64,000 nucleotides of DNA, taken from positions 1 to 64,000 of IMG/VR virus record IMGVR_UViG_3300031772_002739; one strand, 5' to 3'. The DNA is from a virus. The notes under the pieces were generated by a model. That model was not told the DNA's origin, ran no database searches, and worked only from the letters and a program-made list of their open reading frames with translations. The position numbers were made by a program, and so were the translations under genes. This document shows positions 1 to 64,000 of the stretch, piece after piece (the first letter of the stretch is position 1; every line of letters begins with the position of its first letter).

Positions 1-2539
1 TCGAACTACTCAAGGTATATTTGAAACGGGCTATTACAACAGTTCCTCTTATGGTAAAGTCGCCTGCACAGAAAATTCCTGGTCGGTTAACTATGTTTAT
101 CGGTTGATTGGCACAGAAGACGAATCGGCCATTGTGATGAGCAACGCTCAATTTGCCACAGAACTTGACGCATCAAATAATGCAACACCACCACCAAACC
201 TTCCATCCACTATTGTAGATATTGGATTGTTAGTTGGTAGATTTATTATTCAAAGCGGTTCCTATACTCCAACCATTGAGTCGGCGTTCAGCAACGTCTT
301 TATTCCTTCGGTAGTGACCGATCACGAAAGTTTGACGGGAATACAAGGTGGGCAAGGTGGAGAACATTATCATCTGACTTTAACAGATAGAGATGGCACT
401 GGAACAGGTGTGATGGTTCGTCAAAGCAATGCAACGATGTCCAATCCTCAATTTGCTGGAGCAACACAATATCATATACCATATTGGAATGCCAGTAAAC
501 AATTAACTTTGACTGGAAGCGTTCAGGTGTTTCAAGATCAATATGTTTTAATCAACTCAAGTTCATTCCCAGATATAACAAATCAGGAAGCGTTGCTTAT
601 AAGACAACTCAATACTTCTTCTGTCAACTCGGTTGGCGCCTATGCAACTGTAGACAATTTTTCTCAAATCTACAACCAAAATTTAAGTAATGGAACTAGC
701 GCTTCAACTGATATTGCCGCTACTGCCGATGTCGGTGGTCAATATACAAATTACATAGATATGGGGGTCGCTAGTTCCAAATACACCGGCTCAACATGGC
801 CTTGGACTAAAGCTCTTGACGGATATGTTCAAGTAGATGGTGGAGATTTCTGGTTGGCTACCATTACTGATAACAAATTATTGTTTGCCTTTAACAACAC
901 GTCTAGCACCAACTACGCCGATAAAACCGGATTTTATCTGAGTGGATCATGGTTTGGAACATCTAGTTTTGCAAACAACTCTACATCTGCATCATATTCT
1001 GTATCTGCATCAAACGCTATTACGGCATCCTATTCAATATCATCGTCAAGATCGGAGATGGGTTTATCATCGTCCAACGCTTTGACTGCATCATATTCTA
1101 TAACGTCTTCTTTTGCAGAATCAGGATCAAACACCATATCATCATCTCATACATTATTTGCAGATTCAAGTTCGTATTCACTAACAGCATCATATGCAAT
1201 ATCAGCGTCAAATACAGAAACATCGTCACATTCCATCTCATCATCTTATTCTAACTCAGGAAGTTATAGTATTACATCGAGTTATGCCGATAACGTATCC
1301 ATCGCGTTGGAATCACAGGTTTTTACTTTGGAGTTTACTTACAAAACAGGAACGGATTTTGACGATCCTGGAAATGGAAACTACAAACTTGATAATGTAG
1401 CTTCCGCTTCTATCAACAACATTTATATCGATTCTTTAACGAAGAATGGATTGGATGTAAGCGTTTTTATTAGAAACCTTCGTGGTAATCAAAAAATATA
1501 TGTTCAAGACAAAGCCGATTCTACAAAATCGTTTCTATTTTCTTTGAGTGGTTCATCTGTTGATAATACAGGATGGTTCACTATTCCAGTGACTTTTGTG
1601 GGATCTCCGGGCGGAGGTTTTCCAACAAACAACAAACCAAGTGTGTTTGTTTTTATTAACGAAACGTCGATAGTATCAGGATCAACATATCCAGTTACCG
1701 CAAGTTGGGCAATAAACTCCACATCGGCGTCTTATTCTAATTCATCTAGTTATTCAATAACATCATCGTTATCACATACATCATCATATTCCAATTCGGG
1801 AAGTTACTCCATAACTGCTTCATATGCCGTTGATGCTATATCATCATCACATTCTATAACGTCGTCATTCGCTCTGAATTCTGGAGGAACATCCATAACT
1901 ACTGGATCTACATATCCAATTACATCTAGTTGGTCAACTACTTCATCTTATGCTCTGTCGTCATCACAAGCTGAACTTGCAACAAGTGCATCATATGCTG
2001 GTACATCATCGTTTTTGACAAGAAACGGAACCTACGAGGTTACGGCAAGTTGGGCAAACTCATCGAGTGTTGCAACGAGTGCGTCATACGCTGGAACGTC
2101 ATCATTTTTAACAAGAAACAGAACATATGAAGTAACATCGAGTTGGGCAGTAACATCGTCGTTTTCTATATCATCGTCGTGGTCGCCTACTGCTTCTGTG
2201 GTATTCTCAAGAGGAGGAGTGTTTTATGACGCTACTGGAATAGCCGGAGTTATGGCTCAAAATCAAAATCTAATGGTTTGGAGAGCACCGTTCGCCTGTA
2301 CCGTCCAGTCCGTTCATGGATATAGAGTAGGTGGAGATGGAGCCTGGTTAAACGCTAGAAAAAATGGTATAGGAACTATATTGACATCGAGTTTAACATC
2401 CTCAGCGGATACTTGGGCATCTATAACTACCGTTCAAAGTTCATCATTTGTAACAGGAGATAAACTTGAGATTATGTTGGTGACCAGTTCCAACTATCCA
2501 ACTCAATCAGCTGTTCAAGTTGATTTTCTAAGGTCATAA
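1..2539 (+). CDS. Tail fibre / adhesin with SASY-type repeats (5' partial)
   Basis: Large Ser/Thr-rich virion protein, probably a tail fibre. The frame is open to the left window edge (from base 2), so the first methionine-like codon at 104 (TTG) is not the start and the N-terminus is missing. Two long tracts (about 960-1300 and 1700-2200) consist of short imperfect repeats of the type TASYSITSS / SASYAGTSSF, separated by a globular beta-rich section (about 1310-1690). A 26-residue unit containing SSFLTRN-x-TYEVT occurs twice in a row (about 1978-2060 and 2070-2150) with many synonymous differences. The last ~110 residues (from FSRGGVFYDATG) are non-repetitive and could be a receptor-binding or trimerisation head. 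Such SASY repeats are common in fibres of marine and environmental phages. Fibre is an inference from composition and from the virion genes next to it. Confidence 0.6.
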   Translation, partial: RTTQGIFETGYYNSSSYGKVACTENSWSVNYVYRLIGTEDESAIVMSNAQFATELDASNNATPPPNLPSTIVDIGLLVGRFIIQSGSYTPTIESAFSNVFIPSVVTDHESLTGIQGGQGGEHYHLTLTDRDGTGTGVMVRQSNATMSNPQFAGATQYHIPYWNASKQLTLTGSVQVFQDQYVLINSSSFPDITNQEALLIRQLNTSSVNSVGAYATVDNFSQIYNQNLSNGTSASTDIAATADVGGQYTNYIDMGVASSKYTGSTWPWTKALDGYVQVDGGDFWLATITDNKLLFAFNNTSSTNYADKTGFYLSGSWFGTSSFANNSTSASYSVSASNAITASYSISSSRSEMGLSSSNALTASYSITSSFAESGSNTISSSHTLFADSSSYSLTASYAISASNTETSSHSISSSYSNSGSYSITSSYADNVSIALESQVFTLEFTYKTGTDFDDPGNGNYKLDNVASASINNIYIDSLTKNGLDVSVFIRNLRGNQKIYVQDKADSTKSFLFSLSGSSVDNTGWFTIPVTFVGSPGGGFPTNNKPSVFVFINETSIVSGSTYPVTASWAINSTSASYSNSSSYSITSSLSHTSSYSNSGSYSITASYAVDAISSSHSITSSFALNSGGTSITTGSTYPITSSWSTTSSYALSSSQAELATSASYAGTSSFLTRNGTYEVTASWANSSSVATSASYAGTSSFLTRNRTYEVTSSWAVTSSFSISSSWSPTASVVFSRGGVFYDATGIAGVMAQNQNLMVWRAPFACTVQSVHGYRVGGDGAWLNARKNGIGTILTSSLTSSADTWASITTVQSSSFVTGDKLEIMLVTSSNYPTQSAVQVDFLRS

Positions 2540-2542
2540 TTT

Positions 2543-3205
2543 ATGTCATTGCCTGTTACTTATAGTTTATATATGTTGACTACAACATTTCCTGGAACTA
2601 ACCATGTAGCCTTGTCATCATCTGCTCCTGCAGACGCAAATACTACTTGGGGTTGGAATATGGGACAGTTGACTCCTCCTAGATTTTGTCAGATGGATCA
2701 AGGTGTTGAAGTACCTAGAACAAGTCTGCAGTGGACTACCACTCCATCTGGTTCAGTCCCAAACAATACTATTGGAGATTGTATGGTGGCCGGCCCATAT
2801 TCTGGAATATTCAACAATGGAAGGTGGGAAATAACAATGTCTGTCAGAGCGGTAACACAAGTACAGGGTCAAGATGGGGGATTTATTTATCGTTTGTGGA
2901 AAAGTTCTACACCAACAGGAGTAGGAGCGACGTTAATAACATCTTCTTACGAATCCTCATCCGTGGTGACTAACTTAACTACTACTGTTACTCCTTTATA
3001 TGCAACAGTCACATATCCTACTTTTATAATGAGAAATGAATATATTTTACTTCAAACTTGGTGGTCTATTATAGGAGCATCGACTAATAACACATCCGAT
3101 GCAGACTTTTCAGTCGGTGCAACAAGAGGGTGTATACGAACTTCATATTTCAATACTTATAAAAAAACTAATGTAAATTTGATTCAGGACGATCTTCCAA
3201 TATAA
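2543..3205 (+). CDS. Putative virion structural protein
   Basis: A 220-residue protein starting 3 bases after the fibre stop, so likely co-transcribed and translationally coupled. It is rich in Thr, Ser, Gly and aromatic residues with alternating beta-strand-like segments (for example GRWEITMSVRAV and YILLQTWWSIIG), without a signal peptide or membrane segment. This looks like a beta-sandwich virion or fibre-associated protein. No catalytic motif was seen and I do not recognise the family with certainty; the call rests mainly on its position between fibre-like genes. Confidence 0.5.
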   Translation: MSLPVTYSLYMLTTTFPGTNHVALSSSAPADANTTWGWNMGQLTPPRFCQMDQGVEVPRTSLQWTTTPSGSVPNNTIGDCMVAGPYSGIFNNGRWEITMSVRAVTQVQGQDGGFIYRLWKSSTPTGVGATLITSSYESSSVVTNLTTTVTPLYATVTYPTFIMRNEYILLQTWWSIIGASTNNTSDADFSVGATRGCIRTSYFNTYKKTNVNLIQDDLPI

Positions 3206-3242
3206 TGGTGTTGTATATTAATTTATAATTTATCAAACTCCA

Positions 3243-3250
3243 TATTTATT
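3243..3250 (+). promoter_or_regulatory. Candidate late-promoter motif (TATTTATT variant)
   Basis: CATATTTATTTG lies 25 bases before the ATG of the short fibre-like gene, with AAGGA between them. It is a one-base variant of the GATATTTATA motif found before many genes in this window. Confidence 0.3.
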
Positions 3251-3274
3251 TGTAAGGATACAATATTATAAAAT

Positions 3275-3793
3275 ATGGCAATAGGCGACATCAATCCCAG
3301 TAAAAGAGAAATCGTATTTTTTCAAAGATCAGACGATAACTTGAAATATCATGAGGTTCATGTTTCCGGATCTGGAATAATATTTTTTACTGATGGAAAC
3401 GGTTATTTGGATGCTGATACTATCACGAGTTTCTTTTCTACCTATGGTGGAGTAACCTCTACTACATCATCATTTTATTCCTCTGGCTCGGGGGTAGCGT
3501 CATCATCATATATTGCAACACAGTCATTTTGTTCTACCAGTTCATTTTTTGCGTCAGGATCAAATATAGCTTCGTCATCTTATATAGCTACACAATCGTT
3601 CGTATCAACATCATCTCTTTACGCTTCGTCGTCATTTTCTTCGAGCTATGCTTCGGCTAGTTTAACCGCGTCATATATGACAGGATCAAATTTTCGTATT
3701 ATAAACAATCAATTACAAATTTATGGTATTGATGATGATGGATGGTATGCTTTGACCGCCTTTGGAGGAATTATATCCCAAAGTAAAGTATAA
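3275..3793 (+). CDS. Short SASY-repeat fibre-like protein
   Basis: A 172-residue protein. Its N-terminal ~55 residues are globular (MAIGDINPSKREIVFF), the middle (about residues 60-135) is a Ser-rich tract with repeats such as ASSSYIATQSF (twice) and SASLTASY, and the C-terminus (NNQLQIYGIDDDGWYALTAFGG) is a short beta-rich cap. The repeat chemistry matches the large fibre upstream, so it may be a second, shorter fibre, a fibre tip or an attachment module. AAGGA precedes the ATG. Host-specificity function is inferred only. Confidence 0.5.
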   Translation: MAIGDINPSKREIVFFQRSDDNLKYHEVHVSGSGIIFFTDGNGYLDADTITSFFSTYGGVTSTTSSFYSSGSGVASSSYIATQSFCSTSSFFASGSNIASSSYIATQSFVSTSSLYASSSFSSSYASASLTASYMTGSNFRIINNQLQIYGIDDDGWYALTAFGGIISQSKV

Positions 3794-3906
3794 TATAAAA
3801 ACATTTTCTTTTATAATTTTAATTAATTTTCACTTTTTTGATGTTTTGAAAATATCACTTATATGTATTACTGATTTAAACAATATTTTATAAAAAGGTT
3901 TACGTT

Positions 3907-4182
3907 ATGTCAGAACCAATCAAATTATCGGATGAGGAAATTTCAAAAATAAAAAAACTACAAGAACAATATCAAGAAAAAACATTTTCGTTCGGTCAAT
4001 TATACCTTGAAAAAATGGCTGTAGAAAAGATAATTCAAAGTATTACAGACAGGGAATCAACTTTAAAAGAAGAGTGGTCGGCCCTTCAAAACACCGAAAA
4101 ATCTTTAATTGATGAAATTATTAAAAAATATGGAGAAGGAACACTAAACCTTACTCATGGCACTCTGACACCTGATAAATAA
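3907..4182 (+). CDS. Small coiled-coil protein
   Basis: A 91-residue, charged and predominantly helical protein with heptad-like spacing over residues 8-70 (EEISKIKKLQEQYQEKTF, then LYLEKMAVEKIIQSI). It sits between fibre genes and the tail sheath gene and is preceded by AAAAAGG. No enzymatic motif is visible. A small virion or assembly-chaperone coiled coil is plausible from context, but no function is assigned. Confidence 0.5.
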   Translation: MSEPIKLSDEEISKIKKLQEQYQEKTFSFGQLYLEKMAVEKIIQSITDRESTLKEEWSALQNTEKSLIDEIIKKYGEGTLNLTHGTLTPDK

Positions 4183-4232
4183 AAATTTAATCCTTAAATA
4201 TCAAAAGATAGTATCTTTGAAAAAAACAAAGA

Positions 4233-4240
4233 TATTTATA
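4233..4240 (+). promoter_or_regulatory. Candidate late-promoter motif GATATTTATA
   Basis: GATATTTATATTTGG, 24 bases before the small 4264 open frame and about 135 bases before the tail sheath gene. It matches the motif before other late-type genes (9701, 41071). Confidence 0.4.
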
Positions 4241-4263
4241 TTTGGTTAATATTTTAGACGGAT

Positions 4264-4359
4264 ATGTATAAAAATGTTGTAAAACTTGCGTTAATCAACA
4301 AATATGTGAAAGAAACCAAAGATGGATATCTTTTACTAATAATACCAATCAAGAAATAA
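4264..4359 (+). CDS. Possible 31-residue micro-protein or leader ORF
   Basis: An ATG-to-TAA frame of 31 codons (MYKNVVKLALINKYVKE..., ending LLLIIPIKK) lies between the late-promoter-like motif and the tail sheath gene, ending 16 bases before the sheath start. It has no convincing ribosome-binding site. It may be a leader peptide, a short amphipathic protein, or chance. Confidence 0.2.
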   Translation: MYKNVVKLALINKYVKETKDGYLLLIIPIKK

Positions 4360-4375
4360 GAAAAGGAGAATTAGC

Positions 4376-7300
4376 ATGAGTATTCAAGAAGGTGGAAGAT
4401 TCAGTCCAGTTGATCGTATAGTAAGCCCTGGCGTATTTACCCGTGAAAATGATTTATCAGGTATTGCACAAGGTGTGGCTGATATTGGCGGTGCAATTGT
4501 AGCCCCATTCCAAAAGGGACCGGGCTTTTCTCCAACACTACTTCGTAATGTAGCTGATCTGGAAGCCAAATTTGGTATCGCAGATGGCGTTTATTACGGA
4601 CCATACACGGCAAAGGAATATCTCAAAGAGCGTGGATTAGTGACCGTATGCCGCGTTGGCGGTTTGACCGGATACAGACAACAATATCCATTTGTCATTT
4701 GGGCAACCAAGGGAACTTGGTTGAGAAACCTATCAGCAGGTACCGTTAACTCTGGAAGTTCTTATATTATGCCGTCCGGTTCAGCAACTGCATTATACAG
4801 CCAAAGCGTTTCCGTATCTGGCGCAAATTTGATATTCAACTCTGCTTCAATAGTAGTGACTTTTACTGACACCCCGTTGGATGCCGATGCAGCAACCGGT
4901 GAGGTTGGGTCGAGTGGTAGTATATTATATTCTAGTCAAACAGTAACTCTTGGAACATCCACATTAACCGTGGCAACTCAATCTACTAATATTTATAGTG
5001 GAACGGGAAGCGTTCCTAACTATAGCGTATACGATCTTGTATTAAGTGGATCTCTATCTGGAACATTTACAAATCCAACTACGTTGACGTTAGTTGATGA
5101 TTCTTCTCCGTTCGATTCTGGTATTAAACTCTATAGAGGTGCCTTTTATGTAGAAACAGGATCTTGTCCTGGAAATTATGTTTTCCATTTGAAAGGTATG
5201 GTATCAGGAACGTTTGGAAGATACAACGGTTCATTCACTCATGGTGCTTCAACATTTAATGTTTGTGAAAATTCGTGGTCGTCAGCTACACCAGATCAAA
5301 GAGTATTAGCCGTATTAGCTGATACCCAGTATGGTGGGATTAATAGCAGTTTAGTGGCTCCTGGATTTTCAGGATCATTATTGGATTATAGTGGTAGTGC
5401 TGTCACGGGAGTTCAAGGTGTTCTTAATGGATACCGATTAGAGAACAATGGTAATTCCATTTCCAATAATTTCGTAATGAGAGTAAAATCGACGGATAGT
5501 GTGGTCTCTTATGGTGATTATGTATTTTCAATGGATGCCTCGAGCACTAAGTATATCACCAGCGTATTCGGCAATAATCCTCAAGCTGGCGACCCTGATA
5601 AACAGGTATCCGGACAAAAGATTGAAGCTGGTTATCTGTATAAGGTATTTGAAAACGCCATCGCTGAAGTCATAGCTAGTAACGACGAATGGTTCATAAG
5701 TGGAAGTTGGTTGCCAAATGCAAGAAATTTCTTGGGTGAACCAATGAAGTTTACTGATGATTATTCCTTAAACCTTGCGGCAGGCGACTCGGTATATGCC
5801 TTAAGGCAGGCTGAAACTCCTTGGATCGTTTCTCAACAGATCGCTTCTTGGGATGGAACAACCACCCCAACAAGATTCCGTATGTTTAAAGTTCATACGT
5901 TATCTGACGGAACTTATACCAATAAAGAATATAAGATTGAAGTCAGCAGAGTAAAACTCGCTGGAACCGTTGCTGGCAGTGATTGGGGATCTTTCACTTT
6001 GACGCTTCGTAAATTTAGTGATACAGATCGTCGTCCAGAAATTATGGAACAATTCAATAACTTGAATCTTGATCCAGATTCTTCGAACTATATCGCTCGT
6101 AGAATTGGTGACCGATACAATTATATTAACTTCAATGGTAAAATTCTTGAATACGGCACGTTCTCCAATAATAGTAAGCACATTCGTATTGAGATGAATG
6201 ACGCTACTCTTCCTGTCGCCGCAGTTCCTGCTGGGTTTGAAGCATACGTTACTCCAATCAATAGTAGTATTGGTCGTTGGACTCCTGTGATGAAATACAC
6301 TAAGGCTTCTGTCTATGGATTGAATCCTGGTAAATATCCGTCGGGTATTACGTTTGATGACGCTCCAACAGGCGCAGACGCAGAACTGTTATCTCTATAT
6401 CCAACCAGTTCAACTGGAGTTGGCGCTGCAGAGGATAATAAACAATATATGGCTCCTCTACCTGAGTTTGGAGCATATACAAGTGTCGGAGGGAACGTAG
6501 TGTTCGCTCTGGATTCTGATTATCGTTCTTACGGAGTTGGAATTGGTTCTTACTTAAGCGCCAGTAACGCAGTATCGTATGAATATGATGCTGCCAAGGA
6601 AGTTACCTACGCTAAGATGCGTAAGTTCGTTCTCGGATTTCAAGAGGGATTTGATGGTCAATCGCCAGCTATCGATGTTAAAGTCGGTGGGGATATTATC
6701 CCAGGTAACACACAAGGCATGGATTGTACCAACAGTACTGCTGCCGGTTCAATCGCTTACAAACAAGCCGTCGCATGTCTCGGAAATGCTGATGAGTTTG
6801 ATATCAACTTGATCGTCGCTCCTGGTATTTTACATCAACATCACCCATACGTAACAACGTTGATTGTTGATATGTGTGAGGCAAGAGGAGATTGTTTCTA
6901 TATTTTGGATCTATATTCTGACGATGGTAACCCAGGTGCTGGTCAGGTCGATGAAGTAATATCTTACGCATCGTCTTATGACACAAACTATGCTGCTACC
7001 TATTATCCTTGGATTAAGATTCTTGATACCAATCTCAACAAAATTGTAACCGTTCCCCCATCGGTTGTTATCCCATCGGTTTATGCTGCTAACGATAAAG
7101 TAGCTGCTGAATGGTTTGCACCTGCTGGTCTAAACCGCGGCGGCATTTCAATTGCCACTCAGGTTACTGACAGAACAACTCATACGGAACGGGATGATCT
7201 CTATGAAGGTAAAGTCAACCCAATTGCAGCGTTCCCAGGAGCTGGTATCGTTGTTTGGGGTCAGAAAACTCTACAAGATAAAGCATCAGCACTTGATCGT

Positions 7301-7615
7301 GTTAGTGTTCGTCGTCTGCTCATTAACCTTAAGAAGTTCATCGCTTCTACATCGAAATACTTGGTGTTTGAACAGAATACAGCATCGACAAGGAATAAGT
7401 TCCTTAGTATCGTCAATCCATATCTGGAATCTGTTCAACAACGTTCTGGTTTATATGCTTTCTTCGTTAAGATGGATGAAGAGAATAACACTCCTGACAT
7501 TATTGATCAAAATACCCTATACGGACAAATCTATTTGAAACCAACTAAGACAGCAGAGTTTATTGTCTTAGACTTTAATATTCTCGCAACTGGGGCCGCG
7601 TTCCCCAACGCATAA
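4376..7615 (+). CDS. Contractile tail sheath protein (gp18-like)
   Basis: A 1079-residue sheath subunit. The N-terminus SPGVFTRENDLSG and the following VADIGGAIVAPFQKGPGF-type strand are characteristic of T4 gp18-family sheaths. The C-terminal ~250 residues carry the conserved sheath core: AAEWFAPAGLNRGG, PGAGIVVWGQKTLQ, then DRVSVRRLLINLKKFI and the terminal strand TAEFIVLDFNI. At 1079 residues it is much longer than T4 gp18 (659), so extra surface domains are inserted, probably in the Ser/Gly-rich region of residues ~120-330. Strong ribosome-binding site AAAAGGAG 8 bases before the ATG. It is followed by a rho-independent terminator. In T4 the tube gene follows directly; here it is about 5.4 kb downstream, behind a homing-endonuclease cassette. 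Confidence 0.95.
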   Translation: MSIQEGGRFSPVDRIVSPGVFTRENDLSGIAQGVADIGGAIVAPFQKGPGFSPTLLRNVADLEAKFGIADGVYYGPYTAKEYLKERGLVTVCRVGGLTGYRQQYPFVIWATKGTWLRNLSAGTVNSGSSYIMPSGSATALYSQSVSVSGANLIFNSASIVVTFTDTPLDADAATGEVGSSGSILYSSQTVTLGTSTLTVATQSTNIYSGTGSVPNYSVYDLVLSGSLSGTFTNPTTLTLVDDSSPFDSGIKLYRGAFYVETGSCPGNYVFHLKGMVSGTFGRYNGSFTHGASTFNVCENSWSSATPDQRVLAVLADTQYGGINSSLVAPGFSGSLLDYSGSAVTGVQGVLNGYRLENNGNSISNNFVMRVKSTDSVVSYGDYVFSMDASSTKYITSVFGNNPQAGDPDKQVSGQKIEAGYLYKVFENAIAEVIASNDEWFISGSWLPNARNFLGEPMKFTDDYSLNLAAGDSVYALRQAETPWIVSQQIASWDGTTTPTRFRMFKVHTLSDGTYTNKEYKIEVSRVKLAGTVAGSDWGSFTLTLRKFSDTDRRPEIMEQFNNLNLDPDSSNYIARRIGDRYNYINFNGKILEYGTFSNNSKHIRIEMNDATLPVAAVPAGFEAYVTPINSSIGRWTPVMKYTKASVYGLNPGKYPSGITFDDAPTGADAELLSLYPTSSTGVGAAEDNKQYMAPLPEFGAYTSVGGNVVFALDSDYRSYGVGIGSYLSASNAVSYEYDAAKEVTYAKMRKFVLGFQEGFDGQSPAIDVKVGGDIIPGNTQGMDCTNSTAAGSIAYKQAVACLGNADEFDINLIVAPGILHQHHPYVTTLIVDMCEARGDCFYILDLYSDDGNPGAGQVDEVISYASSYDTNYAATYYPWIKILDTNLNKIVTVPPSVVIPSVYAANDKVAAEWFAPAGLNRGGISIATQVTDRTTHTERDDLYEGKVNPIAAFPGAGIVVWGQKTLQDKASALDRVSVRRLLINLKKFIASTSKYLVFEQNTASTRNKFLSIVNPYLESVQQRSGLYAFFVKMDEENNTPDIIDQNTLYGQIYLKPTKTAEFIVLDFNILATGAAFPNA

Positions 7616-7643
7616 ATAATATATAATCAATAACTTACACACA

Positions 7644-7680
7644 AAACTCAACTTAATAAAATAAGTTGAGTTTTTCTTTT
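7644..7680 (+). terminator. Rho-independent terminator after tail sheath gene
   Basis: A 12-bp stem (AAACTCAACTTA / TAAGTTGAGTTT) with a 6-base loop is followed by a T-rich tail. Its right arm also contains the -35 element of the next promoter. Confidence 0.85.
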
Positions 7681-7694
7681 GGCCGTGTTATAAT
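7666..7694 (+). promoter_or_regulatory. Sigma70-type promoter for homing endonuclease
   Basis: TTGAGT, a 17-base spacer and TATAAT with an extended TGT just upstream. The -35 box is embedded in the right arm of the sheath-gene terminator. A predicted start near 7701 leaves a leader of about 20 bases with AGGAG before the ATG at 7722. Confidence 0.6.
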
Positions 7695-7721
7695 TATCTT
7701 CAATAAGATTAGGAGTATTAT

Positions 7722-9236
7722 ATGACAGAAAGAGGAAAAAAATTACGCGAAACGTTTCTTAAAAAATATGGAGTAGAACACCCATCTCAACTTCTTTCGG
7801 TAAAGGAAAAAATAAAAAAGAAAAGGGAAGATGGTGCATATAACGATATGATTGTTAATATGAAAAAAACCTTATTGGAAAAATATGGAGATGAAAATTA
7901 TAATAATTTAGAGGAAGGCAAAAAAACAAAATTAAAAAAATATGGAGATGAAAATTATAATAATAGAGAAAAAATGGTAAAAACAAATCAAGAAAGATAC
8001 GGAATGAATGTTTCTCCAAATGTAATAAAAAGTACAACAGAAAGGTCAAAATCAGGTGAAATAGGATTTAATTCCGAAAAATATATATCGTTTCTTAAAA
8101 ATAATAATGTTAAAAATATATCTCAATTAACATCTGTAAAAAATAAGAAAAAAGAAAATCAAATAAAATTATACCTTAAAAAATTATTTTCCGGTAACAG
8201 ATTAAAGGGTATGGTGAAACCAACATTTTCTGAAAATGAATATAAAGGCGCCAAATATGATACTCTTTATAAATTTGAATGTTGTAAGTGTGGAAATATA
8301 TTTGAAGATACCTTATATTCAGGTAATATACCAAGATGTTTGATTTGTTATCCATACGACCAATTTAAATCTAAAATAGAGTTAGATATTATTGATTTTC
8401 TAAAATCGGCCGGTTTACAATATAAACAACATGATAGGTCTATTTTGAACGGAGAAGAAATAGACATATTGATAAATGATAAAAATATAGGGATTGAATG
8501 TGATGGTGTAATATGGCATAGCGAATTATTTGGAAAAAAAGACAAACAATATCATTTAAACAAATCAAAATTGGCTGAAAATAAAGGCATATCACTTATG
8601 CATATATGGGATTGGGAATGGTTGAATAAAAAAGATTTGATAAAAAGTATAATATTGAATAAAGTAAATAAATCTGAAAAAATACACGCAAGAAAATGTG
8701 AAATAAAAGAAATAACAAATACACAAAAAATCAAGTTTGTAGAGTTAAATCATATACAGGGAGATGATACATCATCTATACGCATCGGCTTGTTTTTTAA
8801 TAATGTATTGGTGTCTGTTATGACCTTCGTAAAATCACGATATGATAAGAATTATGAATATGAGATGTCAAGATATTGTAATAAAATCAATACAAGTGTT
8901 GTTGGTGGCGCATCAAAATTATTAAATTATTTCATAACTGTATATAATCCAAAATCAATTGTGTCATATTGTGATAAAAGATTTTTTAATGGTAAAGTTT
9001 ATGTTAATATAGGAATGAAATTCATTGGTGATACACCACCAAATTATTATTATTTTAATAAGAATAATTGTGTACCTATAAGTAGAATCAAGTTTCAGAA
9101 ACATAAACTTAACAACATTTTGAAATCGTTCGACCCATCACTAACGGAGTGGGAAAATATGCAACTTAATGGATATGATAGGATTTGGGATTGTGGAAAT
9201 TTAAAATATATTTGGGAAAACACTATATTACCATAA
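7722..9236 (+). CDS. Homing endonuclease, Vsr-like nuclease domain with KYG repeats
   Basis: A 504-residue protein that reads as a phage mobile endonuclease. Residues ~10-110 hold several KYG(V/D)E(H/N) repeats, a DNA-binding-type repeat common in such proteins. A 27-base stretch encoding one of these repeats occurs twice, identically, 57 bases apart (7881 and 7938). Residues ~186-210 form a four-cysteine zinc ribbon (CCKCGNIF ... CLIC). Residues ~230-290 resemble a Vsr/EDxHD nuclease: EEIDILINDKNIGIECDG followed by WH. The C-terminal half (HARKCEIKEI ... GGASKLLNYF ... FNGKVYVNIGMKF) aligns by eye with the minus-strand gene at 11343-12854. AGGAG precedes the ATG. It interrupts the usual sheath-tube gene order. 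Confidence 0.75.
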   Translation: MTERGKKLRETFLKKYGVEHPSQLLSVKEKIKKKREDGAYNDMIVNMKKTLLEKYGDENYNNLEEGKKTKLKKYGDENYNNREKMVKTNQERYGMNVSPNVIKSTTERSKSGEIGFNSEKYISFLKNNNVKNISQLTSVKNKKKENQIKLYLKKLFSGNRLKGMVKPTFSENEYKGAKYDTLYKFECCKCGNIFEDTLYSGNIPRCLICYPYDQFKSKIELDIIDFLKSAGLQYKQHDRSILNGEEIDILINDKNIGIECDGVIWHSELFGKKDKQYHLNKSKLAENKGISLMHIWDWEWLNKKDLIKSIILNKVNKSEKIHARKCEIKEITNTQKIKFVELNHIQGDDTSSIRIGLFFNNVLVSVMTFVKSRYDKNYEYEMSRYCNKINTSVVGGASKLLNYFITVYNPKSIVSYCDKRFFNGKVYVNIGMKFIGDTPPNYYYFNKNNCVPISRIKFQKHKLNNILKSFDPSLTEWENMQLNGYDRIWDCGNLKYIWENTILP

Positions 9237-9288
9237 ACAAATTTACATATTGACCGCCAAAAAATCACATCCTTGTACTGGAAAAATC

Positions 9289-9296
9289 TATTTATA
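9289..9296 (+). promoter_or_regulatory. Candidate late-promoter motif (CTATTTATA)
   Basis: TATTTATA 6 bases before the ATG at 9303; if it is a -10-like element the transcript would have almost no leader. Confidence 0.25.
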
Positions 9297-9302
9297 TCCA
9301 GT

Positions 9303-9509
9303 ATGAAAACAAAGTCGAAAAAATGTGAATCACCTTTCATTCCTTATGATGATAATAGTTTAGAGCATAATAAAAATTGTCCGGATTACGGACAAACTTG
9401 GAGGATAACACAATCTGCTTGGTTAGAATCTGATTCTATTGAATATTCAGAATTTGTTGAGGATATAAAGAATAAAATATTGGGGAATAATATAAAATTA
9501 CCTAGATAA
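9303..9509 (+). CDS. Small hypothetical protein
   Basis: A 68-residue hydrophilic protein starting at ATG 9303 (an in-frame TTG at 9273 is less likely). It contains two cysteines (KKCESPF, KNCPDYG) and an acidic C-terminal helix (EYSEFVEDIKNKI). It is not recognised. It lies between the first homing endonuclease and the 10-bp tandem repeat, inside the cassette that separates sheath and tube genes. Confidence 0.4.
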   Translation: MKTKSKKCESPFIPYDDNSLEHNKNCPDYGQTWRITQSAWLESDSIEYSEFVEDIKNKILGNNIKLPR

Positions 9510-9520
9510 TCTGTACAGTA

Positions 9521-9570
9521 CTGCTTAGTACTGCTTAGTACTGCTTAGTACTGCTTAGTACTGCTTAGTA
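9521..9570 (+). repeat. Tandem repeat, 5 perfect copies of a 10-bp unit
   Basis: CTGCTTAGTA is repeated five times without mismatch, with a partial copy (GTA) before it. Each junction creates the palindrome AGTACT, so the array presents an AGTACT site every 10 bp, about one helical turn. It is in non-coding DNA and followed by an AT-rich stretch. The 9510-9721 interval otherwise contains no gene I can support. Confidence 0.9.
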
Positions 9571-9702
9571 CTTTAAATATTTATTTATAAAGAGCTAATC
9601 GCTTCAAAATCGCTACGGTAAGATAACCTACGCTCCTTTTTCGCTCCCGCTCAAAAGTACAACAATAAAATAATTTGTCAAGATATTTTAAAATATCAAC
9701 GA

Positions 9703-9710
9703 TATTTATA
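9703..9710 (+). promoter_or_regulatory. Candidate late-promoter motif GATATTTATA
   Basis: GATATTTATATTAGG 11 bases before the ATG of the HAD gene. AGGA directly follows and can serve as ribosome-binding site. Confidence 0.4.
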
Positions 9711-9721
9711 TTAGGAAACTT

Positions 9722-10228
9722 ATGCAATCTGATCATAATAGGACAGTGTACGTTGATATGGATGGAGTCGTTTCTGATTTTAGTTCACATTTTCAACATA
9801 TCACAGGAACGACCACAGGTCAACAATGGGATGACAACGAACTGTGGGCGAGGATCAACGCACACGGAAAAGAAAAGTTTTTTGCGGAAATGCCTTGGGT
9901 TCCTGGGTCAAAAGAAATGTGGAACTTCATAACTGACAACTTTTTGAATGTAAAAATATTGAGTGCTCTTGGAAGGAGCGATAAAGTTGATGGTGGTAAA
10001 ACTGCAAAAGGAAAGTTGGCTTGGTTGAGAAAAACCATACCATCATTGAAAGAAACGGATATTTTACTCGTTCCTAACAAACATGCTAAAAAACATTATG
10101 CTAAACCTAGTGATATATTAATCGATGACACCGAAGGTAATATTAAAGACTGGGAAAGTAAAGGCGGTATAGGAATACTTTTTAAAACTCCAAAAGATAC
10201 AATAATAAAATTGAGAGAATATGTATGA
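9722..10228 (+). CDS. HAD-superfamily phosphatase, 5'(3')-deoxyribonucleotidase-like
   Basis: A 168-residue HAD-fold hydrolase. Motif I is VDMDGVVSD (residues 11-19, nucleophile D12 and acid D14). Motif II falls at ILSALGR (residues ~79-85). Motif IV is ILIDDTEGNIKDW near residue 137. The cap is small, and the overall pattern resembles 5'(3')-deoxyribonucleotidases found in phages, which dephosphorylate dNMPs. Its stop overlaps the next gene's start (ATGA), so the two are coupled. A nucleotidase role would fit phage nucleotide metabolism, but substrate is inferred. Confidence 0.7.
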   Translation: MQSDHNRTVYVDMDGVVSDFSSHFQHITGTTTGQQWDDNELWARINAHGKEKFFAEMPWVPGSKEMWNFITDNFLNVKILSALGRSDKVDGGKTAKGKLAWLRKTIPSLKETDILLVPNKHAKKHYAKPSDILIDDTEGNIKDWESKGGIGILFKTPKDTIIKLREYV

Positions 10229-10689
10229 ATAAAAAAACAGAATTAAAAAACACAATTAAACAACTTATTAAAGAGATTCTAAGTGAACAATCATATAAAG
10301 TTGGCGGAAGATCTTACCGAACATTTCAAGATTCTCCACAAGTGACACAAAATCACGATCCGGAAGTTACTGAAAACGGAAACTACGAAGAAGCAGATGA
10401 ACTTCAAATTATCAAAAATATGGCTAGTATAGTTGAAAAGGTCAAAACGAAAACCGATAATCATTTTGAGTTGGTAAAAGCTATTAAACAGATTGAAGAA
10501 CTTGTTGATTCTCTTTTGGATTTACATAAATCTCTTCCAATGTTCAAATCAGGAGAAGTAGCAGAAGTGGCTCCTCCTGGATGGGAAAAGACGGTTAAGG
10601 GTATGAAGAAACATAAAGGTGATATAGAAAATCCCTGGGCATTAGCATGGTCTATGAAAAATAAAGGAGACAAACCAAGTAAATCATAA
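10225..10689 (+). CDS. Tagged small virion-type protein (capsid-targeting-like N-terminus)
   Basis: A 154-residue hydrophilic protein of unknown function. The N-terminus is a Lys/Leu/Ile amphipathic helix ending KEILSE-Q, resembling the MIKLKNILxE tags at 13.7-17.1 kb and containing an L-S-E site of the type cut by T4-type prohead protease. The middle is a helical region (residues ~55-110). The C-terminus has a compact signature, PPGWEKTVKGMKKHKG then NPWALAWSMK, which I have the impression recurs in phage proteins but cannot name. It overlaps the HAD gene by 4 bases and abuts the next start. Confidence 0.5.
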   Translation: MNKKTELKNTIKQLIKEILSEQSYKVGGRSYRTFQDSPQVTQNHDPEVTENGNYEEADELQIIKNMASIVEKVKTKTDNHFELVKAIKQIEELVDSLLDLHKSLPMFKSGEVAEVAPPGWEKTVKGMKKHKGDIENPWALAWSMKNKGDKPSKS

Positions 10690-11385
10690 ATGAAACTTCG
10701 GGTCTACAATGATACGTTAAATCCAGACCTTTGGGATGAGAATAAAAAACTTAAACCTGAGATTGGTAGTGTATTGTCAAAAGTATCTACGGACTTCTAT
10801 AAATCAACCGAATTGAGGGGAGAAATTATAGACATTTTATTTTTAGGATCGTCAGCTAATTATAATTGGAACCCCAATAGTGATATAGACCTTCATATAC
10901 TTATTGATGTCACTCAGGAAAAGATGCATCCAACTCATACTCGAAAGTTTTTAGATGTGTTGGCGTTCAAGTGGAATACTCAACATGATATACGGATTCG
11001 GGGAAATAAAGTTGAGGTATACATACAAGATATAGGAGAAACCAACAATTCTATCGGAATATATTCATTAATGAACAATGCTTGGTTAAGAGAACCATCA
11101 AAAGAACACGTTGAGTTGGATAAAGAACAGATTAAACGAAAATTTAAAATTCTCAAACATAAAATCAATCAGATAATAGAAACCGAAGATCCTGAAAAAT
11201 TGAAGGGTGTAATGAAAGATATACGGAATTTTAGACAATCAGGATTGGATAAAACTGGAGAATTTAGTACGGAAAATGTGGTATTCAAAGCTTTAAGACA
11301 CTCGGGATTGTTGACAAAGTTGAAGGATTCCATCAACAATTTTTATGATAAACAGGTTTCTATTAAAGATGATATATCCGTGTGA
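10690..11385 (+). CDS. Pol-beta-superfamily nucleotidyltransferase
   Basis: A 231-residue protein with the nucleotidyltransferase signature LGSSANYNWNPNSDIDLHI (about residues 53-71), that is, GS followed by a D-x-D metal-binding pair, and a third acidic strand at KVEVYIQD. The C-terminal half is helical (EQIKRKFKILKHKINQII) as in MNT/HEPN-like or minimal NTases. It begins immediately after the preceding stop. The last 43 bases overlap tail-to-tail with the minus-strand homing endonuclease, so its C-terminus may have been altered by that insertion. Target (nucleotide, tRNA or protein) is unknown. Confidence 0.65.
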   Translation: MKLRVYNDTLNPDLWDENKKLKPEIGSVLSKVSTDFYKSTELRGEIIDILFLGSSANYNWNPNSDIDLHILIDVTQEKMHPTHTRKFLDVLAFKWNTQHDIRIRGNKVEVYIQDIGETNNSIGIYSLMNNAWLREPSKEHVELDKEQIKRKFKILKHKINQIIETEDPEKLKGVMKDIRNFRQSGLDKTGEFSTENVVFKALRHSGLLTKLKDSINNFYDKQVSIKDDISV

Positions 11386-12854
11386 TTATTACTCCAAATC
11401 CATTTGGTGTGACCACAATCCCAAATTCTATCAAACCCGTTGTTTTTCATATTTTCCCATTCTGATAATGAATCGTCATATTTCGGTAATATGAATTTTA
11501 GTTTGTGTTTTTGAAATGACATTCGATTTTTAACACCTTTATATTTATCAGTAATATAATAATAATTTGGTACTGTGTTTCTATCAAATTTCATCCCCAT
11601 ATTAATATAGACATTTCCGTTAAAATATCTACGATCACTATAACTAACAATAGATTTTGGATTGTGAGTTTTTACAAAATGTTGAAATAATTTGCTTGCA
11701 CCTCCAATGGTGGTATAATTAAGTTTATTACAAAAACGTGAAATTTCCCACTCTACGGTTTTGTCAAATCTTGATGTTTTTCTAAATGTCATTACGGATA
11801 CTAATTCATTGTCATGGTATAATCCCAATTTTATTGTTGATTTATCTTCACCTTGAATATGAGATTTATTTAAAAATGTATTTTTGTCTTTAGTGGATAT
11901 TGTTCTTATTTCACATGTTCTAGCAAAAATTTTGTTTGGTCGATATCCAAGTATAGAATTTATGATCGATTTTACAATTTCTGTTTTTTCAATCCATTCG
12001 TTTTCTAAAATATGAATTAATCTTACTCCATGAAACAAACAATTATTGGTTTTATTAAGATGATAATTTTTTTGAATTCCTCCACCTACGTTGCTGTGCC
12101 AATAAAGACCATTTATTTCAAATGCAATTTTTTTGAATGGTATATAAAAATCTAATTCTTTTCCATTTAAAATAACACGATCACGTCTTTTAATTTCTAT
12201 ATTTTTTGGAACTATAGACGACAAGAATTCAAAGAAAGAACGTTCTAATTCAAGTCTACGATCAGGATGACATTTATTACAGTAAATGTTAGAAAGATGA
12301 TATACTGAATGTTCAAATTCATTACCACATATATCGCATTTAAACTTATACAAATTTTTAAAATGATATCCTATATATTCGTTTCTTTCAGATAAAAAAG
12401 TAATATTCCATTCTTTACATAGATTTTTAATATATTTATAATGTCGATCCATTATTTGTTCGTTTACTTTTTGTATAACATCTGTAGTATTACGAATATT
12501 ATTTACTCCATATCGGTTTAAACATGTTTGTTTTATTTGTTCATAGTTGTTATAATTTTCGTTTCCATAACGTTTCTTTTTAGTATTTTTACTTTTTTCT
12601 ATGAATTTTTTTGATTGTAAAGCATGTTCGACACCATGTTTATTCATCATTGATTTTTTAAAATTTTCTACAACATTCTGTGTTTTCATGGGATGATCAG
12701 TTCCATAATTTTTTTGATAAGTAGATTTTTGACTTTTTTTCATTTTATCAATGACTTCTGGATTGTGTTGAGCACATGTTTTAGAACATGAAACTTGATT
12801 GTTTCGTTTGGTTCTAAATTCATTTTTACAAGTTGGACAAATTTTTAATATCAT
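11343..12854 (-). CDS. Homing endonuclease, Vsr-like (second, minus-strand copy)
   Basis: About 503 residues from ATG 12854 (a TTG at 12869 gives 508). It has an N-terminal zinc-ribbon-like CPTCKNEF ... CSKTC, several Y/H-G-(V/T/N)-(E/D/N)H repeats (KNYGTDHP, NKHGVEHA), a second ribbon CDICGNEF ... CNKC, and the nuclease core DRVILNGKELDFYIPFKKIAFEINGLYWHS. The C-terminus (GGASKLFQHF ... FNGNVYINMGMKF ... WDCGHTKWIW) parallels the plus-strand copy at 7722. It is driven by a consensus promoter of its own. It lies antisense to its neighbours and overlaps the nucleotidyltransferase gene end. Confidence 0.75.
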   Translation of the reverse strand: MILKICPTCKNEFRTKRNNQVSCSKTCAQHNPEVIDKMKKSQKSTYQKNYGTDHPMKTQNVVENFKKSMMNKHGVEHALQSKKFIEKSKNTKKKRYGNENYNNYEQIKQTCLNRYGVNNIRNTTDVIQKVNEQIMDRHYKYIKNLCKEWNITFLSERNEYIGYHFKNLYKFKCDICGNEFEHSVYHLSNIYCNKCHPDRRLELERSFFEFLSSIVPKNIEIKRRDRVILNGKELDFYIPFKKIAFEINGLYWHSNVGGGIQKNYHLNKTNNCLFHGVRLIHILENEWIEKTEIVKSIINSILGYRPNKIFARTCEIRTISTKDKNTFLNKSHIQGEDKSTIKLGLYHDNELVSVMTFRKTSRFDKTVEWEISRFCNKLNYTTIGGASKLFQHFVKTHNPKSIVSYSDRRYFNGNVYINMGMKFDRNTVPNYYYITDKYKGVKNRMSFQKHKLKFILPKYDDSLSEWENMKNNGFDRIWDCGHTKWIWSNNHTDISSLIETCLS

Positions 12855-12881
12855 ATGTTTATAGTTCAAATGTCGTTAATA

Positions 12882-12910
12882 ATTATAGAACGTCACGATA
12901 TAAATGTCAA
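12882..12910 (-). promoter_or_regulatory. Consensus sigma70 promoter for minus-strand homing endonuclease
   Basis: On the minus strand, TTGACA (12910-12905), a 17-base spacer and TATAAT (12887-12882): both boxes match the bacterial consensus exactly. The predicted start near 12875 would put the TTG at 12869 or the ATG at 12854 close to the 5' end. Confidence 0.75.
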
Positions 12911-12926
12911 ATTTTTATTTTTCAAA

Positions 12927-12934
12927 TATTTATA
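12927..12934 (+). promoter_or_regulatory. Candidate late-promoter motif before tail tube gene
   Basis: AATATTTATACATG, 44 bases before the tube ATG at 12979. It supports transcription of the tube gene independently of the sheath gene. Confidence 0.35.
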
Positions 12935-12978
12935 CATGTGAAGATATTATTTTCTATATTAACAAAACAGGAGTATTT

Positions 12979-13470
12979 ATGGCAGATTTATTAAATTCAA
13001 ACGAGATATTCTATACATCATTTGAACCAAAGGTTCAACATCGTTTTCAGATGTATGTTGATGGTATTCCAGCTTTTACAATCAAAAAAACCGATAGACC
13101 AAAGTTGACTCAAGAAAGAAAAGCTCTTGATCACATTAACTTACAGCGTTACTACAAAGGTAAATCTATCTGGCAAGAAATTACGATGGAACTTTATGAT
13201 CCAATCGTTCCGTCAGCAGCTCAGGCTGTTATGGAGTGGGTTCGTCTATCACACGAATCGGTAACTGGCCGCGATGGATATATGGATTTCTACAAGAAAG
13301 ATATAACGATCAATGTTATCGGTCCTGTCGGTGATAAAGTTGAAGAGTGGACACTTAAAGGTGCTTTCGTTACCAACGCTGATTTTCAAAACTTGGATTG
13401 GACAAACACGGGCGACCCATTAGGTGTGACTATAGTTGTATCATATGATTATGCCATTTTACAGTATTGA
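12979..13470 (+). CDS. Tail tube protein (gp19-like)
   Basis: 163 residues from ATG 12979, exactly the length of T4 gp19. The upstream in-frame ATG at 12904 is rejected because AGGAG lies 6-7 bases before 12979 and the product then starts MADLLNSNEIF, typical of tube proteins. The core reads FEPKVQHRFQMYVDGIPAFTIKK, then a strand-rich body with ITMELYDPIVPSAAQAVMEW and a C-terminal strand LGVTIVVSYDYAIL, consistent with the tube beta-barrel that also extends a hub-like interface. It forms the inner tube of the contractile tail. It is separated from its usual sheath partner by the cassette upstream and is followed by a terminator. Confidence 0.9.
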   Translation: MADLLNSNEIFYTSFEPKVQHRFQMYVDGIPAFTIKKTDRPKLTQERKALDHINLQRYYKGKSIWQEITMELYDPIVPSAAQAVMEWVRLSHESVTGRDGYMDFYKKDITINVIGPVGDKVEEWTLKGAFVTNADFQNLDWTNTGDPLGVTIVVSYDYAILQY

Positions 13471-13538
13471 TGTATCTCATTATCAACTACTTATAATTAT
13501 CTCCTATATCATAGCGTAATCAAAAATAAAAGTTTGAC

Positions 13539-13577
13539 ATCTCTCCTCCTTATGTATAAGGGGGAGATTTATTTTTA
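13539..13577 (+). terminator. Terminator after tail tube gene
   Basis: ATCTCTCCTCCTTAT / ATAAGGGGGAGAT form an imperfect stem with a short loop, followed by a TTTATTTTT tail. Confidence 0.65.
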
Positions 13578-13623
13578 AAGTGACTGATATGAAAAATATT
13601 AATTCATCGTTAATTTTGGTTGA

Positions 13624-13631
13624 TATTTATA
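13624..13631 (+). promoter_or_regulatory. Candidate late-promoter motif before tagged tandem family
   Basis: TGATATTTATAAATGG, 29 bases before ATG 13661, with a second variant TATTTATT at 13646-13653. No clear ribosome-binding site precedes the ATG. Confidence 0.35.
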
Positions 13632-13660
13632 AATGGTAAATCCTATATTTATTTGAGTGT

Positions 13661-14467
13661 ATGATAAAATTAAAAGACATATTACAAGAAGCCTGTGAAA
13701 AAGCTCTTGCAAGAACGGTGCCTATAACTAAAGAAAATTTTGATCGTATGTTGCCGTCGTGTAGTGATGCGGTGGATGCAAATAAACAAGGATACGTAAT
13801 TTATAGAGGATTAGAAAAAATCATACCATCCTTATACGCATCGGTGAACCCAAGTGAATATTATAGGTATTCAATGAATACAACAAATTTTTATACCGCA
13901 CTCATAGACGTATTACCTTCTTGGGTTGATTATCCAAAACGAAGTCGTAGTATTATATGTTCTACATCGATGGGATCTGCTGGATGCTTCGGTAACACTA
14001 TATATCAAGTATTCCCCCAAAATGGAGCGTCAATAGGTATATGTCCGAAATCAGATTTTTGGGGTTCTTTTAAAATAGTTAAAAATAGATTAAAATATGC
14101 TAAGGATATGGATTTATTCAATTACTGTATGGAAAGTTTTATTAGACATGTTTTAAACATAAAATTTTCTTCATCCGATCTTACGCCGTCGGGCATCATT
14201 AACATACTTAAACAAATGGATGACGTTATGAATAATAAAAAAGATGAAATATACACAGCAGATGAATACGATGAGAATATATGGAATGACGTTAAACAAA
14301 GGTGGAAAGTTTCCTGGATGCATTATTTTGATGAATTATTGGATCCAGAAAATAATGAATTTATGGTGATGCCAATTAAAAATTTTAATGTTACAGAAAA
14401 AAATGTATCAGGAAGAGAAGTGTGGACAGATGCTTATTCGTTGTTGAAAGTTGATGAAAGTCGATGA
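13661..14467 (+). CDS. Tagged ADP-ribosyltransferase-like protein, paralogue 1
   Basis: 268 residues; first of four tandem paralogues. Residues 1-11 (MIKLKDILQEA) form an amphipathic tag with an L-Q-E-A site like those cut by T4-type prohead protease. Shared family features: YRG near residue 48-50, PKRSRSIICSTS at residues ~92-103, a G-x-x-x-x-VF strand soon after, and a C-terminal (R/E)E-x-W-T/S-D motif (REVWTD, E253). The order R, S-T-S, E with this spacing resembles the R-S-E class of ADP-ribosyltransferases, enzymes T4 also packages and injects (Alt). The strict E-x-E of that class is not present, so the enzymatic call is an inference. It differs from the others in its shorter tail and its gap to the next gene. 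Confidence 0.45.
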   Translation: MIKLKDILQEACEKALARTVPITKENFDRMLPSCSDAVDANKQGYVIYRGLEKIIPSLYASVNPSEYYRYSMNTTNFYTALIDVLPSWVDYPKRSRSIICSTSMGSAGCFGNTIYQVFPQNGASIGICPKSDFWGSFKIVKNRLKYAKDMDLFNYCMESFIRHVLNIKFSSSDLTPSGIINILKQMDDVMNNKKDEIYTADEYDENIWNDVKQRWKVSWMHYFDELLDPENNEFMVMPIKNFNVTEKNVSGREVWTDAYSLLKVDESR

Positions 14468-14519
14468 ATCAACGTTGATGTAAATTCGGTTGAACCACCA
14501 TATCGTTAATAAAAATAGT

Positions 14520-15413
14520 ATGATCAAGTTGAAAAATATATTAGAAACATCTCAACCTTATAGTAAGAACATATCCGAATTAAGTGTTGGAATGGCTTCC
14601 TTACATGCGAATACAACTTTTAAAAACTCTTTTGATTTATATAAACAAGATTCAAGAGTTTTGTATAGAGGAATAAGTGATAAATATCGTGGAAATTATT
14701 ATTATGTGAATCCTCGGACCGCGGCTAGAATATCAAAAGACAGTAATAATCTTTATGTAGCTTTGATGGATGCGTTACCTTCATGGAACGGATATCCGAA
14801 ACGAAGTAGAAGTATTATTGTGGGAACGTCGGAATCTGTGGCTGAAGATTACGGAGATATATTTTTAGTATTTTTAAAATATAACGCTAACGTGGCTGTT
14901 TGTTCAGAAGACGATTTATGGAAAGGCATGCCTTATTTAATGAGAAAAACTAACGTCAACGGGTTAGATACTTATATGATGGGTTTAAATGAGTTGTTGA
15001 TGAGTGTTAGTAGATATGATGATAAAATACCTGATATAGAAACTAAAACTTATTCGGAAAACAACATAGAAGAATTTTTTCAAGGTATGATATATCTTAC
15101 AAAGGAAGTGTTAGAAAAGTCTATTAGTGATAGACTGGTTTGGAGCGCCGCCGCAAGGATATCGAAAAATATGCTTTTAAGTTCTTCCGATGCAAAAAAT
15201 GGTTGGAGGAATTATTTTAATGATCTTTTTGATCCTGTTAATAATGGAATATCGTTATCATCTGTATCAGAACTTCCATATGATGAAAAACATGAATGTT
15301 GGTCAGATAGTGATGCATTGTTGGTAAAGGATGAAGATCAAGCGGTAAGAATTTTATACAAATACAAACCGCCCGATCCTAATCAACAGACTTTAGATTT
15401 TGGAAATGTATGA
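14520..15413 (+). CDS. Tagged ADP-ribosyltransferase-like protein, paralogue 2
   Basis: 297 residues from ATG 14520, chosen over an in-frame TTG at 14490 because it restores the conserved MIKLKNILE start. Family marks: VLYRG (R50), YPKRSRSIIVGTSES, YGDIFLVF, then GWRNYFNDLFDP and HECWSD (E259). It has a longer C-terminal tail than its sisters (KYKPPDPNQQTLDF). The stop overlaps the next ATG (ATGA). Its tag lacks a clean L-x-E before residue 11 (ILET), but an I-S-E is present near residue 20. Function as for paralogue 1 is inferred. Confidence 0.45.
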   Translation: MIKLKNILETSQPYSKNISELSVGMASLHANTTFKNSFDLYKQDSRVLYRGISDKYRGNYYYVNPRTAARISKDSNNLYVALMDALPSWNGYPKRSRSIIVGTSESVAEDYGDIFLVFLKYNANVAVCSEDDLWKGMPYLMRKTNVNGLDTYMMGLNELLMSVSRYDDKIPDIETKTYSENNIEEFFQGMIYLTKEVLEKSISDRLVWSAAARISKNMLLSSSDAKNGWRNYFNDLFDPVNNGISLSSVSELPYDEKHECWSDSDALLVKDEDQAVRILYKYKPPDPNQQTLDFGNV

Positions 15414-16264
15414 TCAAGTTAAAAAACATAGTCGAAGAATTTTTGAGATCGTCACCGGAGGGAGAAAGACGTAGGACGATTGATTTAGATCAAGCTGTTT
15501 CTTTGGCAAAAGATTATAGTGAATCGATAGAGATAGGCGGTAAAGGCCGGTTGTATAGGGGGGTAAGAGGCGCCGATCAACGTTATTATTATATAGATCC
15601 GTCCAGTTCACCAATGAGATATTCAAGAGATGTAAACAACATTTACATGGCTCTTATGGATACTTTACCGGCGTGGAGTGGATTTCCAAAAAGAAGTCAT
15701 AGTATTATAGTTTCTACAGATTATACAGATGCTAATAGCTATGGTGCTTTGTATGTAGTGTTTTTGAAAAATGAATCGAAAATAGCTTCTGCTAGTTCCA
15801 AAGATATTATTTCGTATGCGGGAATGCCATATCTTTATGATAGACTGAACGTGGATTTAGAAGGTTATATGTATAGATTGGAAAAACTGTTTAACACTGG
15901 AAAAGAGTTAGGATGGTATATGCCTACGACAGGAAAACATGATTATACCTACAAAAATATAGAAGATTTTTACAACGAAATGAGCGATTTAACTGTGGAA
16001 CGGTTGAAAATTCTTCAAACTAAGTTTCAGAACTACGTTAAGATAACTAATGTGATAGATGATATGTTGAAACATCCTGATCCAGAAAACGGATGGAAAA
16101 ATTATTTTAATGAATTATTAAGTCCAACAAAAAATGGTATAACTTTAGAAACGATATCATCTATAAAATACAATGATGGTAGAGAATGTTGGACAGAATT
16201 TCCTGCTATACTTGTCAGACAAACTTTTTTGGGTGGATTTATTGATGCTTATAATAATGTATGA
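15410..16264 (+). CDS. Tagged ADP-ribosyltransferase-like protein, paralogue 3
   Basis: 284 residues beginning MIKLKNIVEEF. Family marks: LYRGVRG, PKRSHSIIVST, YGALYVVF, GWKNYFNELLSP and RECWTE. The start overlaps the previous stop by ATGA and the same junction sequence (TGTATGATCAAGTTAAAAAA) begins the next gene, so the tandem array shares DNA-level junctions. A strand YYYIDPSSS after the YRG corresponds to the conserved Y-x-(V/D/L)-(N/D)P of the other copies. No membrane segments. Function inferred only. Confidence 0.45.
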   Translation: MIKLKNIVEEFLRSSPEGERRRTIDLDQAVSLAKDYSESIEIGGKGRLYRGVRGADQRYYYIDPSSSPMRYSRDVNNIYMALMDTLPAWSGFPKRSHSIIVSTDYTDANSYGALYVVFLKNESKIASASSKDIISYAGMPYLYDRLNVDLEGYMYRLEKLFNTGKELGWYMPTTGKHDYTYKNIEDFYNEMSDLTVERLKILQTKFQNYVKITNVIDDMLKHPDPENGWKNYFNELLSPTKNGITLETISSIKYNDGRECWTEFPAILVRQTFLGGFIDAYNNV

Positions 16265-17097
16265 TCAAGTTAAAAAATATATTGAATGAAATCAGAAGGG
16301 TGCCTGTTAATATAAACAGCTCTTTAGCTTTTATGAGATCCAAATGTTCTTTAGCCGTTGGTCACGCTAGAGAGGGAAGAGTTGTTTATCGTGGTGTTGA
16401 GACTGCCACAAAACCAGCATATTATCTAGATCCTTCAAAAGAGTCGAGGACATCGAAAGATACTAACAATCTTTATCAGGCTATAATGGCTACGTCTCCA
16501 AATTGGGATGGGTATCCAAATAGAGAACAGAGTGTTATGTTTTCACCGATGAAAAGCACAGCAGATGAATACGGAGAAGCATATTTTGTGTTTGTTCCAG
16601 ATGATGCTAATATAGTTATGACAACATTAAGCCATGGAGATTTTTGGCACTCTATGGATAATATTGAAAAACGAATCACGGCAGACATTCCATCGTTGAT
16701 GAATATTATTAAAGGAATAAGTAACTATTCAAATATAAATCCCGATTTAAATTTTGAATTCCCCAATGTAGTAGAACATGTTTTTACATCATCTGATGTT
16801 AATAAGTTCTACGAGGAAATGAAAAAGTTTACTAAAGAAAAAATTGAATATTTAATTCAAGTTAAAAAACCTTGGCCACATGCTAAACCGTTTTACTTGG
16901 ATATGTTGAAACATTATGATGCCGAAAACGGATGGAGAAACTATTTCAATGATTTGTTTGATCCTCAAAAGAATAAAATAAAGTTGGGTGGAGTTAACGA
17001 CATCCCATATAGAAAAGATGAAGAATGTTGGACGGATTCTCCTGTATTGTTGTTGTCTTGTGGTTTGAATGTAAATAAAATTTTGAACGATTTATAA
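16261..17097 (+). CDS. Tagged ADP-ribosyltransferase-like protein, paralogue 4
   Basis: 278 residues beginning MIKLKNILNEIRR, with a well-formed I-L-N-E site. Family marks: VVYRGVE, the position of PKRS is changed to YPNREQSVMFSP, YGEAYFVF is kept, then GWRNYFNDLFDP and EECWTD. The SII-ST segment, proposed to correspond to the S-T-S of transferases, is altered here to SVMFSP, so this copy may have lost activity or changed substrate. It overlaps paralogue 3 by 4 bases and is followed after 4 bases by the kinase with the same tag. Confidence 0.4.
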   Translation: MIKLKNILNEIRRVPVNINSSLAFMRSKCSLAVGHAREGRVVYRGVETATKPAYYLDPSKESRTSKDTNNLYQAIMATSPNWDGYPNREQSVMFSPMKSTADEYGEAYFVFVPDDANIVMTTLSHGDFWHSMDNIEKRITADIPSLMNIIKGISNYSNINPDLNFEFPNVVEHVFTSSDVNKFYEEMKKFTKEKIEYLIQVKKPWPHAKPFYLDMLKHYDAENGWRNYFNDLFDPQKNKIKLGGVNDIPYRKDEECWTDSPVLLLSCGLNVNKILNDL

Positions 17098-17101
17098 ATG
17101 T

Positions 17102-17842
17102 ATGATTAAATTAAAGAATATATTAGAATCTTTATCAGAACACCCCCTTACCGAAAGTGTGTTTGATAAAGGGTTATTTAAGGCTGTATTTTTTTCAGGC
17201 ATCCCAGGTGCTGGTAAAAGTTATGTCATTAACTCTATTACTGATGGTCAAATCCAACCCCGCATTGTAAACTTTGATAAATATTCAGAGTTTTTGGCTA
17301 AAAAATATAATTTGCCAGACGCTGGCGATCAAGATTTTCCTTTTGTTGATCAGGCAAAAACAATGACGATATCCCAACTTTCTGGATATGTTAATGGGTT
17401 ACTTCCACTTTTTATTGACACCACCAGTAATAAAGCCAATAGAACGATGTTAAGAGATGGAGTATTAAAATCATTTGGGTATGATACGGGAATGGTGTGG
17501 ATTAATACTCCATTGGATGTGGCGTTAGACAGAATCAAACAAAGAGATAGATCGGTCTCAGATGATTTCGTGGTATCTGTTCATCGTTCATTGGAAGAAA
17601 ATATAAAATATTATAAAACTCAGTTTTCATTTTTTATTGAAGTAAAAAACGGCGCAGGAGAATTGACTGATGAAGTTATTAGAGACGCCTATAAAACTGC
17701 TTCATCATTCTTTAGAGAAGACATACAAAATCCAATAGGTAAGAGAAATTATAAAAAGGCTTTTGACACTACAGGATATTTGGTTCCTCACGTTTACAAA
17801 TCGATAAGTGATATAAAAGTGAAATTAAGTAATTGGTATTGA
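17102..17842 (+). CDS. Tagged P-loop kinase (zeta-toxin / polynucleotide-kinase-like)
   Basis: 246 residues. It starts with the same tag as the upstream family (MIKLKNILES) followed by LTESVFDKGLFKAVFF and a Walker A GIPGAGKS at residues 33-40. Further kinase marks: IVNFDKYSEF (acidic residue after strand 2), DTTSNKANRTMLRDG, and a lid-type segment NTPLDVALDRIKQRDR. The architecture resembles AAA_33/zeta-toxin-like small-molecule or nucleic-acid-end kinases. The shared tag and tight spacing put it in the same packaged or co-expressed set as the four paralogues. Substrate is unknown. Confidence 0.6.
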   Translation: MIKLKNILESLSEHPLTESVFDKGLFKAVFFSGIPGAGKSYVINSITDGQIQPRIVNFDKYSEFLAKKYNLPDAGDQDFPFVDQAKTMTISQLSGYVNGLLPLFIDTTSNKANRTMLRDGVLKSFGYDTGMVWINTPLDVALDRIKQRDRSVSDDFVVSVHRSLEENIKYYKTQFSFFIEVKNGAGELTDEVIRDAYKTASSFFREDIQNPIGKRNYKKAFDTTGYLVPHVYKSISDIKVKLSNWY

Positions 17843-17850
17843 TATTTATA
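17843..17850 (+). promoter_or_regulatory. Candidate late-promoter motif GATATTTATA before NadM-like gene
   Basis: GATATTTATAAACATATG: only 5 bases separate the motif from the ATG, so a transcript from it would be leaderless. Confidence 0.3.
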
Positions 17851-17855
17851 AACAT

Positions 17856-18788
17856 ATGAAAGTCGTGGGAATTTACAGCGGGAGATTCCAGCCCGCACAT
17901 AGAGGACATTTGGGAGTTTACAACCAACTGAAACAGATTTCAGCTGATGATACTTTTGTGGTGACTTCTGATAAGGTAGAAATTCCTAAATCCCCCCTCA
18001 ACTTTGCCGAAAAACAACAAATATGGGCAAGACATGGTGTTCCATCCTCTCATGTGGTCAAAGTTAAAAATCCATATAATCCTTTAGAATTAGTTCAGGG
18101 GTTTTCCAAAGAAACCGCGGCGCTGGTATATGCCTTGGGGGATCGGGATGCTGAAAGATTTTCTGCTAATAAAAAAGTTGAAAATAATAAAGTAATATGG
18201 ACTAAAAAAGCTGGAGAACCATCATATTTTCAACCATATTTAGGAAATGAGAATAATCTTCAACCACTTGATAAACATGGTTATATCATGATTGTTGGCG
18301 ATGTAAAGATCGATGGGAAACCCATCTCCGGAACAAAAGTAAGAGAAATGTTGGGGTCTAACAAATATAATGATGAACAAAAGAAAACATTTTTTCAATG
18401 GGTTTTTGGGTGGTTTGATATCAGTTTGTTTGATTTATTAAAAGAAAAATTTACCCCGTTTCAAGATGATCAAGTAGAAAAACTCAAAGAAGTTATTGTA
18501 AAAATAGTTAATGAATTAGACGGATCTATAGGAACAATACCCGTTTCTTCTATACCAAGTGGGTTGCCAGCCGGAGATTCGATAGATCCAACTCAAGACG
18601 TGGTTGAAAAAACACCAGAAGAAGAACGTAAGGAACGGGAGTTAGCTCGTAAAAAATATGATGCTGCTGCTAAGAATTTGGAGTTCTTAAGAACCAAAGC
18701 TAAATATATATCCAAGGATAAAGATCAAAATATCAGAGATAGAAAAGATAAAGAAAAAGAAATAAATCTTCTAAAAAAGAGCATATAA
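17856..18788 (+). CDS. Cytidylyltransferase-like protein, NMN adenylyltransferase (NadM/NatV)-like
   Basis: 310 residues. The N-terminal ~165 residues are a nucleotidyl-transferase alpha/beta fold: GIYSGRFQPAHRGHL carries the H-x-G-H active-site motif and ISGTKVREML the downstream I-S-x-T-x-x-R. This pattern is that of NMN or phosphopantetheine adenylyltransferases; phages such as KVP40 carry NMN adenylyltransferases in NAD salvage. The C-terminus is unusual: a linker (residues ~215-255) and a highly charged coiled coil (EEERKERELARKKYDAA ... KEKEINLLKKSI). Location next to ADP-ribosyltransferase-like genes would suit NAD supply, an inference. Confidence 0.6.
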   Translation: MKVVGIYSGRFQPAHRGHLGVYNQLKQISADDTFVVTSDKVEIPKSPLNFAEKQQIWARHGVPSSHVVKVKNPYNPLELVQGFSKETAALVYALGDRDAERFSANKKVENNKVIWTKKAGEPSYFQPYLGNENNLQPLDKHGYIMIVGDVKIDGKPISGTKVREMLGSNKYNDEQKKTFFQWVFGWFDISLFDLLKEKFTPFQDDQVEKLKEVIVKIVNELDGSIGTIPVSSIPSGLPAGDSIDPTQDVVEKTPEEERKERELARKKYDAAAKNLEFLRTKAKYISKDKDQNIRDRKDKEKEINLLKKSI

Positions 18789-18851
18789 AAAACAAAAAGT
18801 TGTTACGTTCCCTATATATTAGTTGAAAAGCTAACACGTTTATAATACAAT

Positions 18852-19700
18852 ATGTCTGATAATACAGTTAAAATCCGGCGCTCTCCAACTGCTGAAGAAG
18901 TTGTAGTTCAACTACAACCAGTTAAACAAGAAGAGAAGTATCCCACTGAACATGTTCCCCTTCCTACCAAGGGTCATTTTTATCCCCTCGACCATCTATT
19001 GTCAATAGGAACGATAGAGATCAAACAAATGACAGCCAGAGAAGAAGATGTTCTCGCTAATCAGGAACTTCTTCGTAAGGGAACAGTGTTAGATGTTCTT
19101 TTATCGTCTCTTATTGTTGATAAATCCATCAACGTTAAAGACATTTTGATTGTGGATAAAAATGCCATAATGATCGCTATTCGTCGTTTAGCTTATGGAG
19201 ACGATTATCCAATTTCCGTGTCATGTCCTCAATGTGATGTTAAAAATCAAGTGGTTATAAATCTTGGAAATATTGAAAATAAACCTTTTGATCTTGAAGG
19301 TGTTCAGAAAGGTGAAAATTCGTTCGCATTCAAGTTACCAAATTCCAAAAAAACTATCACCTATAAACTTCTCAATCAACACGACGATGATTCTATTACA
19401 ACCGAGCTAAACAATCAAAAAAAGATTTCAAAAGATGCTCCGTCAAGAGAACTCACCACGAGGTTGAAATATCTTATCACATCAGTTGATGGTACCACCG
19501 ACAAGGCTTATATTCGTAAGTTTGTTGATGAAGAATTGATGGCTAACGATTCTCTGGCGCTACGAACACATTTTAGAGATCACAATCCTGATATTGATAT
19601 GTCGTTTGATTTTACGTGCCATCAATGTAGTTATGAGAGGAGGTTAGGAATCCCTCTGGGAATGTCCTTTCTATGGCCTGGCGTTGACGATGGAAGATAA
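18852..19700 (+). CDS. T4-type baseplate hub assembly protein (gp26-like, T4_baseplate family)
   Basis: 282 residues. Hallmarks are LPTKGHFYPLD near residues 38-48, IEIKQMTAREEDVLANQELLRKG, and IAIRRLAYGDDYPISVSCPQCD. It contains two C-x2-C pairs (CPQC ~124 and CHQC ~257) that could bind zinc. This pattern belongs to the T4 gp26 / gp51-type baseplate proteins that act in hub assembly. It precedes the tape-measure-like gene, as in related phages. The end overlaps the next small gene by 11 bases. Confidence 0.7.
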   Translation: MSDNTVKIRRSPTAEEVVVQLQPVKQEEKYPTEHVPLPTKGHFYPLDHLLSIGTIEIKQMTAREEDVLANQELLRKGTVLDVLLSSLIVDKSINVKDILIVDKNAIMIAIRRLAYGDDYPISVSCPQCDVKNQVVINLGNIENKPFDLEGVQKGENSFAFKLPNSKKTITYKLLNQHDDDSITTELNNQKKISKDAPSRELTTRLKYLITSVDGTTDKAYIRKFVDEELMANDSLALRTHFRDHNPDIDMSFDFTCHQCSYERRLGIPLGMSFLWPGVDDGR

Positions 19701-19908
19701 GATACGAATTCATAAAGAAATTTTTACGTTAGTATACAACTCCAACGGTGGTTTTACGCATGATGAGGTATATTTCATGCCCATCTATCTTCGATATTTT
19801 TATATTAAAATGTTGGTAGAACAAAAGAAAACAGAAGAACAACAATATAAAAACGCTGAAACTCCTGCAAGTTCCGGTCCTATTAAAAAACCTGTATTTA
19901 AGAAGTAA
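19690..19908 (+). CDS. Small tail/baseplate assembly protein
   Basis: 72 residues from ATG 19690 (a TTG at 19684 is possible). Helical and mixed-charge: IHKEIFTLVYNSNGGFTHDEVYFMPIYLRYFYIKML, followed by a polar tail KTEEQQYKNAE ending KKPVFKK. It overlaps the gp26-like gene and precedes the tape-measure-like gene, the place of tail assembly chaperones. Function is inferred from location. Confidence 0.5.
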   Translation: MEDKIRIHKEIFTLVYNSNGGFTHDEVYFMPIYLRYFYIKMLVEQKKTEEQQYKNAETPASSGPIKKPVFKK

Positions 19909-19938
19909 ATATCATTTCTGATTTTATAGTGTATTAAC

Positions 19939-19946
19939 TATTTATA
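19939..19946 (+). promoter_or_regulatory. Candidate late-promoter motif before tape measure gene
   Basis: CTATTTATATTTACAG, 34 bases before ATG 19981. Confidence 0.3.
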
Positions 19947-19980
19947 TTTACAGAAGAATTATAACCATTTTTAAGAATAT

Positions 19981-22365
19981 ATGGCCGATCCAAATCTAGC
20001 CCGACAATTAGAAACCGCTAAAGATGTAACTGCGGAATTGAACAATCAAGCCCGGCTGATGGAGTCTCAACTTAGAATGGCTGGAAATTTAAATGTTATA
20101 CATGAGATTCGGAAAAAAATAGAAGAAAAATATCTTACTACAGAACAAATAGTTCAAAGTGTTCAAAATAGCATCACCAACAAGTTAATTAAAGTAGAAA
20201 AAATACAAAATGATATAAATAAAAGGTTATTGTCAGGAAGATCCACATCTGCTCAACAACTATTAATAAATAAACGTATTGGAGAATTATTAAGTGATCA
20301 AAATAAACTTATAGAAGAACAAGCCAAGTTGAACGCCAAAATATCCCAACATAGAACCGCGGAAATTTTGGGTCTTACCAAGTTTAAAGAAAAAGCCGAA
20401 CAACTTAAAGCTGATTTCGGCGTAGGTGGCTGGTATTTAATGGGGTTGATGGCATCCGTAACTATATGGAAAAAGATATTTACGGTGTTTATGGCGATGG
20501 ATGAATCGGCTGCTAAATTCCGTATGTCTATGGGATTTACCAGAGACGTTAGTTCTGCGTTTGAAAAAAATGTTAAAGAATCTGCTTTTCGCCTCGCTGC
20601 CGTAGGTGTGACCGCTGAAAAATTATATGATAGTATAAAGGCTATTGCAGATACAATGGGGTCTGCTCAATATTCTACTGCTGGTATAACGGAAGATATG
20701 GCATTGTTAAATTCTCAACTAGGAATATCTCAAGGTGTATCAGCTACTTTTAATAAATCGATGGCAATGGCCAGTCAAAGTACTATACAGGCTCAAAGTC
20801 ATATGGCTCTTTTTGCAGTAGAGTTATCAAAAGCTGGAGGAACAAATCTAGGGGAAATAATGAAAGATGTGTCGGATGCATCTAAATCTTCATATTCTTA
20901 TATATCTCGATCTCCTATCGCGTTAGTGAGAGCTGCTATAGAAGCTAGAAGGATGGGAACTAGTTTGGATTCAATAGTTAAATCTTCTCAATCGGTTTTG
21001 AATTTTACAGATTCTATTAACAAAGAAATGGAAGCTAGTGTTTTGTTGGGTAGATCTATTAACCTTCAAAGAATGCGAGAATATGCATTCGTCAAAGATG
21101 CTGAAGGAGTTAATAGAGAAATATTAAAAATAGCTAAAGAAACCAATTTTGAAAGATTGGACCCGTTTACTGCTGAAGCTGTGGCTTCTGCATTAGGGAA
21201 ACAAGCAGGAGAAGTATCCGCAATACTTCAAACCGACAAACAAAGAATGGATTTAATAAGACGGGCAAGAGAAGACGAAAAGCTAGCTAAACAACTCAAG
21301 TTATACGAAAATATAAAAGAAGTTAATGAAGATATAGTAAAAAAAAGAGCGGAAGATGTAAGATATCAGTTGATGACTCAAAATAATCAATCGAGAATAC
21401 AGAGTATCAGCTTGGCATGGCAGGGTATACTTCAAAAAGTTGGCGAAGTTTATTTGCCTATTATCGATACTATACTTGGAAAAGTTTCTGGATGGTTATC
21501 TAAAATAAGTTTTGAAGGTCACGAATGGTTGAAATGGGTGTTAGGTGTTGGATCGGCTCTAGTTGTTGTTGGGACAATTATTACAGCTGTTTTAACCAAA
21601 ATGTTGATTGGTCAACTCATTGGAAAGGCTGTAGGAAACGTCGCTAACGCAACGTTGACAGGAGTTTCTAAAGGCATATCATCAATGGCAGATCCAAAAG
21701 TTTTTGTTGGAATTGCGGCTATAGCATTACTTGGTTTTGCAATCAGACCGTTTGTCACATCAATGAAGATGCTGACCGGTCTTGATTGGAACAGTCTTGG
21801 TGTGGCTACCGCTGGGTTGATTATATTTACGGCCGCTGCTTTCGGTCTTGGTGCTCTATTAACAACTGGAGCTGGAGCATTATTATTTGGCGCAGGATTA
21901 TTGGGGATAGCCGGGCTTGGATTTTCTCTTCAACCTCTTGGAAAATCAGCGATGATGGCTGGTCAGGGTTTACAGATGTTAGGCGTAGGATTTACTGCAG
22001 TCGTAGATGGTTTTGATAGATTAAGTAAAATGTCTTTCGTTGGAGTGACCCTTGATATTATCAATATGACGGCAGCTATGGTTGATTTAGCTAAAGCCCT
22101 TAACCAAATACCAACTATGAATCTTGGTAAATTAGAAAATATAAACCTTAATATGGGAACGCCTGCTGGTGGTGTTGCGGCAGCAGAATTTAAAACTGCT
22201 CTGATTGACACGAATGCCAAATTGGATATACTAGCCAATAAACTAGATATTATAAGTAATAAAGATACAAATTTGTATATGGATGGAGATAAAATGAATC
22301 AGGTTATGGATAGAAGTAATAGATTTTCAGCAGGCAGAGGAACCAACGACACACGAAAGAGATAA
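19981..22365 (+). CDS. Tape measure-like tail protein
   Basis: 794 residues. Residues 1-130 are alpha-helical and charged (coiled-coil-like). Hydrophobic segments occur near residues 148-172 (GWYLMGLMASVTIWKKIF), 518-550 (WVLGVGSALVVVGTIITAV) and 600-650 (LIIFTAAAFGLGALL). Long helical stretches and Ala/Gly-rich membrane-like segments are the usual architecture of tape measure proteins, which set tail length and may help DNA cross the inner membrane. Position between the gp26-like gene and baseplate genes agrees. T4's functional counterpart (gp29) is shorter. Confidence 0.65.
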   Translation: MADPNLARQLETAKDVTAELNNQARLMESQLRMAGNLNVIHEIRKKIEEKYLTTEQIVQSVQNSITNKLIKVEKIQNDINKRLLSGRSTSAQQLLINKRIGELLSDQNKLIEEQAKLNAKISQHRTAEILGLTKFKEKAEQLKADFGVGGWYLMGLMASVTIWKKIFTVFMAMDESAAKFRMSMGFTRDVSSAFEKNVKESAFRLAAVGVTAEKLYDSIKAIADTMGSAQYSTAGITEDMALLNSQLGISQGVSATFNKSMAMASQSTIQAQSHMALFAVELSKAGGTNLGEIMKDVSDASKSSYSYISRSPIALVRAAIEARRMGTSLDSIVKSSQSVLNFTDSINKEMEASVLLGRSINLQRMREYAFVKDAEGVNREILKIAKETNFERLDPFTAEAVASALGKQAGEVSAILQTDKQRMDLIRRAREDEKLAKQLKLYENIKEVNEDIVKKRAEDVRYQLMTQNNQSRIQSISLAWQGILQKVGEVYLPIIDTILGKVSGWLSKISFEGHEWLKWVLGVGSALVVVGTIITAVLTKMLIGQLIGKAVGNVANATLTGVSKGISSMADPKVFVGIAAIALLGFAIRPFVTSMKMLTGLDWNSLGVATAGLIIFTAAAFGLGALLTTGAGALLFGAGLLGIAGLGFSLQPLGKSAMMAGQGLQMLGVGFTAVVDGFDRLSKMSFVGVTLDIINMTAAMVDLAKALNQIPTMNLGKLENINLNMGTPAGGVAAAEFKTALIDTNAKLDILANKLDIISNKDTNLYMDGDKMNQVMDRSNRFSAGRGTNDTRKR

Positions 22366-22368
22366 CGT

Positions 22369-24840
22369 ATGGGAAATGATAATAGAATAGATCAAATTGT
22401 TCCACTGCCTGGATTTCCTCCGTTGGTTAAGAATGTGCCGGCCAATTATCCAATGACTCCACAACCAGGAAAAATTAGCCTTTTGTTTGAATATAACAAA
22501 CAAAACATTTGGAGAAAATTTTCTCCGTATACGGAGGGTGACAATATTTTTGGTATATTCCCTAATAAACAACCTTTTGTATGGAGATATATCGATGAAA
22601 AGAATAAATCTTTATTTGGTAACCTGCCCAACAGATTTAAGTCTTTCGAGTCTAGAGCTTTACCAATTCGATCAACTACGGATGATCTAGTTCGAGTGGC
22701 CAAATTCTCCGTTTCTCCTCAAGGAATAATATTTTACGCTAAACAATTTGGTCTTCAATTATTACAACCTTTTGACGAAACTCGGTTGTATAATCCTCTA
22801 TCTCCGATTTTGGCAACGCTGAATCCGTTAACTTTAGGTCTCATTGGAAAACCCACCAGACATATTGAATTAAGTCTTGGCGGCCTGCTAAACGCTGTAG
22901 GTTTGAGTGGTCTTAGCGCTGCTCTTTCAACTAGTATCATTGGGTCTAGTAAACTTTCTCAGGAAGCTCAAGGACAACATAAAGGAATACTTCGTGGTCA
23001 TACAGCCGGACTGGCCTATTCATCGCTTCAAACAAAGTGGGCAACATCAACAGGCATAGGCGGATTTTCAATGATGTCAATGATGAAAAATGCTGCCAAA
23101 TCTTTGTTTTTCAGTATTGTTGGAATAGCATCGCCATCAAACAAGTATAGAGCCGATGAAAATACAATGGAGTTAATGTATAACAATATAAGAGAAGTGT
23201 CCGTCAGAGGCGGCAGCTCTGTATTGTTTAGTTTTTTCCACCCTTGGTTCCCTGGTCGCCATAATAACACAAATATGCCGAAGATGTCTCCATATCCTCA
23301 ATCTACATGGTTGGGGGCGGTGGTTCCACTTTTTAGATTTGATACTCAGAATGAAAGAAATCAAGGAAAAATAAATGGAAAATCTGTGGGATACACAACA
23401 AGCGGTAACGGTGATAAATACGGAAATTATGTAGGTATGGCGCCGGACGGTGAATATACCGATTCGGATATGTTAGTTAATTATTCTAGATATTTAGATG
23501 AGAGAAATAACTATCTTAGTAAAATGACTCTTCCTCAAGATTCGGCGGTCAAAAGAGTCGATCAAAGTTTACAAAAATTATTAGATGGAATAAGAGACGC
23601 TGGGTATCAAGTTCAATTAGATGCAAATTCTCGTATATTATCTAATCCAGTTTCTAATGTAAAAGGATACGATAAAATAATCACCGCTACAAATTCCAAT
23701 GGAGGTGTTCGTGGATCGTTAAGTGAATATAAATTTACAACAAAAACGTTGGATGTTAATGGAAATAGGCACCCATTTACGTTTAAGTTTGCCTCTACTA
23801 ATAAAACGGATGGTATAAATAGGCTGCCAGTATTAGATCAGGGAAGGTCAGTTCCTAAAGATGTTCAGTCGGAAATTCCTGGATGGGAAGTATGGAAACC
23901 GTATGAAGACGATTTGATTGCCTTTTTCTTTTATGATGTAGTTAATGAAAGATATATTCCATTCAGAGCCACAGTAAAAGGATTATCTGAAACGGTTACA
24001 GGCAATTGGGATGAGTTAAGGTTTATAGGTAGAGCGGATCAAATCTATACTTATAATGGATTTGTGAGAACGCTTTCATTTAGTTTCAACATAGTTATCG
24101 GTAGTATAAAAGAAATGTTCCCTACTTGGAATAAAATTAATTATATGTTAGGCTGTTTGTCTCCATCGAGTTATACCACAGCTCAGGGAGCAGTATTTAA
24201 CAGATTTATAGTGCCTCCAATGTTTATGCTCACTATAGGAGATTTGTATAAATATCAACCCATTATTATGAAGTCTCTTATGCTTAATATTCCTGATGAT
24301 GCTGCTTGGGAAACTTTGAATGAGAAAAATTCCGACGATTGGCATTATCTGAATAGAACTATTCAAGATGCTTCTTCAAGATATAAATATGCTCAATTGC
24401 CAAGAGAAGTTGAAATACAAATATCCTGCGATTTGTTGGAAAAAGAACGTCCTGTTGTTGGTGCTGCTCACTTTGGTCATGCTATATATGAAGATATTTA
24501 TGGGAATCAAAATGAAAGAAGCGCTGAATCAGAACACAATCCAAGAGAAACGGAATTTGATAAAAGTTTAATTAAATATAATGATACTATGGAGCCGCCA
24601 CGAGAAGCCAGTACTATTGGAAATAGGTCGAGGGCTAATAGATTGCCGGCTGGCACTGATAAAGTTGTAGAAGCTAAGAATTCAGTTCCTCCGGTAACAT
24701 CTTTACCTACATCAGCTGGTGATATAGCTTCAAAATCTAGGGCAGTAAATTCTTTATCTGCTGGACCAAACCAGTTAGGAACACAGGGTCAAGCCAAAGC
24801 AAATTTAGGTGCTAAAGGAGTGGCTGCTCTTGGGCAATAA
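22369..24840 (+). CDS. Baseplate / tail-tube initiator-like structural protein (gp48/gp54-like)
   Basis: 823 residues, starting 3 bases after the tape-measure-like stop. The best-defined section is residues ~540-700: GNWDELRFIGRADQIYTYNGFVRTLSFSF, then EMFPTWNKINYMLGCLSP and PPMFMLTIGDLYKYQPIIM, which resembles baseplate-tube junction proteins of T4-like phages. The N-terminal half has a Gly/Leu-rich helical stretch near residues 150-185. The last ~80 residues are low-complexity polar. Precise T4 equivalence is uncertain. Confidence 0.5.
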   Translation: MGNDNRIDQIVPLPGFPPLVKNVPANYPMTPQPGKISLLFEYNKQNIWRKFSPYTEGDNIFGIFPNKQPFVWRYIDEKNKSLFGNLPNRFKSFESRALPIRSTTDDLVRVAKFSVSPQGIIFYAKQFGLQLLQPFDETRLYNPLSPILATLNPLTLGLIGKPTRHIELSLGGLLNAVGLSGLSAALSTSIIGSSKLSQEAQGQHKGILRGHTAGLAYSSLQTKWATSTGIGGFSMMSMMKNAAKSLFFSIVGIASPSNKYRADENTMELMYNNIREVSVRGGSSVLFSFFHPWFPGRHNNTNMPKMSPYPQSTWLGAVVPLFRFDTQNERNQGKINGKSVGYTTSGNGDKYGNYVGMAPDGEYTDSDMLVNYSRYLDERNNYLSKMTLPQDSAVKRVDQSLQKLLDGIRDAGYQVQLDANSRILSNPVSNVKGYDKIITATNSNGGVRGSLSEYKFTTKTLDVNGNRHPFTFKFASTNKTDGINRLPVLDQGRSVPKDVQSEIPGWEVWKPYEDDLIAFFFYDVVNERYIPFRATVKGLSETVTGNWDELRFIGRADQIYTYNGFVRTLSFSFNIVIGSIKEMFPTWNKINYMLGCLSPSSYTTAQGAVFNRFIVPPMFMLTIGDLYKYQPIIMKSLMLNIPDDAAWETLNEKNSDDWHYLNRTIQDASSRYKYAQLPREVEIQISCDLLEKERPVVGAAHFGHAIYEDIYGNQNERSAESEHNPRETEFDKSLIKYNDTMEPPREASTIGNRSRANRLPAGTDKVVEAKNSVPPVTSLPTSAGDIASKSRAVNSLSAGPNQLGTQGQAKANLGAKGVAALGQ

Positions 24841-24843
24841 TTT

Positions 24844-25143
24844 ATGAAACGATACGAAAATATATTAAAAGAAAAAAGATTTGATGGACAAAGAGTATAT
24901 AAAACTACAAGATACCCAAATATATTGCCAAGGACCGAAGATATTATTTATATCTCTAACGACGGAGATTATTTAGATAGTTTATCGTATAAGTTTTACG
25001 GAGACCCAACTTTGTGGTGGATTGTCGCTTTAGCAAATAATTTGGGGCAGGGAAAAATGTCTGTAGAACCAGGTCTTCAATTAAGAATACCTGTTAATAT
25101 AAACGAAATATTAAGCGATTATAGTGCGTTAAACACAGAATAA
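24844..25143 (+). CDS. Baseplate wedge protein, gp53/LysM-like
   Basis: 99 residues. The core DIIYISNDGDYLDSLSYKFYGDPTLWWIVALANNL followed by VEPGLQLRIP is a LysM-like module as found in gp53-family baseplate wedge proteins. The domain in baseplates is structural rather than peptidoglycan-degrading. It lies 3 bases after the preceding gene and 18 bases before the hub-like gene. Confidence 0.75.
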   Translation: MKRYENILKEKRFDGQRVYKTTRYPNILPRTEDIIYISNDGDYLDSLSYKFYGDPTLWWIVALANNLGQGKMSVEPGLQLRIPVNINEILSDYSALNTE

Positions 25144-25161
25144 ACATTATAAAGAAAAATT

Positions 25162-27765
25162 ATGCCCGCACCAATTGTACCATGGCAACCCGGAAATATT
25201 CCTTCGGAAATACAATCTGAGTTGAATCGTAGAAAGAAAAATAGGAGTTTCAATTATATTAATAATGCTCAAGCGGGTTGGGATAAAGAATCTGGGGATT
25301 GGTTAAAATATAAAGGTCCAATAACTTCGTGGATACGAGTGTGTTCAAACAGTGCTGGGGATTTAACAAAAGATGCTGCTGATCGAATTCCTAGATTTGT
25401 ATTGCATGGCGGAAAAGGATTTTATCAAACATATGGATTTGAACAAAAATCAAACGGAATAGGATATCAACAAACCATTGGATATTCTCCTGATGGAAAA
25501 ACTCCTCATATTATAGAAAATAATATTAAAACGAGTGATTATCCCATTCATGTTCCTTGTCCTGAAATTTCAAATCTTTCTGTTAAAGTTCAAAAAGAAC
25601 GGTTTAGACGAGCCACTGTGGAGTGGGTCTGTTTTTCGTGGAAACAGTTGGAATATTTGACTCCATATTTTTTGATTCCAGGACTCACAATATTAATTGA
25701 GTGGGGGTGGAATCATTTTAATCCTGAATCATTGGTGAAAATAAGTGATGTGGGTATATTAACTTCATATTGGGAAGATCCGTATCCATTGTATACAAAT
25801 CATATTCTTAAATCAAAAGGAAATTATGATGTAATTTTTGGACTTGTTAGTAATTTTAATTGGTCGGTCGAGCGTGGTAACCGAATTATTTGTACAACAG
25901 AAATTACATCCAAAGACAGATTGTATGCCGGAATTATTAAAGATTCTACGTTAACAGTAAGAAACCGATCACCAAAGGTGGATAAAGTTGGAAATATAAC
26001 CGATTCATCTGAACCGGGGCTAGTAACATCTGTTCAAAGATTTTTCAAATCGTCGGATTCAGGACAAAATTTTCTAGCATTAGCAAGAGAAGGTTCTTCA
26101 TATCTCCCAGTAGAAAACAGAGGAAATAAGGATGTAGTAGTCCTTAGAGATATAGCTCAAAATGTTAAAGAAAAATTTAGATCGAAGAATGCTCTCACCA
26201 AAGATGAAATTCAATGGTTTTATTTAAAGGATTCATATTTAAGAGGCATTTTTGCTGGAAGAACTTGGCCTGGAAAACGAGGCTCCAAAGATTTTGATTT
26301 TGGGTTAAAATCGGATATAAAGAGGTTTTGGATTAACATGGGTTTGGTAGTAGAATTACTTAACTATTTTTCTCAAAGAGAAAATACAAAAGACAAAGTA
26401 ATGTTTGAAGTGGATATAACCAAAACTGTTATTTCTGCTCATCCAAATTTAATTTCGTGTAATCCAAACGTGCTAATCCCCAACGCACATGCTCCAAAAT
26501 ATCATTATGGAAGTGTGGGAATACAATCTACGGAAGGTACAATTGAAGAAAAAAATGATTATTTGAATCAATTGCCAGGAGAAAAAACCGATGGAACAAG
26601 ATTAGCAGACGTTAAAGTAAGAAATGTATTTTATCATGGAGAAAATAAAAATGGAGGATGTTTTAGAAATAATCTGTCAACACCAATTAATTGGTATAGA
26701 ATTAAAGATTTTGTTAAGTCAGATAAAACCCCCCCATTTACCACTGGAATTTTTTCGTTCCCATCTACATCAGACGAAACAATATTGGGGTCTGTCTTGG
26801 AAAAAGATTATTCCGGGTTACTTTCCAACATTTATATAAGTTATGAATCTTTAAAATCTATAGTCTTAAATTCGTCTATAGAAACTTATACGGAAATTTA
26901 TCAAAAGATATTTGAAGTTGTAAATGGCGCTAGTGATAATTTCTGGGATTTAGCATTAGTAGAAAGCGATCAAGGAAAAATCGCCATCGCTGATAGAAAT
27001 TATAATTCAAAGAGTAATCTCAATAGTGGAGAAACTGTATATTCTTTTGATTATTATGACGCAGATAGCTTGATAAAAACTATAAAATTCACCCCCCAAT
27101 TGTCAGATGCTCAGGCAACCAGAGCGATTTATGGAAGTGTGAATAATAAAGATGGAAAATATTCAAACCCAGACAGAAACGATTTGATAAATTTTCACTC
27201 AGAAGATGTTATATTATCAAAAAAGGCAATCGACGATACAAAAACTATAGAAGAAAATAATACAAAGTTAGATGAAAAAATAGATCAAGCGAGACAACAG
27301 CATAGAGAAATTATAAGAGGATTACAAACTGTAAATGAAGGAACATCAAAAGAAGAATCCCTTCAAATGACAATATATGGAGATAGCCCATTAATGTCCG
27401 TTCAACTCCCCAATATTAAACAAAATCCTAATTCGTTTGAAATTATGAAATTTGTTTTGCCTGATTCTGAAATGTTAAGATTGATGTTGGATGATGGAGA
27501 TGAAGAACGAAATCCGAGGTATTGTGCTATTCAACCAAATATTAATTTGGAATTGACGTTGCAGGGTATTGGCGGACTCAGAACATTTCAATATTTCTTT
27601 GTTCGTAATCTTCCATCTCCATATTCTTCAAACGATGTAATATTTAGAATTACCGACGTTCAACATAGCGTTCAACAGGGAAGTTGGGAAACGGTTATTA
27701 CAGCGGGGCTGCTTCCATCAAAAGCTTACATTAAGAAACGTTTGGGTATCAATAATATAAATTGA
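25162..27765 (+). CDS. Large baseplate hub-like structural protein
   Basis: 867 residues. The first third contains ITSWIRVCSNS, RFRRATVEWVCFSWKQLEYLTPYF and PGLTILIEWGWNHFNP, a pattern seen in hub/puncturing-device ring proteins of contractile tails (gp27-like folds). The C-terminus ELTLQGIGGLRTFQYFFVRNL followed by VIFRITDVQHSV and TVITAGLLPSKAY is typical of the strand-swapped tube-like domain at hub ends. A helical region occurs at residues ~690-725. No lysozyme domain is visible. Specific T4 orthology is not established. Confidence 0.5.
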   Translation: MPAPIVPWQPGNIPSEIQSELNRRKKNRSFNYINNAQAGWDKESGDWLKYKGPITSWIRVCSNSAGDLTKDAADRIPRFVLHGGKGFYQTYGFEQKSNGIGYQQTIGYSPDGKTPHIIENNIKTSDYPIHVPCPEISNLSVKVQKERFRRATVEWVCFSWKQLEYLTPYFLIPGLTILIEWGWNHFNPESLVKISDVGILTSYWEDPYPLYTNHILKSKGNYDVIFGLVSNFNWSVERGNRIICTTEITSKDRLYAGIIKDSTLTVRNRSPKVDKVGNITDSSEPGLVTSVQRFFKSSDSGQNFLALAREGSSYLPVENRGNKDVVVLRDIAQNVKEKFRSKNALTKDEIQWFYLKDSYLRGIFAGRTWPGKRGSKDFDFGLKSDIKRFWINMGLVVELLNYFSQRENTKDKVMFEVDITKTVISAHPNLISCNPNVLIPNAHAPKYHYGSVGIQSTEGTIEEKNDYLNQLPGEKTDGTRLADVKVRNVFYHGENKNGGCFRNNLSTPINWYRIKDFVKSDKTPPFTTGIFSFPSTSDETILGSVLEKDYSGLLSNIYISYESLKSIVLNSSIETYTEIYQKIFEVVNGASDNFWDLALVESDQGKIAIADRNYNSKSNLNSGETVYSFDYYDADSLIKTIKFTPQLSDAQATRAIYGSVNNKDGKYSNPDRNDLINFHSEDVILSKKAIDDTKTIEENNTKLDEKIDQARQQHREIIRGLQTVNEGTSKEESLQMTIYGDSPLMSVQLPNIKQNPNSFEIMKFVLPDSEMLRLMLDDGDEERNPRYCAIQPNINLELTLQGIGGLRTFQYFFVRNLPSPYSSNDVIFRITDVQHSVQQGSWETVITAGLLPSKAYIKKRLGINNIN

Positions 27766-27789
27766 CTTGTTGGGTTTCCGTTGTATCCT
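27762..27789 (+). promoter_or_regulatory. Sigma70-like promoter, near-leaderless, for polymerase gene
   Basis: TTGACT, a 16-base spacer and TATCCT, with 7 bases between the -10 box and the ATG at 27797. Predicted transcription start coincides with the start codon; no ribosome-binding site is present. Confidence 0.5.
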
Positions 27790-27796
27790 ACGTTGA

Positions 27797-29143
27797 ATGA
27801 TTGAAACCAAAGAAGACTATACTAGTTTTATAAATTCCACTGTGGATCATAGTTTGATTTTGCATTTGGTTCTAGATTCTTCTTATATCCATCCGACAAT
27901 TGATAATCCGTGTGTTGTGTTAATTAGAGATGTTATTTCTAAAAAAACGTATTGTATTTCTTTTGGTCATGAAGATTTGTTGGTAGTAGTTAACAAAGAA
28001 ATGTTTATAAAATTCCTCAACGATCATAAACCACATAAATGGGCTTTTGATATGAAGTCGTTTATTCAACATTTTTTAATAAATAATATTTATGATGCTA
28101 ATCTGTTGATATTTTTATATAAAAACAAAATGGTTGAATTAGAAAGGTTTGAAACTTCAGTTCACCAGTTTTTTAAACGGCAATACCCACAATCTAAATG
28201 TGTAAATAAATACATACCATTGATGAAACATATTGACACTTTTGATAAAATGTGTGAAGAGTTTTTAAAACACATTTCTGGTTGTGAGTGTGATATGGGG
28301 TTTAAGAAAGAAAATGAAGTAATTGTTAAAACGCTTTCACAAATCGAATCCAACGGAATTTGTGTAGATGAGAATTTGTTCGGTAGATTTTTTGATGCTC
28401 CTGTTTATGACGGCAAAGTGTATAGTAAATATAATATCTACACCCCCACAGGCCGCCCAAGTAATCATTTTGATAAGGTGAACTACGCTGCGTTGAAAAA
28501 GGATGGTGGGAGTAGAAATTGTTTTATTTCAAGATTTGGATTGGATGGTAAAATGGTTTTAGTTGATTATTCTGCTTTTCATCCACGTATTATTTGTTAT
28601 TTGACCGATTTTGATATTGCTCCTGAAATCAATATTTACGAATATTTAGCTCAACTTTATTTTCAAAAAGAAGAAATTAACGATCAAGATTTAGATGATG
28701 CTAAAATTTTGACTTTTAAACAACTTTATGGTTGGGTGGAAGAGAAATATGAACATATTAAATACTTTAAAAACTTAAAAGATTTTATAAATAGATATTG
28801 GCAAGATTTTATAAAAGACGGGTTTATAAAAACTCCATTATTTAAACGAATTATGATTAAAGATCATGTTTCAGGAGCGAATCCAAGTAAGTTATTTAAT
28901 TATGTATTACAGGCGACTGAAACCGAGTTGGGTGTAGGTATTTTACGGGAAATAAATACATATTTAAAGGGAAGACCAACCCTGCCTGTTCTGTATACCT
29001 ACGATTCCATTCTTTTTGACTTTCATGTGTCAGATGGGGAACAAGTATTATCAGACATAATAAAAATAATGACTTTGAATAATAAGTTTCCCGTTAAAGC
29101 TTATTCTGGAAAATCGTATGGTAATATGAATAGAATTTATTGA
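27797..29143 (+). CDS. Divergent, compact family A DNA polymerase
   Basis: 448 residues. C-terminal polymerase core: TPTGRPS (217-222) and a strand leading to F243; motif A VDYSAFHPRI with D257; motif B-like DAKILTFKQLYG (301-312); LQATETELG near 371-379; motif C TYDSILFDF with D403, where the usual H-D-E is Y-D-S. The N-terminal ~170 residues resemble a reduced 3'-5' exonuclease domain: LVLDSS at motif I (no D-x-E), KWAFDMKSF (motif II-like), IYDANLLIFLYK. Usual Pol A enzymes are 600-900 residues, so this is minimal. It has its own promoter though embedded after structural genes. T4 itself uses a family B polymerase. Confidence 0.75.
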   Translation: MIETKEDYTSFINSTVDHSLILHLVLDSSYIHPTIDNPCVVLIRDVISKKTYCISFGHEDLLVVVNKEMFIKFLNDHKPHKWAFDMKSFIQHFLINNIYDANLLIFLYKNKMVELERFETSVHQFFKRQYPQSKCVNKYIPLMKHIDTFDKMCEEFLKHISGCECDMGFKKENEVIVKTLSQIESNGICVDENLFGRFFDAPVYDGKVYSKYNIYTPTGRPSNHFDKVNYAALKKDGGSRNCFISRFGLDGKMVLVDYSAFHPRIICYLTDFDIAPEINIYEYLAQLYFQKEEINDQDLDDAKILTFKQLYGWVEEKYEHIKYFKNLKDFINRYWQDFIKDGFIKTPLFKRIMIKDHVSGANPSKLFNYVLQATETELGVGILREINTYLKGRPTLPVLYTYDSILFDFHVSDGEQVLSDIIKIMTLNNKFPVKAYSGKSYGNMNRIY

Positions 29144-29196
29144 AAAAAGGATATTTCATATATTCCAGTTATATTTATGATAAGAGTATAATAAAT

Positions 29197-29829
29197 ATGA
29201 ATTTAATTGAAAAAATATTAAGTGATGTAAGTTTAGATCCAAAAGTTAAAAATGGAATGTTTAGTGTAGAAAATAACGATCATATGGATGTTCTTAGGTC
29301 TTATTTGGTAAAACGGGGTCTAAATGAGTGTGACGTAATAGAATTTTGTAATAGAGTCGTTGAAGGAAAATATCCTGAACGACAAGCGTTTAATACTAAT
29401 GGTATTCTTGTTACGTTTCCTACCCCCGAATATAAACAACGAGCGCTTCAACGTGGGACTCACTTTGAAGAAGATCCATCAAAAAGAGAACCAAATGTGT
29501 TTGGTGCTCAACCAAAGGCTCCAGAGACTGCAGCCCAACAGAAACCTGCAGCGCCCGACGGCACTGTTACATCACCAAAAACAGATTTGCCACTATCTAA
29601 AGCTGAACCAGGCGACAAACCTGATTCACAACAACCGGTAACGACATCTGCTCCTGAAACAGTCCCACCTACAGAACTACCGCCACCAATACCAAAGTCG
29701 GATGCGGAACGAGAAGCGGATAAAAATCTAATCAAAAAAATACTGAGTAGACAAGATTCGGTTTTACAAGAAGCGGTTACTTGGTTTGTAAAAAACGCTC
29801 CCATAGACGTATTAGATAAGTGCCGATGA
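29197..29829 (+). CDS. Conserved-type protein with Pro-rich middle, function unknown
   Basis: 210 residues from ATG 29197 (an upstream TTG overlaps the polymerase gene and is unlikely). The N-terminal ~95 residues are ordered: MNLIEKILSDVSLDPKVKNG, then VLRSYLVKRG, KYPERQAFNTNGILVTFPTPEYK. Residues ~105-170 are Pro/Ala/Thr-rich and probably disordered. The last ~35 residues form a helix. The segment EGKYPERQAFN then GILVTFPTPEYK seems strongly constrained, but I cannot name the family. It lies between the polymerase and ssDNA-binding genes. Confidence 0.5.
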   Translation: MNLIEKILSDVSLDPKVKNGMFSVENNDHMDVLRSYLVKRGLNECDVIEFCNRVVEGKYPERQAFNTNGILVTFPTPEYKQRALQRGTHFEEDPSKREPNVFGAQPKAPETAAQQKPAAPDGTVTSPKTDLPLSKAEPGDKPDSQQPVTTSAPETVPPTELPPPIPKSDAEREADKNLIKKILSRQDSVLQEAVTWFVKNAPIDVLDKCR

Positions 29830-29840
29830 TGGGGATATTT

Positions 29841-30230
29841 ATGAACGACAAAAGACAATTGTTATGTACTTTTTCTACTTGTGATTTATATAAAGATACG
29901 ATAGAGAGATTAAAAGATTTTTACGATGTAATCAACAATAAGTTTTTCGTTTTTGTTAACGGCATCGACCCAAATGTGGTATACATTACCTACAATATAA
30001 TTGCCGGACATTCCTCAAAATATCCTAATACCATTTCAGTTCACAGAAAAAAACAGACAAATACGATATATACATTGAACGCAATGAATCAGATTATCAA
30101 AGATGAAAATGGTGGCAATTTTAATAAAGAGTTTTCTGTAAAGTGGGAATTATATAAGGACTCACTTATTTTAACTGGCGAAGTTTCTCTCCGAATTATT
30201 CCCATAAAAATTCTTGTTATTATAAGTTGA
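29841..30230 (+). CDS. Hypothetical protein upstream of ssDNA-binding protein gene
   Basis: 129 residues from ATG 29841 (ATG 29826 or 29829 also possible, overlapping the previous gene). Mixed alpha/beta: QLLCTFSTCDLYKDTIERLKDFY, FFVFVNGIDPNVVYITYNI, NTIYTLNAMNQIIKDENGG and a C-terminal strand SLRIIPIKILVII. It is not recognised. The position directly before the gp32-like gene suggests a role in DNA replication or its control, which is only contextual. A GATATTTATG motif runs into the start codon. Confidence 0.45.
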   Translation: MNDKRQLLCTFSTCDLYKDTIERLKDFYDVINNKFFVFVNGIDPNVVYITYNIIAGHSSKYPNTISVHRKKQTNTIYTLNAMNQIIKDENGGNFNKEFSVKWELYKDSLILTGEVSLRIIPIKILVIIS

Positions 30231-30255
30231 TTTTCATTTGATTTTAGCGTATGGT
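30227..30255 (+). promoter_or_regulatory. Possible sigma70 promoter for ssDNA-binding protein gene
   Basis: TTGATT, 17 bases, TATGGT (four of six matches in each box). It would give a leader of about 80 bases containing an inverted repeat. Confidence 0.35.
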
Positions 30256-30265
30256 TAATATGTAC

Positions 30266-30311
30266 TTAGTAAGGCAAGATTTAACCAGTTAGTTAATGAT
30301 TGACTTACTAA
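30266..30311 (+). promoter_or_regulatory. Inverted repeat in leader of ssDNA-binding protein gene
   Basis: TTAGTAAG (30266-30273) and CTTACTAA (30304-30311) are perfect 8-base complements with a 30-base loop, 29 bases before the ATG. T4 gene 32 is autogenously controlled through a structured leader; a similar control here is inference. Confidence 0.35.
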
Positions 30312-30340
30312 ATTAACAAATTAAACATTTAAGGACTTAT

Positions 30341-31243
30341 ATGCCTATTAATACAGATGCAATCAAAGCACGTCTCAAATCCCTCGAAAAGAAAGACAAA
30401 AAAACAAAAGACGCTATTTGGCGCCCCACTGAAGGAAAACAAATAATTCGAATCGTTCCCAATCAACATAATCTATCGAATCCATTCATAGAATTGAAGT
30501 TTCATTATAACTTTGTTGGAAAGAATTATCTTAGTCCGGCTAGCTTTGGCAAGCCAGATCCGATAGTTGAATGTGCAGAAAGAATGAAAAGAAGCGGCGA
30601 CAAGAAACAGTGGTTCGCTGGCCGCAATCTCGAACCTAAGATGAGAACGTTCGCTCCTGTTGTAGTTCGTGGTGAAGAGGAAAGGGGCGTTCGACTCTGG
30701 GGTTTTGGTGTCACAATCTACAAACAATTGTTAGATATGATCAGCGATTCTGAATATGGTGATATCACCGACTTGAATGAAGGTATTGATATCGATGTCA
30801 CTTTTGTCAAAGAACCTGTTGGTAAACAATATCCAGAAACAACGATTAAACCAAAACGTAAATCTAGTCCTGTAATCGATCCAAAACATCCGAAGGTTAA
30901 GGAACTGATGACACTCGTTACGGAAAAACAACCAAATATTTTGGAAGTTTATGAACCAGCTACATACGAAGAGTTGGCTACGGCTCTTGAAGAATATCTC
31001 AAAAAGAGTTCTGAGGGCGAAGCTGAGGAACCAGCAGAAACCAATGTTGCCGAACCAAGTGAAGAACAGCTTGATAAGGCTGGTGCGCCAACTGTTAAAC
31101 CAGTAGAACCCGTGGTTAAAGTAGATGTCACCGAAAAAGAATCCGTTACGGAAGAAGTAAAATCTCCTAGCGCCGAAACTGCAAAAGGTAATGTGGATGA
31201 ATATACAAAGGCATTCGCTAATATCTTTGATGATCAAAAGTAA
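30341..31243 (+). CDS. Single-stranded DNA-binding protein (gp32-like)
   Basis: 300 residues. N-terminal basic region (KARLKSLEKKDKKTKDAIW) as in the cooperativity domain of gp32, followed by the OB-type core RPTEGKQIIRIVPNQHNLSNPFIELKFHYNF-like strand order and SPASFGKPDPIVECAERM. The C-terminal ~95 residues are acidic and low-complexity (EGEAEEPAETN...), the usual protein-interaction tail. The zinc-binding His/Cys set of T4 gp32 is not evident: only one Cys remains in the corresponding segment. AAGGA precedes the ATG. It coats ssDNA in replication and recombination, followed here by UvsX. Confidence 0.85.
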   Translation: MPINTDAIKARLKSLEKKDKKTKDAIWRPTEGKQIIRIVPNQHNLSNPFIELKFHYNFVGKNYLSPASFGKPDPIVECAERMKRSGDKKQWFAGRNLEPKMRTFAPVVVRGEEERGVRLWGFGVTIYKQLLDMISDSEYGDITDLNEGIDIDVTFVKEPVGKQYPETTIKPKRKSSPVIDPKHPKVKELMTLVTEKQPNILEVYEPATYEELATALEEYLKKSSEGEAEEPAETNVAEPSEEQLDKAGAPTVKPVEPVVKVDVTEKESVTEEVKSPSAETAKGNVDEYTKAFANIFDDQK

Positions 31244-31257
31244 AATAACTTGAAACG

Positions 31258-31281
31258 GTGCCCAAGGATGGGCATCTTTTC
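31258..31281 (+). terminator. Hairpin terminator after ssDNA-binding protein gene
   Basis: TGCCC / GGGCA stem with a 6-base loop and TCTTTTC tail, 15 bases after the stop. Confidence 0.55.
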
Positions 31282-31307
31282 ATGTACATTTTTGAAAGGA
31301 AATTTCT

Positions 31308-32480
31308 ATGAAAAAATCTTCTACGCATGTGGAACATACAGTTGGGTCCACTGATAAAATTGAACGGGATGAACTAGCTCAACTTATAGCTGATTCTTTG
31401 AACAAAGTATCTAAAGAAGGAAAAATAGCCTATTTTTTGGATGAACAGGAAGATCCATCTATGGTTGTAGATTGGATATCCACCGGCTCTACACTTTTGG
31501 ATTTGGCTATTTCAAACAGGCCCCGCGGCGGTCAACCTGTTGGTCGTATGGTAGAGTTGAATGGGTTGGAAGGAACCGGAAAATCTCTTATCGCTGCTCA
31601 TTTATTAGCTAGCACTCAAAAGAAGGGTGGTATCGCTGTTATGATTGATTGTGAAACCTCCGCGGCGCCACAATTTTGGACCGCTGTTGGAGTAAACCTT
31701 AAGAACTTAATATATGCCCCTCTTACGACAGTAGAAGAGATATTCAAGTATATTGAAAATATTGTTGGTATAGTTAGGAAGGCAAATAAAGATAGATTAC
31801 TGACCATCGTAGTAGATTCTGTGGCTGGAGCTTCAACTGAAAAAGAATTGGAATCCGAACACGGAGTAGATGGATACAATACGGCTAAATCGATCATTAT
31901 ATCCAAAGCTATGAGAAAGATTACTAATCTCATAGGTGAACAACGAGTGTTGATTGTATTTACCAACCAGCTTCGTATGAATATGAACGCTATGGCGTTT
32001 GGAGATAAGTATGTTGTTCCCGGCGGCAAGGCTCTCGCGTATCATTGTTCTGTTCGTGTTCGTCTTAATAGTATCGCCAAAATAAAAAAAGATGATGAAA
32101 TTGTTGGTATACACTGTAAAGCTCAAGTGGTGAAGAACCGTCTTGGTCCTCCACATCGAACTGCGGAGTTTGATATTTTCTTTGATTCTGGTATTCAAGA
32201 TCTTAAGAGTTGGTTGGAGTTTTTAAAGAAACAGGGTGTGGCAAAGGCAGCTGGGGCAACTTATAAGATTAAGTTAAATGAGGAAGAGTATTCTTTGTCT
32301 GCTGCTGAATTTGTCGATAAGGTCAATACCGATGAAAAGTTTAAAGAAGAAGTCTACAAATATATTTGTGATACGTATATTATGAAATATCGCGACCCAA
32401 ATTCTAAAATTGATGAAAACACTACTGAATCTTCGGAAGATGATGAAAATTCAGAAGTCAGTTCCCAAGAAGATGAATAA
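31308..32480 (+). CDS. uvsX: UvsX/RecA-type recombinase
   Basis: 390 residues. Walker A GLEGTGKS (residues 86-93), Walker B LTIVVDSVAGAS, and FTNQLRMNM with PGGKALAYHCSVRVRL correspond to the L2 and later RecA core strands. STGSTLLDLAISN at residues ~58-70 is the typical entry strand. The C-terminus is acidic (SSEDDENSEVSSQEDE). AAGGA ribosome-binding site 8 bases before the ATG. The protein forms filaments on ssDNA for strand invasion and repair, working with the gp32-like protein encoded upstream. Confidence 0.92.
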   Translation: MKKSSTHVEHTVGSTDKIERDELAQLIADSLNKVSKEGKIAYFLDEQEDPSMVVDWISTGSTLLDLAISNRPRGGQPVGRMVELNGLEGTGKSLIAAHLLASTQKKGGIAVMIDCETSAAPQFWTAVGVNLKNLIYAPLTTVEEIFKYIENIVGIVRKANKDRLLTIVVDSVAGASTEKELESEHGVDGYNTAKSIIISKAMRKITNLIGEQRVLIVFTNQLRMNMNAMAFGDKYVVPGGKALAYHCSVRVRLNSIAKIKKDDEIVGIHCKAQVVKNRLGPPHRTAEFDIFFDSGIQDLKSWLEFLKKQGVAKAAGATYKIKLNEEEYSLSAAEFVDKVNTDEKFKEEVYKYICDTYIMKYRDPNSKIDENTTESSEDDENSEVSSQEDE

Positions 32481-32492
32481 TAAAAACGTTTT

Positions 32493-32624
32493 ATGTTAAC
32501 AAATTCAGAAAAAAATACGATATTTTCCGTTTGGGAAAATATAAAAAAAGAGAAAGAAAATGCCATCGCTAATGGAATAACTTCTATTCAGAGGAATAGT
32601 GTTCTATTAGTCGATGGCTACTGA
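32493..32624 (+). other. Out-of-frame 5' end of the exonuclease gene
   Basis: A 43-codon frame from ATG 32493 to TGA 32624 ends NSVLLVDGY. LLVDG is the canonical first strand of FEN/RNase H-type exonucleases with the metal-binding Asp. It stops exactly where the +1 frame of the next feature continues NTFLRAF, the expected following sequence. So the two frames together make one ordinary N-terminus. No strong ribosome-binding site is visible before either start. Confidence 0.6.
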
Positions 32625-33570
32625 CAATACTTTTTTGCGGGCATTTTGTTCTTTAGGAACGATGAACGAAGATGGATTACACACCGGTGGCATATCCGGG
32701 TTTTTGAAGAGTGTGGGATATGCCATCAAACTTCTCAAGCCTGAACGTTGCGTCATTGTATTTGATGGTCCTGGAGGATCTTTAAAACGGAGAAAAATTT
32801 ACCCAGAGTATAAAGATCACAAAAAGACAAAAATTCGTTTAAACAGGATTTACGAAGATGATATTGGTTTGGATGGAGAAGAAAAAAATCTCAAGAAACA
32901 ACTACAGAGGTTAGTATCATATCTTTCCATACTTCCTGTTCATATGTTGTCGTTGGATCACGTAGAAGCGGATGATACAATGGCATACTGTGCATTGGAC
33001 TGCTTCAAAAATTGGGGTGTGTATTTAATGTCGTCGGATAAGGATTTTCTACAATTGGTGGATGATAGAGTAAAGGTATGGAGTCCCACTAGAAAGAAAT
33101 TATATTCTCCTCAAGATGTGTTAAATGAATATGGAATACATCCAAAAAACTTTGTTATTTATCGAGCTTTGGATGGTGATACTTCTGATAATATTCCTGG
33201 GGTTAAAGGGTGTGGGTTAAAAACTATTATAAAATATTTTCCATTTTTATCAGAGGATAGAAAAGTGGAAGTGTCAGAAGTTTTAAAACATTGTGAGAAA
33301 AATATAAATAGTGGTAAGAAGATTTATCAAAAAATATTAGATAATAAATCGGATGTAGACAGAAATTTTGAGTTAATGCAGTTGGTAGATACTGCAATTC
33401 AGACACATGCTCAGTTGAAAGTCAATGAAATATTGGATACTCAAAAACCGAAAATGAATAGATATGAATTTATTACGTTAATGTCCGAAGATAAAATGTT
33501 GAATAATATACCAAATTCTAATTTTTGGCTTAATGAGGTATTTACTAAACTTGATTATTTTATAAAATAA
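32614..33570 (+). CDS. 5'-3' exonuclease, FEN/RNase H-like (start displaced by frameshift)
   Basis: 318 residues from ATG 32614. FEN-family marks: IVFDGPGGSLKRRKIYPEYKDHK (~48-70), VEADDTMAYCALD (~117-129), MSSDKDFLQL (~139-148), and GDTSDNIPGVKGCGLKT (~188-204, helix-hairpin-helix entry). T4 RNase H and other FENs remove RNA primers and flaps. The normal first catalytic Asp (in LLVDG) is not in this frame; it is encoded just upstream in the other frame ending at TGA 32624. If only the 32614 product is made, it lacks a metal ligand. The overlap suggests a programmed +1 shift, a recent indel, or a sequencing error. Confidence 0.8.
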   Translation: MATDNTFLRAFCSLGTMNEDGLHTGGISGFLKSVGYAIKLLKPERCVIVFDGPGGSLKRRKIYPEYKDHKKTKIRLNRIYEDDIGLDGEEKNLKKQLQRLVSYLSILPVHMLSLDHVEADDTMAYCALDCFKNWGVYLMSSDKDFLQLVDDRVKVWSPTRKKLYSPQDVLNEYGIHPKNFVIYRALDGDTSDNIPGVKGCGLKTIIKYFPFLSEDRKVEVSEVLKHCEKNINSGKKIYQKILDNKSDVDRNFELMQLVDTAIQTHAQLKVNEILDTQKPKMNRYEFITLMSEDKMLNNIPNSNFWLNEVFTKLDYFIK

Positions 33571-33574
33571 CTAT

Positions 33575-33721
33575 ATGAATAAAAAAATGAATCGTAGTGT
33601 TCGTAGGAAGATTATGCAATATTTACATATAGACGAAGAATTATCAACGTTCAAACAGAATAAATATGAATTTCTTCAAGTTCAAAACAGCGGAACTAGT
33701 GAATTATGTAGTGGCGATTAG
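33575..33721 (+). CDS. Possible small basic protein
   Basis: A 48-codon frame (MNKKMNRSVRRKIMQYLHID...) starting 4 bases after the exonuclease stop and overlapping the next gene in another frame. Basic N-terminus; no recognised domain. It may be a real overlapping gene or only an upstream open frame. Confidence 0.25.
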   Translation: MNKKMNRSVRRKIMQYLHIDEELSTFKQNKYEFLQVQNSGTSELCSGD

Positions 33722-34064
33722 TAAAATTGCAGAAGAAAATGTGGAGGGATATTGTTTGAATCCAGGTTCCACTACTCCTGTTATAAGATTATCAAAAAAT
33801 TTAATTAACCACAATAGAGCCAGAAGGCAACTGGCTATTATTTTGGAGGAAATGCTTCATGCTCACGCATTTCCACTGACTGAAAAAGTAGTAAGAAAAT
33901 ATGCTGCTAATACCTCTAAACTATTATATAAGTTTGGATGGCGTTGGCAAAAAGAAGATGACGTAAAAATGGTTATTTCAAAAAGGAAAAATAATGCGAA
34001 AAAGAAAAACGGAAAAACAGTTAGATCAAGACAAAAAAGGGCGGGAAAGAACTCGCAGATATGA
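33666..34064 (+). CDS. Small zincin-like phage protein with degenerate active site
   Basis: 132 residues. Residues 54-92 read RQLAIILEEMLHAHAFPLTEKVVRKYAANTSKLLYKFGW-type helices, matching the layout of small phage proteins whose core helix is H-E-L-L-H-A; here the first His is replaced by Glu (E61-E62-x-x-H65), so metal-dependent peptidase activity is doubtful. The C-terminal ~30 residues are Lys/Arg-rich and overlap the next gene. The start lacks a clear ribosome-binding site. Family assignment is tentative. Confidence 0.4.
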   Translation: MNFFKFKTAELVNYVVAISKIAEENVEGYCLNPGSTTPVIRLSKNLINHNRARRQLAIILEEMLHAHAFPLTEKVVRKYAANTSKLLYKFGWRWQKEDDVKMVISKRKNNAKKKNGKTVRSRQKRAGKNSQI

Positions 34065-34239
34065 AGAAAAACAAAAGGTGGAAGAAGTTAGAAAAGAGGA
34101 AACGAAACTCACAAAAGAAAACGACGACGGCATAAGAGCGCAAAAGTTTTATGAAAAGATTGAGAATGGAGAATGGGAGGAAAAATATAAATCTTATAAA
34201 GTGGATGAAAACGGAAAGTTTCTTCGTTGGGTAGATTAA
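33994..34239 (+). CDS. Small highly charged protein
   Basis: 81 residues, mostly Lys/Glu/Arg with helical propensity (KRKTEKQLDQDKKGRERTRR) and a short C-terminal segment YKVDENGKFLRWVD. AGGA precedes the ATG, and the gene ends just before a strong terminator, both supporting expression. It overlaps the 3' end of the previous gene by 71 bases. No function is recognised. Confidence 0.45.
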   Translation: MRKRKTEKQLDQDKKGRERTRRYEEKQKVEEVRKEETKLTKENDDGIRAQKFYEKIENGEWEEKYKSYKVDENGKFLRWVD

Positions 34240-34241
34240 GA

Positions 34242-34282
34242 GGGGTTGGTTTTTGCCAACCCCCATTCCCCATTTTGTTTTT
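34242..34282 (+). terminator. Strong terminator between convergent genes
   Basis: GGGGTTGG / CCAACCCC perfect 8-bp stem with a 6-base loop. A C/T-rich stretch and TTTTGTTTTTG follow, ending before the stop of the minus-strand gene at 34304. Confidence 0.7.
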
Positions 34283-34303
34283 GCCGATGTGCCTGTATAG
34301 AAA

Positions 34304-35146
34304 TTAACCTGCCCATCCTTTGGGCGGCTTAGCGTACTTTTCAGTAAAACTTTTAGGAAAAGAGACTTTCGTTTCGTTTGTAAGAGGAACTCCCATTTCC
34401 ACTAAAGATTCTCTGCTTGCATAATAAATATCAAGAGATAACAACAATTCTCCCTTTTCAAAATTAACTTCTACTACTTTTTGTTCTTTTTTCTGACCCC
34501 ATCCGGTTTCCATGTTAAACCCAGAGGGTTTTAAGGATGCTCTTAACATAGATATGTCCGATGTGTCACAAGCGTATGTTGGGTCGCCGGAAGATAACTT
34601 CATATATTCGGTATCATTGTCTCTGTAACACCACATATCATCCTGCGGAGTAGTAAGAGAGTCATCATTGTTAAAATCCGGATCACAACAAGTTATATAA
34701 GGATAATTCCAATATGGATCTTTTGGAGATGGTATATGCTCTTCGTTTTTTATAACTATATGAGGATATATTTTTTCATTAAATATTCTTATTCCGATGA
34801 CGCCTCTATTTTTTTCCAATTCATTTCCTTTTTCAGATACATACCCCCCTCCTTTTGATGTGAATTTGAATGCTCCTACGTGATCATCAGAATATCTGAA
34901 TCCTTTAACTTTTAATGGATGATACGAGTCTATTACATATCCAGTACCATCTTCACTGGCTGGATTTCCATCCATAACGGATAACCCATCTACGGAACCA
35001 ACAACTAAAACTCTGTTATAGGTGTTGTTTTTTATTTCTATTTCATATTCGGAACCTTCCTTGGCTTCTACGTATATTTTTCCTTCGTGATGATACTGTT
35101 TGCAACGATTGCCGTTGACTAGAATGTTGATGTCGAAATTTGGCAT
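34304..35146 (-). CDS. Lone minus-strand beta-rich protein, possibly virion decoration
   Basis: 280 residues on the strand opposite to its neighbours. The N-terminus is beta-rich with ILVNGNRCKQYHHEGKIYVEAKEGSEYEIEI and VLVVGSVDGLSVMDG, followed by GYVIDSYHPLKVKGFRYSDD. This arrangement recalls conserved phage and bacterial proteins of unknown function that look like structural or decoration modules. A Cys-rich region (CCDPDF ... CDTSD) is in the middle. AAAGG lies ahead of the ATG, and TATAAATT lies further upstream on the minus strand as a possible promoter. Function unknown. Confidence 0.5.
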   Translation of the reverse strand: MPNFDINILVNGNRCKQYHHEGKIYVEAKEGSEYEIEIKNNTYNRVLVVGSVDGLSVMDGNPASEDGTGYVIDSYHPLKVKGFRYSDDHVGAFKFTSKGGGYVSEKGNELEKNRGVIGIRIFNEKIYPHIVIKNEEHIPSPKDPYWNYPYITCCDPDFNNDDSLTTPQDDMWCYRDNDTEYMKLSSGDPTYACDTSDISMLRASLKPSGFNMETGWGQKKEQKVVEVNFEKGELLLSLDIYYASRESLVEMGVPLTNETKVSFPKSFTEKYAKPPKGWAG

Positions 35147-35310
35147 AATCTTACCTTTCTATTTTTATTTTAATTTATAGTAAAGCGGTCCATACAACCG
35201 ATTTCGATTAATACATATCTACGGGAATATGTTTTCTCTCAAAAATATTTTACGATAAATAATCCCCGACGATATTTTTCATTAACGAGTTTATATTTGT
35301 ACTTTACACC

Positions 35311-35339
35311 GAGACATAAAAACTTCACCTCGGTATAAT
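35311..35339 (+). promoter_or_regulatory. Sigma70 promoter for helicase gene
   Basis: GAGACA, 17 bases, TATAAT. The predicted start near 35346 leaves a leader of about 50 bases with AAAGGAG before ATG 35397. ACCGAG (35308-35313) and CTCGGT (35329-35334) flank the spacer as an inverted repeat. Confidence 0.55.
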
Positions 35340-35378
35340 ATGTTTACATTCGTCGGATGGTGAAGTATTGTTACCGAC
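35322..35378 (+). promoter_or_regulatory. Nested inverted repeats in helicase promoter/leader
   Basis: ACTTCACC (35322-35329) with GGTGAAGT (35359-35366), and GTCGG (35352-35356) with CCGAC (35374-35378), are alternative pairings around the -10 box and leader. They could be operators or a switchable RNA structure; evidence is base-pairing only. Confidence 0.4.
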
Positions 35379-35396
35379 AACTGTAAAGGAGAATTT

Positions 35397-36806
35397 ATGG
35401 CAGATCAAGATGTTGATAATCTTAAAAAATACGGGCCCGAATTTCAGACAAAATGTATTTCAAGTATCTTATCGGACAAAGCTTTCATAGAGAGAATTTT
35501 TGATATACTTCATACCGATTATTTTGAGTCGGATTCAAATAAATGGATAGTAGAACAGATAATGAGTTATTTCATTCAGTATAAAGAATTGCCTACACTA
35601 AACGTTTTTAAAGTAAAAATAGATGGTATTGACAATGAAGTGTTAAAGAAATCCACCATCGAACAATTGCGTTCAGTATATGCTAAACTTACCGATTCGG
35701 ATATCAAGTTTGTCAAAGAACAATTTTTGGAATTTTGTAGAAATCAGAAACTAAAATGTGCTATTATACAATCGGTGGATTATTTGAAACTTGGTCAATA
35801 TGATAGTATCAAGTGTGTAGTGGATGATGCTCTTAAAGCGGGAATGGAAAGAAATTTGGGACATAATTATAAAGAGGATATTGATGTTCGCATGAGTTCT
35901 ACAGCTAGAGATTGCGTTCTAACTAACTGGCCTATTATTGATACACTAATGGACGGTGGGTTGGCCAGAGGAGAACTTGGGTTTATTGTGGGCCCTACCG
36001 GTTCAGGAAAATCGTGGCTATTGGCTCGCCTTGGAGCTGAAGCTATGAAACAAGGAAAAAATGTTATTCATTTTACATTAGAGTTAAATGAAAATTATGT
36101 TGGACTTCGTTACGATTGTTGTTTCACTGGTATCGATTTTCAGGATATAAGAAACCACATCGATACGGTCAGACAGAAGATTGATAAGAAGTTTGTGCCT
36201 GGCCAATTGTTTATCAAAAATTATCCAAGTAAATCCGTCTCTCCTCATATATTGAAGCTTTATGTTGAAAGATTGCAGATGATTTCTAGCGTTAAGATAG
36301 ATTTAATTGTGGTTGATTATGCTGACTTGTTAAAGCCGTTAAATGCGGAGAGGAACTCCAATTCTTATAGTGAAGCTGGTAGTGTATATGAAGAATTAAG
36401 AACGGTCGCCGGGGAATTACAGGTTCCCATTTGGTCTGCCTCCCAAGCTCATCGGGCTGCGCACGAAGAAGACGTTATTCAAGCTCATAACGTGGCCGAT
36501 TCTTATAGAAAAATTATGGTGGGTGATTTCGTGTTGTCTTTATCACGAAAGATGGAAGATAAGGCTGCTCAAACCGCTCGTATTCATGTCATCAAAAATA
36601 GATTTGGTCAAGATGGATTAACATTTCCAACGCTTTTCAACTCTTCGAATGGTGATGTTCGAGTTCATGATCCGAGTTCAAAAGAAGGGATGGAACTTCA
36701 AAGAAAGATGGGAGATTCAGGCGATGCCGTAAAAGATATTATTGGCGGTCATTGGAAAAAGATTAAGCAACGTAATAATAATGGAACCGATAACGATTCG
36801 GATTGA
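35397..36806 (+). CDS. Replicative DNA helicase, DnaB/gp41-like
   Basis: 469 residues. N-terminal helical domain (FQTKCISSILSDKAFIERIFD) as in DnaB/gp41, then the RecA-like motor: LARGELGFIVGPTGSGKSWLLARLG with Walker A GPTGSGKS at residues 199-206, Walker B IDLIVVDYADLL, the following glutamine-type sensor region WSASQAH, and the arginine-containing VLSLSRKMEDKAAQTARIHVIKNRFG. Ribosome-binding site AAAGGAG. It unwinds the fork for the phage polymerase, and precedes the RNR gene. Tail is polar (NNNGTDNDSD). Confidence 0.9.
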   Translation: MADQDVDNLKKYGPEFQTKCISSILSDKAFIERIFDILHTDYFESDSNKWIVEQIMSYFIQYKELPTLNVFKVKIDGIDNEVLKKSTIEQLRSVYAKLTDSDIKFVKEQFLEFCRNQKLKCAIIQSVDYLKLGQYDSIKCVVDDALKAGMERNLGHNYKEDIDVRMSSTARDCVLTNWPIIDTLMDGGLARGELGFIVGPTGSGKSWLLARLGAEAMKQGKNVIHFTLELNENYVGLRYDCCFTGIDFQDIRNHIDTVRQKIDKKFVPGQLFIKNYPSKSVSPHILKLYVERLQMISSVKIDLIVVDYADLLKPLNAERNSNSYSEAGSVYEELRTVAGELQVPIWSASQAHRAAHEEDVIQAHNVADSYRKIMVGDFVLSLSRKMEDKAAQTARIHVIKNRFGQDGLTFPTLFNSSNGDVRVHDPSSKEGMELQRKMGDSGDAVKDIIGGHWKKIKQRNNNGTDNDSD

Positions 36807-36851
36807 TTTATTTTAAGGTTATTTTAACAATGGAATTTTTAAGGACTGGAT

Positions 36852-39485
36852 ATGAATAAAATTAGTGTGAGGTTTGATGATGTAAAAGATCAGACAACAG
36901 AAGAGTATTTTAAAGGAAATAAGTTTTCAATAGACGCGTTTCGTAAAAAGTATTCCATAAACGATTCAGAGACTTATGTTCAGGCTTTGAAACGGGTGTG
37001 TGATTATATTGCATCAGTTGAAAAAACCGACGAATTGCGAAAATGTTGGAGCGAACGTTGGTTTGATGAAATAGCCCAAGGTTGGTGGCATCCAGCCGGT
37101 TCCATCATGCAAGGTGCCGGATCTAATAGAAAAATTAGCCTGGCAAATTGCACGACTATATCTCTTGGTGCTCTACGTGATGATGAAGAATGGGATAATC
37201 TTGAATCCATCGTTAGAAATACAGCATATACAGTAGCTAAATGTGCCGCTTATAGGCAGGGACTTGGTGTAGATTTTTCCCGCCTACGCCCCAGTGGAAC
37301 CAAACTTTTGAATTCAGCTAATATTTCCACCGGCCCTATTCATTGGATGAAGTTTATAGACGATATAGCATATTACGTAGGTCAAAAAGGAAGAATTCCC
37401 GCGTTTTTGTTTTCGTTAAATATCAACCACCCAAGCGTGGAAGAATTTATCACGTCTAAGAGCGATTATACCAAAATACAAAATGCCAACATATCTGTTC
37501 AACTTACAGAGGTGTTTTATAAAGCTGTTGAAGACGATAAGGATTGGGAAATGTCCTTTGTTACTCCGGAGGTCAAAAGAGGAGATAAAGTTTATATTGA
37601 TGAACACAGCGTAGATAAAGATAGCCACAGAGAAAAGGAAACGGGCAAGTGGTATAAACTCGCTACTCACACCAAGGAAGAAGAAAAAACCTCCAAAGTG
37701 GTAAAGGCCAGAAAGTTGATGGAACTAATTGCTAAAAGTATGTGCAGTCACGCCGAGCCAGGAATACAAAATATTGATATCGCTCGAAAGTATTCCAATT
37801 CGGATTACATGTATGATCCTAATGATGAATATGATAGTAGAATTATTGGTACAAATGCGTGCAGCGAACAATACCTCTCTAGAGAAAGCTTATGCGTACT
37901 AGCTTCTCTTAATGTAGGAAGATTTTCAGGTATAAAAGAAATTTATATGACGCAGCTGGAAAGGATCGCTCCGTCAATGAATAGATTTTTGGATAACGTC
38001 AATGAGTGTGAGTTGGTGTATCAAACTTACGCCACTCCACATCAGAAAATGGCGATTGAAAAACTTCGCAGAATAGGTGCTGGAATAACCAATCTTGTTG
38101 AATGGTTATTTAGAAAAAAACTTATCTATGGAACTACAGAAGCTAATAACGAGACAGAAGAGTTTGTTAAATACTTCAATTATTGGCTTTATGTTGGTTC
38201 TGAACAACTTGGTCGTGAAAAAGGAAATTTTGGATTATTTAAAAAAGATAAGTGGAATGTTTCTCCGTTTGTAGTTAGAACTATTGAAGAGTCGAAAAGG
38301 ATTGCCGAGCAGTTTAAAACGCCTATATTAAAAGGAACCCACGCTAGAAATGTTACTTGTTCGTCTATTGCTCCAACGGGAACGCTTTCACTTATGTTCC
38401 GTGATATGGTTATGAGTTATGGTATTGAACCTGCTTTTTTCTTGTATTTTTGGAAACGAACAAGAATGTCGGGTAAGTATGAATATTATTTTTGCGTCCC
38501 AAAAGCAGTAAAAGATGCTTTTGGAGAAGCTGGGGTTCCGATACCCATGCAATCGGACACAATCCAAGATGATTGGGATGGAAAACATGGAAAATCTATT
38601 GCAAAGTTTATTGATGAAAACTTGGAAAAAGTTGGTATAAAGAAATTTAAAACTTCCACTGAAATCGATCCTATGGATAAATTGCAGATGATGTCACAAG
38701 TGATGAAATGGGTTGATTCATCTATTTCGACTACCTATCTTTTGCCAGACGGATCAGATTGGAAACTGGTTCAGAAGTTTGTTTTGGAATCCCATAAAAA
38801 AGAAGTTAAATCTATAGCCGCATTTCCTGATAAGAAAATGTATGGAATCGTCACTTCTATCTCTTTCAAAGATCTAGCGATCAAGTTGAAAGAAGAAGGT
38901 ATTGTTATACATCCTCAGAATTTTTCGGATGATGAATTAAAAGAATTAAATATTTCAAGGCAAGAAATAAACACCAATTGTAGTGGTGCTCCAAAACGAT
39001 TACATACGTTAGAGGCTGATATTTATACGGTGGTGGTGAAAGGTCAAAAATTCGTAATAGTGATAGGGATGCAAAACGGAAAACCGTATGAAATTTTTGG
39101 CGGCCATCTGGATGGATTGGGATTGAAATGTCCTCACAAAAAAGGAAAAATTACGAGGGTGAAGAAATCTCAATATTCTCTTGAGTTTGATGATATAACA
39201 ATTGAAGATTTTTCTAAACAATTTACACCAACAGAACAGATTCTCTTTCGTTTGGCTTCTACAAGTCTTAGACACGGTGTTCCTATAATATTTGTAGTTG
39301 ACCAACTTCAAAAAGCTACGGAGGATATAACTTCTATGGCATCTGCTGCAGCTAGAGTGTTAAAAAAATACATAATTGATGGTGAAACTGCTCATGGTCA
39401 GAACTGCCCATCGTGCGGTCACATTCTGGTGTATATTGATGGTTGTGTGTCTTGCGGAAATTGTGGATACTCCAGATGTAATTAA
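36852..39485 (+). CDS. nrdJ: Class II (B12-dependent) ribonucleotide reductase
   Basis: 877 residues, single polypeptide. Reductase core: SLANCTTISLGALRDD, AAYRQGLGVDFSRLRPSG, NACSEQYLSRESLCVLASLN (the N-x-C-x-E radical-site loop), and SIAPTGTLSLMF. The C-terminus CPSCGHILVYIDGCVSCGNCGYSRC is the cysteine-rich tail typical of NrdJ. No NrdB-type small subunit or NrdD/NrdG is seen nearby, consistent with adenosylcobalamin use. It supplies dNTPs for replication. T4 by contrast has class Ia and III enzymes. AAGGA precedes the ATG. Confidence 0.88.
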   Translation: MNKISVRFDDVKDQTTEEYFKGNKFSIDAFRKKYSINDSETYVQALKRVCDYIASVEKTDELRKCWSERWFDEIAQGWWHPAGSIMQGAGSNRKISLANCTTISLGALRDDEEWDNLESIVRNTAYTVAKCAAYRQGLGVDFSRLRPSGTKLLNSANISTGPIHWMKFIDDIAYYVGQKGRIPAFLFSLNINHPSVEEFITSKSDYTKIQNANISVQLTEVFYKAVEDDKDWEMSFVTPEVKRGDKVYIDEHSVDKDSHREKETGKWYKLATHTKEEEKTSKVVKARKLMELIAKSMCSHAEPGIQNIDIARKYSNSDYMYDPNDEYDSRIIGTNACSEQYLSRESLCVLASLNVGRFSGIKEIYMTQLERIAPSMNRFLDNVNECELVYQTYATPHQKMAIEKLRRIGAGITNLVEWLFRKKLIYGTTEANNETEEFVKYFNYWLYVGSEQLGREKGNFGLFKKDKWNVSPFVVRTIEESKRIAEQFKTPILKGTHARNVTCSSIAPTGTLSLMFRDMVMSYGIEPAFFLYFWKRTRMSGKYEYYFCVPKAVKDAFGEAGVPIPMQSDTIQDDWDGKHGKSIAKFIDENLEKVGIKKFKTSTEIDPMDKLQMMSQVMKWVDSSISTTYLLPDGSDWKLVQKFVLESHKKEVKSIAAFPDKKMYGIVTSISFKDLAIKLKEEGIVIHPQNFSDDELKELNISRQEINTNCSGAPKRLHTLEADIYTVVVKGQKFVIVIGMQNGKPYEIFGGHLDGLGLKCPHKKGKITRVKKSQYSLEFDDITIEDFSKQFTPTEQILFRLASTSLRHGVPIIFVVDQLQKATEDITSMASAAARVLKKYIIDGETAHGQNCPSCGHILVYIDGCVSCGNCGYSRCN

Positions 39486-39520
39486 AATCAAAGAACTTCC
39501 ATTTATTCTAAAGTTTTATA

Positions 39521-39528
39521 TATTTATA
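39521..39528 (+). promoter_or_regulatory. Candidate late-promoter motif
   Basis: TATATTTATATG 9 bases before ATG 39538. Confidence 0.3.
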
Positions 39529-39537
39529 TGTTGATAT

Positions 39538-39915
39538 ATGGTAATCGAACTCACAACAGTATTAGAAATAATCCCTCCTATAATCGCTGCGGTAGTAACT
39601 TACATTATCGCCAGTAAAAAAGCCAAGATTCAATATGCTAAAATGATGACGGATATTCAAAGTAAAGCTATTCAAACTGTCGTGAGTGAAGAAGAAAAAA
39701 TGCGTAAAGAAATTTGGGAAGAACTGAAAATCGTTAGAAAAGAAAACGAATTTCTTAGACTGGAAATCTCTGAAATTAACAAAAAATTGTATAATTCTGG
39801 AGAATTGGTAGAAACATTGAGAGAAGAAATCGCCGTGCTTAAATCTTCTATTGCAGTTTATAAAGAAGAATTGAATCGTAAAGATAAACGAATAACGGAA
39901 TTAGAAACGATATAA
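39538..39915 (+). CDS. Membrane-anchored coiled-coil protein
   Basis: 125 residues. Residues ~7-25 (VLEIIPPIIAAVVTYIIAS) are a single N-terminal transmembrane helix followed by positive residues (KKAKIQ), and residues 45-125 are a long coiled coil (EEEKMRKEIWEELKIVRKEN ... RITELETI). The orientation resembles inner-membrane spanins or membrane-tethered accessory proteins, but no partner o-spanin is seen. Function unknown. The downstream gene follows after an AAGGAG site. Confidence 0.55.
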   Translation: MVIELTTVLEIIPPIIAAVVTYIIASKKAKIQYAKMMTDIQSKAIQTVVSEEEKMRKEIWEELKIVRKENEFLRLEISEINKKLYNSGELVETLREEIAVLKSSIAVYKEELNRKDKRITELETI

Positions 39916-39928
39916 GGAGAGTAATGAT

Positions 39929-40243
39929 ATGAATTCAAAACGTCAACAAAAGGTGTTCATTGTTAATGAAGTAGAGACTGATATTCCGCAAGCTGAAAAA
40001 GAAGTTTTGATTCACCACTCCGACGCCTCAATAGATACCTACACAGATTATAAAAAATTATTGTATAAATTACACAAAAGTTTCAAATTTCAATACGCAA
40101 TTGGTATTATTCATGAAAATGGTTCCAAGGCTAAACCATCAGTCATATCAAGTTTTGTAAGACAATTGAGCCCAGAAATACGGATTATCATCTATAATTC
40201 AATTGACGGTTTGAAACAACAACTTCAAGAAATAAAAATTTGA
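39929..40243 (+). CDS. Small receiver-like alpha/beta protein
   Basis: 104 residues with alternating strands and helices: QKVFIVNEVETDIP, AIGIIHENGSKAKPSVISSFVRQLSPEIRIIIYNSIDGLKQQL. The pattern recalls a truncated CheY/Rossmann-like fold without a clear phospho-acceptor. AAGGAG 8 bases before the ATG. Function unknown. Confidence 0.45.
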   Translation: MNSKRQQKVFIVNEVETDIPQAEKEVLIHHSDASIDTYTDYKKLLYKLHKSFKFQYAIGIIHENGSKAKPSVISSFVRQLSPEIRIIIYNSIDGLKQQLQEIKI

Positions 40244-40268
40244 CATTAGTAGTTGAATCGGTTATGTT
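40240..40268 (+). promoter_or_regulatory. Sigma70 promoter, leaderless, for Mom-like gene
   Basis: TTGACA (exact), a 17-base spacer and TATGTT, ending 6 bases before ATG 40275. Transcription is predicted to start on the ATG itself. The -35 box overlaps the previous gene's stop codon region. Confidence 0.6.
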
Positions 40269-40274
40269 ATCAAC

Positions 40275-41063
40275 ATGTCTATCGAAGGTTATTTCGATCC
40301 AACTAAATTTATTATAAAAGAAATAGATAAATCTTCTGCTGAAGATATGATCGTAAGGCATCATTACACACATAAATGGTCATTATGTCAAGTGGCTTAT
40401 GGTATTTTTTATATTTCAGAAGAAGAATCGGATTTTTTTGATGCTAAAGAAGAAATCCTTATAGGATGCATGGTTTTTGGTCATCCTGTCGGTAGAAGTG
40501 CTGCTGAATCGGTTTCTGATATCATCAAAATTGATGAAGTTTTTGAGTTGACTAGATTGGTTTGTTTGGATGGTGAAGAATATGGAAAGAACTTAGAAAG
40601 TTATTGTTTGACTTATGCTTTAAAGTTGTTGAAAAAATCCTTTCCGAATATCAAGGCTCTCATTACTTATGCGGATGGAGAACAAGGTCATAAAGGAACG
40701 ATATATCAAGCCTGTGGGTTTTACTATCAGGGGAACTCTTCTCTAGCTTTAATGCCTAATTATTCTATTTCTTTGATTGGACCTCCAAATTATAACTGGA
40801 TGCATTCAAGAACGGTATCTGCCACATATGGTTCTCATAATGTTGAATATTTAAAAAAACGAATAGGCCATACATTTTGGAGGAAACGAGAGTCTACTAA
40901 ACATCGATATGTGTGTTTTTTATGTAATAAAATAGAAAAAAAGAAAATTCTATCTAATATCAAACATCTCTTCTACGATTATCCCAAAGAAACCCATCAT
41001 ATAGATGAAATTCAAGAGATTGTTGTAAATGAAAATGATAAAGAAAATCTCTTTTTTGGATGA
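40275..41063 (+). CDS. Mom-like DNA-modification / GNAT-fold protein
   Basis: 262 residues. Features shared with the phage Mu Mom / GNAT-like family: IVRHHYTHKWSLCQVAYGIF, ILIGCMVFGHPVGRSAA, VFELTRLVCLDGEEYGKNLESY, then KALITYADGEQGHKGTIYQACGFYYQG. Mom-type proteins add a carbamoyl-type group to adenines in phage DNA to resist restriction. The C-terminal ~70 residues (RKRESTKHRYVCFLCNKIEKKKIL) hold a C-x2-C pair and basic residues. Its strong own promoter fits early or middle expression. Whether it modifies DNA here is inferred. Confidence 0.6.
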   Translation: MSIEGYFDPTKFIIKEIDKSSAEDMIVRHHYTHKWSLCQVAYGIFYISEEESDFFDAKEEILIGCMVFGHPVGRSAAESVSDIIKIDEVFELTRLVCLDGEEYGKNLESYCLTYALKLLKKSFPNIKALITYADGEQGHKGTIYQACGFYYQGNSSLALMPNYSISLIGPPNYNWMHSRTVSATYGSHNVEYLKKRIGHTFWRKRESTKHRYVCFLCNKIEKKKILSNIKHLFYDYPKETHHIDEIQEIVVNENDKENLFFG

Positions 41064-41070
41064 TTAACCA

Positions 41071-41078
41071 TATTTATA
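41071..41078 (+). promoter_or_regulatory. Candidate late-promoter motif
   Basis: CATATTTATATTTGGTA, 42 bases before ATG 41121; the 3' flank TTTGG matches the copy at 4233. Confidence 0.4.
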
Positions 41079-41120
41079 TTTGGTAAATTATATCGATATC
41101 GATTTATCACGGAGATTAAT

Positions 41121-41948
41121 ATGAATAAAGATTTTTTGAAAAATTTAGTAAAAGAAACACTAACGGAGATGAAAGCTGAGAAGACTGCTGATCGTCCTGC
41201 CAAGAAACAACGAATTAGAGAATCTCTAAAAAGTGTGATCGGTCAAATATTGAAAGAATACATCGCTAGTGTCAATAAACCTAAAAAATCAAAAGACGAC
41301 ATAGAGAAGGAACGAAAGGGATATGCTAAGGATGGTAATGTTCATTTAGATAAAACAAACGAACAGCTCAAGGATGAAATGGAAAAAATATCAAACGATA
41401 TCGATAAGAGCATTGAAGTTAAGTGGGATGACCACGGAGATTTGGTTGTTGATGCTAAAGAATTATTCAAGGTTCGTATTCATCCAATGTGGGATAACAA
41501 TTTTTACATTGAATCGTGGCCAAGATTGCAGGATCGTGTAGTTGCCGTTGGATTGGATTGGGAGCAGGTTAAGAATTTTGTTAAAGCCAATTTCAAACAT
41601 GATAGTGAAGATATTGAAAATACTAAAGTGGACCAAGCTAAGAATAAAGCGATGGATCATCTTGAAGACGAATCTGGCAAGGGAGAAGTTCCAAAACAAG
41701 ATTATGAATCCCGAACAACCATAAAGAAGGTTGGTGACACCAAGAAAGACGATAAGGATTATAACAAACCAGATGTCGAAGATGATGACGATCTTCCTGA
41801 TCAACCAATGAAACCGGTTGATGTAGACGATATCAAAAAACAGAGTGATCATAAAGAGCATAAAGAAGAGCCTCAAAAACACAAGGATGATAAACGTCAT
41901 ATAAAGAAAATGAAGATCGGTAGAGGACGAAAACGTGCTTTGAATTAA
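41121..41948 (+). CDS. Highly charged protein with capsid-targeting-like N-terminus
   Basis: 275 residues, about half Lys/Glu/Asp. Residues 1-16 (NKDFLKNLVKETLTE) and 32-52 (RESLKSVIGQILKEYI) are amphipathic helices with L-T-E and L-K-E sites like the tags at 13.7-17.1 kb. A short globular part lies at residues ~90-160 (VKWDDHGDLVVDAKELFKVRI, IESWPRLQDRVVAVGLDWEQV). The remaining C-terminus is acidic then basic (KKMKIGRGRKRALN). This could be an internal head or scaffold-type protein. CGGAG precedes the ATG. Confidence 0.45.
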   Translation: MNKDFLKNLVKETLTEMKAEKTADRPAKKQRIRESLKSVIGQILKEYIASVNKPKKSKDDIEKERKGYAKDGNVHLDKTNEQLKDEMEKISNDIDKSIEVKWDDHGDLVVDAKELFKVRIHPMWDNNFYIESWPRLQDRVVAVGLDWEQVKNFVKANFKHDSEDIENTKVDQAKNKAMDHLEDESGKGEVPKQDYESRTTIKKVGDTKKDDKDYNKPDVEDDDDLPDQPMKPVDVDDIKKQSDHKEHKEEPQKHKDDKRHIKKMKIGRGRKRALN

Positions 41949-41949
41949 T

Positions 41950-42219
41950 ATGAAAAAATCCGATCTTAAAAAATTGATTGAAGAAGTTAATAAAGAGGTG
42001 GAAAGAAACCCTCTATATGTTAAAGGATTTCGTCAAGGTGAAAAAGATGGATATGTCAAAGAAAAGGTTGACGTAAAAGATCAACCTGATATTTATCAGT
42101 TGGGATACAAGAGAGGTTATCAAGCTGGATTTTGGAGATTATACAGCGAAAAGTTGAACAAAGGATTAGCTGCCGCTGGAGAGTTCATGGGGGGTTTTGT
42201 AAACTTAAATCGTAGGTAA
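41950..42219 (+). CDS. Small tagged protein
   Basis: 89 residues starting one base after the preceding stop. N-terminus MKKSDLKKLIEEVNKEVE is again a charged amphipathic helix with L-I-E/E sites. The remainder contains YVKGFRQGEKDGYVKEK and YQLGYKRGYQAGFWRLY, a paired G-x-x-x-G/aromatic repeat, which resembles short helical repeats. A terminator follows. Function unknown. Confidence 0.45.
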   Translation: MKKSDLKKLIEEVNKEVERNPLYVKGFRQGEKDGYVKEKVDVKDQPDIYQLGYKRGYQAGFWRLYSEKLNKGLAAAGEFMGGFVNLNRR

Positions 42220-42245
42220 ACGTTTTGGTAATAATTCATAAGAAG

Positions 42246-42270
42246 ACACACCATTTCGGTGTGTTTTTTT
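42246..42270 (+). terminator. Rho-independent terminator
   Basis: ACACACC / GGTGTGT 7-bp stem, 5-base loop, run of seven T. Confidence 0.85.
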
Positions 42271-42280
42271 ATTTTCTCAC

Positions 42281-42308
42281 TTGACATCCTATAAAAGAGT
42301 GGTATTGT
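42281..42308 (+). promoter_or_regulatory. Sigma70 promoter, near-leaderless, for AAA+ gene
   Basis: TTGACA, 16-base spacer, TATTGT, with 9 bases to ATG 42318. Predicted leader is 2-3 bases. Confidence 0.6.
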
Positions 42309-42317
42309 ATCTCAACA

Positions 42318-42632
42318 ATGAAAACCCCGAATCTAATCAACATGGCAAATATAGACGTTACGAAAATGCTAGCGGATTGTTGGAGTCTAAAACCCAACGA
42401 CCTGATTATTGACAAACTTAAATGGAAGTATATGGTATGGTCCGTATTGAGAGGAAAGAACATCCTCTTTGTTGGTCCCACTCGTTGTGGAAAAACTAAA
42501 GCCGCTCAAAGTGTTTCTGAAATATTTTCTGAAATTAAAACTGAAATTGTTGATGAAAACCAATTGGACGTTCTTAAATCCGATAGAAGCATTAAAATAG
42601 AAAAAATAGAGGAAGTTTCAGATGAAAAGTAG
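42318..42632 (+). CDS. AAA+ ATPase (MoxR/CobS-like), N-terminal fragment
   Basis: 104 residues. The first ~72 residues are the start of a phage MoxR/CobS-like ATPase: LIIDKLKWKYMVWSVLRGKNILFVGPTRCGKTKAAQSV with Walker A GPTRCGKT at residues 53-60. After SEIFS (about residue 71) the sequence becomes Lys/Glu/Ile-rich without family character and stops, where an intact homologue would continue into the strand now found at the beginning of the 43422 gene (RPLFIFNCGSSQDAR). It is therefore one half of a gene split by a GIY-YIG endonuclease gene. Walker A is on this piece only. Confidence 0.75.
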   Translation: MKTPNLINMANIDVTKMLADCWSLKPNDLIIDKLKWKYMVWSVLRGKNILFVGPTRCGKTKAAQSVSEIFSEIKTEIVDENQLDVLKSDRSIKIEKIEEVSDEK

Positions 42633-42670
42633 AGTTGGAATATACTTATATCTGTAATAGAAAGTATATT

Positions 42671-43435
42671 ATGATGGTGATTTATAAAACTATAAACCTA
42701 ATAAATGAAAAATATTATGTTGGAAAACAACAAAGATATACAAAGTCATATTTAGGTTCTGGTTCAGCACTAAAATCTGCCATAAAGAAATATGGAAGAA
42801 GAAATTTTAGGAAAGAAATCTTAGAAATTTGTAAATCAGAATCCGATTTGGAAAAAAAAGAATTGGAGTGGTTGGATAAACTAAACGCTATAAAGGATAA
42901 AAACTCGTATAATTTAGTAAGAGAAACATCGCCCAATAAACATAGAAGTTATACAGACCCAAAATATAGAAAACGATTGAGTAATTCTATTAAAAAAATA
43001 TTTAACACTCCAGAATCACATATTCGGTTAAGCAAACAAAATAGAGGAAAAAACAACCCGATGTATGGTAAAAAAAGATCGAAAGAGTTTAAAAAAGTGG
43101 TTAGCAAAATCCATTCGGGAAAAGTAGTATCTGACGAAACCAGAGAAAAAATACGAAATAGTCGAATAGGAAGAAAAGCATCGTCTGAAACAAAAAACCG
43201 GATGAAAGAAAGCCAGCGCCATCGTTGGGATACTATAAAAGTAAAAATGATATTAAACAACAATCACATGTGGAGTTTCGACAATAGATATGATTTTATA
43301 TCTTTTATAAAAGATTATAATAATTCTATACCAAAAGGAAAAGTAAGAGGGTCAGGTCCTAAAAGAATTAATTGGAAACGAGCAATAAAAAATGAATATG
43401 ACTTCATAAAGGTACATAAAAATGAAAAAATATAA
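42671..43435 (+). CDS. GIY-YIG homing endonuclease with NUMOD3 repeats (inside AAA+ gene)
   Basis: 254 residues from ATG 42671 (ATG 42674 and a TTG at 42635 are alternatives). N-terminal nuclease domain: MVIYKTINLINEKYYVGKQ with the Y-x-x-x and Y-V-G motif, then YLGSGSALKSAIKKYG. The C-terminal region contains NUMOD3-type DNA-binding repeats (NRGKNNPMYGKKRS, then SGKVVSDETREKIRNSRIGRKASSET). It lies between the two halves of an AAA+ gene; its end overlaps the start of the second half by 14 bases. Only about 17 bases separate its stop from the next conserved coding sequence, too few for the 3' core of a group I intron. Confidence 0.8.
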   Translation: MMVIYKTINLINEKYYVGKQQRYTKSYLGSGSALKSAIKKYGRRNFRKEILEICKSESDLEKKELEWLDKLNAIKDKNSYNLVRETSPNKHRSYTDPKYRKRLSNSIKKIFNTPESHIRLSKQNRGKNNPMYGKKRSKEFKKVVSKIHSGKVVSDETREKIRNSRIGRKASSETKNRMKESQRHRWDTIKVKMILNNNHMWSFDNRYDFISFIKDYNNSIPKGKVRGSGPKRINWKRAIKNEYDFIKVHKNEKI

Positions 43436-44222
43436 AGTTACATATAAAAAATATAATAGACCATTGTTTATTTTCAATTGCGGGTCTTCTCAAGACGCTC
43501 GAGCTACTTTAATAGGTAATACTTACTTTAAAAAAGACACAGGAACAATTCTCTGTAAATCTGAATTTGTTGAAGCAATACAAACACATAACGCAATCAT
43601 CTTATTAGATGAACTAAGTAGAGGGCATCACGATTTTTGGAATATTTTACTTCCCACTATCGATCCGACACAACGGACTCTTAGGTTAGATGAGTCGGAG
43701 AATTCTGCCGTAATTCACGTCCTACCAGACGTAACGTTTATGGCTACGGCTAATGTTGGTAATGAATATACGTCAACAAAAGTTATGGATAAAGCTTTGA
43801 CGGCCAGGTTCCCTACAATTATTGAAATGATTCCTTTGGAATATGAAGGAGAAATGGAGTTGTTGAAAATTAATCATCCAGATGTTCTTCAAGACGTTTT
43901 GGAAGGATTCATTTCTATCTGTCGTATTTCTGATGATACTAAAAAACAATGTAGGTTAGATAATCCAAGAATTACCACTTTCATTCCTACCGGAACTGTA
44001 GTCGAAATGGCCGAAATGCTTATCGACGGGTTTTCGTTAATGGATATCGCCCAATCTGTAATTTATCCGATGTATGACGATTCCGGCGGAGCCGAATCTG
44101 AACGGTTGTATGTTAAACAGATTGTTCAGAAATATCTTGATAACAAGTCAGGGGGCGTAAGTTCTCCAATCAACGATCCGTTAAATAAGGTTGGAACCTC
44201 GGGGAACAAGTTCAGTTTTTAA
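43422..44222 (+). CDS. AAA+ ATPase (MoxR/CobS-like), C-terminal fragment
   Basis: 266 residues. After ~12 residues of new N-terminus the family sequence resumes: RPLFIFNCGSSQDARATLIGNT, Walker B AIILLDELSRGH (residues ~58-67), sensor-1 FMATANVGNEYTSTKVMDKA and arginine finger ALTARF (R129). It has its own ribosome-binding site (AAAGG, 9 bases before the ATG). With the 42318 product it would form one ATPase in two chains, Walker A on one and B on the other. Next is the VWA partner gene, the usual neighbour of this ATPase family. Confidence 0.75.
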   Translation: MKKYKVTYKKYNRPLFIFNCGSSQDARATLIGNTYFKKDTGTILCKSEFVEAIQTHNAIILLDELSRGHHDFWNILLPTIDPTQRTLRLDESENSAVIHVLPDVTFMATANVGNEYTSTKVMDKALTARFPTIIEMIPLEYEGEMELLKINHPDVLQDVLEGFISICRISDDTKKQCRLDNPRITTFIPTGTVVEMAEMLIDGFSLMDIAQSVIYPMYDDSGGAESERLYVKQIVQKYLDNKSGGVSSPINDPLNKVGTSGNKFSF

Positions 44223-44223
44223 T

Positions 44224-46503
44224 ATGTCAAAAAAGGTTGAAAATTCGGAAACGTATTCCGATTTTTGGTTGGACGATGAGTTAATCAGCCAGTTTATTGG
44301 CGACGAAACTCAAGAATCCGAAGAGGGCGAAACGCCTTCTGCTCCGATGTTTTCGTTAGATTTGATTCAGTTAGCGGCATATCGAAAGGTGATATCCAAT
44401 TTTGTATCCATTCTTACAAATAAAGATGTTCCGGTTAAATTCATTACTACAGGCAATAATTCCAGCGATGGAAATGTGGTATACCTCTCTTCCTCAATTA
44501 AAAAGAAAAAAGATTTTGATTGGAATGTTGGTCTATCTCTCCACGAGGCGGAACACATTGTAAAAAGTGATTGGGATATGGTTAAGAAATTTTATACCAT
44601 CGTTCCACAACATCTTAAAGATAAAGCTAAAAAGAAAAATATCACCAATGAACAATTATGTCAGTTTTGTAAACACGTTTGGAATGTAATTGAGGATCGT
44701 TATATCGATATGTTGGTTTTTACGGATGCTCCTGGATATCGTGGGTATTATGAAGCGATGTATAATAAATTGTGGAATAGTAAATCTATATCGGATGGGT
44801 TAAAATCCAAATTATTTAGAATATCAAATTTGATTGGATATGAATTTCGTATCACAAATCTTACTAATGTTGATACCGAGGTTGATGCTCTTCCTGGGTT
44901 GAGGAAAATCGCCGAAACGATTGATATAACAAATATTTTAAGATTGAAAACTACTCAAGATAGGGTAGACGTTTCTTTTAAGGTTGTAGAAATTGTTTTG
45001 GATAATATTGGAAAACAGCCCGTTCAACCAACTGAAACTGATAAGATTATCAAAAAAATTAAGGATGTGGTGGGATCGCCTTCGCCAAGTGGAGGAACTG
45101 GTTCAGATGGTGATGAAGATGATGACGATAATAATAAAAACGATTCAGATTCAGGAGGAGATTCTACGGATGATGATGATGAAGACGATTCTAAAAATGG
45201 ATCTTCTGGAGATAAAGAGGAAAAAGATGGAGAAGAAGATGGAAAAGGATCTGGAGATGATAAATCGTCAGATTCGGGGTCAGATAAATCAGATAACACA
45301 TCCGATCCAACCAACCCAGGAAAAGACGATGACTTGTCTGACAAAAAAGTTAAAGCCATAAAAAAAGCGTTTGAACAGCAGTTAAATTTTCTTTTAAGAA
45401 ATTACGACAAAGCCAAACAAACCGTATCCAAGGAATCGGCCGATTTGTTAGATATTATCGAAAAGGCTGGAATTACTTTAAGAATGGCTGGACATGGGTA
45501 TTCTCAACCTGGAGAAGAAATTCGTGATGGTATTAATTGTATTGTAGTCAATAAGTTGACCAAAGAATTGATGGAAAGTGGGCATCACATTTTTCCACTG
45601 ACCACTATAACCGTGGCCAACAAAACCCCCAATAAATCTTATGAGGATGCCGTAGTTAAAGGGTTTACAATGGGCAAGATGTTGGGTAAGAAACTACAAA
45701 TTCGAAGTGAAACCAACATCACAAAGTATATTCGAAGAATGGCTGGAAAGATTGATAGACGATTGTTGGCTGGTATTGGCGCCGGGTTGGAAGATATCTT
45801 TTTCAAAATTAAAACGGACAAGTATAACAAGGCTCGTCTTCACATCTCCGTGGACGCTAGTGGATCAATGATGGATGACAACAAGTGGTGTCCAACCATG
45901 TCGTTGTTGGTTTCCATTTGTGTAGCATTTTCTATGGTGGAAAATTTGAAGATATCCGTGTCTTTCCGATCTACTCACAGAATGTCTACTGGAGTAGAAT
46001 TACCTTATATTGTGTTGGCCTATGATTCTGATGTGGATAAAATATCAAAGATACGAAATTTGTTTCCATATCTAAAGGCTTCTGGCTGCACCCCCGAGGG
46101 GTTGGCGTTCGAATCCACGATGGATAGTTTTATCATCGGTAAGAAGTCGGATGGAACGGATGTCTATTTCCTTAACATATCTGATGGTGAACCATATTTT
46201 TTCCTGAATGGAATTATGAATAAAAGTCGAACCAATTTCTCATATCAAGGTCAAGGAGCGTGTCTTCACACCAAAAAGCAGATTGAAAAACTTCGGTCTG
46301 CTGGTATAAAGATATTAAGTTATTTTATAGAAAGTGCTGATAGCGGTATAGGATACAATTTATATGGTGTGTCTGGGATTCCCTATAAGGAAACATTATT
46401 CCAACAGTTTAGATTGATGTATGGAAAGGATGCTCAGTTCATTAACATTACCAACGTCTTCCAAATAGCGAAAACAATTAATGGTCTGTTTCTACAGAAA
46501 TGA
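44224..46503 (+). CDS. VWA-domain / zincin-like partner of the MoxR-type ATPase (CobT-like)
   Basis: 759 residues from ATG 44224 (TTG 44191 overlaps the ATPase gene and is unlikely). An HEAEH zincin motif is at residues 107-111 (VGLSLHEAEHIVKSDWD). Residues ~290-370 are an Asp/Ser/Gly/Glu-rich disordered linker. The C-terminus is a von Willebrand A domain: VDASGSMMDD (MIDAS D-x-S-x-S, ~residue 543), ASGCTPEGLAF (MIDAS Thr) and NISDGEPYF. MoxR-type AAA+ with VWA/peptidase partners are chaperone-like pairs, similar to CobS/CobT. Phage role unknown. Confidence 0.75.
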   Translation: MSKKVENSETYSDFWLDDELISQFIGDETQESEEGETPSAPMFSLDLIQLAAYRKVISNFVSILTNKDVPVKFITTGNNSSDGNVVYLSSSIKKKKDFDWNVGLSLHEAEHIVKSDWDMVKKFYTIVPQHLKDKAKKKNITNEQLCQFCKHVWNVIEDRYIDMLVFTDAPGYRGYYEAMYNKLWNSKSISDGLKSKLFRISNLIGYEFRITNLTNVDTEVDALPGLRKIAETIDITNILRLKTTQDRVDVSFKVVEIVLDNIGKQPVQPTETDKIIKKIKDVVGSPSPSGGTGSDGDEDDDDNNKNDSDSGGDSTDDDDEDDSKNGSSGDKEEKDGEEDGKGSGDDKSSDSGSDKSDNTSDPTNPGKDDDLSDKKVKAIKKAFEQQLNFLLRNYDKAKQTVSKESADLLDIIEKAGITLRMAGHGYSQPGEEIRDGINCIVVNKLTKELMESGHHIFPLTTITVANKTPNKSYEDAVVKGFTMGKMLGKKLQIRSETNITKYIRRMAGKIDRRLLAGIGAGLEDIFFKIKTDKYNKARLHISVDASGSMMDDNKWCPTMSLLVSICVAFSMVENLKISVSFRSTHRMSTGVELPYIVLAYDSDVDKISKIRNLFPYLKASGCTPEGLAFESTMDSFIIGKKSDGTDVYFLNISDGEPYFFLNGIMNKSRTNFSYQGQGACLHTKKQIEKLRSAGIKILSYFIESADSGIGYNLYGVSGIPYKETLFQQFRLMYGKDAQFINITNVFQIAKTINGLFLQK

Positions 46504-46512
46504 AAAAAAGAT

Positions 46513-46540
46513 TTGACAACTTTATAGTTTGTGGTATAGT
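46513..46540 (+). promoter_or_regulatory. Sigma70 promoter upstream of small protein gene
   Basis: TTGACA (exact), 16-base spacer, TATAGT; unlike the three near-leaderless promoters it is followed by a leader of about 40 bases with AGAGGA before ATG 46590. Confidence 0.7.
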
Positions 46541-46589
46541 ATATCACAAGTTCTAAAAAACAAAAAACAAAAGTAGAGGAATAAAAGTT

Positions 46590-46958
46590 ATGAATGATAA
46601 ACCAATAAGAAAAAATAAAACAAATCTAGTAGTTAACTGGCCAGCCACTGACCAATCGTTTACGATTAACGAACTGGCTGCGCTTAATGATAATTTCATC
46701 CAAATCACCCTTCGAGTCCGCGTCCAGAAGGCAATTGAGGAAAATCGGGTCGTTGCCATAGGCACCAAAAATCTCAAGAAGGGGCGCCCACAGTTGGTGT
46801 TTGCGTTGAGGCCGGTTTCTCAGGCCGCTTTGGAACATGCCAAGGCCAGCGGTGCTATTTTAGATGATCAGTCACGTTTGATCACAGTTATGGAAGTTCC
46901 TGCTTCTATGACCACGATTACTGTCAATGAGACAGTCAAGGCTACCGCAGTTGCGTAA
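46590..46958 (+). CDS. Small basic/hydrophobic protein, possible DNA-binding
   Basis: 122 residues. Core FTINELAALNDNFIQITLRVRVQKAIEENRVVAIGTKNLKKGRPQLVFAL looks like a helix-turn-helix-type or winged fold with a following basic hairpin (KKGRPQ). The C-terminal ~40 residues are Ala/Thr/Val-rich. It has the best promoter of this region and a good ribosome-binding site, so it may be highly expressed. A regulator role is guessed from composition; the family is not named. Confidence 0.45.
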   Translation: MNDKPIRKNKTNLVVNWPATDQSFTINELAALNDNFIQITLRVRVQKAIEENRVVAIGTKNLKKGRPQLVFALRPVSQAALEHAKASGAILDDQSRLITVMEVPASMTTITVNETVKATAVA

Positions 46959-46974
46959 CAAGACACAGCATTGA

Positions 46975-47033
46975 TGCCGTATATATGAGTGAAGAAAATA
47001 AGACAAATTTTGTTCGTATATACGGCATTTTTG
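46975..47033 (+). promoter_or_regulatory. 11-bp inverted repeat overlapping a start codon
   Basis: TGCCGTATATA (46975-46985) and TATATACGGCA (47017-47027) are perfect complements with a 31-base loop, followed by TTTTTG. The ATG of the next small gene (46985) is the last base of the left arm. It may be an attenuator, terminator or translational switch. Confidence 0.4.
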
Positions 47034-47149
47034 ACCAAGAAGAGAATACTATTGTGTATGTTAGTTTGAGTTATACGGATGTTGAAATTGAAATGACTTC
47101 TCTGAGTGAGGAACGTTTTGTTCCGTGTGAATTTGATATAGTCTTTTAA
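46985..47149 (+). CDS. Small acidic protein
   Basis: A 54-residue frame (MSEENKTNFVRIYGI, then NTIVYVSLSYTDVEIEM, ending FDIVF), strand-rich and acidic. It starts inside the inverted repeat and ends overlapping the stop of the minus-strand gene by 4 bases. No ribosome-binding site is obvious. Not recognised. Confidence 0.4.
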   Translation: MSEENKTNFVRIYGIFDQEENTIVYVSLSYTDVEIEMTSLSEERFVPCEFDIVF

Positions 47150-47412
47150 GGCGCAGGCTGTTTTTGGGACGTTGCCTTTTTGTCTCCGCTGTAAACTGCT
47201 TTTCTTTTAAATGATTGTCGGTCTACTGGATCTCTTTTATAATAAATCACCGTTACATTTTTAGATAATCGCCTCACTATTGATTCTACAAGATTTCGAC
47301 TGCCGTATCCTACAGGAATATCAAACTCATCATCATATAAAGCGAATTCAGACGGCGACCTTTCAAAATGATGATATAACAATATTTCTGGGTTGATTCT
47401 TTTTAATCTCAT
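47146..47412 (-). CDS. Small hypothetical protein, minus strand
   Basis: 88 residues: MRLKRINPEILLYHHFER, ALYDDEFDIPVGYGSRNLVES, then a basic C-terminus KRDPVDRQSFKRKAVY. GGGAG lies before the ATG, and the GATATTTATA motif lies upstream on the same (minus) strand, supporting real expression. It is antisense to its neighbours and converges with the 46985 gene. Function unknown. Confidence 0.5.
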   Translation of the reverse strand: MRLKRINPEILLYHHFERSPSEFALYDDEFDIPVGYGSRNLVESIVRRLSKNVTVIYYKRDPVDRQSFKRKAVYSGDKKATSQKQPAP

Positions 47413-47427
47413 GGTATATTACTCCCA

Positions 47428-47435
47428 TATAAATA
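47428..47435 (-). promoter_or_regulatory. Candidate late-promoter motif on minus strand
   Basis: On the minus strand AGATATTTATATGGGAG lies 15 bases before the ATG at 47412. It is the only minus-strand gene-proximal copy noted and shows that the motif is oriented with the gene. Confidence 0.45.
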
Positions 47436-47508
47436 TCTCTGAGATGAGATTTATCGATTTTTCATGATGGTCTGAGTTATGTATCGTAAATCGCTCGGAG
47501 AATAAATT

Positions 47509-48675
47509 ATGAGTGAATATTTTGAAGAATTTTTTGACGGCCATGCTTTTGATTTTCAAGTGGAAAAACAAAAAGTTATAGATAATCTAAATTGGCTTAA
47601 ATCTTTATCTGTTGAGGAATTTACTTTTTATAAGAAATGGGAAGAAATCCAAGAGTATGGTGACTTGATTGGCGATTCCAAACAAGTAAAAGCTCAGTTG
47701 TGGAGTCCATCAAATATAGACGATCCAGTTCAGACAATAAAAGAAATAGAAACACTTTCTCCAAGAGTGGTATACGTCGATACTCCTGAACTGCAAAAAT
47801 CATGGTTAAATCTCCGTGTATTTTGCCATTCTGCTGATTACAATCAAGTTCCAGGAAGATATAGAAAATTTCTAATAATGGATGGAGATAGGTATCTTGG
47901 ATTTCTCGCTGTGGGTAGTGATATTATCGCTACAGATGCTAGAGATAGTTGGATTGGATGGAATAAAGAAACCAGAGAAGGCGGCAAACTTACTTTTTCT
48001 GCTGTAGGTAGTACAATAGCTCCAACACAACCATTAGGATACAATTTTTTGGGTGGCAAACTATGCGCTCTATTGGTCACTTCACAAGTGGTCAGAGATA
48101 ACTGGAAAAAATCATATGGGAATACTTTAACAGGAATGACCACCACTAGCCTATATGGATCTTTATCACAATATAACAATTTAAAATGGTGGCACAAATG
48201 CGGTCATTCAAAAGGCAAGGTTCTTATAAAACCAGATCAAAGATTTTATAAAATATGGCACGATTGGTTGAAGACAAATCGTTCCGAAGAATATATTAAA
48301 GCTATGACTCAGAAAGAAGGAGTTTCTGGCCCTGTTACTGGAGCCAAACTTCGTGTGTTGGATATGATATGTGATGTAGTGGGCATAAAAGTTTCTGATT
48401 ATCAACACGGATATTCAAGAGGAATATTTTATTCTTGTTTTTATAATAATACAAAAGAATTTTTACGTGGAGAAATTAAAGAAAATGATTTAATAATAAA
48501 AGATATAATGAACGAAGAATGTATGTTAAGTTGGTGGAAAAATAAAGCCGTCGAAAGATATAAAAAACTTATTTTGGAAAAAAGAATAAAAATCGAAAAA
48601 TTGTTTTATAATAAAATGTTTGGAATGAAATATACCAAAGCTAAAGAAATTTATTTTTCAGAAGTGGGTAGATAA
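47509..48675 (+). CDS. DUF4338 (DruA-like) protein 1
   Basis: 388 residues. The central segment RKFLIMDGDRYLGFLAVGSDIIATDARDSWIGWNKETREGGKL, then a strand-helix region and MTTTSLYGSLSQYNNLKWWHKCGHSKGK, has the layout of DUF4338 proteins such as DruA of the Druantia defence system (R-D-x-x-I-G-W; T-x-x-x-Y; W-x-x-x-G-x-(T/S)-x-G). The last ~120 residues are Lys-rich and helical (KNKAVERYKKLILEKR). CGGAG precedes the ATG. A second, shorter family member is at 50731. Its role in a phage is unknown. Confidence 0.5.
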   Translation: MSEYFEEFFDGHAFDFQVEKQKVIDNLNWLKSLSVEEFTFYKKWEEIQEYGDLIGDSKQVKAQLWSPSNIDDPVQTIKEIETLSPRVVYVDTPELQKSWLNLRVFCHSADYNQVPGRYRKFLIMDGDRYLGFLAVGSDIIATDARDSWIGWNKETREGGKLTFSAVGSTIAPTQPLGYNFLGGKLCALLVTSQVVRDNWKKSYGNTLTGMTTTSLYGSLSQYNNLKWWHKCGHSKGKVLIKPDQRFYKIWHDWLKTNRSEEYIKAMTQKEGVSGPVTGAKLRVLDMICDVVGIKVSDYQHGYSRGIFYSCFYNNTKEFLRGEIKENDLIIKDIMNEECMLSWWKNKAVERYKKLILEKRIKIEKLFYNKMFGMKYTKAKEIYFSEVGR

Positions 48676-48796
48676 TATTCAACAAGAGTGTTATTTAATT
48701 CATTATTGAATATAATAACTTGATTTATTTTCAAGATGTGATAAGTTAAGTCATAAAGTGTGAAAAACACAAATTTGCAAGAAAGGAAAACTAAAT

Positions 48797-49015
48797 ATGG
48801 TTGCACGTAAAAATCGTAAGAATAGAACGGCGTTTGTCGGTAATGTTACTCCCGCTGGATTGGGTATTTTCTACTCCATCCCTCTTAAGGGAAACACCGA
48901 TGTAGGTCAGAGACTCACTCTTAAGGTGGGTAGGAACAGAATCGATTTGACCGGCAGTCAGGTCCGAGCAGTTCAGCGAGTTATTACTCGCGCTCGTCGC
49001 CTCGCTTCCCGTTAA
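48797..49015 (+). CDS. Small basic protein
   Basis: 72 residues, strongly basic (MVARKNRKNRTAFVGN ... RRLASR). A beta-rich middle (GIFYSIPLKG, LTLKVGRNRIDLTGSQV) is followed by a helix (AVQRVITRARRL). AAAGGA ribosome-binding site and a terminator immediately downstream show a monocistronic, well-expressed gene. It is likely nucleic-acid- or virion-binding, by composition only. Confidence 0.5.
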   Translation: MVARKNRKNRTAFVGNVTPAGLGIFYSIPLKGNTDVGQRLTLKVGRNRIDLTGSQVRAVQRVITRARRLASR

Positions 49016-49044
49016 TTCTAATAAAACAAAGGGTTATGACAAAA

Positions 49045-49071
49045 GGGGGCGGCAAACCGCCCTCTTCTTTT
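49045..49071 (+). terminator. Rho-independent terminator
   Basis: GGGCGG / CCGCCC stem with CAAA loop followed by TCTTCTTTTC. Confidence 0.8.
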
Positions 49072-49076
49072 CATCT

Positions 49077-49367
49077 ATGTTAACATCATATTGTATATTC
49101 ATATTCATAGCAGTTGGAGTGTTAATTTGGTCAGTTATAAGATTAGAAAAACTTATAAACCAAATAAATAAACGGTTATATCGCATTGATAATGATATAA
49201 ATACTTTACATTCTAACCAACGTGTAATAGATTCAAACGTAAGAAACATAAACGGTCAGATAACAAGGTATCTAAAACATGGGCAGAAAAAAGAAAATCG
49301 ATCAGGAAATCTACGGGAAAACGTCCGACGAGAAATTCAAAACCAGAAAAGAAATATCGGAGAATAA
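49077..49367 (+). CDS. Membrane-anchored coiled-coil protein
   Basis: 96 residues. An N-terminal hydrophobic segment (residues ~4-21, SYCIFIFIAVGVLIWSVI) is followed by a coiled coil (LEKLINQINKRLYRIDNDINTLHSN). The C-terminal ~30 residues overlap the next gene in another frame. The design resembles the 39538 product and inner-membrane spanin-type proteins. Function unknown. Confidence 0.45.
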   Translation: MLTSYCIFIFIAVGVLIWSVIRLEKLINQINKRLYRIDNDINTLHSNQRVIDSNVRNINGQITRYLKHGQKKENRSGNLRENVRREIQNQKRNIGE

Positions 49368-49818
49368 GCCTAAATCTTTAGGGTTGTTCGATCATATCAA
49401 ACATATCAGGACTATTCAAGATCCCGATTACTATAACAATCTTAACGACGAAGACAGAAAGTCATTCAACCACTTCATGATATTGAGAGCATTATCAATG
49501 AATCCTGCTCTCACCGATGATATATCGGTTCTTTTTAGATATTTTGATAAAATGCCTTCCAATCGGTTCTATACACTGTTGATTTCGTTAATTCCAGCGG
49601 ATAAACGATTTTATCCGTGGGTCAAATCACAGAAAAAAGTAAATAAAGTCGTTGTAGAATTTATATCACAAAAGTTTGAAGTCTCTCCTCGTGAAGCCGA
49701 AGAATATCTATACATATTGTCCAATACGGAATCAGGACAAAAAGAGTTGTTCAAAATTTGTCAGGGGTTCGGTTTGACAGAAAAAGAAGTCAATAAACTT
49801 TTGTTGGAGAAAGAGTAG
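49279..49818 (+). CDS. Possible clamp-loader small subunit (gp62-like)
   Basis: 179 residues. The segment SLGLFDHIKHIRTIQDPDYYNNLNDEDRKSFNHFMILRALSMNPAL, then FYTLLISLIPADKRFYPWVKSQKK, and EAEEYLYILS resembles the T4-type gp62 clamp-loader small subunits, which are about this length (187 residues in T4). The gp44 partner and gp45 clamp are not in the window. The next gene is the dNMP kinase, 2 bases further. Moderate call by sequence pattern only. Confidence 0.45.
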   Translation: MGRKKKIDQEIYGKTSDEKFKTRKEISENKPKSLGLFDHIKHIRTIQDPDYYNNLNDEDRKSFNHFMILRALSMNPALTDDISVLFRYFDKMPSNRFYTLLISLIPADKRFYPWVKSQKKVNKVVVEFISQKFEVSPREAEEYLYILSNTESGQKELFKICQGFGLTEKEVNKLLLEKE

Positions 49819-49820
49819 TT

Positions 49821-50534
49821 ATGAAAAAAACAAAAATTATAGGAATTGGAGGGCTATCCAGGTCTGGAAAAGATACATTTGTAAAAGTAGCACATAATAT
49901 TTTGAAACAGAATGGGTATGACACCTGCCATCTTGCTTTTGCTACAGCATTAAAGAATGAAATCCAACAGATGTTTAGAAATAACAATTTTAATTTAGAT
50001 ATTTGGACTGATGATACTGAAAGGAAGAAACGGCTCCGTGACCTTCTCGTATGGTGGGGTTGTATGAGAAGAGAGTTAGGTGACGGTAATTATTGGATAG
50101 ATAGAATTCAAGAAAGATTTGAGTTGATACAGAGAACTTACTCTCAAGAAGTATTGGATAAATCTGTATTTTTTGTTTCTGACGTTCGTTTCCCCAATGA
50201 ATCTAAGTGGATTCACGAAAAATGGGGCGGTTGGTTTATTCATGTAAAGAAATATTCTATGCGATATGATAACGTGCAAACGTTTGATGATGGAAATGTA
50301 GAACATTCAGACGCAATGCATCGAATGTATGATTCTGCACCCAACGAAGAAGAGGCTAAACAAGATCCTCTCATACAGGAACACGCTGATGATAAATTAG
50401 AGTTGGAAAATGTCATTGAAAGAGAAACTAGATTAGGTAATAAAATAACTGTCGCTGACTTGCCGAATAATACTTATCTATTGAATGAGGTAAGGTTATG
50501 TCTGGCGAAGGTTCCTCTTTTAAAAATTAAATAA
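49821..50534 (+). CDS. Deoxynucleoside monophosphate kinase (gp1-like)
   Basis: 237 residues. Walker A-type GLSRSGKDTF (residues ~11-20), a central LRDLLVWWGCMRRELGDGNYWIDRI region, and FFVSDVRFPNESKWI matching the T4 gp1 / phage dNMP kinase family, which phosphorylate dTMP, dGMP and modified dCMP. It lies between the possible gp62 and the DruA-like gene. Its C-terminus is degenerate relative to typical kinases (LVIAD-like lid not obvious). Confidence 0.7.
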   Translation: MKKTKIIGIGGLSRSGKDTFVKVAHNILKQNGYDTCHLAFATALKNEIQQMFRNNNFNLDIWTDDTERKKRLRDLLVWWGCMRRELGDGNYWIDRIQERFELIQRTYSQEVLDKSVFFVSDVRFPNESKWIHEKWGGWFIHVKKYSMRYDNVQTFDDGNVEHSDAMHRMYDSAPNEEEAKQDPLIQEHADDKLELENVIERETRLGNKITVADLPNNTYLLNEVRLCLAKVPLLKIK

Positions 50535-50587
50535 CGATACATAAAATTAAAAGAAAACAAATATCGGAAAATACTAAAAATTTAATA

Positions 50588-50734
50588 TTGGATCTTTTTT
50601 GTAATAAAAAAATTGGTATAGTGAATATTTCTAAAGAATTATCTAAAATCGGAATAAATTACGGATCAAAAGCAATTAGAAATTTTCTAATAAGAAATAA
50701 TGTGTATATAAAACAACAGAGGACAAAACAATGA
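50588..50734 (+). CDS. Small helix-turn-helix protein coupled to DruA-like gene
   Basis: A 48-residue frame from TTG 50588 (GTG at a later position gives 37 residues) reads MDLFCNKKIGIVNISKELSKIG-like HTH, then KAIRNFLIRNNVYIK, a classic helix-turn-helix spacing. No ATG exists in the frame, which is open from 50531. Its TGA overlaps the ATG of the next gene (ATGA), which suggests translational coupling. It may also be a decayed N-terminal domain. Confidence 0.35.
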   Translation: MDLFCNKKIGIVNISKELSKIGINYGSKAIRNFLIRNNVYIKQQRTKQ

Positions 50735-51456
50735 AATTTTTTGATATACAAACCGAGGAGGAATATCCGATTTTTTTAGATGAATGTAATAATACTGAAA
50801 AAAATAAAAAATTTGCTTTTATTATTAATAAATATCATAGTTATAAAAAATTTAATCCTGGCCCGACAAGGCGAATACATTGGTTAATATATGAATCGGA
50901 AACGACAAAATTAATAGGAGCAATCGGATTGTCGAGTGCAACAATAGCAATAAAATGTAGAGATGATTATATTGGATGGAACAAAGAACAGAGAATAAAA
51001 AATTTGGGTATGATAGCTAATAATTCCAGGTTTTGTATAATACCAAATAAATCGATTCTAAAAAATATTGGAAGTATGATACTGAAACAATTGTCCATTG
51101 TAGGGTCAAAAAGATGGAAAGAAAAGTATGGCGGTATGTTATCTATGATAGAAACTTACGTACAAATTGAAAGAAATGATGAATATAATGAACATAAAGA
51201 AAGAAACGGATCTGTATACCGAGCATCCAATTGGATCGAAATTGGTCATACATCCGGAAATAGTATCCGAAAAGCCCCATTATCAAGTTGGAAAAAAGAA
51301 TCGGGAATTCGTGGAGAGTTGGCAAGAAACAACCCAAAATTGGCGATGGAACGATATGGGTATGGGGGAAAGGAATATATAGTATCAAAATCACCAATTA
51401 AAATAATGTTCATAAAATCTTTAGTTTGGAATTGGAAAAAAATATTATTATCATAA
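50731..51456 (+). CDS. DUF4338 (DruA-like) protein 2
   Basis: 241 residues. Family core: RRIHWLIYESETTKLIGAIGLSSATIAIKCRDDYIGWNKEQRIKNLGMIANNSRFCIIP, IETYVQI, SVYRASNWIEIGHTSGN. These segments parallel DruA / DUF4338: L-x-x-L-V, RDx-IGW, N-N-S-R-F-x-I-L-P, T-Y-V, Y-R-A-x-N-W-x-x-x-G. It is shorter and more typical than the copy at 47509. The ATG overlaps the stop of the HTH frame upstream. Base composition is more AT-rich than neighbours, consistent with acquisition. Confidence 0.6.
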   Translation: MKFFDIQTEEEYPIFLDECNNTEKNKKFAFIINKYHSYKKFNPGPTRRIHWLIYESETTKLIGAIGLSSATIAIKCRDDYIGWNKEQRIKNLGMIANNSRFCIIPNKSILKNIGSMILKQLSIVGSKRWKEKYGGMLSMIETYVQIERNDEYNEHKERNGSVYRASNWIEIGHTSGNSIRKAPLSSWKKESGIRGELARNNPKLAMERYGYGGKEYIVSKSPIKIMFIKSLVWNWKKILLS

Positions 51457-51464
51457 TTAGTAGA

Positions 51465-51472
51465 TATTTATA
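51465..51472 (+). promoter_or_regulatory. Candidate late-promoter motif
   Basis: AGATATTTATATTTATG: the motif ends 3 bases before ATG 51476. Confidence 0.25.
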
Positions 51473-51475
51473 TTT

Positions 51476-52840
51476 ATGATTCTATTGTCATCCATTATAG
51501 AAAAAGTTGATATCCAAAAGGCCGATGTAGTCAAAACAGGATTAGAAAAGAAATATGGGCCTGATATTGGACCAAACACTTTTGGAGTTGAATTAGAGTA
51601 TGTTCTTCCTCCACAGGAAGAATTTGAAATGGAAGAACATCTTCATGATGTTGTTCGTTCTTTAATGTGGAAAGCTAGGAACGACGTTACTGCAAGAGAT
51701 GATTATATTGATTGGGTTACTGATAAAAGAAGTAATATCAATAGAAGAATAAAATCCAGTGATGAATGGGATGATAGTTATGGTCCGATTGATCTGGATA
51801 CGTGGGAAACTTTTAATCCTGAACCAGAACACGAAGATTATAGTGATGATAAAGAATATGATGACGCACATTCTACTTGGGATGATGCTTCATCCGATGT
51901 AAAAAAACAATATAGGAATTGGGAATTTGGTGAAAGGTATAATTATACGGAAGAATGGGCCGAATATATGATTGAGGCTGATCGGTGGGAAAGTTATATT
52001 GATACATCTGACATTGTAAAATCCACTACAGATATAGAAATTGAAGCGGCTTCCGATTATATACGAAAATATATACGTGATGGAGTAGTAAACGGAAACG
52101 CTACCAATACAGCATGGGGAGTTGGCCTGGATGGTGATCTTATGGAAATTAGAACTCCTCCTCTTTCTGGAAACGAAGATTCATTTAAAAAAGTAAGAAT
52201 CGCTTTGAGTTTTTTGAATGACAAGGATACTCACGGAGGAACGTCTGCTCACGTTCATATAGGGGTTCCGGAAGATTTCGATGTGTTTGATATGATAGCC
52301 ATGTCAGATTTAGTTGACGAAGAAAAAGTAAAACAAGCTGTAGGTGCAGATCGTCAGTTAGCTAAATATGCCGAAACAAATGAGGTTCTTCAAAGAAGTT
52401 TGGAAATAGCAATAAGAAAAATATTAACTCAAAATCAAGAAACAAAGCCTGTCAGTGAAGGTAAGTGGATAATGAGTCATGATACTTTGAAAAAATTTAT
52501 TTTGTCGGTCATGGATAGATACAAGGGAACAAACATTCTTCCTGTAATGAAAGGAACTCATCTGACTATAGAATTTAGATATTTTTCATCCAATGTTAAA
52601 GAACACCCGAGTGTATTTGTTCAGTGGATCAAATACTTTTTACTTTTACCAAAAGTAGCCCAAGGAAGAAATAGGGTAACTTTAAACAAGGACAAAACCA
52701 TTCCTATAGTTCTCACACGATTACCTGATAATAAAGTAAGGGTGGAGTTCGTTGTTCGTGGAACTCAACAAAAACCATCACCAATGCCTGGATTGCCTGC
52801 CAAAGATATACGAACTAAAAAAGATAAGGATGTTGTATGA
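51476..52840 (+). CDS. Amidoligase-like enzyme (COOH-NH2 ligase, GCS2 fold)
   Basis: 454 residues. Marks of the amidoligase family: FGVELEYVLPPQ near residue 38-49 (G-x-E-x-E), LDGDLMEIRTPPLSG (E-x-R-T), GGTSAHVHIGVP (H-x-H on a strand, ~residues 258-269), KGTHLTIEFRYFSS. Residues ~85-200 are an acidic Trp/Tyr-rich insertion (DEWDDSYGPIDLDTWETF...). The N-terminus MILLSSIIEK may be a variant of the tag discussed at 13.7 kb. Amidoligases join amines to carboxylates in peptides, cell-wall or modified nucleic acids. Its substrate here is unknown. Confidence 0.6.
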   Translation: MILLSSIIEKVDIQKADVVKTGLEKKYGPDIGPNTFGVELEYVLPPQEEFEMEEHLHDVVRSLMWKARNDVTARDDYIDWVTDKRSNINRRIKSSDEWDDSYGPIDLDTWETFNPEPEHEDYSDDKEYDDAHSTWDDASSDVKKQYRNWEFGERYNYTEEWAEYMIEADRWESYIDTSDIVKSTTDIEIEAASDYIRKYIRDGVVNGNATNTAWGVGLDGDLMEIRTPPLSGNEDSFKKVRIALSFLNDKDTHGGTSAHVHIGVPEDFDVFDMIAMSDLVDEEKVKQAVGADRQLAKYAETNEVLQRSLEIAIRKILTQNQETKPVSEGKWIMSHDTLKKFILSVMDRYKGTNILPVMKGTHLTIEFRYFSSNVKEHPSVFVQWIKYFLLLPKVAQGRNRVTLNKDKTIPIVLTRLPDNKVRVEFVVRGTQQKPSPMPGLPAKDIRTKKDKDVV

Positions 52841-53094
52841 CATTGGGGGAATTGAAAAAATCGTTGAGTCGTTTCGGTGGGGATATGGATGATTGTGAAG
52901 TTTTGTTTATGTATAAACTTGGCGAAAAAATAGATTATGATTGTTTGGCTTTTGTAGCATATATTGATGAGAAAACTATGGGTGATGTATATATCGTTTT
53001 GGGTTCAATGAATGCAGCATTAGATCAGTTGAAAAAAGGAAACTTGAAAAATCAGAGTGGCATATCGTTGACATCTGAGGGATATAATGTATAA
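52837..53094 (+). CDS. Small conserved-type phage protein
   Basis: 85 residues, overlapping the amidoligase-like gene by ATGA. Layout LGELKKSLSRFGGDMDDCEVLFMYKLG, then LAFVAYIDEKTMGDVYIVLGSMNAALDQLKKG resembles small phage proteins of unknown function. It is the last plus-strand gene; the minus-strand operon ends 6 bases away, without a visible terminator. Confidence 0.45.
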   Translation: MTLGELKKSLSRFGGDMDDCEVLFMYKLGEKIDYDCLAFVAYIDEKTMGDVYIVLGSMNAALDQLKKGNLKNQSGISLTSEGYNV

Positions 53095-53100
53095 AATTTT

Positions 53101-53388
53101 TCACCGGTTTAATGTTTTTAAGTGTTTACCTTCATTGTAAAAAATAATACATCCGTCTACTACTTTTTTGAATATTTCATTTTTTATGGGGGGTAAAGAC
53201 TGAACGGAGTGGACGTATAATGTTTGGCATCTATTTAATTTGCTCTTTTTAAATTCTTCATCATCACAATTACATAATCTTGCGTATTCATCCATACAAG
53301 AACAAAAACTTGAAACGGTAGGAGTAGAGTTAGATAGCCCTGCTGATTTTATCAGTTGATTAAATTGAGTTATTCCGTTAATGACCAT
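53101..53388 (-). CDS. Small Cys-containing protein at the end of the glycan operon
   Basis: 95 residues with a Cys cluster SSFCSCMDEYARLCNCDDEEF, then KSKLNRCQTLYVHSV. The clustered cysteines could bind metal. It overlaps the next upstream gene by 11 bases. Not recognised; probably not a sugar enzyme. Confidence 0.4.
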   Translation of the reverse strand: MVINGITQFNQLIKSAGLSNSTPTVSSFCSCMDEYARLCNCDDEEFKKSKLNRCQTLYVHSVQSLPPIKNEIFKKVVDGCIIFYNEGKHLKTLNR

Positions 53389-53725
53389 ATAATTGAGTGG
53401 TTATTAAATATATCAATAGTGAGAGTATAAACATTACGGGAATAAATATGATATTACTAAATAATAAACACGTTATAATCGATAACCACACATCTAAACA
53501 AATCGGACACGTCACTAATCTAACAAAAAAATTATCGTGTTTCATCCGAAGAAATTGTTGATAAGATATAGTAATATCTTGTTGTTGTTTATATTCTTTA
53601 TATTCTATAATTTTTAATAATTTACAAAGAGTTCTGTTTAGTTGAGTATATTCTATAAACGCATCCGTTTTGAACCATATAATCATCACCATTGATATTA
53701 AACATGTTAATGTAAAAAAAATCAT
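53378..53725 (-). CDS. Small membrane protein with CPIC motif
   Basis: 115 residues, an N-terminal membrane segment (IFFTLTCLISMVMIIWF) and C-terminal hydrophobic segments (residues ~80-110). A TCPICLDVWLS motif sits at the start of the second, resembling CPxC-containing DUF1360-like membrane proteins. It overlaps its neighbours by 4 and 11 bases. Possible role in envelope or glycan processing is contextual. Confidence 0.45.
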   Translation of the reverse strand: MIFFTLTCLISMVMIIWFKTDAFIEYTQLNRTLCKLLKIIEYKEYKQQQDITISYQQFLRMKHDNFFVRLVTCPICLDVWLSIITCLLFSNIIFIPVMFILSLLIYLITTQLYGH

Positions 53726-55056
53726 AAACGAATAAGTTCTATATCTAACGGAGGATTTTTAACAACAACGTTTTCTTCTATAACATTTTGAATTCGATTT
53801 ACTTTGATTTTTATTCCTTCACAGTCGAATTCATCTCCAGGAGTCAATTCGTCTTTATAACTGTGAATAATATCATTCATTTGTTGGAGATATTTGTAAA
53901 GTTCCGGTGTCATAGTATTCATATCTATTTCTAAAACAATATCATCTTCTACAGGTGCATCGGAGAAAATATCTTCTACATTCCATACTCTATAGTATTT
54001 TCCAAATTCTGCCCATTGTTTGTCAGATATATTGAGTATTTCATTTGCAGGATTGTGTAGTTTTTGGTAACGGTCTTTAGCCATCTGACGAGTTTGAGGT
54101 TCATCGATAAATATTTTTTCAAATAAATGATACATACTAAAAATGCCCGTAGCCTGAACAGGCATACAATTTTTGAGATTCACAGATATGTTGTATTTGT
54201 AATTTGTCTGTGGGTCATCTACGGCTTCATGTTTGAACCGTTTCCACTTTCTTAGAAACCTCTGCATCTCAACTTGATCAGCCACAGATTGAAGTTGTGT
54301 TCTTCTTTGATTTTCAGGTTTCCACCATTCCTTTCCACGGGAAGATGTGCAAGTAAAATGATAAACAATAGCCGACCAACATTGTTTCATTTTTAATCCT
54401 TGCAGACAGAATCTATATAATAAATCCGAATCCTCCCTCGATCTTCTAAACAGTGTATCATGACCTCCGATACTCACCCAATTCTTTTTATATAAAGTAA
54501 AAGGAGCGAACCAATAATCTGTGATTCTATCGGTTTTTTTAGACTCAGCAAATCGAGTAAAGACATCTAAATCAAACTTTTGGGGATCTAAGCCAAAATC
54601 GTGAGTAATCTTCTCTGGAGAAGGGGGATGCAATGGAGGTTCAATTCGGGTGGATGATATGATATTGTGTTCATTCAGGTGTTTAAGAACTTCCAAATCA
54701 TATTGATGACATATCACTTGATCTGACTGAAGATAGCTTACAATCTCATGAGTAGCCATTTCAAACATGAGATTTATATTTCGGGCATATCCTAATGGTA
54801 TTGGAAGAGGATTGACAACGATTTTAAGGTTTGGGAAGATTTCTTTTTGAGTTTTTAGAAATCCGACAGTATCTTGATTGTCATTTTCTACGTAAACTAG
54901 AATTTCGTGATCTTTTCGACAAAGATTCTGATTTAACGAGCGGAATAAAAGTTCAACGTGAAAACGTTCATTAATTGAGGTATTTATACAGAAACTAATT
55001 TGTGAAATCATTTTCTTTTTTCGTTCTAATAATGTACCAATTTCGTCATTTTTCAT
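53722..55056 (-). CDS. GT-A glycosyltransferase (family 2-like)
   Basis: 444 residues (start at residue 16, MISQISFCIN, is equally possible). N-terminal GT-A fold: ISFCINTSINERF..., EILVYVENDNQD, PIPLGYARNINLMFEMATHEIVSYLQSDQ, with the D-x-D equivalent region around LQSDQVIC, then ITDYWFAPFTLYKKNWVSIGGHDTLFRRSREDSDLLYRF, the acceptor-helix region. The C-terminal ~100 residues are a helical and charged extension. It presumably adds a sugar to a phage or host glycan. Overlaps the upstream SDR gene by 4 bases. Confidence 0.65.
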   Translation of the reverse strand: MKNDEIGTLLERKKKMISQISFCINTSINERFHVELLFRSLNQNLCRKDHEILVYVENDNQDTVGFLKTQKEIFPNLKIVVNPLPIPLGYARNINLMFEMATHEIVSYLQSDQVICHQYDLEVLKHLNEHNIISSTRIEPPLHPPSPEKITHDFGLDPQKFDLDVFTRFAESKKTDRITDYWFAPFTLYKKNWVSIGGHDTLFRRSREDSDLLYRFCLQGLKMKQCWSAIVYHFTCTSSRGKEWWKPENQRRTQLQSVADQVEMQRFLRKWKRFKHEAVDDPQTNYKYNISVNLKNCMPVQATGIFSMYHLFEKIFIDEPQTRQMAKDRYQKLHNPANEILNISDKQWAEFGKYYRVWNVEDIFSDAPVEDDIVLEIDMNTMTPELYKYLQQMNDIIHSYKDELTPGDEFDCEGIKIKVNRIQNVIEENVVVKNPPLDIELIRL

Positions 55057-55910
55057 ATCATCATGCTTTCATACATTTCAAGTATGCCATTTTCTAATCC
55101 TGTTAGTGGTAAATTGAGTGTTGATAACATCGACCCATTCCCTGTATATGGCATCCCCCACCCGCCAGTTTCTATATGTATTTTTAGATTTGGTTTTCCT
55201 ACTATAAAAGCGATGCTTGTAGCTATATCAGATAATCTATATTTACTCATATAAGATAAATTTAAAGATTTATAGTTATAATCTACGACATTAGATACCG
55301 TCGTCATTATGTATTGTATAACTTTATATACGTCATTTATAAAAAAATAATCCATAAATTTATCTTGATGAATAACCATGTATTCTCCATTGATGGCTCG
55401 TTGTACGTTATTTTTTATTAATCTAAAATTTTCTTCGAGAGGACCAAAACAACCGAATAATCTTAAATTTATAACATTATAAGTTTCTTCATATATTCTT
55501 CTACATATAATATTTTTAGCTAATCCATAAGCATCGATGGGATGTTTCTTGAATATATTTTCTTCACAAACTCTGAGTATTGGAAATCTTCTATCAAATT
55601 CTGCCCCCGATCCGAAAGTAAATAATAACCTATATGATTCTTTGTTGTTTAACAAATTTTCAAACATTAATAGATTAGTTTGAAGGTTTTCGTATGATTC
55701 TGAATCGGTTCTGTTTCCTCCTTTAACAGCGGTATGTATGACTATATCTACTGTGTTTTTCTTAAAAAATTCATCTACTTGATATTTATTAGAAACATCT
55801 AATTCTTGATGAGTAGGAGAATACACGTCATATCCTTCCAGCCTAAACATAGGAGTTAAACTTCGGGCGATAAATCCTTTCCCTCCCGTAATTAAAACAT
55901 CGTAGTGCAT
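55053..55910 (-). CDS. SDR-type NAD-dependent sugar epimerase/dehydratase
   Basis: 285 residues. Rossmann motif ITGGKGFIARSL, IVIHTAVKGGN, and a Y-x-x-x-K (DAYGLAKNII). The acceptor-type FGSGAEFD precedes it. Similar to GDP-L-fucose synthase/RmlD-like short-chain enzymes that modify nucleotide sugars. Contiguous with upstream and downstream genes (start overlaps the stop of the preceding one), so part of the same transcript. Confidence 0.6.
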   Translation of the reverse strand: MHYDVLITGGKGFIARSLTPMFRLEGYDVYSPTHQELDVSNKYQVDEFFKKNTVDIVIHTAVKGGNRTDSESYENLQTNLLMFENLLNNKESYRLLFTFGSGAEFDRRFPILRVCEENIFKKHPIDAYGLAKNIICRRIYEETYNVINLRLFGCFGPLEENFRLIKNNVQRAINGEYMVIHQDKFMDYFFINDVYKVIQYIMTTVSNVVDYNYKSLNLSYMSKYRLSDIATSIAFIVGKPNLKIHIETGGWGMPYTGNGSMLSTLNLPLTGLENGILEMYESMMI

Positions 55911-56386
55911 TATTTTTTAAGATTTAGATATGCTGGTTGTTTATTATACAGAAATGTATCGTAATATGATAATAATGCTCTGTCTGTGTCGGGTTTGTAA
56001 ATTTGTAATCCATTAACACACATACATACATCAACATCCTCCTCCGCCCAGTGTGTGAATCCTAGATATCCATAATCTTTATCCCTACCTCCACCAACAA
56101 GTTTAACCGGAATTTTATCATGACCAAGATAATTTCTGATAAATTCAAATGGACGATAAAGAAGAAATGAGGTGATGGAATAACAGACAACAATTTTACC
56201 TTCCATCGTCATTCCTACAGCCATACCAATCATAAGTTGTTCAGAAGATAAAACATTAAAAAATCTATTAGTATGTGTATTTCGAATTTTATCTAATAAT
56301 CCATATCCTAAATCTCCTGTCAAAACAACTATATTATCATCTTTTTCCATTGTTTTACATAAATAATCAAAAAATAATTTTCTCAT
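55910..56386 (-). CDS. Transketolase-like TPP enzyme, Pyr-domain half
   Basis: 158 residues. The segment LTGDLGYGLLDKI followed by NVLSSEQLMIGMAVGMTMEGKIVVCYSITSFL matches the pyrimidine-binding domain, including the catalytic Glu in SSEQ. It lacks the C-terminal transketolase domain (normally ~100+ residues more). It overlaps its partner (56383-57012) by 4 bases. Together they form a minimal two-gene TPP enzyme. Reaction and substrate unknown; transfer of a two-carbon unit is inferred. Confidence 0.65.
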   Translation of the reverse strand: MRKLFFDYLCKTMEKDDNIVVLTGDLGYGLLDKIRNTHTNRFFNVLSSEQLMIGMAVGMTMEGKIVVCYSITSFLLYRPFEFIRNYLGHDKIPVKLVGGGRDKDYGYLGFTHWAEEDVDVCMCVNGLQIYKPDTDRALLSYYDTFLYNKQPAYLNLKK

Positions 56387-57012
56387 ACTAACATCTCCAA
56401 TGCCTGTTTATAATCTTCTTCTGACATTATTTTGTAATGAGCGTTCAACCCTTTAAGAAATGGAAACGTTTCAACGGAAGTCTTACATATGGCTATTTGT
56501 GGTAAAAATGATACTAATCTAACAGTTAGATAATCAGCATCAATTTCATCATAAGCGGCATATCCGTTTATATTAACATACACATGAATATTTTCAATCT
56601 TGTGATCGTGAATAAATCTTAACGCTTCCCATATACATCCTTCTGCACATTCTCCATCACTTATTAATACATAAACATGACCATTTTTATTGGATAGTGC
56701 TCTACCGACTGCTACTGTTATTCCCATGCCTAAACTTCCAGTTGAACAATAAATTTTATCGTTTTCGTTATAATGTGGATGCCCTCCATGACGAAGAAAC
56801 AATTCTTCGGCGTTAATTCCATCATATTTTTCTAATACAACATATTGAGCCAGAGCGGCGTGCCCACTTGATAGAATAAAAATATCTTCTGGCTGTTTTA
56901 CTCTAAAAATACGATCAATAATATCAACCGAAGAAAAAAAACTCCCTAAATGTCCCAATTTGTGTTTGTATGCAATCTCAACGATTCGTTTTTTAAGATC
57001 TTTATTGTTCAT
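56383..57012 (-). CDS. Transketolase-like TPP enzyme, PP-domain half
   Basis: 209 residues. GHLGSFFSSVDIID (His and start of the active site), LSSGHAALAQYV, GGHPHYNENDKIYCSTGSLGMGI, and the TPP/Mg motif LISDGECAEGCIWEALRFIHDH ... YVNINGY. These match the N-terminal transketolase domain, with GDG changed to SDG. It overlaps the methyltransferase gene upstream by 11 bases and its partner gene by 4 bases. Confidence 0.7.
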   Translation of the reverse strand: MNNKDLKKRIVEIAYKHKLGHLGSFFSSVDIIDRIFRVKQPEDIFILSSGHAALAQYVVLEKYDGINAEELFLRHGGHPHYNENDKIYCSTGSLGMGITVAVGRALSNKNGHVYVLISDGECAEGCIWEALRFIHDHKIENIHVYVNINGYAAYDEIDADYLTVRLVSFLPQIAICKTSVETFPFLKGLNAHYKIMSEEDYKQALEMLV

Positions 57013-57610
57013 GGTTTACTGTGAGTATACCACTTTTACCGCTAGGTTTCAAGATTTTATATTTTTCTAATGATCTAGCTATCCCAGCATTAACATCACC
57101 GTTCCATAAATCATCAAATATTATTATTCCTTTTTTATTACCTATACATAATACAGATAACTCCACGTCTATATCTATATCTTTTTCATGATGAGATCCA
57201 TCGACATAAACAACAGAGATGTTTAGTTTGTTAAGATCGAATAAATCTTTTTCGAGATCGGTTTTGTTATTACCTGAATCTTTAACTTTTTGTAAAAATA
57301 ATTCGGAAACACAATCAAACAATTTTATGTTTGGGCATATAGATATATTGTGAATACAATTTTCTTTTTGAGTAGGTAACGGAGTACCCCTTTCATGATA
57401 GGTATGTCCATCATCAATAAAAGGATCTATCCCGATTACTGTTACGTTTGGGTTGTTTAACGCTATGCTACACATAGTTACTCCATCATACACGCCTATT
57501 TCAAGATAGTTTCCTGGACAAATTTTTAAATAATTCGTTACATCCAACACAATCCCGTGGTGGCTACAAAGTAAAGAATTCCCCTTCAATAATTCAATTG
57601 GATCAGACAT
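57002..57610 (-). CDS. Class I SAM-dependent methyltransferase
   Basis: 202 residues. SAM-binding strand GNYLEIGVYDGVTMCSIA, then VIGIDPFID, VVYVDGSHHEKDIDIDVELS and KGIIIFDDL, the arrangement of small Methyltransf_24-type O-methyltransferases (cephalosporin hydroxylase/rhamnosyl O-methyltransferase-like). In a glycan operon it may O-methylate a sugar. Overlaps its downstream neighbour by 11 bases. Confidence 0.7.
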   Translation of the reverse strand: MSDPIELLKGNSLLCSHHGIVLDVTNYLKICPGNYLEIGVYDGVTMCSIALNNPNVTVIGIDPFIDDGHTYHERGTPLPTQKENCIHNISICPNIKLFDCVSELFLQKVKDSGNNKTDLEKDLFDLNKLNISVVYVDGSHHEKDIDIDVELSVLCIGNKKGIIIFDDLWNGDVNAGIARSLEKYKILKPSGKSGILTVNHEQ

Positions 57611-57615
57611 TTTAT

Positions 57616-57831
57616 TTAAATAACTCTCTTTCTGTTTTTACATTCTTCGCTACAATAATCTTCTGTGGATGGAATGGTGGTTCTACACCATATACAATAA
57701 TCTGTATGTTCGTCTACCCAACGATCAATTAATTTTAATGTTCGTTTTAGATCGTCAATATCTTCTTGTGTTTTTGGGGCAAAAATTTTAATCCGAACAT
57801 CGGATACGTTGTTTTCAAATTCATTTTTCAT
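57616..57831 (-). CDS. Small zinc-ribbon protein
   Basis: 71 residues. Helical N-terminus, then a four-cysteine zinc knuckle YCIWCRTTIPSTEDYCSEECKN (C-x2-C-x11-C-x3-C) at residues ~45-66. Possibly nucleic-acid or protein binding. It sits between the epimerase and methyltransferase genes with gaps of only 4-5 bases. Confidence 0.55.
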   Translation of the reverse strand: MKNEFENNVSDVRIKIFAPKTQEDIDDLKRTLKLIDRWVDEHTDYCIWCRTTIPSTEDYCSEECKNRKRVI

Positions 57832-57835
57832 ACGA

Positions 57836-58933
57836 TTACCAAATAAAATTATCTCTGTAATATTGTATTACACTTGGTAATTCTTTGTCAAATTCACAAG
57901 TTATTTTCCATCCTAATGATTTTAGTTTGTTACTATCTATACTATAACGAACATCTTGCCCACTTCTTGTGTAAGAAAAATCACATATTTCTTCCATATT
58001 GTTATTATTCAAACCATTGTCTTTTGATTGGAATGAAAAAAATCCATTCTCATCTTTGTAATTTATAAGAATACAATTATTGCCATAAATATTTACCCTA
58101 GAATCGGGAATTTGTGAGTCGATTTTTCTTTCAATATTGTGTTTTCCTTTTATACCAAGGATTTTTGCGATTTTTGCTACAACTCTCCAATTTTCTATTT
58201 CATAATCTCCAGCAATATTATAAATTTCATTTAATTTTCCTTTTTCTACAACAGTTAATATGCCATCAACACAATCATTTATGTGAAGCCATGTTCTGAT
58301 AGGCAAACCAAGATTATGAAGTGAAATTTTTTTACCAAGAATTAAATTTCGACATGTTTTAGGAATTAGTTTTTCAGAATTTTGACGCGTTCCCCAAGTA
58401 TTTGTAGCTCTTCCTATTTTATATTTAATATCATATGTTCTAGCGTAAGATTTTACTAATAAATCTGCACTAGCTTTTGAAAAAGAATATGGATTGCTTG
58501 GATTATAATTATCCGTTTCTACATGAGACCCGATTCCGATAGCATCTCCATAAATTTCATCAGTAGACATTTGATAAAAAAGAGGTCGAATTTTTTTGTG
58601 ACGAATAATTTCTAATAAATTATGAACGCCATTTATGTTAGATTTTAAAAATTCATTACTGTTTTCTATACTATTATCAACATGAGATTCTGCACAAATA
58701 TTAAATAATATATCTAAGTCTGGAAGATGTTTTATATCATTAATATCTTTATGTTCGAATTTAAATTGTTTATTATATTTAATTTTAAATTCATCCATTA
58801 ATTTTGGATAAGAACAATAGGATAATTTATCTACACCATATACATACCACCCCATTGCTAAGCATTTTTCTGTCAAATGACTTCCAATAAACCCAGCACA
58901 TCCAGTTATCATGCAAATTTTTATATCATTCAT
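57836..58933 (-). CDS. dTDP-glucose 4,6-dehydratase-like SDR (RmlB-like)
   Basis: 365 residues from ATG 58933 (an in-frame TTG at 58951 overlaps the upstream gene). MITGCAGFIGSHLTEK Rossmann motif, FNICAESHVDNSIENSN, QMSTDEIYGD catalytic acid/threonine segment, PYSFSKASAD Y-x-x-x-K, and a late GRATNTWGTRQ segment characteristic of RmlB/GalE-type enzymes. It makes 4-keto-6-deoxy sugars, a step to rhamnose or other deoxy-sugars. A GGAGG element lies before the ATG. The upstream neighbour is a homing endonuclease gene. Confidence 0.75.
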   Translation of the reverse strand: MNDIKICMITGCAGFIGSHLTEKCLAMGWYVYGVDKLSYCSYPKLMDEFKIKYNKQFKFEHKDINDIKHLPDLDILFNICAESHVDNSIENSNEFLKSNINGVHNLLEIIRHKKIRPLFYQMSTDEIYGDAIGIGSHVETDNYNPSNPYSFSKASADLLVKSYARTYDIKYKIGRATNTWGTRQNSEKLIPKTCRNLILGKKISLHNLGLPIRTWLHINDCVDGILTVVEKGKLNEIYNIAGDYEIENWRVVAKIAKILGIKGKHNIERKIDSQIPDSRVNIYGNNCILINYKDENGFFSFQSKDNGLNNNNMEEICDFSYTRSGQDVRYSIDSNKLKSLGWKITCEFDKELPSVIQYYRDNFIW

Positions 58934-59711
58934 ACATTTTCCATCCTCCAACCGAATTAAATTTTCTTTTAATTAATTGCCCTAAATTTCCTTGATTTAA
59001 TTTGTATTTTGTTCTTAAATTATATTGAGTAGATTCTTCGATTCCATGTTTAGGGTGAATAAATTTATACACGTTATTGTCATATTGTGAATGTTTTTCT
59101 CCACGTTGTGCATTACTCATTTTTAATCGGGCTTCTATAGAATGAGTTTTTCCTTTTAATTTTTTACTCATTTTTAATTTGGTTTCGTCTGAAAGACGTT
59201 TTCCAAAAAGATGATTCTTTTTACCTTTACATGCATTACTCATTTTTATTAAAGTTTCAGTTGAAAACATTCTTCCTTTAAGTGAATTTCCTATTTTAAT
59301 TTTTGTTTTTTCGGGAAGACGTTTTCGAAAATGAGGATGATTACTTCCTTTTTTTGCTATACTCATTTTCATTCGTGTTTCTGGTGAACGAGTTAATCCT
59401 CTACTTGGGCAAATTGAGTTGTATCCTATATTATAAGATTTGAATGGAAACATTTTACACCAATCCAAATAATATTGCTCTACCTCTTGTAATTGTTTTG
59501 ATGATAATTTCTCTTCTATTTTAAATATAAACCCATCCTCTCCATATTTATTCCAAGCATTTTGAAGATATAAATTTTTATGTTTATTGTTTTTTAATTC
59601 GTTTTTATGATTGATAAATCTACGAGTTATATCGGAAGATGAACCGTAATATACTTTTTCATTATTTATATTTGTTATGCTATAAATTCCTGATGTTTTT
59701 ATTTTTTTCAT
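58926..59711 (-). CDS. GIY-YIG homing endonuclease with NUMOD3 repeats (in glycan operon)
   Basis: 261 residues. N-terminal SGIYSITNINNEKVYYGSSSDITRRF (GIY ... YYG variant) and an internal YGEDGFIFKIEEKL helix. C-terminal NUMOD3 repeats: KGSNHPHFRKRLPEKTKIKIGNSLKGR, KGKKNHLFGKRLSDET, KGKTHSIEARLKM. The stop overlaps the start of the RmlB-like gene by 8 bases. It is an insertion in the operon and shares architecture with the copy inside the AAA+ gene at 42671. Confidence 0.8.
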   Translation of the reverse strand: MKKIKTSGIYSITNINNEKVYYGSSSDITRRFINHKNELKNNKHKNLYLQNAWNKYGEDGFIFKIEEKLSSKQLQEVEQYYLDWCKMFPFKSYNIGYNSICPSRGLTRSPETRMKMSIAKKGSNHPHFRKRLPEKTKIKIGNSLKGRMFSTETLIKMSNACKGKKNHLFGKRLSDETKLKMSKKLKGKTHSIEARLKMSNAQRGEKHSQYDNNVYKFIHPKHGIEESTQYNLRTKYKLNQGNLGQLIKRKFNSVGGWKMYE

Positions 59712-59714
59712 AAC

Positions 59715-60686
59715 TTATAGATAACCTTTCTCTTTCAAATACATATCAACCCGATCCAGGAAAGGTTGAGGTTTTCCTTTTCCTTGTGTATGTCCTATGA
59801 AGTGAGAAATTTTAGATGAAAGACACAAACCCCAACCGCCCATTCCATCTTGTTCGTTTATTTTTCCAAATACTGGGTGTGGCCCCCACGACCAATTTGG
59901 AACTACATAGTATTCTTTTTCATTCAAAATGTGAGGGTGTTTTCTAGATCTAGCTACATTCATTAAACTACAAAACGATTGTTGTTGAGTTTCCAATGCC
60001 GTTCTTTGTTCCCCCCATATTTCATTTCCATCCGACCCGATAATACCAGAATAATCAAATAATGATAATAATGAAACGAATCTGTCTGTAGACAACCAAT
60101 CATCATATATTACCAAATCTATACCTTCAAATCCAGAATTAAACCCTAACAGATTTGGATTTCTATATTTGTAAATATTAACAAATTTTTCTCCATACGA
60201 AGACGATAATCGTTGAAAACATACTTTATCACAATTTTGATTGAATGGTTCATATATTAAAATAGGAACCTCATCTATTAACAATTGTAAAACGTCTTTA
60301 AAGTCGGTGTTAATTAGAATATCGTCGTCATAAATCAAATAATAACTTTTTAACAAAACTCGTCTCAAATAATGAGGAAGTAAAATGTGATAAATATTAT
60401 AGAAATTATCAAATCGTTTAATATCCTTATCACTAACTCCATATGCTATTCTGCAATAATCATTAAGATAACTTCTAGTATACGGAGTAATATCAAATCC
60501 GTAGTTATCTATTAGATCAGACCATTTACTTTTTTCTTCTTTTCCCTCGTTATCCCATAAGATATGAAATTCTGGTTCACAATCCATTTCCGATTCTAAC
60601 ATTTTGGTATGAATCTGATGTAAGGCAAAAAACGCCTGTTTGGTTTTATCCCTCATCAAGTTTGCGACCACAACTTTGTTTTTCAT
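59715..60686 (-). CDS. GT-A glycosyltransferase (GT8-like)
   Basis: 323 residues. The donor-binding D-x-D sits in YLIYDDDILINTDFKD (residues ~117-132), with FHILWDNEG before it and NSGFEGIDLVIYDDWL after, a layout seen in GT8 and related retaining glycosyltransferases. The C-terminus includes NWSWGPHPVFGKINEQDGMGGWG, a possible acceptor region with a His/Gly-rich loop (FIGHTQGKGKPQP). It overlaps the E1-beta-like gene by 4 bases. Confidence 0.6.
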   Translation of the reverse strand: MKNKVVVANLMRDKTKQAFFALHQIHTKMLESEMDCEPEFHILWDNEGKEEKSKWSDLIDNYGFDITPYTRSYLNDYCRIAYGVSDKDIKRFDNFYNIYHILLPHYLRRVLLKSYYLIYDDDILINTDFKDVLQLLIDEVPILIYEPFNQNCDKVCFQRLSSSYGEKFVNIYKYRNPNLLGFNSGFEGIDLVIYDDWLSTDRFVSLLSLFDYSGIIGSDGNEIWGEQRTALETQQQSFCSLMNVARSRKHPHILNEKEYYVVPNWSWGPHPVFGKINEQDGMGGWGLCLSSKISHFIGHTQGKGKPQPFLDRVDMYLKEKGYL

Positions 60687-61237
60687 TTTATTACCTTCCA
60701 GTTTGGATCGTTATAAGCGTCTCCCCATTCTACGATGATTGTAGATTTTCCGTCTTCTCTTTCATACGCCCGGCGATATGAGTTAAAAATTTGTTCAGGT
60801 GTATCTAACCTAACAACAATAATGTTTCTACACATTAGTTCAAATACATCTGTAAAATCTCCTGTATGTTGATGGAGTGGAAAAAGTGGTTTTTCAGCTC
60901 CTATCGACGTTCTTATAATTATTTTTGTTTTATAGGGTTCAGCACCCATCAGATGTAATTTATCAATATGATTTACTATATGATTTGTTGCCAATAACAG
61001 AAAGTTCCATCGTGGATATATACTTATAGGAACCGTACCGCCCAAAGCCAGACCAATGCTCATGCCCATTTGTAAATCTTCCGCAACAGGCATTTCCAAT
61101 TTCTTTTCAATAGGAACATCTTTCAATGTATTTGTCATAGCAGTTCCTTTATACTCAACTGCTTGACCTAAAAATAATGTATCCGGCTTTTCTCCCAACC
61201 ACGTCATTGTCCTTGTTAGTTCTTCGGCATATTTCAT
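60683..61237 (-). CDS. E1-beta-like TPP dehydrogenase subunit (minimal)
   Basis: 184 residues. The Pyr-domain motif EMPVAEDLQMGMSIGLALGGTVPISIYPRWNFLLLATNHIVNHIDKL is that of 2-oxo-acid dehydrogenase E1 beta and related enzymes, with the catalytic Glu (AED). The C-terminal half is absent (usual E1-beta is ~325 residues). It follows the E1-alpha-like gene after 2 bases, so the pair is co-translated. Confidence 0.65.
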   Translation of the reverse strand: MKYAEELTRTMTWLGEKPDTLFLGQAVEYKGTAMTNTLKDVPIEKKLEMPVAEDLQMGMSIGLALGGTVPISIYPRWNFLLLATNHIVNHIDKLHLMGAEPYKTKIIIRTSIGAEKPLFPLHQHTGDFTDVFELMCRNIIVVRLDTPEQIFNSYRRAYEREDGKSTIIVEWGDAYNDPNWKVIK

Positions 61238-61239
61238 AA

Positions 61240-61878
61240 TTAAAATTGTATTCGTTTTCCCGTCCCGGCATGAGAATATTTATCTAAATTATACCAATAA
61301 TACCACAAATTTGACGACACTTTTATTATTTTATCGTTAATTTTTTCTGGTTCGTATGATAATTTGTTTGTGTTCCATGCCGCGTATGTATCAGTACAAA
61401 CACTCTTTCCATTATTTTCAATTACATATGTAATAGGTAAACCGAAATTAGTAGCATATTTATAATTTTCATGAAAACACCCACTTTCAGAAGTCATGTC
61501 CCCGATAAAACACCAAACGTGGTTAGACATTTTTTTTCTCTTAATATCTAATGCTGTTCCGTTAGAAATAGGAATAATACCCCCAACAATAGAAGAAGAA
61601 AATATTTTATATTGAGGATAACAGAGTGCCATAGATCTTCCATCAATAATATCTTTTTTAAGAACATCCCAGGGAACACCCTTTAATAATACGTGATAGT
61701 GTGATCTCCACGAACAAAATATATAATCATCGTCATTTATATGAGAAAAAATTTCTATTAATTGGTTTTCATTATTACATGATAAATGGATAACGGAACG
61801 AATCGTTTTATTTTCGAAACAATAGGCAATTTCATCCTCAAATTTAATTAAGTCTTCTTTTGTATATTTTCGTATCAT
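61240..61878 (-). CDS. E1-alpha-like TPP dehydrogenase subunit (minimal)
   Basis: 212 residues. FCSWRSHYHVLLKGVP (R-H region), SSSIVGGIIPISNGTALD and the TPP/Mg motif GDMTSESGCFHENYKYATNFGLPITYVIENN are typical of E1 alpha/acetoin-dehydrogenase-type subunits, except the GDG is GDM. Shorter than ordinary E1 alpha (~330-360). The reaction in this operon is unknown: such pairs could decarboxylate a keto acid and attach the remaining unit to a sugar. Confidence 0.65.
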   Translation of the reverse strand: MIRKYTKEDLIKFEDEIAYCFENKTIRSVIHLSCNNENQLIEIFSHINDDDYIFCSWRSHYHVLLKGVPWDVLKKDIIDGRSMALCYPQYKIFSSSIVGGIIPISNGTALDIKRKKMSNHVWCFIGDMTSESGCFHENYKYATNFGLPITYVIENNGKSVCTDTYAAWNTNKLSYEPEKINDKIIKVSSNLWYYWYNLDKYSHAGTGKRIQF

Positions 61879-61887
61879 ATAATAGTG

Positions 61888-63258
61888 TTAAAGTTCATAT
61901 ACATATGTGTTTGGTTTTTCATAATCGTCTAAATTCTTTTTTGGGTTTATTTCATATGCTAATTTTTGTAATTTTCTAAGTTCATCTATGGACAATTTAT
62001 CACTATCCATCACTCCTGGATGTTGTTTTCCATAATCATCCCAGTTGTTCGTCAGAATTTTAAGTCCGTATTCGTGATTTTCTGCTTGTTTCCTTAATAA
62101 TGTTCCAGGATAAGGACAAGCAATAGGAAATGATGTCGAATATATATCCAAACTTTTTGCATAATAGATATTTCTCATTGCAGAATCGTATGTTTCTCCT
62201 GGTAATCCTAAAATGAAACATCCTACAGAAATTATGTCTGCATCTTTTGCCCACTTAACTGCTTGTTTGGCCTCTTCTGCAACAACTCGTTTTCCCATTA
62301 TTTTTAACATTTCGTCATCGCCATGTTCAAATCCGAAGAAAATATAATAACACCCAGATTTTCTCATAAGTTTAAATAATTCTGGAGTTACAGTATCAAC
62401 TCTTGTTGAACATGACCATTTTAGTTTCTTGTTTATACCTTTATCTATCATGGTTGTAAACAATTTTTCGTTCCATGTAGGATTGACCGTGAATGTTTCA
62501 TCTAATACAGTCAATGCTTCGCATCCAAAATCCACTATATTTCTTTCCATTTCAGCTATAACAGATTCTACCGATCTTGAAATTCTCCTTTTACCGAACA
62601 TTCTTGAACAAAAATTGCAGGTAAAAGGACACCCTCTGCTCGTCACGATAGGTAATTCCAACTTTGTTCTGTGTGGATCTGAACCAGGATATTTTGATAA
62701 ATCAAATTCTTCCCAAGCTGGAAATGGTATTGAATCCAAATCGAGAAGTTTGTTATTGACGGTTTTACTTAACTTTCTGGTTATAATTCCTGGTATTACA
62801 CTTAAATCGTTTAAGTTATTTAAAATTTTTGGGAACAAGTTTTCAGATTCTCCACATACAACAAAATCGAATGTGGAAAATTCAGAAAGAGTTTCAAATG
62901 GTATAGCGGTAGTATGCGGCCCGCCGACACCTATCACAATATCTGGAAAATTTTCTTTTATTTTTTCTGCTACATACGCGGCAGATTTTATTTGAACTGT
63001 GAAAGCTGTAAAACCAACAACGGTTGGATGTGTATCCTTGATAATTTTTAATATGCCATCAACATCTATTTCGTAAGCGGCCATGTCAACATATTTAGTG
63101 TTGATGTTTTCTTTTTTTGATATAGCTAACAAATATCCCATGCCCATATGTGGTGGTTGTTGTCGTTGAATTTTTTCATCGACTTTCATTTTGTCTTTAC
63201 GAAGTCGTTCTGAATTTAAGTTTGCACAAGGATTAATTAATAAAAAATCTAGTTTCAT
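61888..63258 (-). CDS. B12-binding radical SAM enzyme
   Basis: 456 residues. An N-terminal cobalamin-binding-type Rossmann region (VVGFTAFTVQIKSAAYVAEKIKENFPDIVIGVGGPHTTAIP) is followed by the radical SAM motif SRGCPFTCNFCSRMFGKRRISRSVE (C-x3-C-x2-C) and further radical SAM strands (LTVLDETFTVNP, KSGCYYIFFGFEHGDDEML). This class includes methyltransferases that modify unactivated carbons and enzymes that rearrange sugars. The 4-base overlap with the upstream SDR gene shows co-expression. Candidate for making an unusual sugar. Confidence 0.75.
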   Translation of the reverse strand: MKLDFLLINPCANLNSERLRKDKMKVDEKIQRQQPPHMGMGYLLAISKKENINTKYVDMAAYEIDVDGILKIIKDTHPTVVGFTAFTVQIKSAAYVAEKIKENFPDIVIGVGGPHTTAIPFETLSEFSTFDFVVCGESENLFPKILNNLNDLSVIPGIITRKLSKTVNNKLLDLDSIPFPAWEEFDLSKYPGSDPHRTKLELPIVTSRGCPFTCNFCSRMFGKRRISRSVESVIAEMERNIVDFGCEALTVLDETFTVNPTWNEKLFTTMIDKGINKKLKWSCSTRVDTVTPELFKLMRKSGCYYIFFGFEHGDDEMLKIMGKRVVAEEAKQAVKWAKDADIISVGCFILGLPGETYDSAMRNIYYAKSLDIYSTSFPIACPYPGTLLRKQAENHEYGLKILTNNWDDYGKQHPGVMDSDKLSIDELRKLQKLAYEINPKKNLDDYEKPNTYVYEL

Positions 63259-64000
63259 ACTATTTTTCTGTAATAATCTAATAGAAACTGAACGCTATCA
63301 GACAATTTATATTTTGGTTTCCACGATGTTTTATTTACAAATTTATCTATGTTTGGAATTTGCATGGTCACGTCCACGGGCCTTAATAACTTTGGATCTT
63401 GTTCGTGAGGAACGTCAGGCAATATAGAATAAGATAATAATTCTTTAAGAAAATCTCCAACGGTCAACACGTCGGTGCCTCCTATATTGTATTCTTCTCC
63501 ATAATTACACATATTGGCCGAAACCCAATATGCGTCGGCAGTATCTCTGACATCCATTAGTGTTCTTGTTGAATCCAAATTTCCGTATGTAATTTTATCG
63601 CGTTTTCCCTTCTCAACTTCGACTAATTGTCTGGCAAATGCACTCGAAAAAATATCCGGTCTTCTGGGGTTGATATATGTAAATGCTCTTGTAATTACAC
63701 ATTTTATTCCATACGAACAATAGTAAGATTTGACCAACTTCTCTTGAGTCAGTTTACTAATAGCATATACATTGACGGGATCTAATCTGTGGGTTTCTAC
63801 AATGGGTGTATCCTCTTTTCTTACTTGTCCGTAAACCTCCGAAGTTCCGGCATAGTGAACAATCGTCGGTAATTTCAATATTCTAATGGCTTCTAATAAG
63901 TTGATGGTGGAATCCACGTTGTTTTTCAATACGGCAATGGGATTGACGAAACACAATCTTACATTGGCGTGAGAAGCCATATGAAAAATATAATCGGGCC
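63255..64000 (-). CDS. SDR-type nucleotide-sugar dehydratase/epimerase (GMD/RMD-like), 5' partial
   Basis: At least 248 residues. The frame is open to the right window edge with DYIFHMAS continuing upstream of the ATG at 63980, so the N-terminus with the Rossmann glycine motif is outside. Visible: NNVDSTINLLEAIR, IVHYAGTSEVYG (catalytic Thr/Ser), NVYAISKLTQEKLV (Y-x-x-x-K), RAFTYINPRRPDIFSSAFARQ, and EEYNIGGTDVLTVGDF. Matches GDP-mannose 4,6-dehydratase / GDP-6-deoxy-lyxo-hexulose reductase-like enzymes. First visible gene of the leftward operon. Confidence 0.75.
   Translation of the reverse strand, partial: PDYIFHMASHANVRLCFVNPIAVLKNNVDSTINLLEAIRILKLPTIVHYAGTSEVYGQVRKEDTPIVETHRLDPVNVYAISKLTQEKLVKSYYCSYGIKCVITRAFTYINPRRPDIFSSAFARQLVEVEKGKRDKITYGNLDSTRTLMDVRDTADAYWVSANMCNYGEEYNIGGTDVLTVGDFLKELLSYSILPDVPHEQDPKLLRPVDVTMQIPNIDKFVNKTSWKPKYKLSDSVQFLLDYYRKIV

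Follow-up and report, generated by a model that had tools for sequence, protein, structure and literature searches.

Five consecutive same-strand open reading frames (ORFs) of an uncultured phage, in the window analysed here (64,000 nucleotides), encode proteins whose N-termini all read MIKLK[DN]I[LV], namely MIKLKDILQE (13661), MIKLKNILET (14520), MIKLKNIVEE (15410), MIKLKNILNE (16261), and MIKLKNILES (17102). What is this common start for, and why does a kinase, at 17102, share it with four proteins to which it has no homology? Internal head proteins of T4 carry an N-terminal capsid-targeting sequence that is cut by the gp21 prohead protease, whose motif is [LI]-x-E. An earlier note on this DNA had listed the five ORFs and read their tag as a capsid-directing signal; all five are present, and that reading is supported at the sequence level by recurrence of the tag on unrelated proteins, the [LI]xE end of the leader, a junction in the kinase family, and the S77 prohead protease and gp23 of relatives. 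We consider it likely that this N-terminus serves as a capsid-targeting leader on packaged, injected cargo, where virion presence, cleavage, and injection are inferred. The features of the array are as follows (a slash marks the predicted cut):

13624..13631, + strand: TATTTATA box, 29 nt upstream of the first array gene
13661..13690, + strand: leader MIKLKDILQE, predicted cut after E10 (LQE/A)
13661..14467, + strand: paralogue 1, 268 aa, phage-only family (phrog_12810 N-terminal domain)
14520..14546, + strand: leader MIKLKNILE, predicted cut after E9 (ILE/T)
14520..15413, + strand: paralogue 2, 297 aa, ORF also readable from TTG 14490
15410..15439, + strand: leader MIKLKNIVEE, predicted cut after E9 (IVE/E)
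15410..16264, + strand: paralogue 3, 284 aa, start overlaps stop of paralogue 2 (ATGA)
16261..16290, + strand: leader MIKLKNILNE, predicted cut after E10 (LNE/I)
16261..17097, + strand: paralogue 4, 278 aa, start overlaps stop of paralogue 3 (ATGA)
17102..17155, + strand: kinase leader MIKLKNILESLSEHPLTE, predicted final cut after E18 (LTE/SVFD)
17102..17842, + strand: P-loop kinase of the zeta-toxin/polynucleotide-kinase kind, 246 aa

The record, 73,465 bases long, is part of the genome of a T4-superfamily phage and encodes a T4-type sheath, tube, and baseplate hub. The array lies between the tail tube and baseplate hub genes, so that its neighbours are tail and not head genes. The closest relatives of the sheath are 64-67% identical and include records of 250,813 and 279,228 bases; the sheath also matches an identical 12 kb contig, and a further relative, at 58%, has 368,758 bases. 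Since its sheath relatives are of this size, the phage is probably giant. The ATGA overlaps of genes 2/3 and 3/4 are operon-like. Because the ORF of paralogue 2 has an upstream TTG at 14490, its ATG start at 14520 is inferred, and the TATTTATA box is, also by inference, a possible promoter of the array.

The common N-terminus is confined to the array within this record. The first seven tag residues, written as a degenerate DNA pattern, matched exactly the five array starts in the whole 73,465-base record, where the reversed control had 0 matches. When all ORF pairs of the record were compared, 12 pairs of N-termini had at least 5 of 7 residues identical, ten of them within the five array genes and the remaining two among epimerase-type genes. 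At most codons, the copies of the tag differ synonymously, and therefore selection acts on the peptide. These differences also bear on whether the tag is a translational or regulatory element, i.e., a conserved initiation region with no role as a peptide signal. Such an element would suit a tag that always stands directly after the start codon, and the ATGA overlaps of some genes suggest translational coupling. However, besides the synonymous changes, a 787-aa protein of another phage (L012) has internal tag copies, KRIKLSTLIKE and NTIKLKRLLLE, at domain boundaries, where initiation is irrelevant, and we regard this explanation as very improbable.

Since the four larger proteins are true paralogues (27-28% identity overall), the shared N-terminus might also be a mere remnant of gene duplication without a targeting role. 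However, the leader columns are invariant among them except for D/N and L/V, as against 27-28% identity in the rest, the kinase is unrelated, and the distant paralogues of Atu_ph07 and of LR756508 share leaders of a different kind. The tag is also found far beyond this family. In six related phage stretches, MI[KR]L began 42 of 583 ORFs, and an [LIVF]-x-E-like site then followed in 38 of the 42; as a control, MI[KR]L was found at 0 of 2,799 internal methionines of the same stretches. A looser tag pattern had 58 matches in 14 relatives vs. 8 for its reversed control. In IMG/VR, the exact tag was found in more than 119 stretches among the matches listed, compared to 2 matches for the reversed peptide, and 257 Gb of bacterial and archaeal genomes gave 21 matches to the exact tag. 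The 83 tagged ORFs among the matches listed fell into at least 50 unrelated families (no BLAST similarity between families), including lysozyme, SleB, M23, NUDIX, exonuclease, ATP-grasp, and the array's own zeta-toxin kinase. The search in the genome and in relatives that the earlier note had proposed as a check thus found the tag recurring on unrelated proteins, and duplication alone is scarcely credible as its source. A profile of the paralogue family found no match in 14 tail-sheath relatives, in which the cargo, judged by sequence, is different and the tag retained; narrower paralogue alignments, searched against viral contigs, matched only L012 and L259.

As in a capsid-targeting sequence of the T4 type, the leader is short, N-terminal, and common to otherwise unrelated proteins, and in five of five array genes it ends at a gp21-type [LI]-x-E site. 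It counts in favour of this reading that in an AF2 model of paralogue 2, residues 1-21 are disordered, and against it that the residue after the tag (P1') is not limited to small residues. The strongest evidence for cleavage comes from the kinase family. We collected 80 viral relatives of the kinase using patterns that excluded the cleavage site, and 76 of them show the junction. What precedes it varies: there are 50 distinct upstream peptides, 8-22 residues long except in three cases, where an entire domain stands upstream. Immediately before the kinase domain, E is present in 76/76 homologues (50/50 distinct leaders); L or I occupies P3 in 49 of the 50 distinct leaders, P2 is unrestricted, and G follows the junction, with a near-invariant kinase start after it. 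The kinase at 17102 has HPLTE/SVFD at the equivalent position, and in the kinase of the cultured Pelagibacter phage HTVC008M (YP_007517995.1), the predicted cut lies between LKE and GLYDPGIFK. A junction that holds L/I-x-E while its neighbours and the leader length are free has the appearance of a protease site with the T4 gp21 motif, though conservation of the E for reasons of fold cannot be wholly excluded. The site is also kept at a fusion boundary, where EENIKE/APIDTFQTIGDFSKG of the relative G042 corresponds to MIKLKNLIDE/NVIDTLQTIGDFSKG of G043. In tag-bearing phages, capsid proteins have QL[VIL]xE/[AVS] in the region of gp23 processing, and gp22 scaffolds begin with a leader-like xLLKE/A; these sites are inferred from position, with no measured cleavage.

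The prohead protease gene, which the earlier note had suggested looking for, was found in relatives only, and neither it nor a capsid gene was found in the 73,465-base fragment. Relatives of 250-369 kb have a T4-type S77 prohead protease and gp23; the S77 protease and a gp23-type capsid protein are present in the close relatives G042 and G044, and also in G001, beyond the 73.5 kb fragment available here. Among tag-bearing IMG/VR records, S77 was present in 10 of 21. Random AT-rich contigs had it just as often (10/20), so that the protease, though necessary, does not discriminate, and its co-occurrence with the tag was dropped as proof of capsid targeting after this control. Tagged genes in relatives form runs of about 4-6, and some adjoin the head genes:

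G042 72646-77452: run of tagged genes
G043 65585-69689: run of tagged genes
G044 133893-137928: run of tagged genes
G042 84617-87123: tagged genes adjoining gp23/gp22
G044 141236-141822: tagged genes adjoining gp23/gp22

This arrangement bears on the possibility that the leader targets another part of the virion (tail, baseplate) or a cell compartment, as the position of the present array between tail genes would suggest, and as the tagged lysozymes and M23 peptidases, which would suit a tail too, might allow. However, several arrays adjoin gp23/gp22, the leader end and the kinase junction both have the head-protease motif [LI]xE, and many cargoes are intracellular enzymes, making a destination outside the head improbable.

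If the leader directs proteins to the head, what are the five proteins? The kinase at 17102 has the P-loop GxPGxGKS and profile matches to 1gvn (3e-6) and T4 PNK (2e-4), which meet the criterion for a zeta toxin or polynucleotide kinase, while single-sequence Pfam matches were below cut-offs. It is thus predicted to be of the zeta-toxin/PNK kind, with its substrate undetermined. Next to it, at 17856, lies an untagged gene that resembles nucleotidyltransferases and has the motifs GRFQPxHxGH and ISGTKVR. The earlier description of the kinase as otherwise unrelated to the other four proteins holds for homology but not for function. Since the phrog_12810 profile spans the paralogue domain (about 1-247) and then the kinase domain (258-421), and gp053 of Atu_ph07 is a fusion of the two, the paralogues and kinase belong together functionally. 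In the paralogue family, R, R-x-x-S, and E residues are invariant or nearly so. An AF2 model of the mature form of paralogue 3 (pLDDT 86.7) had no PDB fold match at E <= 0.001. An ADP-ribosyltransferase assignment, prompted by conserved YRG, RSxS, and ExW, is not supported, with no Pfam match and no PDB fold match for two models. The significant viral-library matches of the paralogues, among the matches listed by name, were phage proteins that are uncharacterised or have uninformative names, and several belong to the Atu_ph07 array; PADLOC gave no counter-defence information. For none of the five array proteins has an effector function been demonstrated.

Even if packaged and processed, the cargo could still be structural core filler or an assembly factor with no action on the host: in T4, gp21 processes many proteins of the core, structural ones among them, and the paralogues have no recognised catalytic family. 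However, cargo varies from phage to phage, and in relatives it is enzymatic (kinase, NUDIX, Acb1-like phosphoesterase, tRNA nucleotidyltransferase, GNAT), and we therefore think a purely structural role unlikely, though less so than the other alternatives. The tagged Acb1-like 2H phosphoesterase of G044 scored 34.5 bits to PF23474 (cut-off 27), meeting the criterion for this family, and its L012 homologue has HIT and HMT motifs. Also tagged in relatives are a GNAT-lysozyme fusion and a protein with a weak ART-PolyVal match, below cut-off. L012 has a tRNA nucleotidyltransferase among its cargo, and another of its cargo proteins is read as a SleB-type hydrolase. Diversification of the T4 IPs against GmrSD enzymes has been described (PMC12373910); by analogy, many diverged copies in giant phages would fit diversification against varying host targets, which remains an inference.

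The principle of leader-directed packaging, cleavage, and injection is already known from T4. T4 IPI, IPII, and IPIII have a leader of about 10 aa common to otherwise unrelated, variable proteins and ending at a prohead-protease site, with packaging and injection proposed (PMC3012670, PMC9958956, PMC12373910). In contrast, the leader here is MIKLKxILxE, the cargo is larger and largely enzymatic, paralogues stand in a tandem array, and the kinase family has its site at a domain boundary, even inside fusions. T4 Alt, a packaged and processed ADP-ribosyltransferase, is likewise an enzyme with a cleaved leader, whereas the four paralogues have neither a Pfam ART match nor a PDB fold match. Phage polyvalent proteins (PMC5512222) are also injected, multi-activity cargo, and recall the ART-PolyVal-like domain of the relative's tagged protein; the cargo here, however, is mostly single-domain and sorted by leader instead of by fusion, although L012 and Atu_ph07 do have fusions. 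In SPN3US and phiKZ, the prohead protease cuts N-terminal propeptides of packaged ejection proteins, but several of these exceed 100 aa and the motif is AxE (PMC5694885), which for SPN3US is described as reminiscent of the T4 gp21 motif (PMC7411985). Our literature search, largely outside subscription journals, did not find MIKLKDIL or MIKLKNIL in print, nor such leaders described outside T4-like and phiKZ-like phages. New here are the sequence of the leader, the enzymatic nature of the cargo, its arrangement in tandem, a processing site that runs through the kinase family, and the wide occurrence among uncultured phages.

The closest parallel in organization is gp053-gp063 of Atu_ph07, of the same family (phrog_12810), with consecutive paralogues, a shared leader, and a kinase domain (fused in gp053). 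It differs in its leader, M[RK]WxxLxE, its larger number of copies, and its two-domain fusions: ten consecutive paralogues have this leader, and gp063 (MRLFQLLE) adjoins them. In IMG/VR, the Atu_ph07-type tag was found in only 5 stretches, two of them within one 490,380-base contig. Virion MS of Atu_ph07 detected 29 proteins among CDS 31-76 (PMC6102473), a range that includes gp053-gp063, but the main text leaves the detected members unnamed. Since only four genes of the CDS 31-76 cluster have the GenBank label 'virion structural protein', its absence from the array is uninformative. LR756508 and L259 have relatives of the array family with still other leaders, and a homologous body with a phage-specific leader is what might be expected if the leader had co-evolved with the core and the protease of its phage.

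We propose the following mechanism for a capsid-targeting leader. The five genes would form one operon-like cargo island, with four copies from a phage-only family and one zeta-toxin/PNK-like kinase. Cargo proteins would be made late in infection, and the leader would dock them in the prohead scaffold core; the S77 prohead protease would then cut after [LI]-x-E, the leader peptide would leave, and the mature cargo would remain beside the DNA inside the head until injection at infection. The shared leader, its reuse on unrelated proteins, selection on the peptide, the protease-type motif, and the protease and capsid genes of close relatives are all evident, though in sequence alone, while core docking, cleavage, virion presence, injection, and host-directed function are inferred from them. 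Whether [leader]-[LI]xE is, more broadly, a lineage-specific sorting code across uncultured T4-superfamily phages seems to us evenly balanced. By such a code, with a leader of its own in each lineage, heads would be loaded with many ready-made enzymes that are active before expression of any phage gene (kinase, Acb1-like anti-CBASS, ADP-ribosyltransferase-like, tRNA-repair, and cell-wall enzymes), and in fusions an internal leader or cut site would let the head protease part the domains from each other. If the capsid-targeting reading is right, a 10-residue signature would suffice to identify, by sequence alone, the proteins that thousands of uncultured phages inject, likely immediate counter-defence enzymes among them, packaging tags would be gained for phages beyond T4, and the cargo injected by giant T4-type phages could be tested by re-analysing existing virion proteomes.

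A second kind of leader may also occur in this phage. Looser versions of the tag had been claimed at 10225, 41121, and 41950, but these lack MIKLK. Their N-termini resemble a longer leader of a second type, with [IL]xE at its end, which occurs in relatives too and for which support is weak. Two of them are given here:

10225..10689, + strand: possible second-type leader (MNKKTELKNTIKQLIKEILSE/Q), weak, similar leaders in relatives
41121..41948, + strand: possible second-type leader (MNKDFLKNLVKETLTE/M), weak

Some genes unrelated to one another seem to carry a further type of leader that is longer than the first, M..xxLKxL[VI]Kxx[IL]xE, although support for it in the window is weak; it perhaps marks core or packaged proteins of a different class. 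Acb1-like enzymes with a leader are encoded in two other stretches, G044, a related phage stretch with tag-bearing genes, and L012; these enzymes are candidate pre-packaged anti-CBASS enzymes. L012 also encodes a protein with several copies of the tag, the internal ones at domain boundaries; it may be a polyprotein that the head protease cleaves.

Leader-bearing genes and proteins.
Window, at 10225, 41121 and 41950: possible second leader type, weakly supported
G044, at 155554 and 158160: possible second leader type
G044, 136805-137341: Acb1-like 2H phosphoesterase
L012, 10789-11322: Acb1-like 2H phosphoesterase
L012, 8429-10792: 787-aa protein, one N-terminal and two internal tag copies

The gene adjoining the tagged kinase of the window (17856-18788) encodes a protein that resembles nucleotidyltransferases, contains the motifs GRFQPxHxGH and ISGTKVR, and lacks the leader; the same kinase and nucleotidyltransferase-like neighborhood is present in the cultured Pelagibacter phage HTVC008M.

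Within 60 nt upstream, eight window genes have TATTTATA in gene orientation, whereas none has the T4 late box, TATAAATA. TATTTATA occurs at 26 sites (11.5 expected); it is possibly a promoter element and reads as the reverse complement of T4's.

Window genes preceded by TATTTATA.
9722, 13661, 17856, 19981, 39538, 41121, 51476
47146, minus strand

Two homing-type-endonuclease-like proteins (~500 aa) are encoded by genes inserted amid the structural genes of the window, and G042-G044, the related stretches, have similar proteins at corresponding positions.

Homing-type-endonuclease-like genes of the window.
7722-9236
11343-12869, opposite strand

Both the window (53722-63980) and L006, another stretch examined, contain a long minus-strand block of phage genes resembling sugar-nucleotide/polysaccharide biosynthesis genes (epimerases, aminotransferases).
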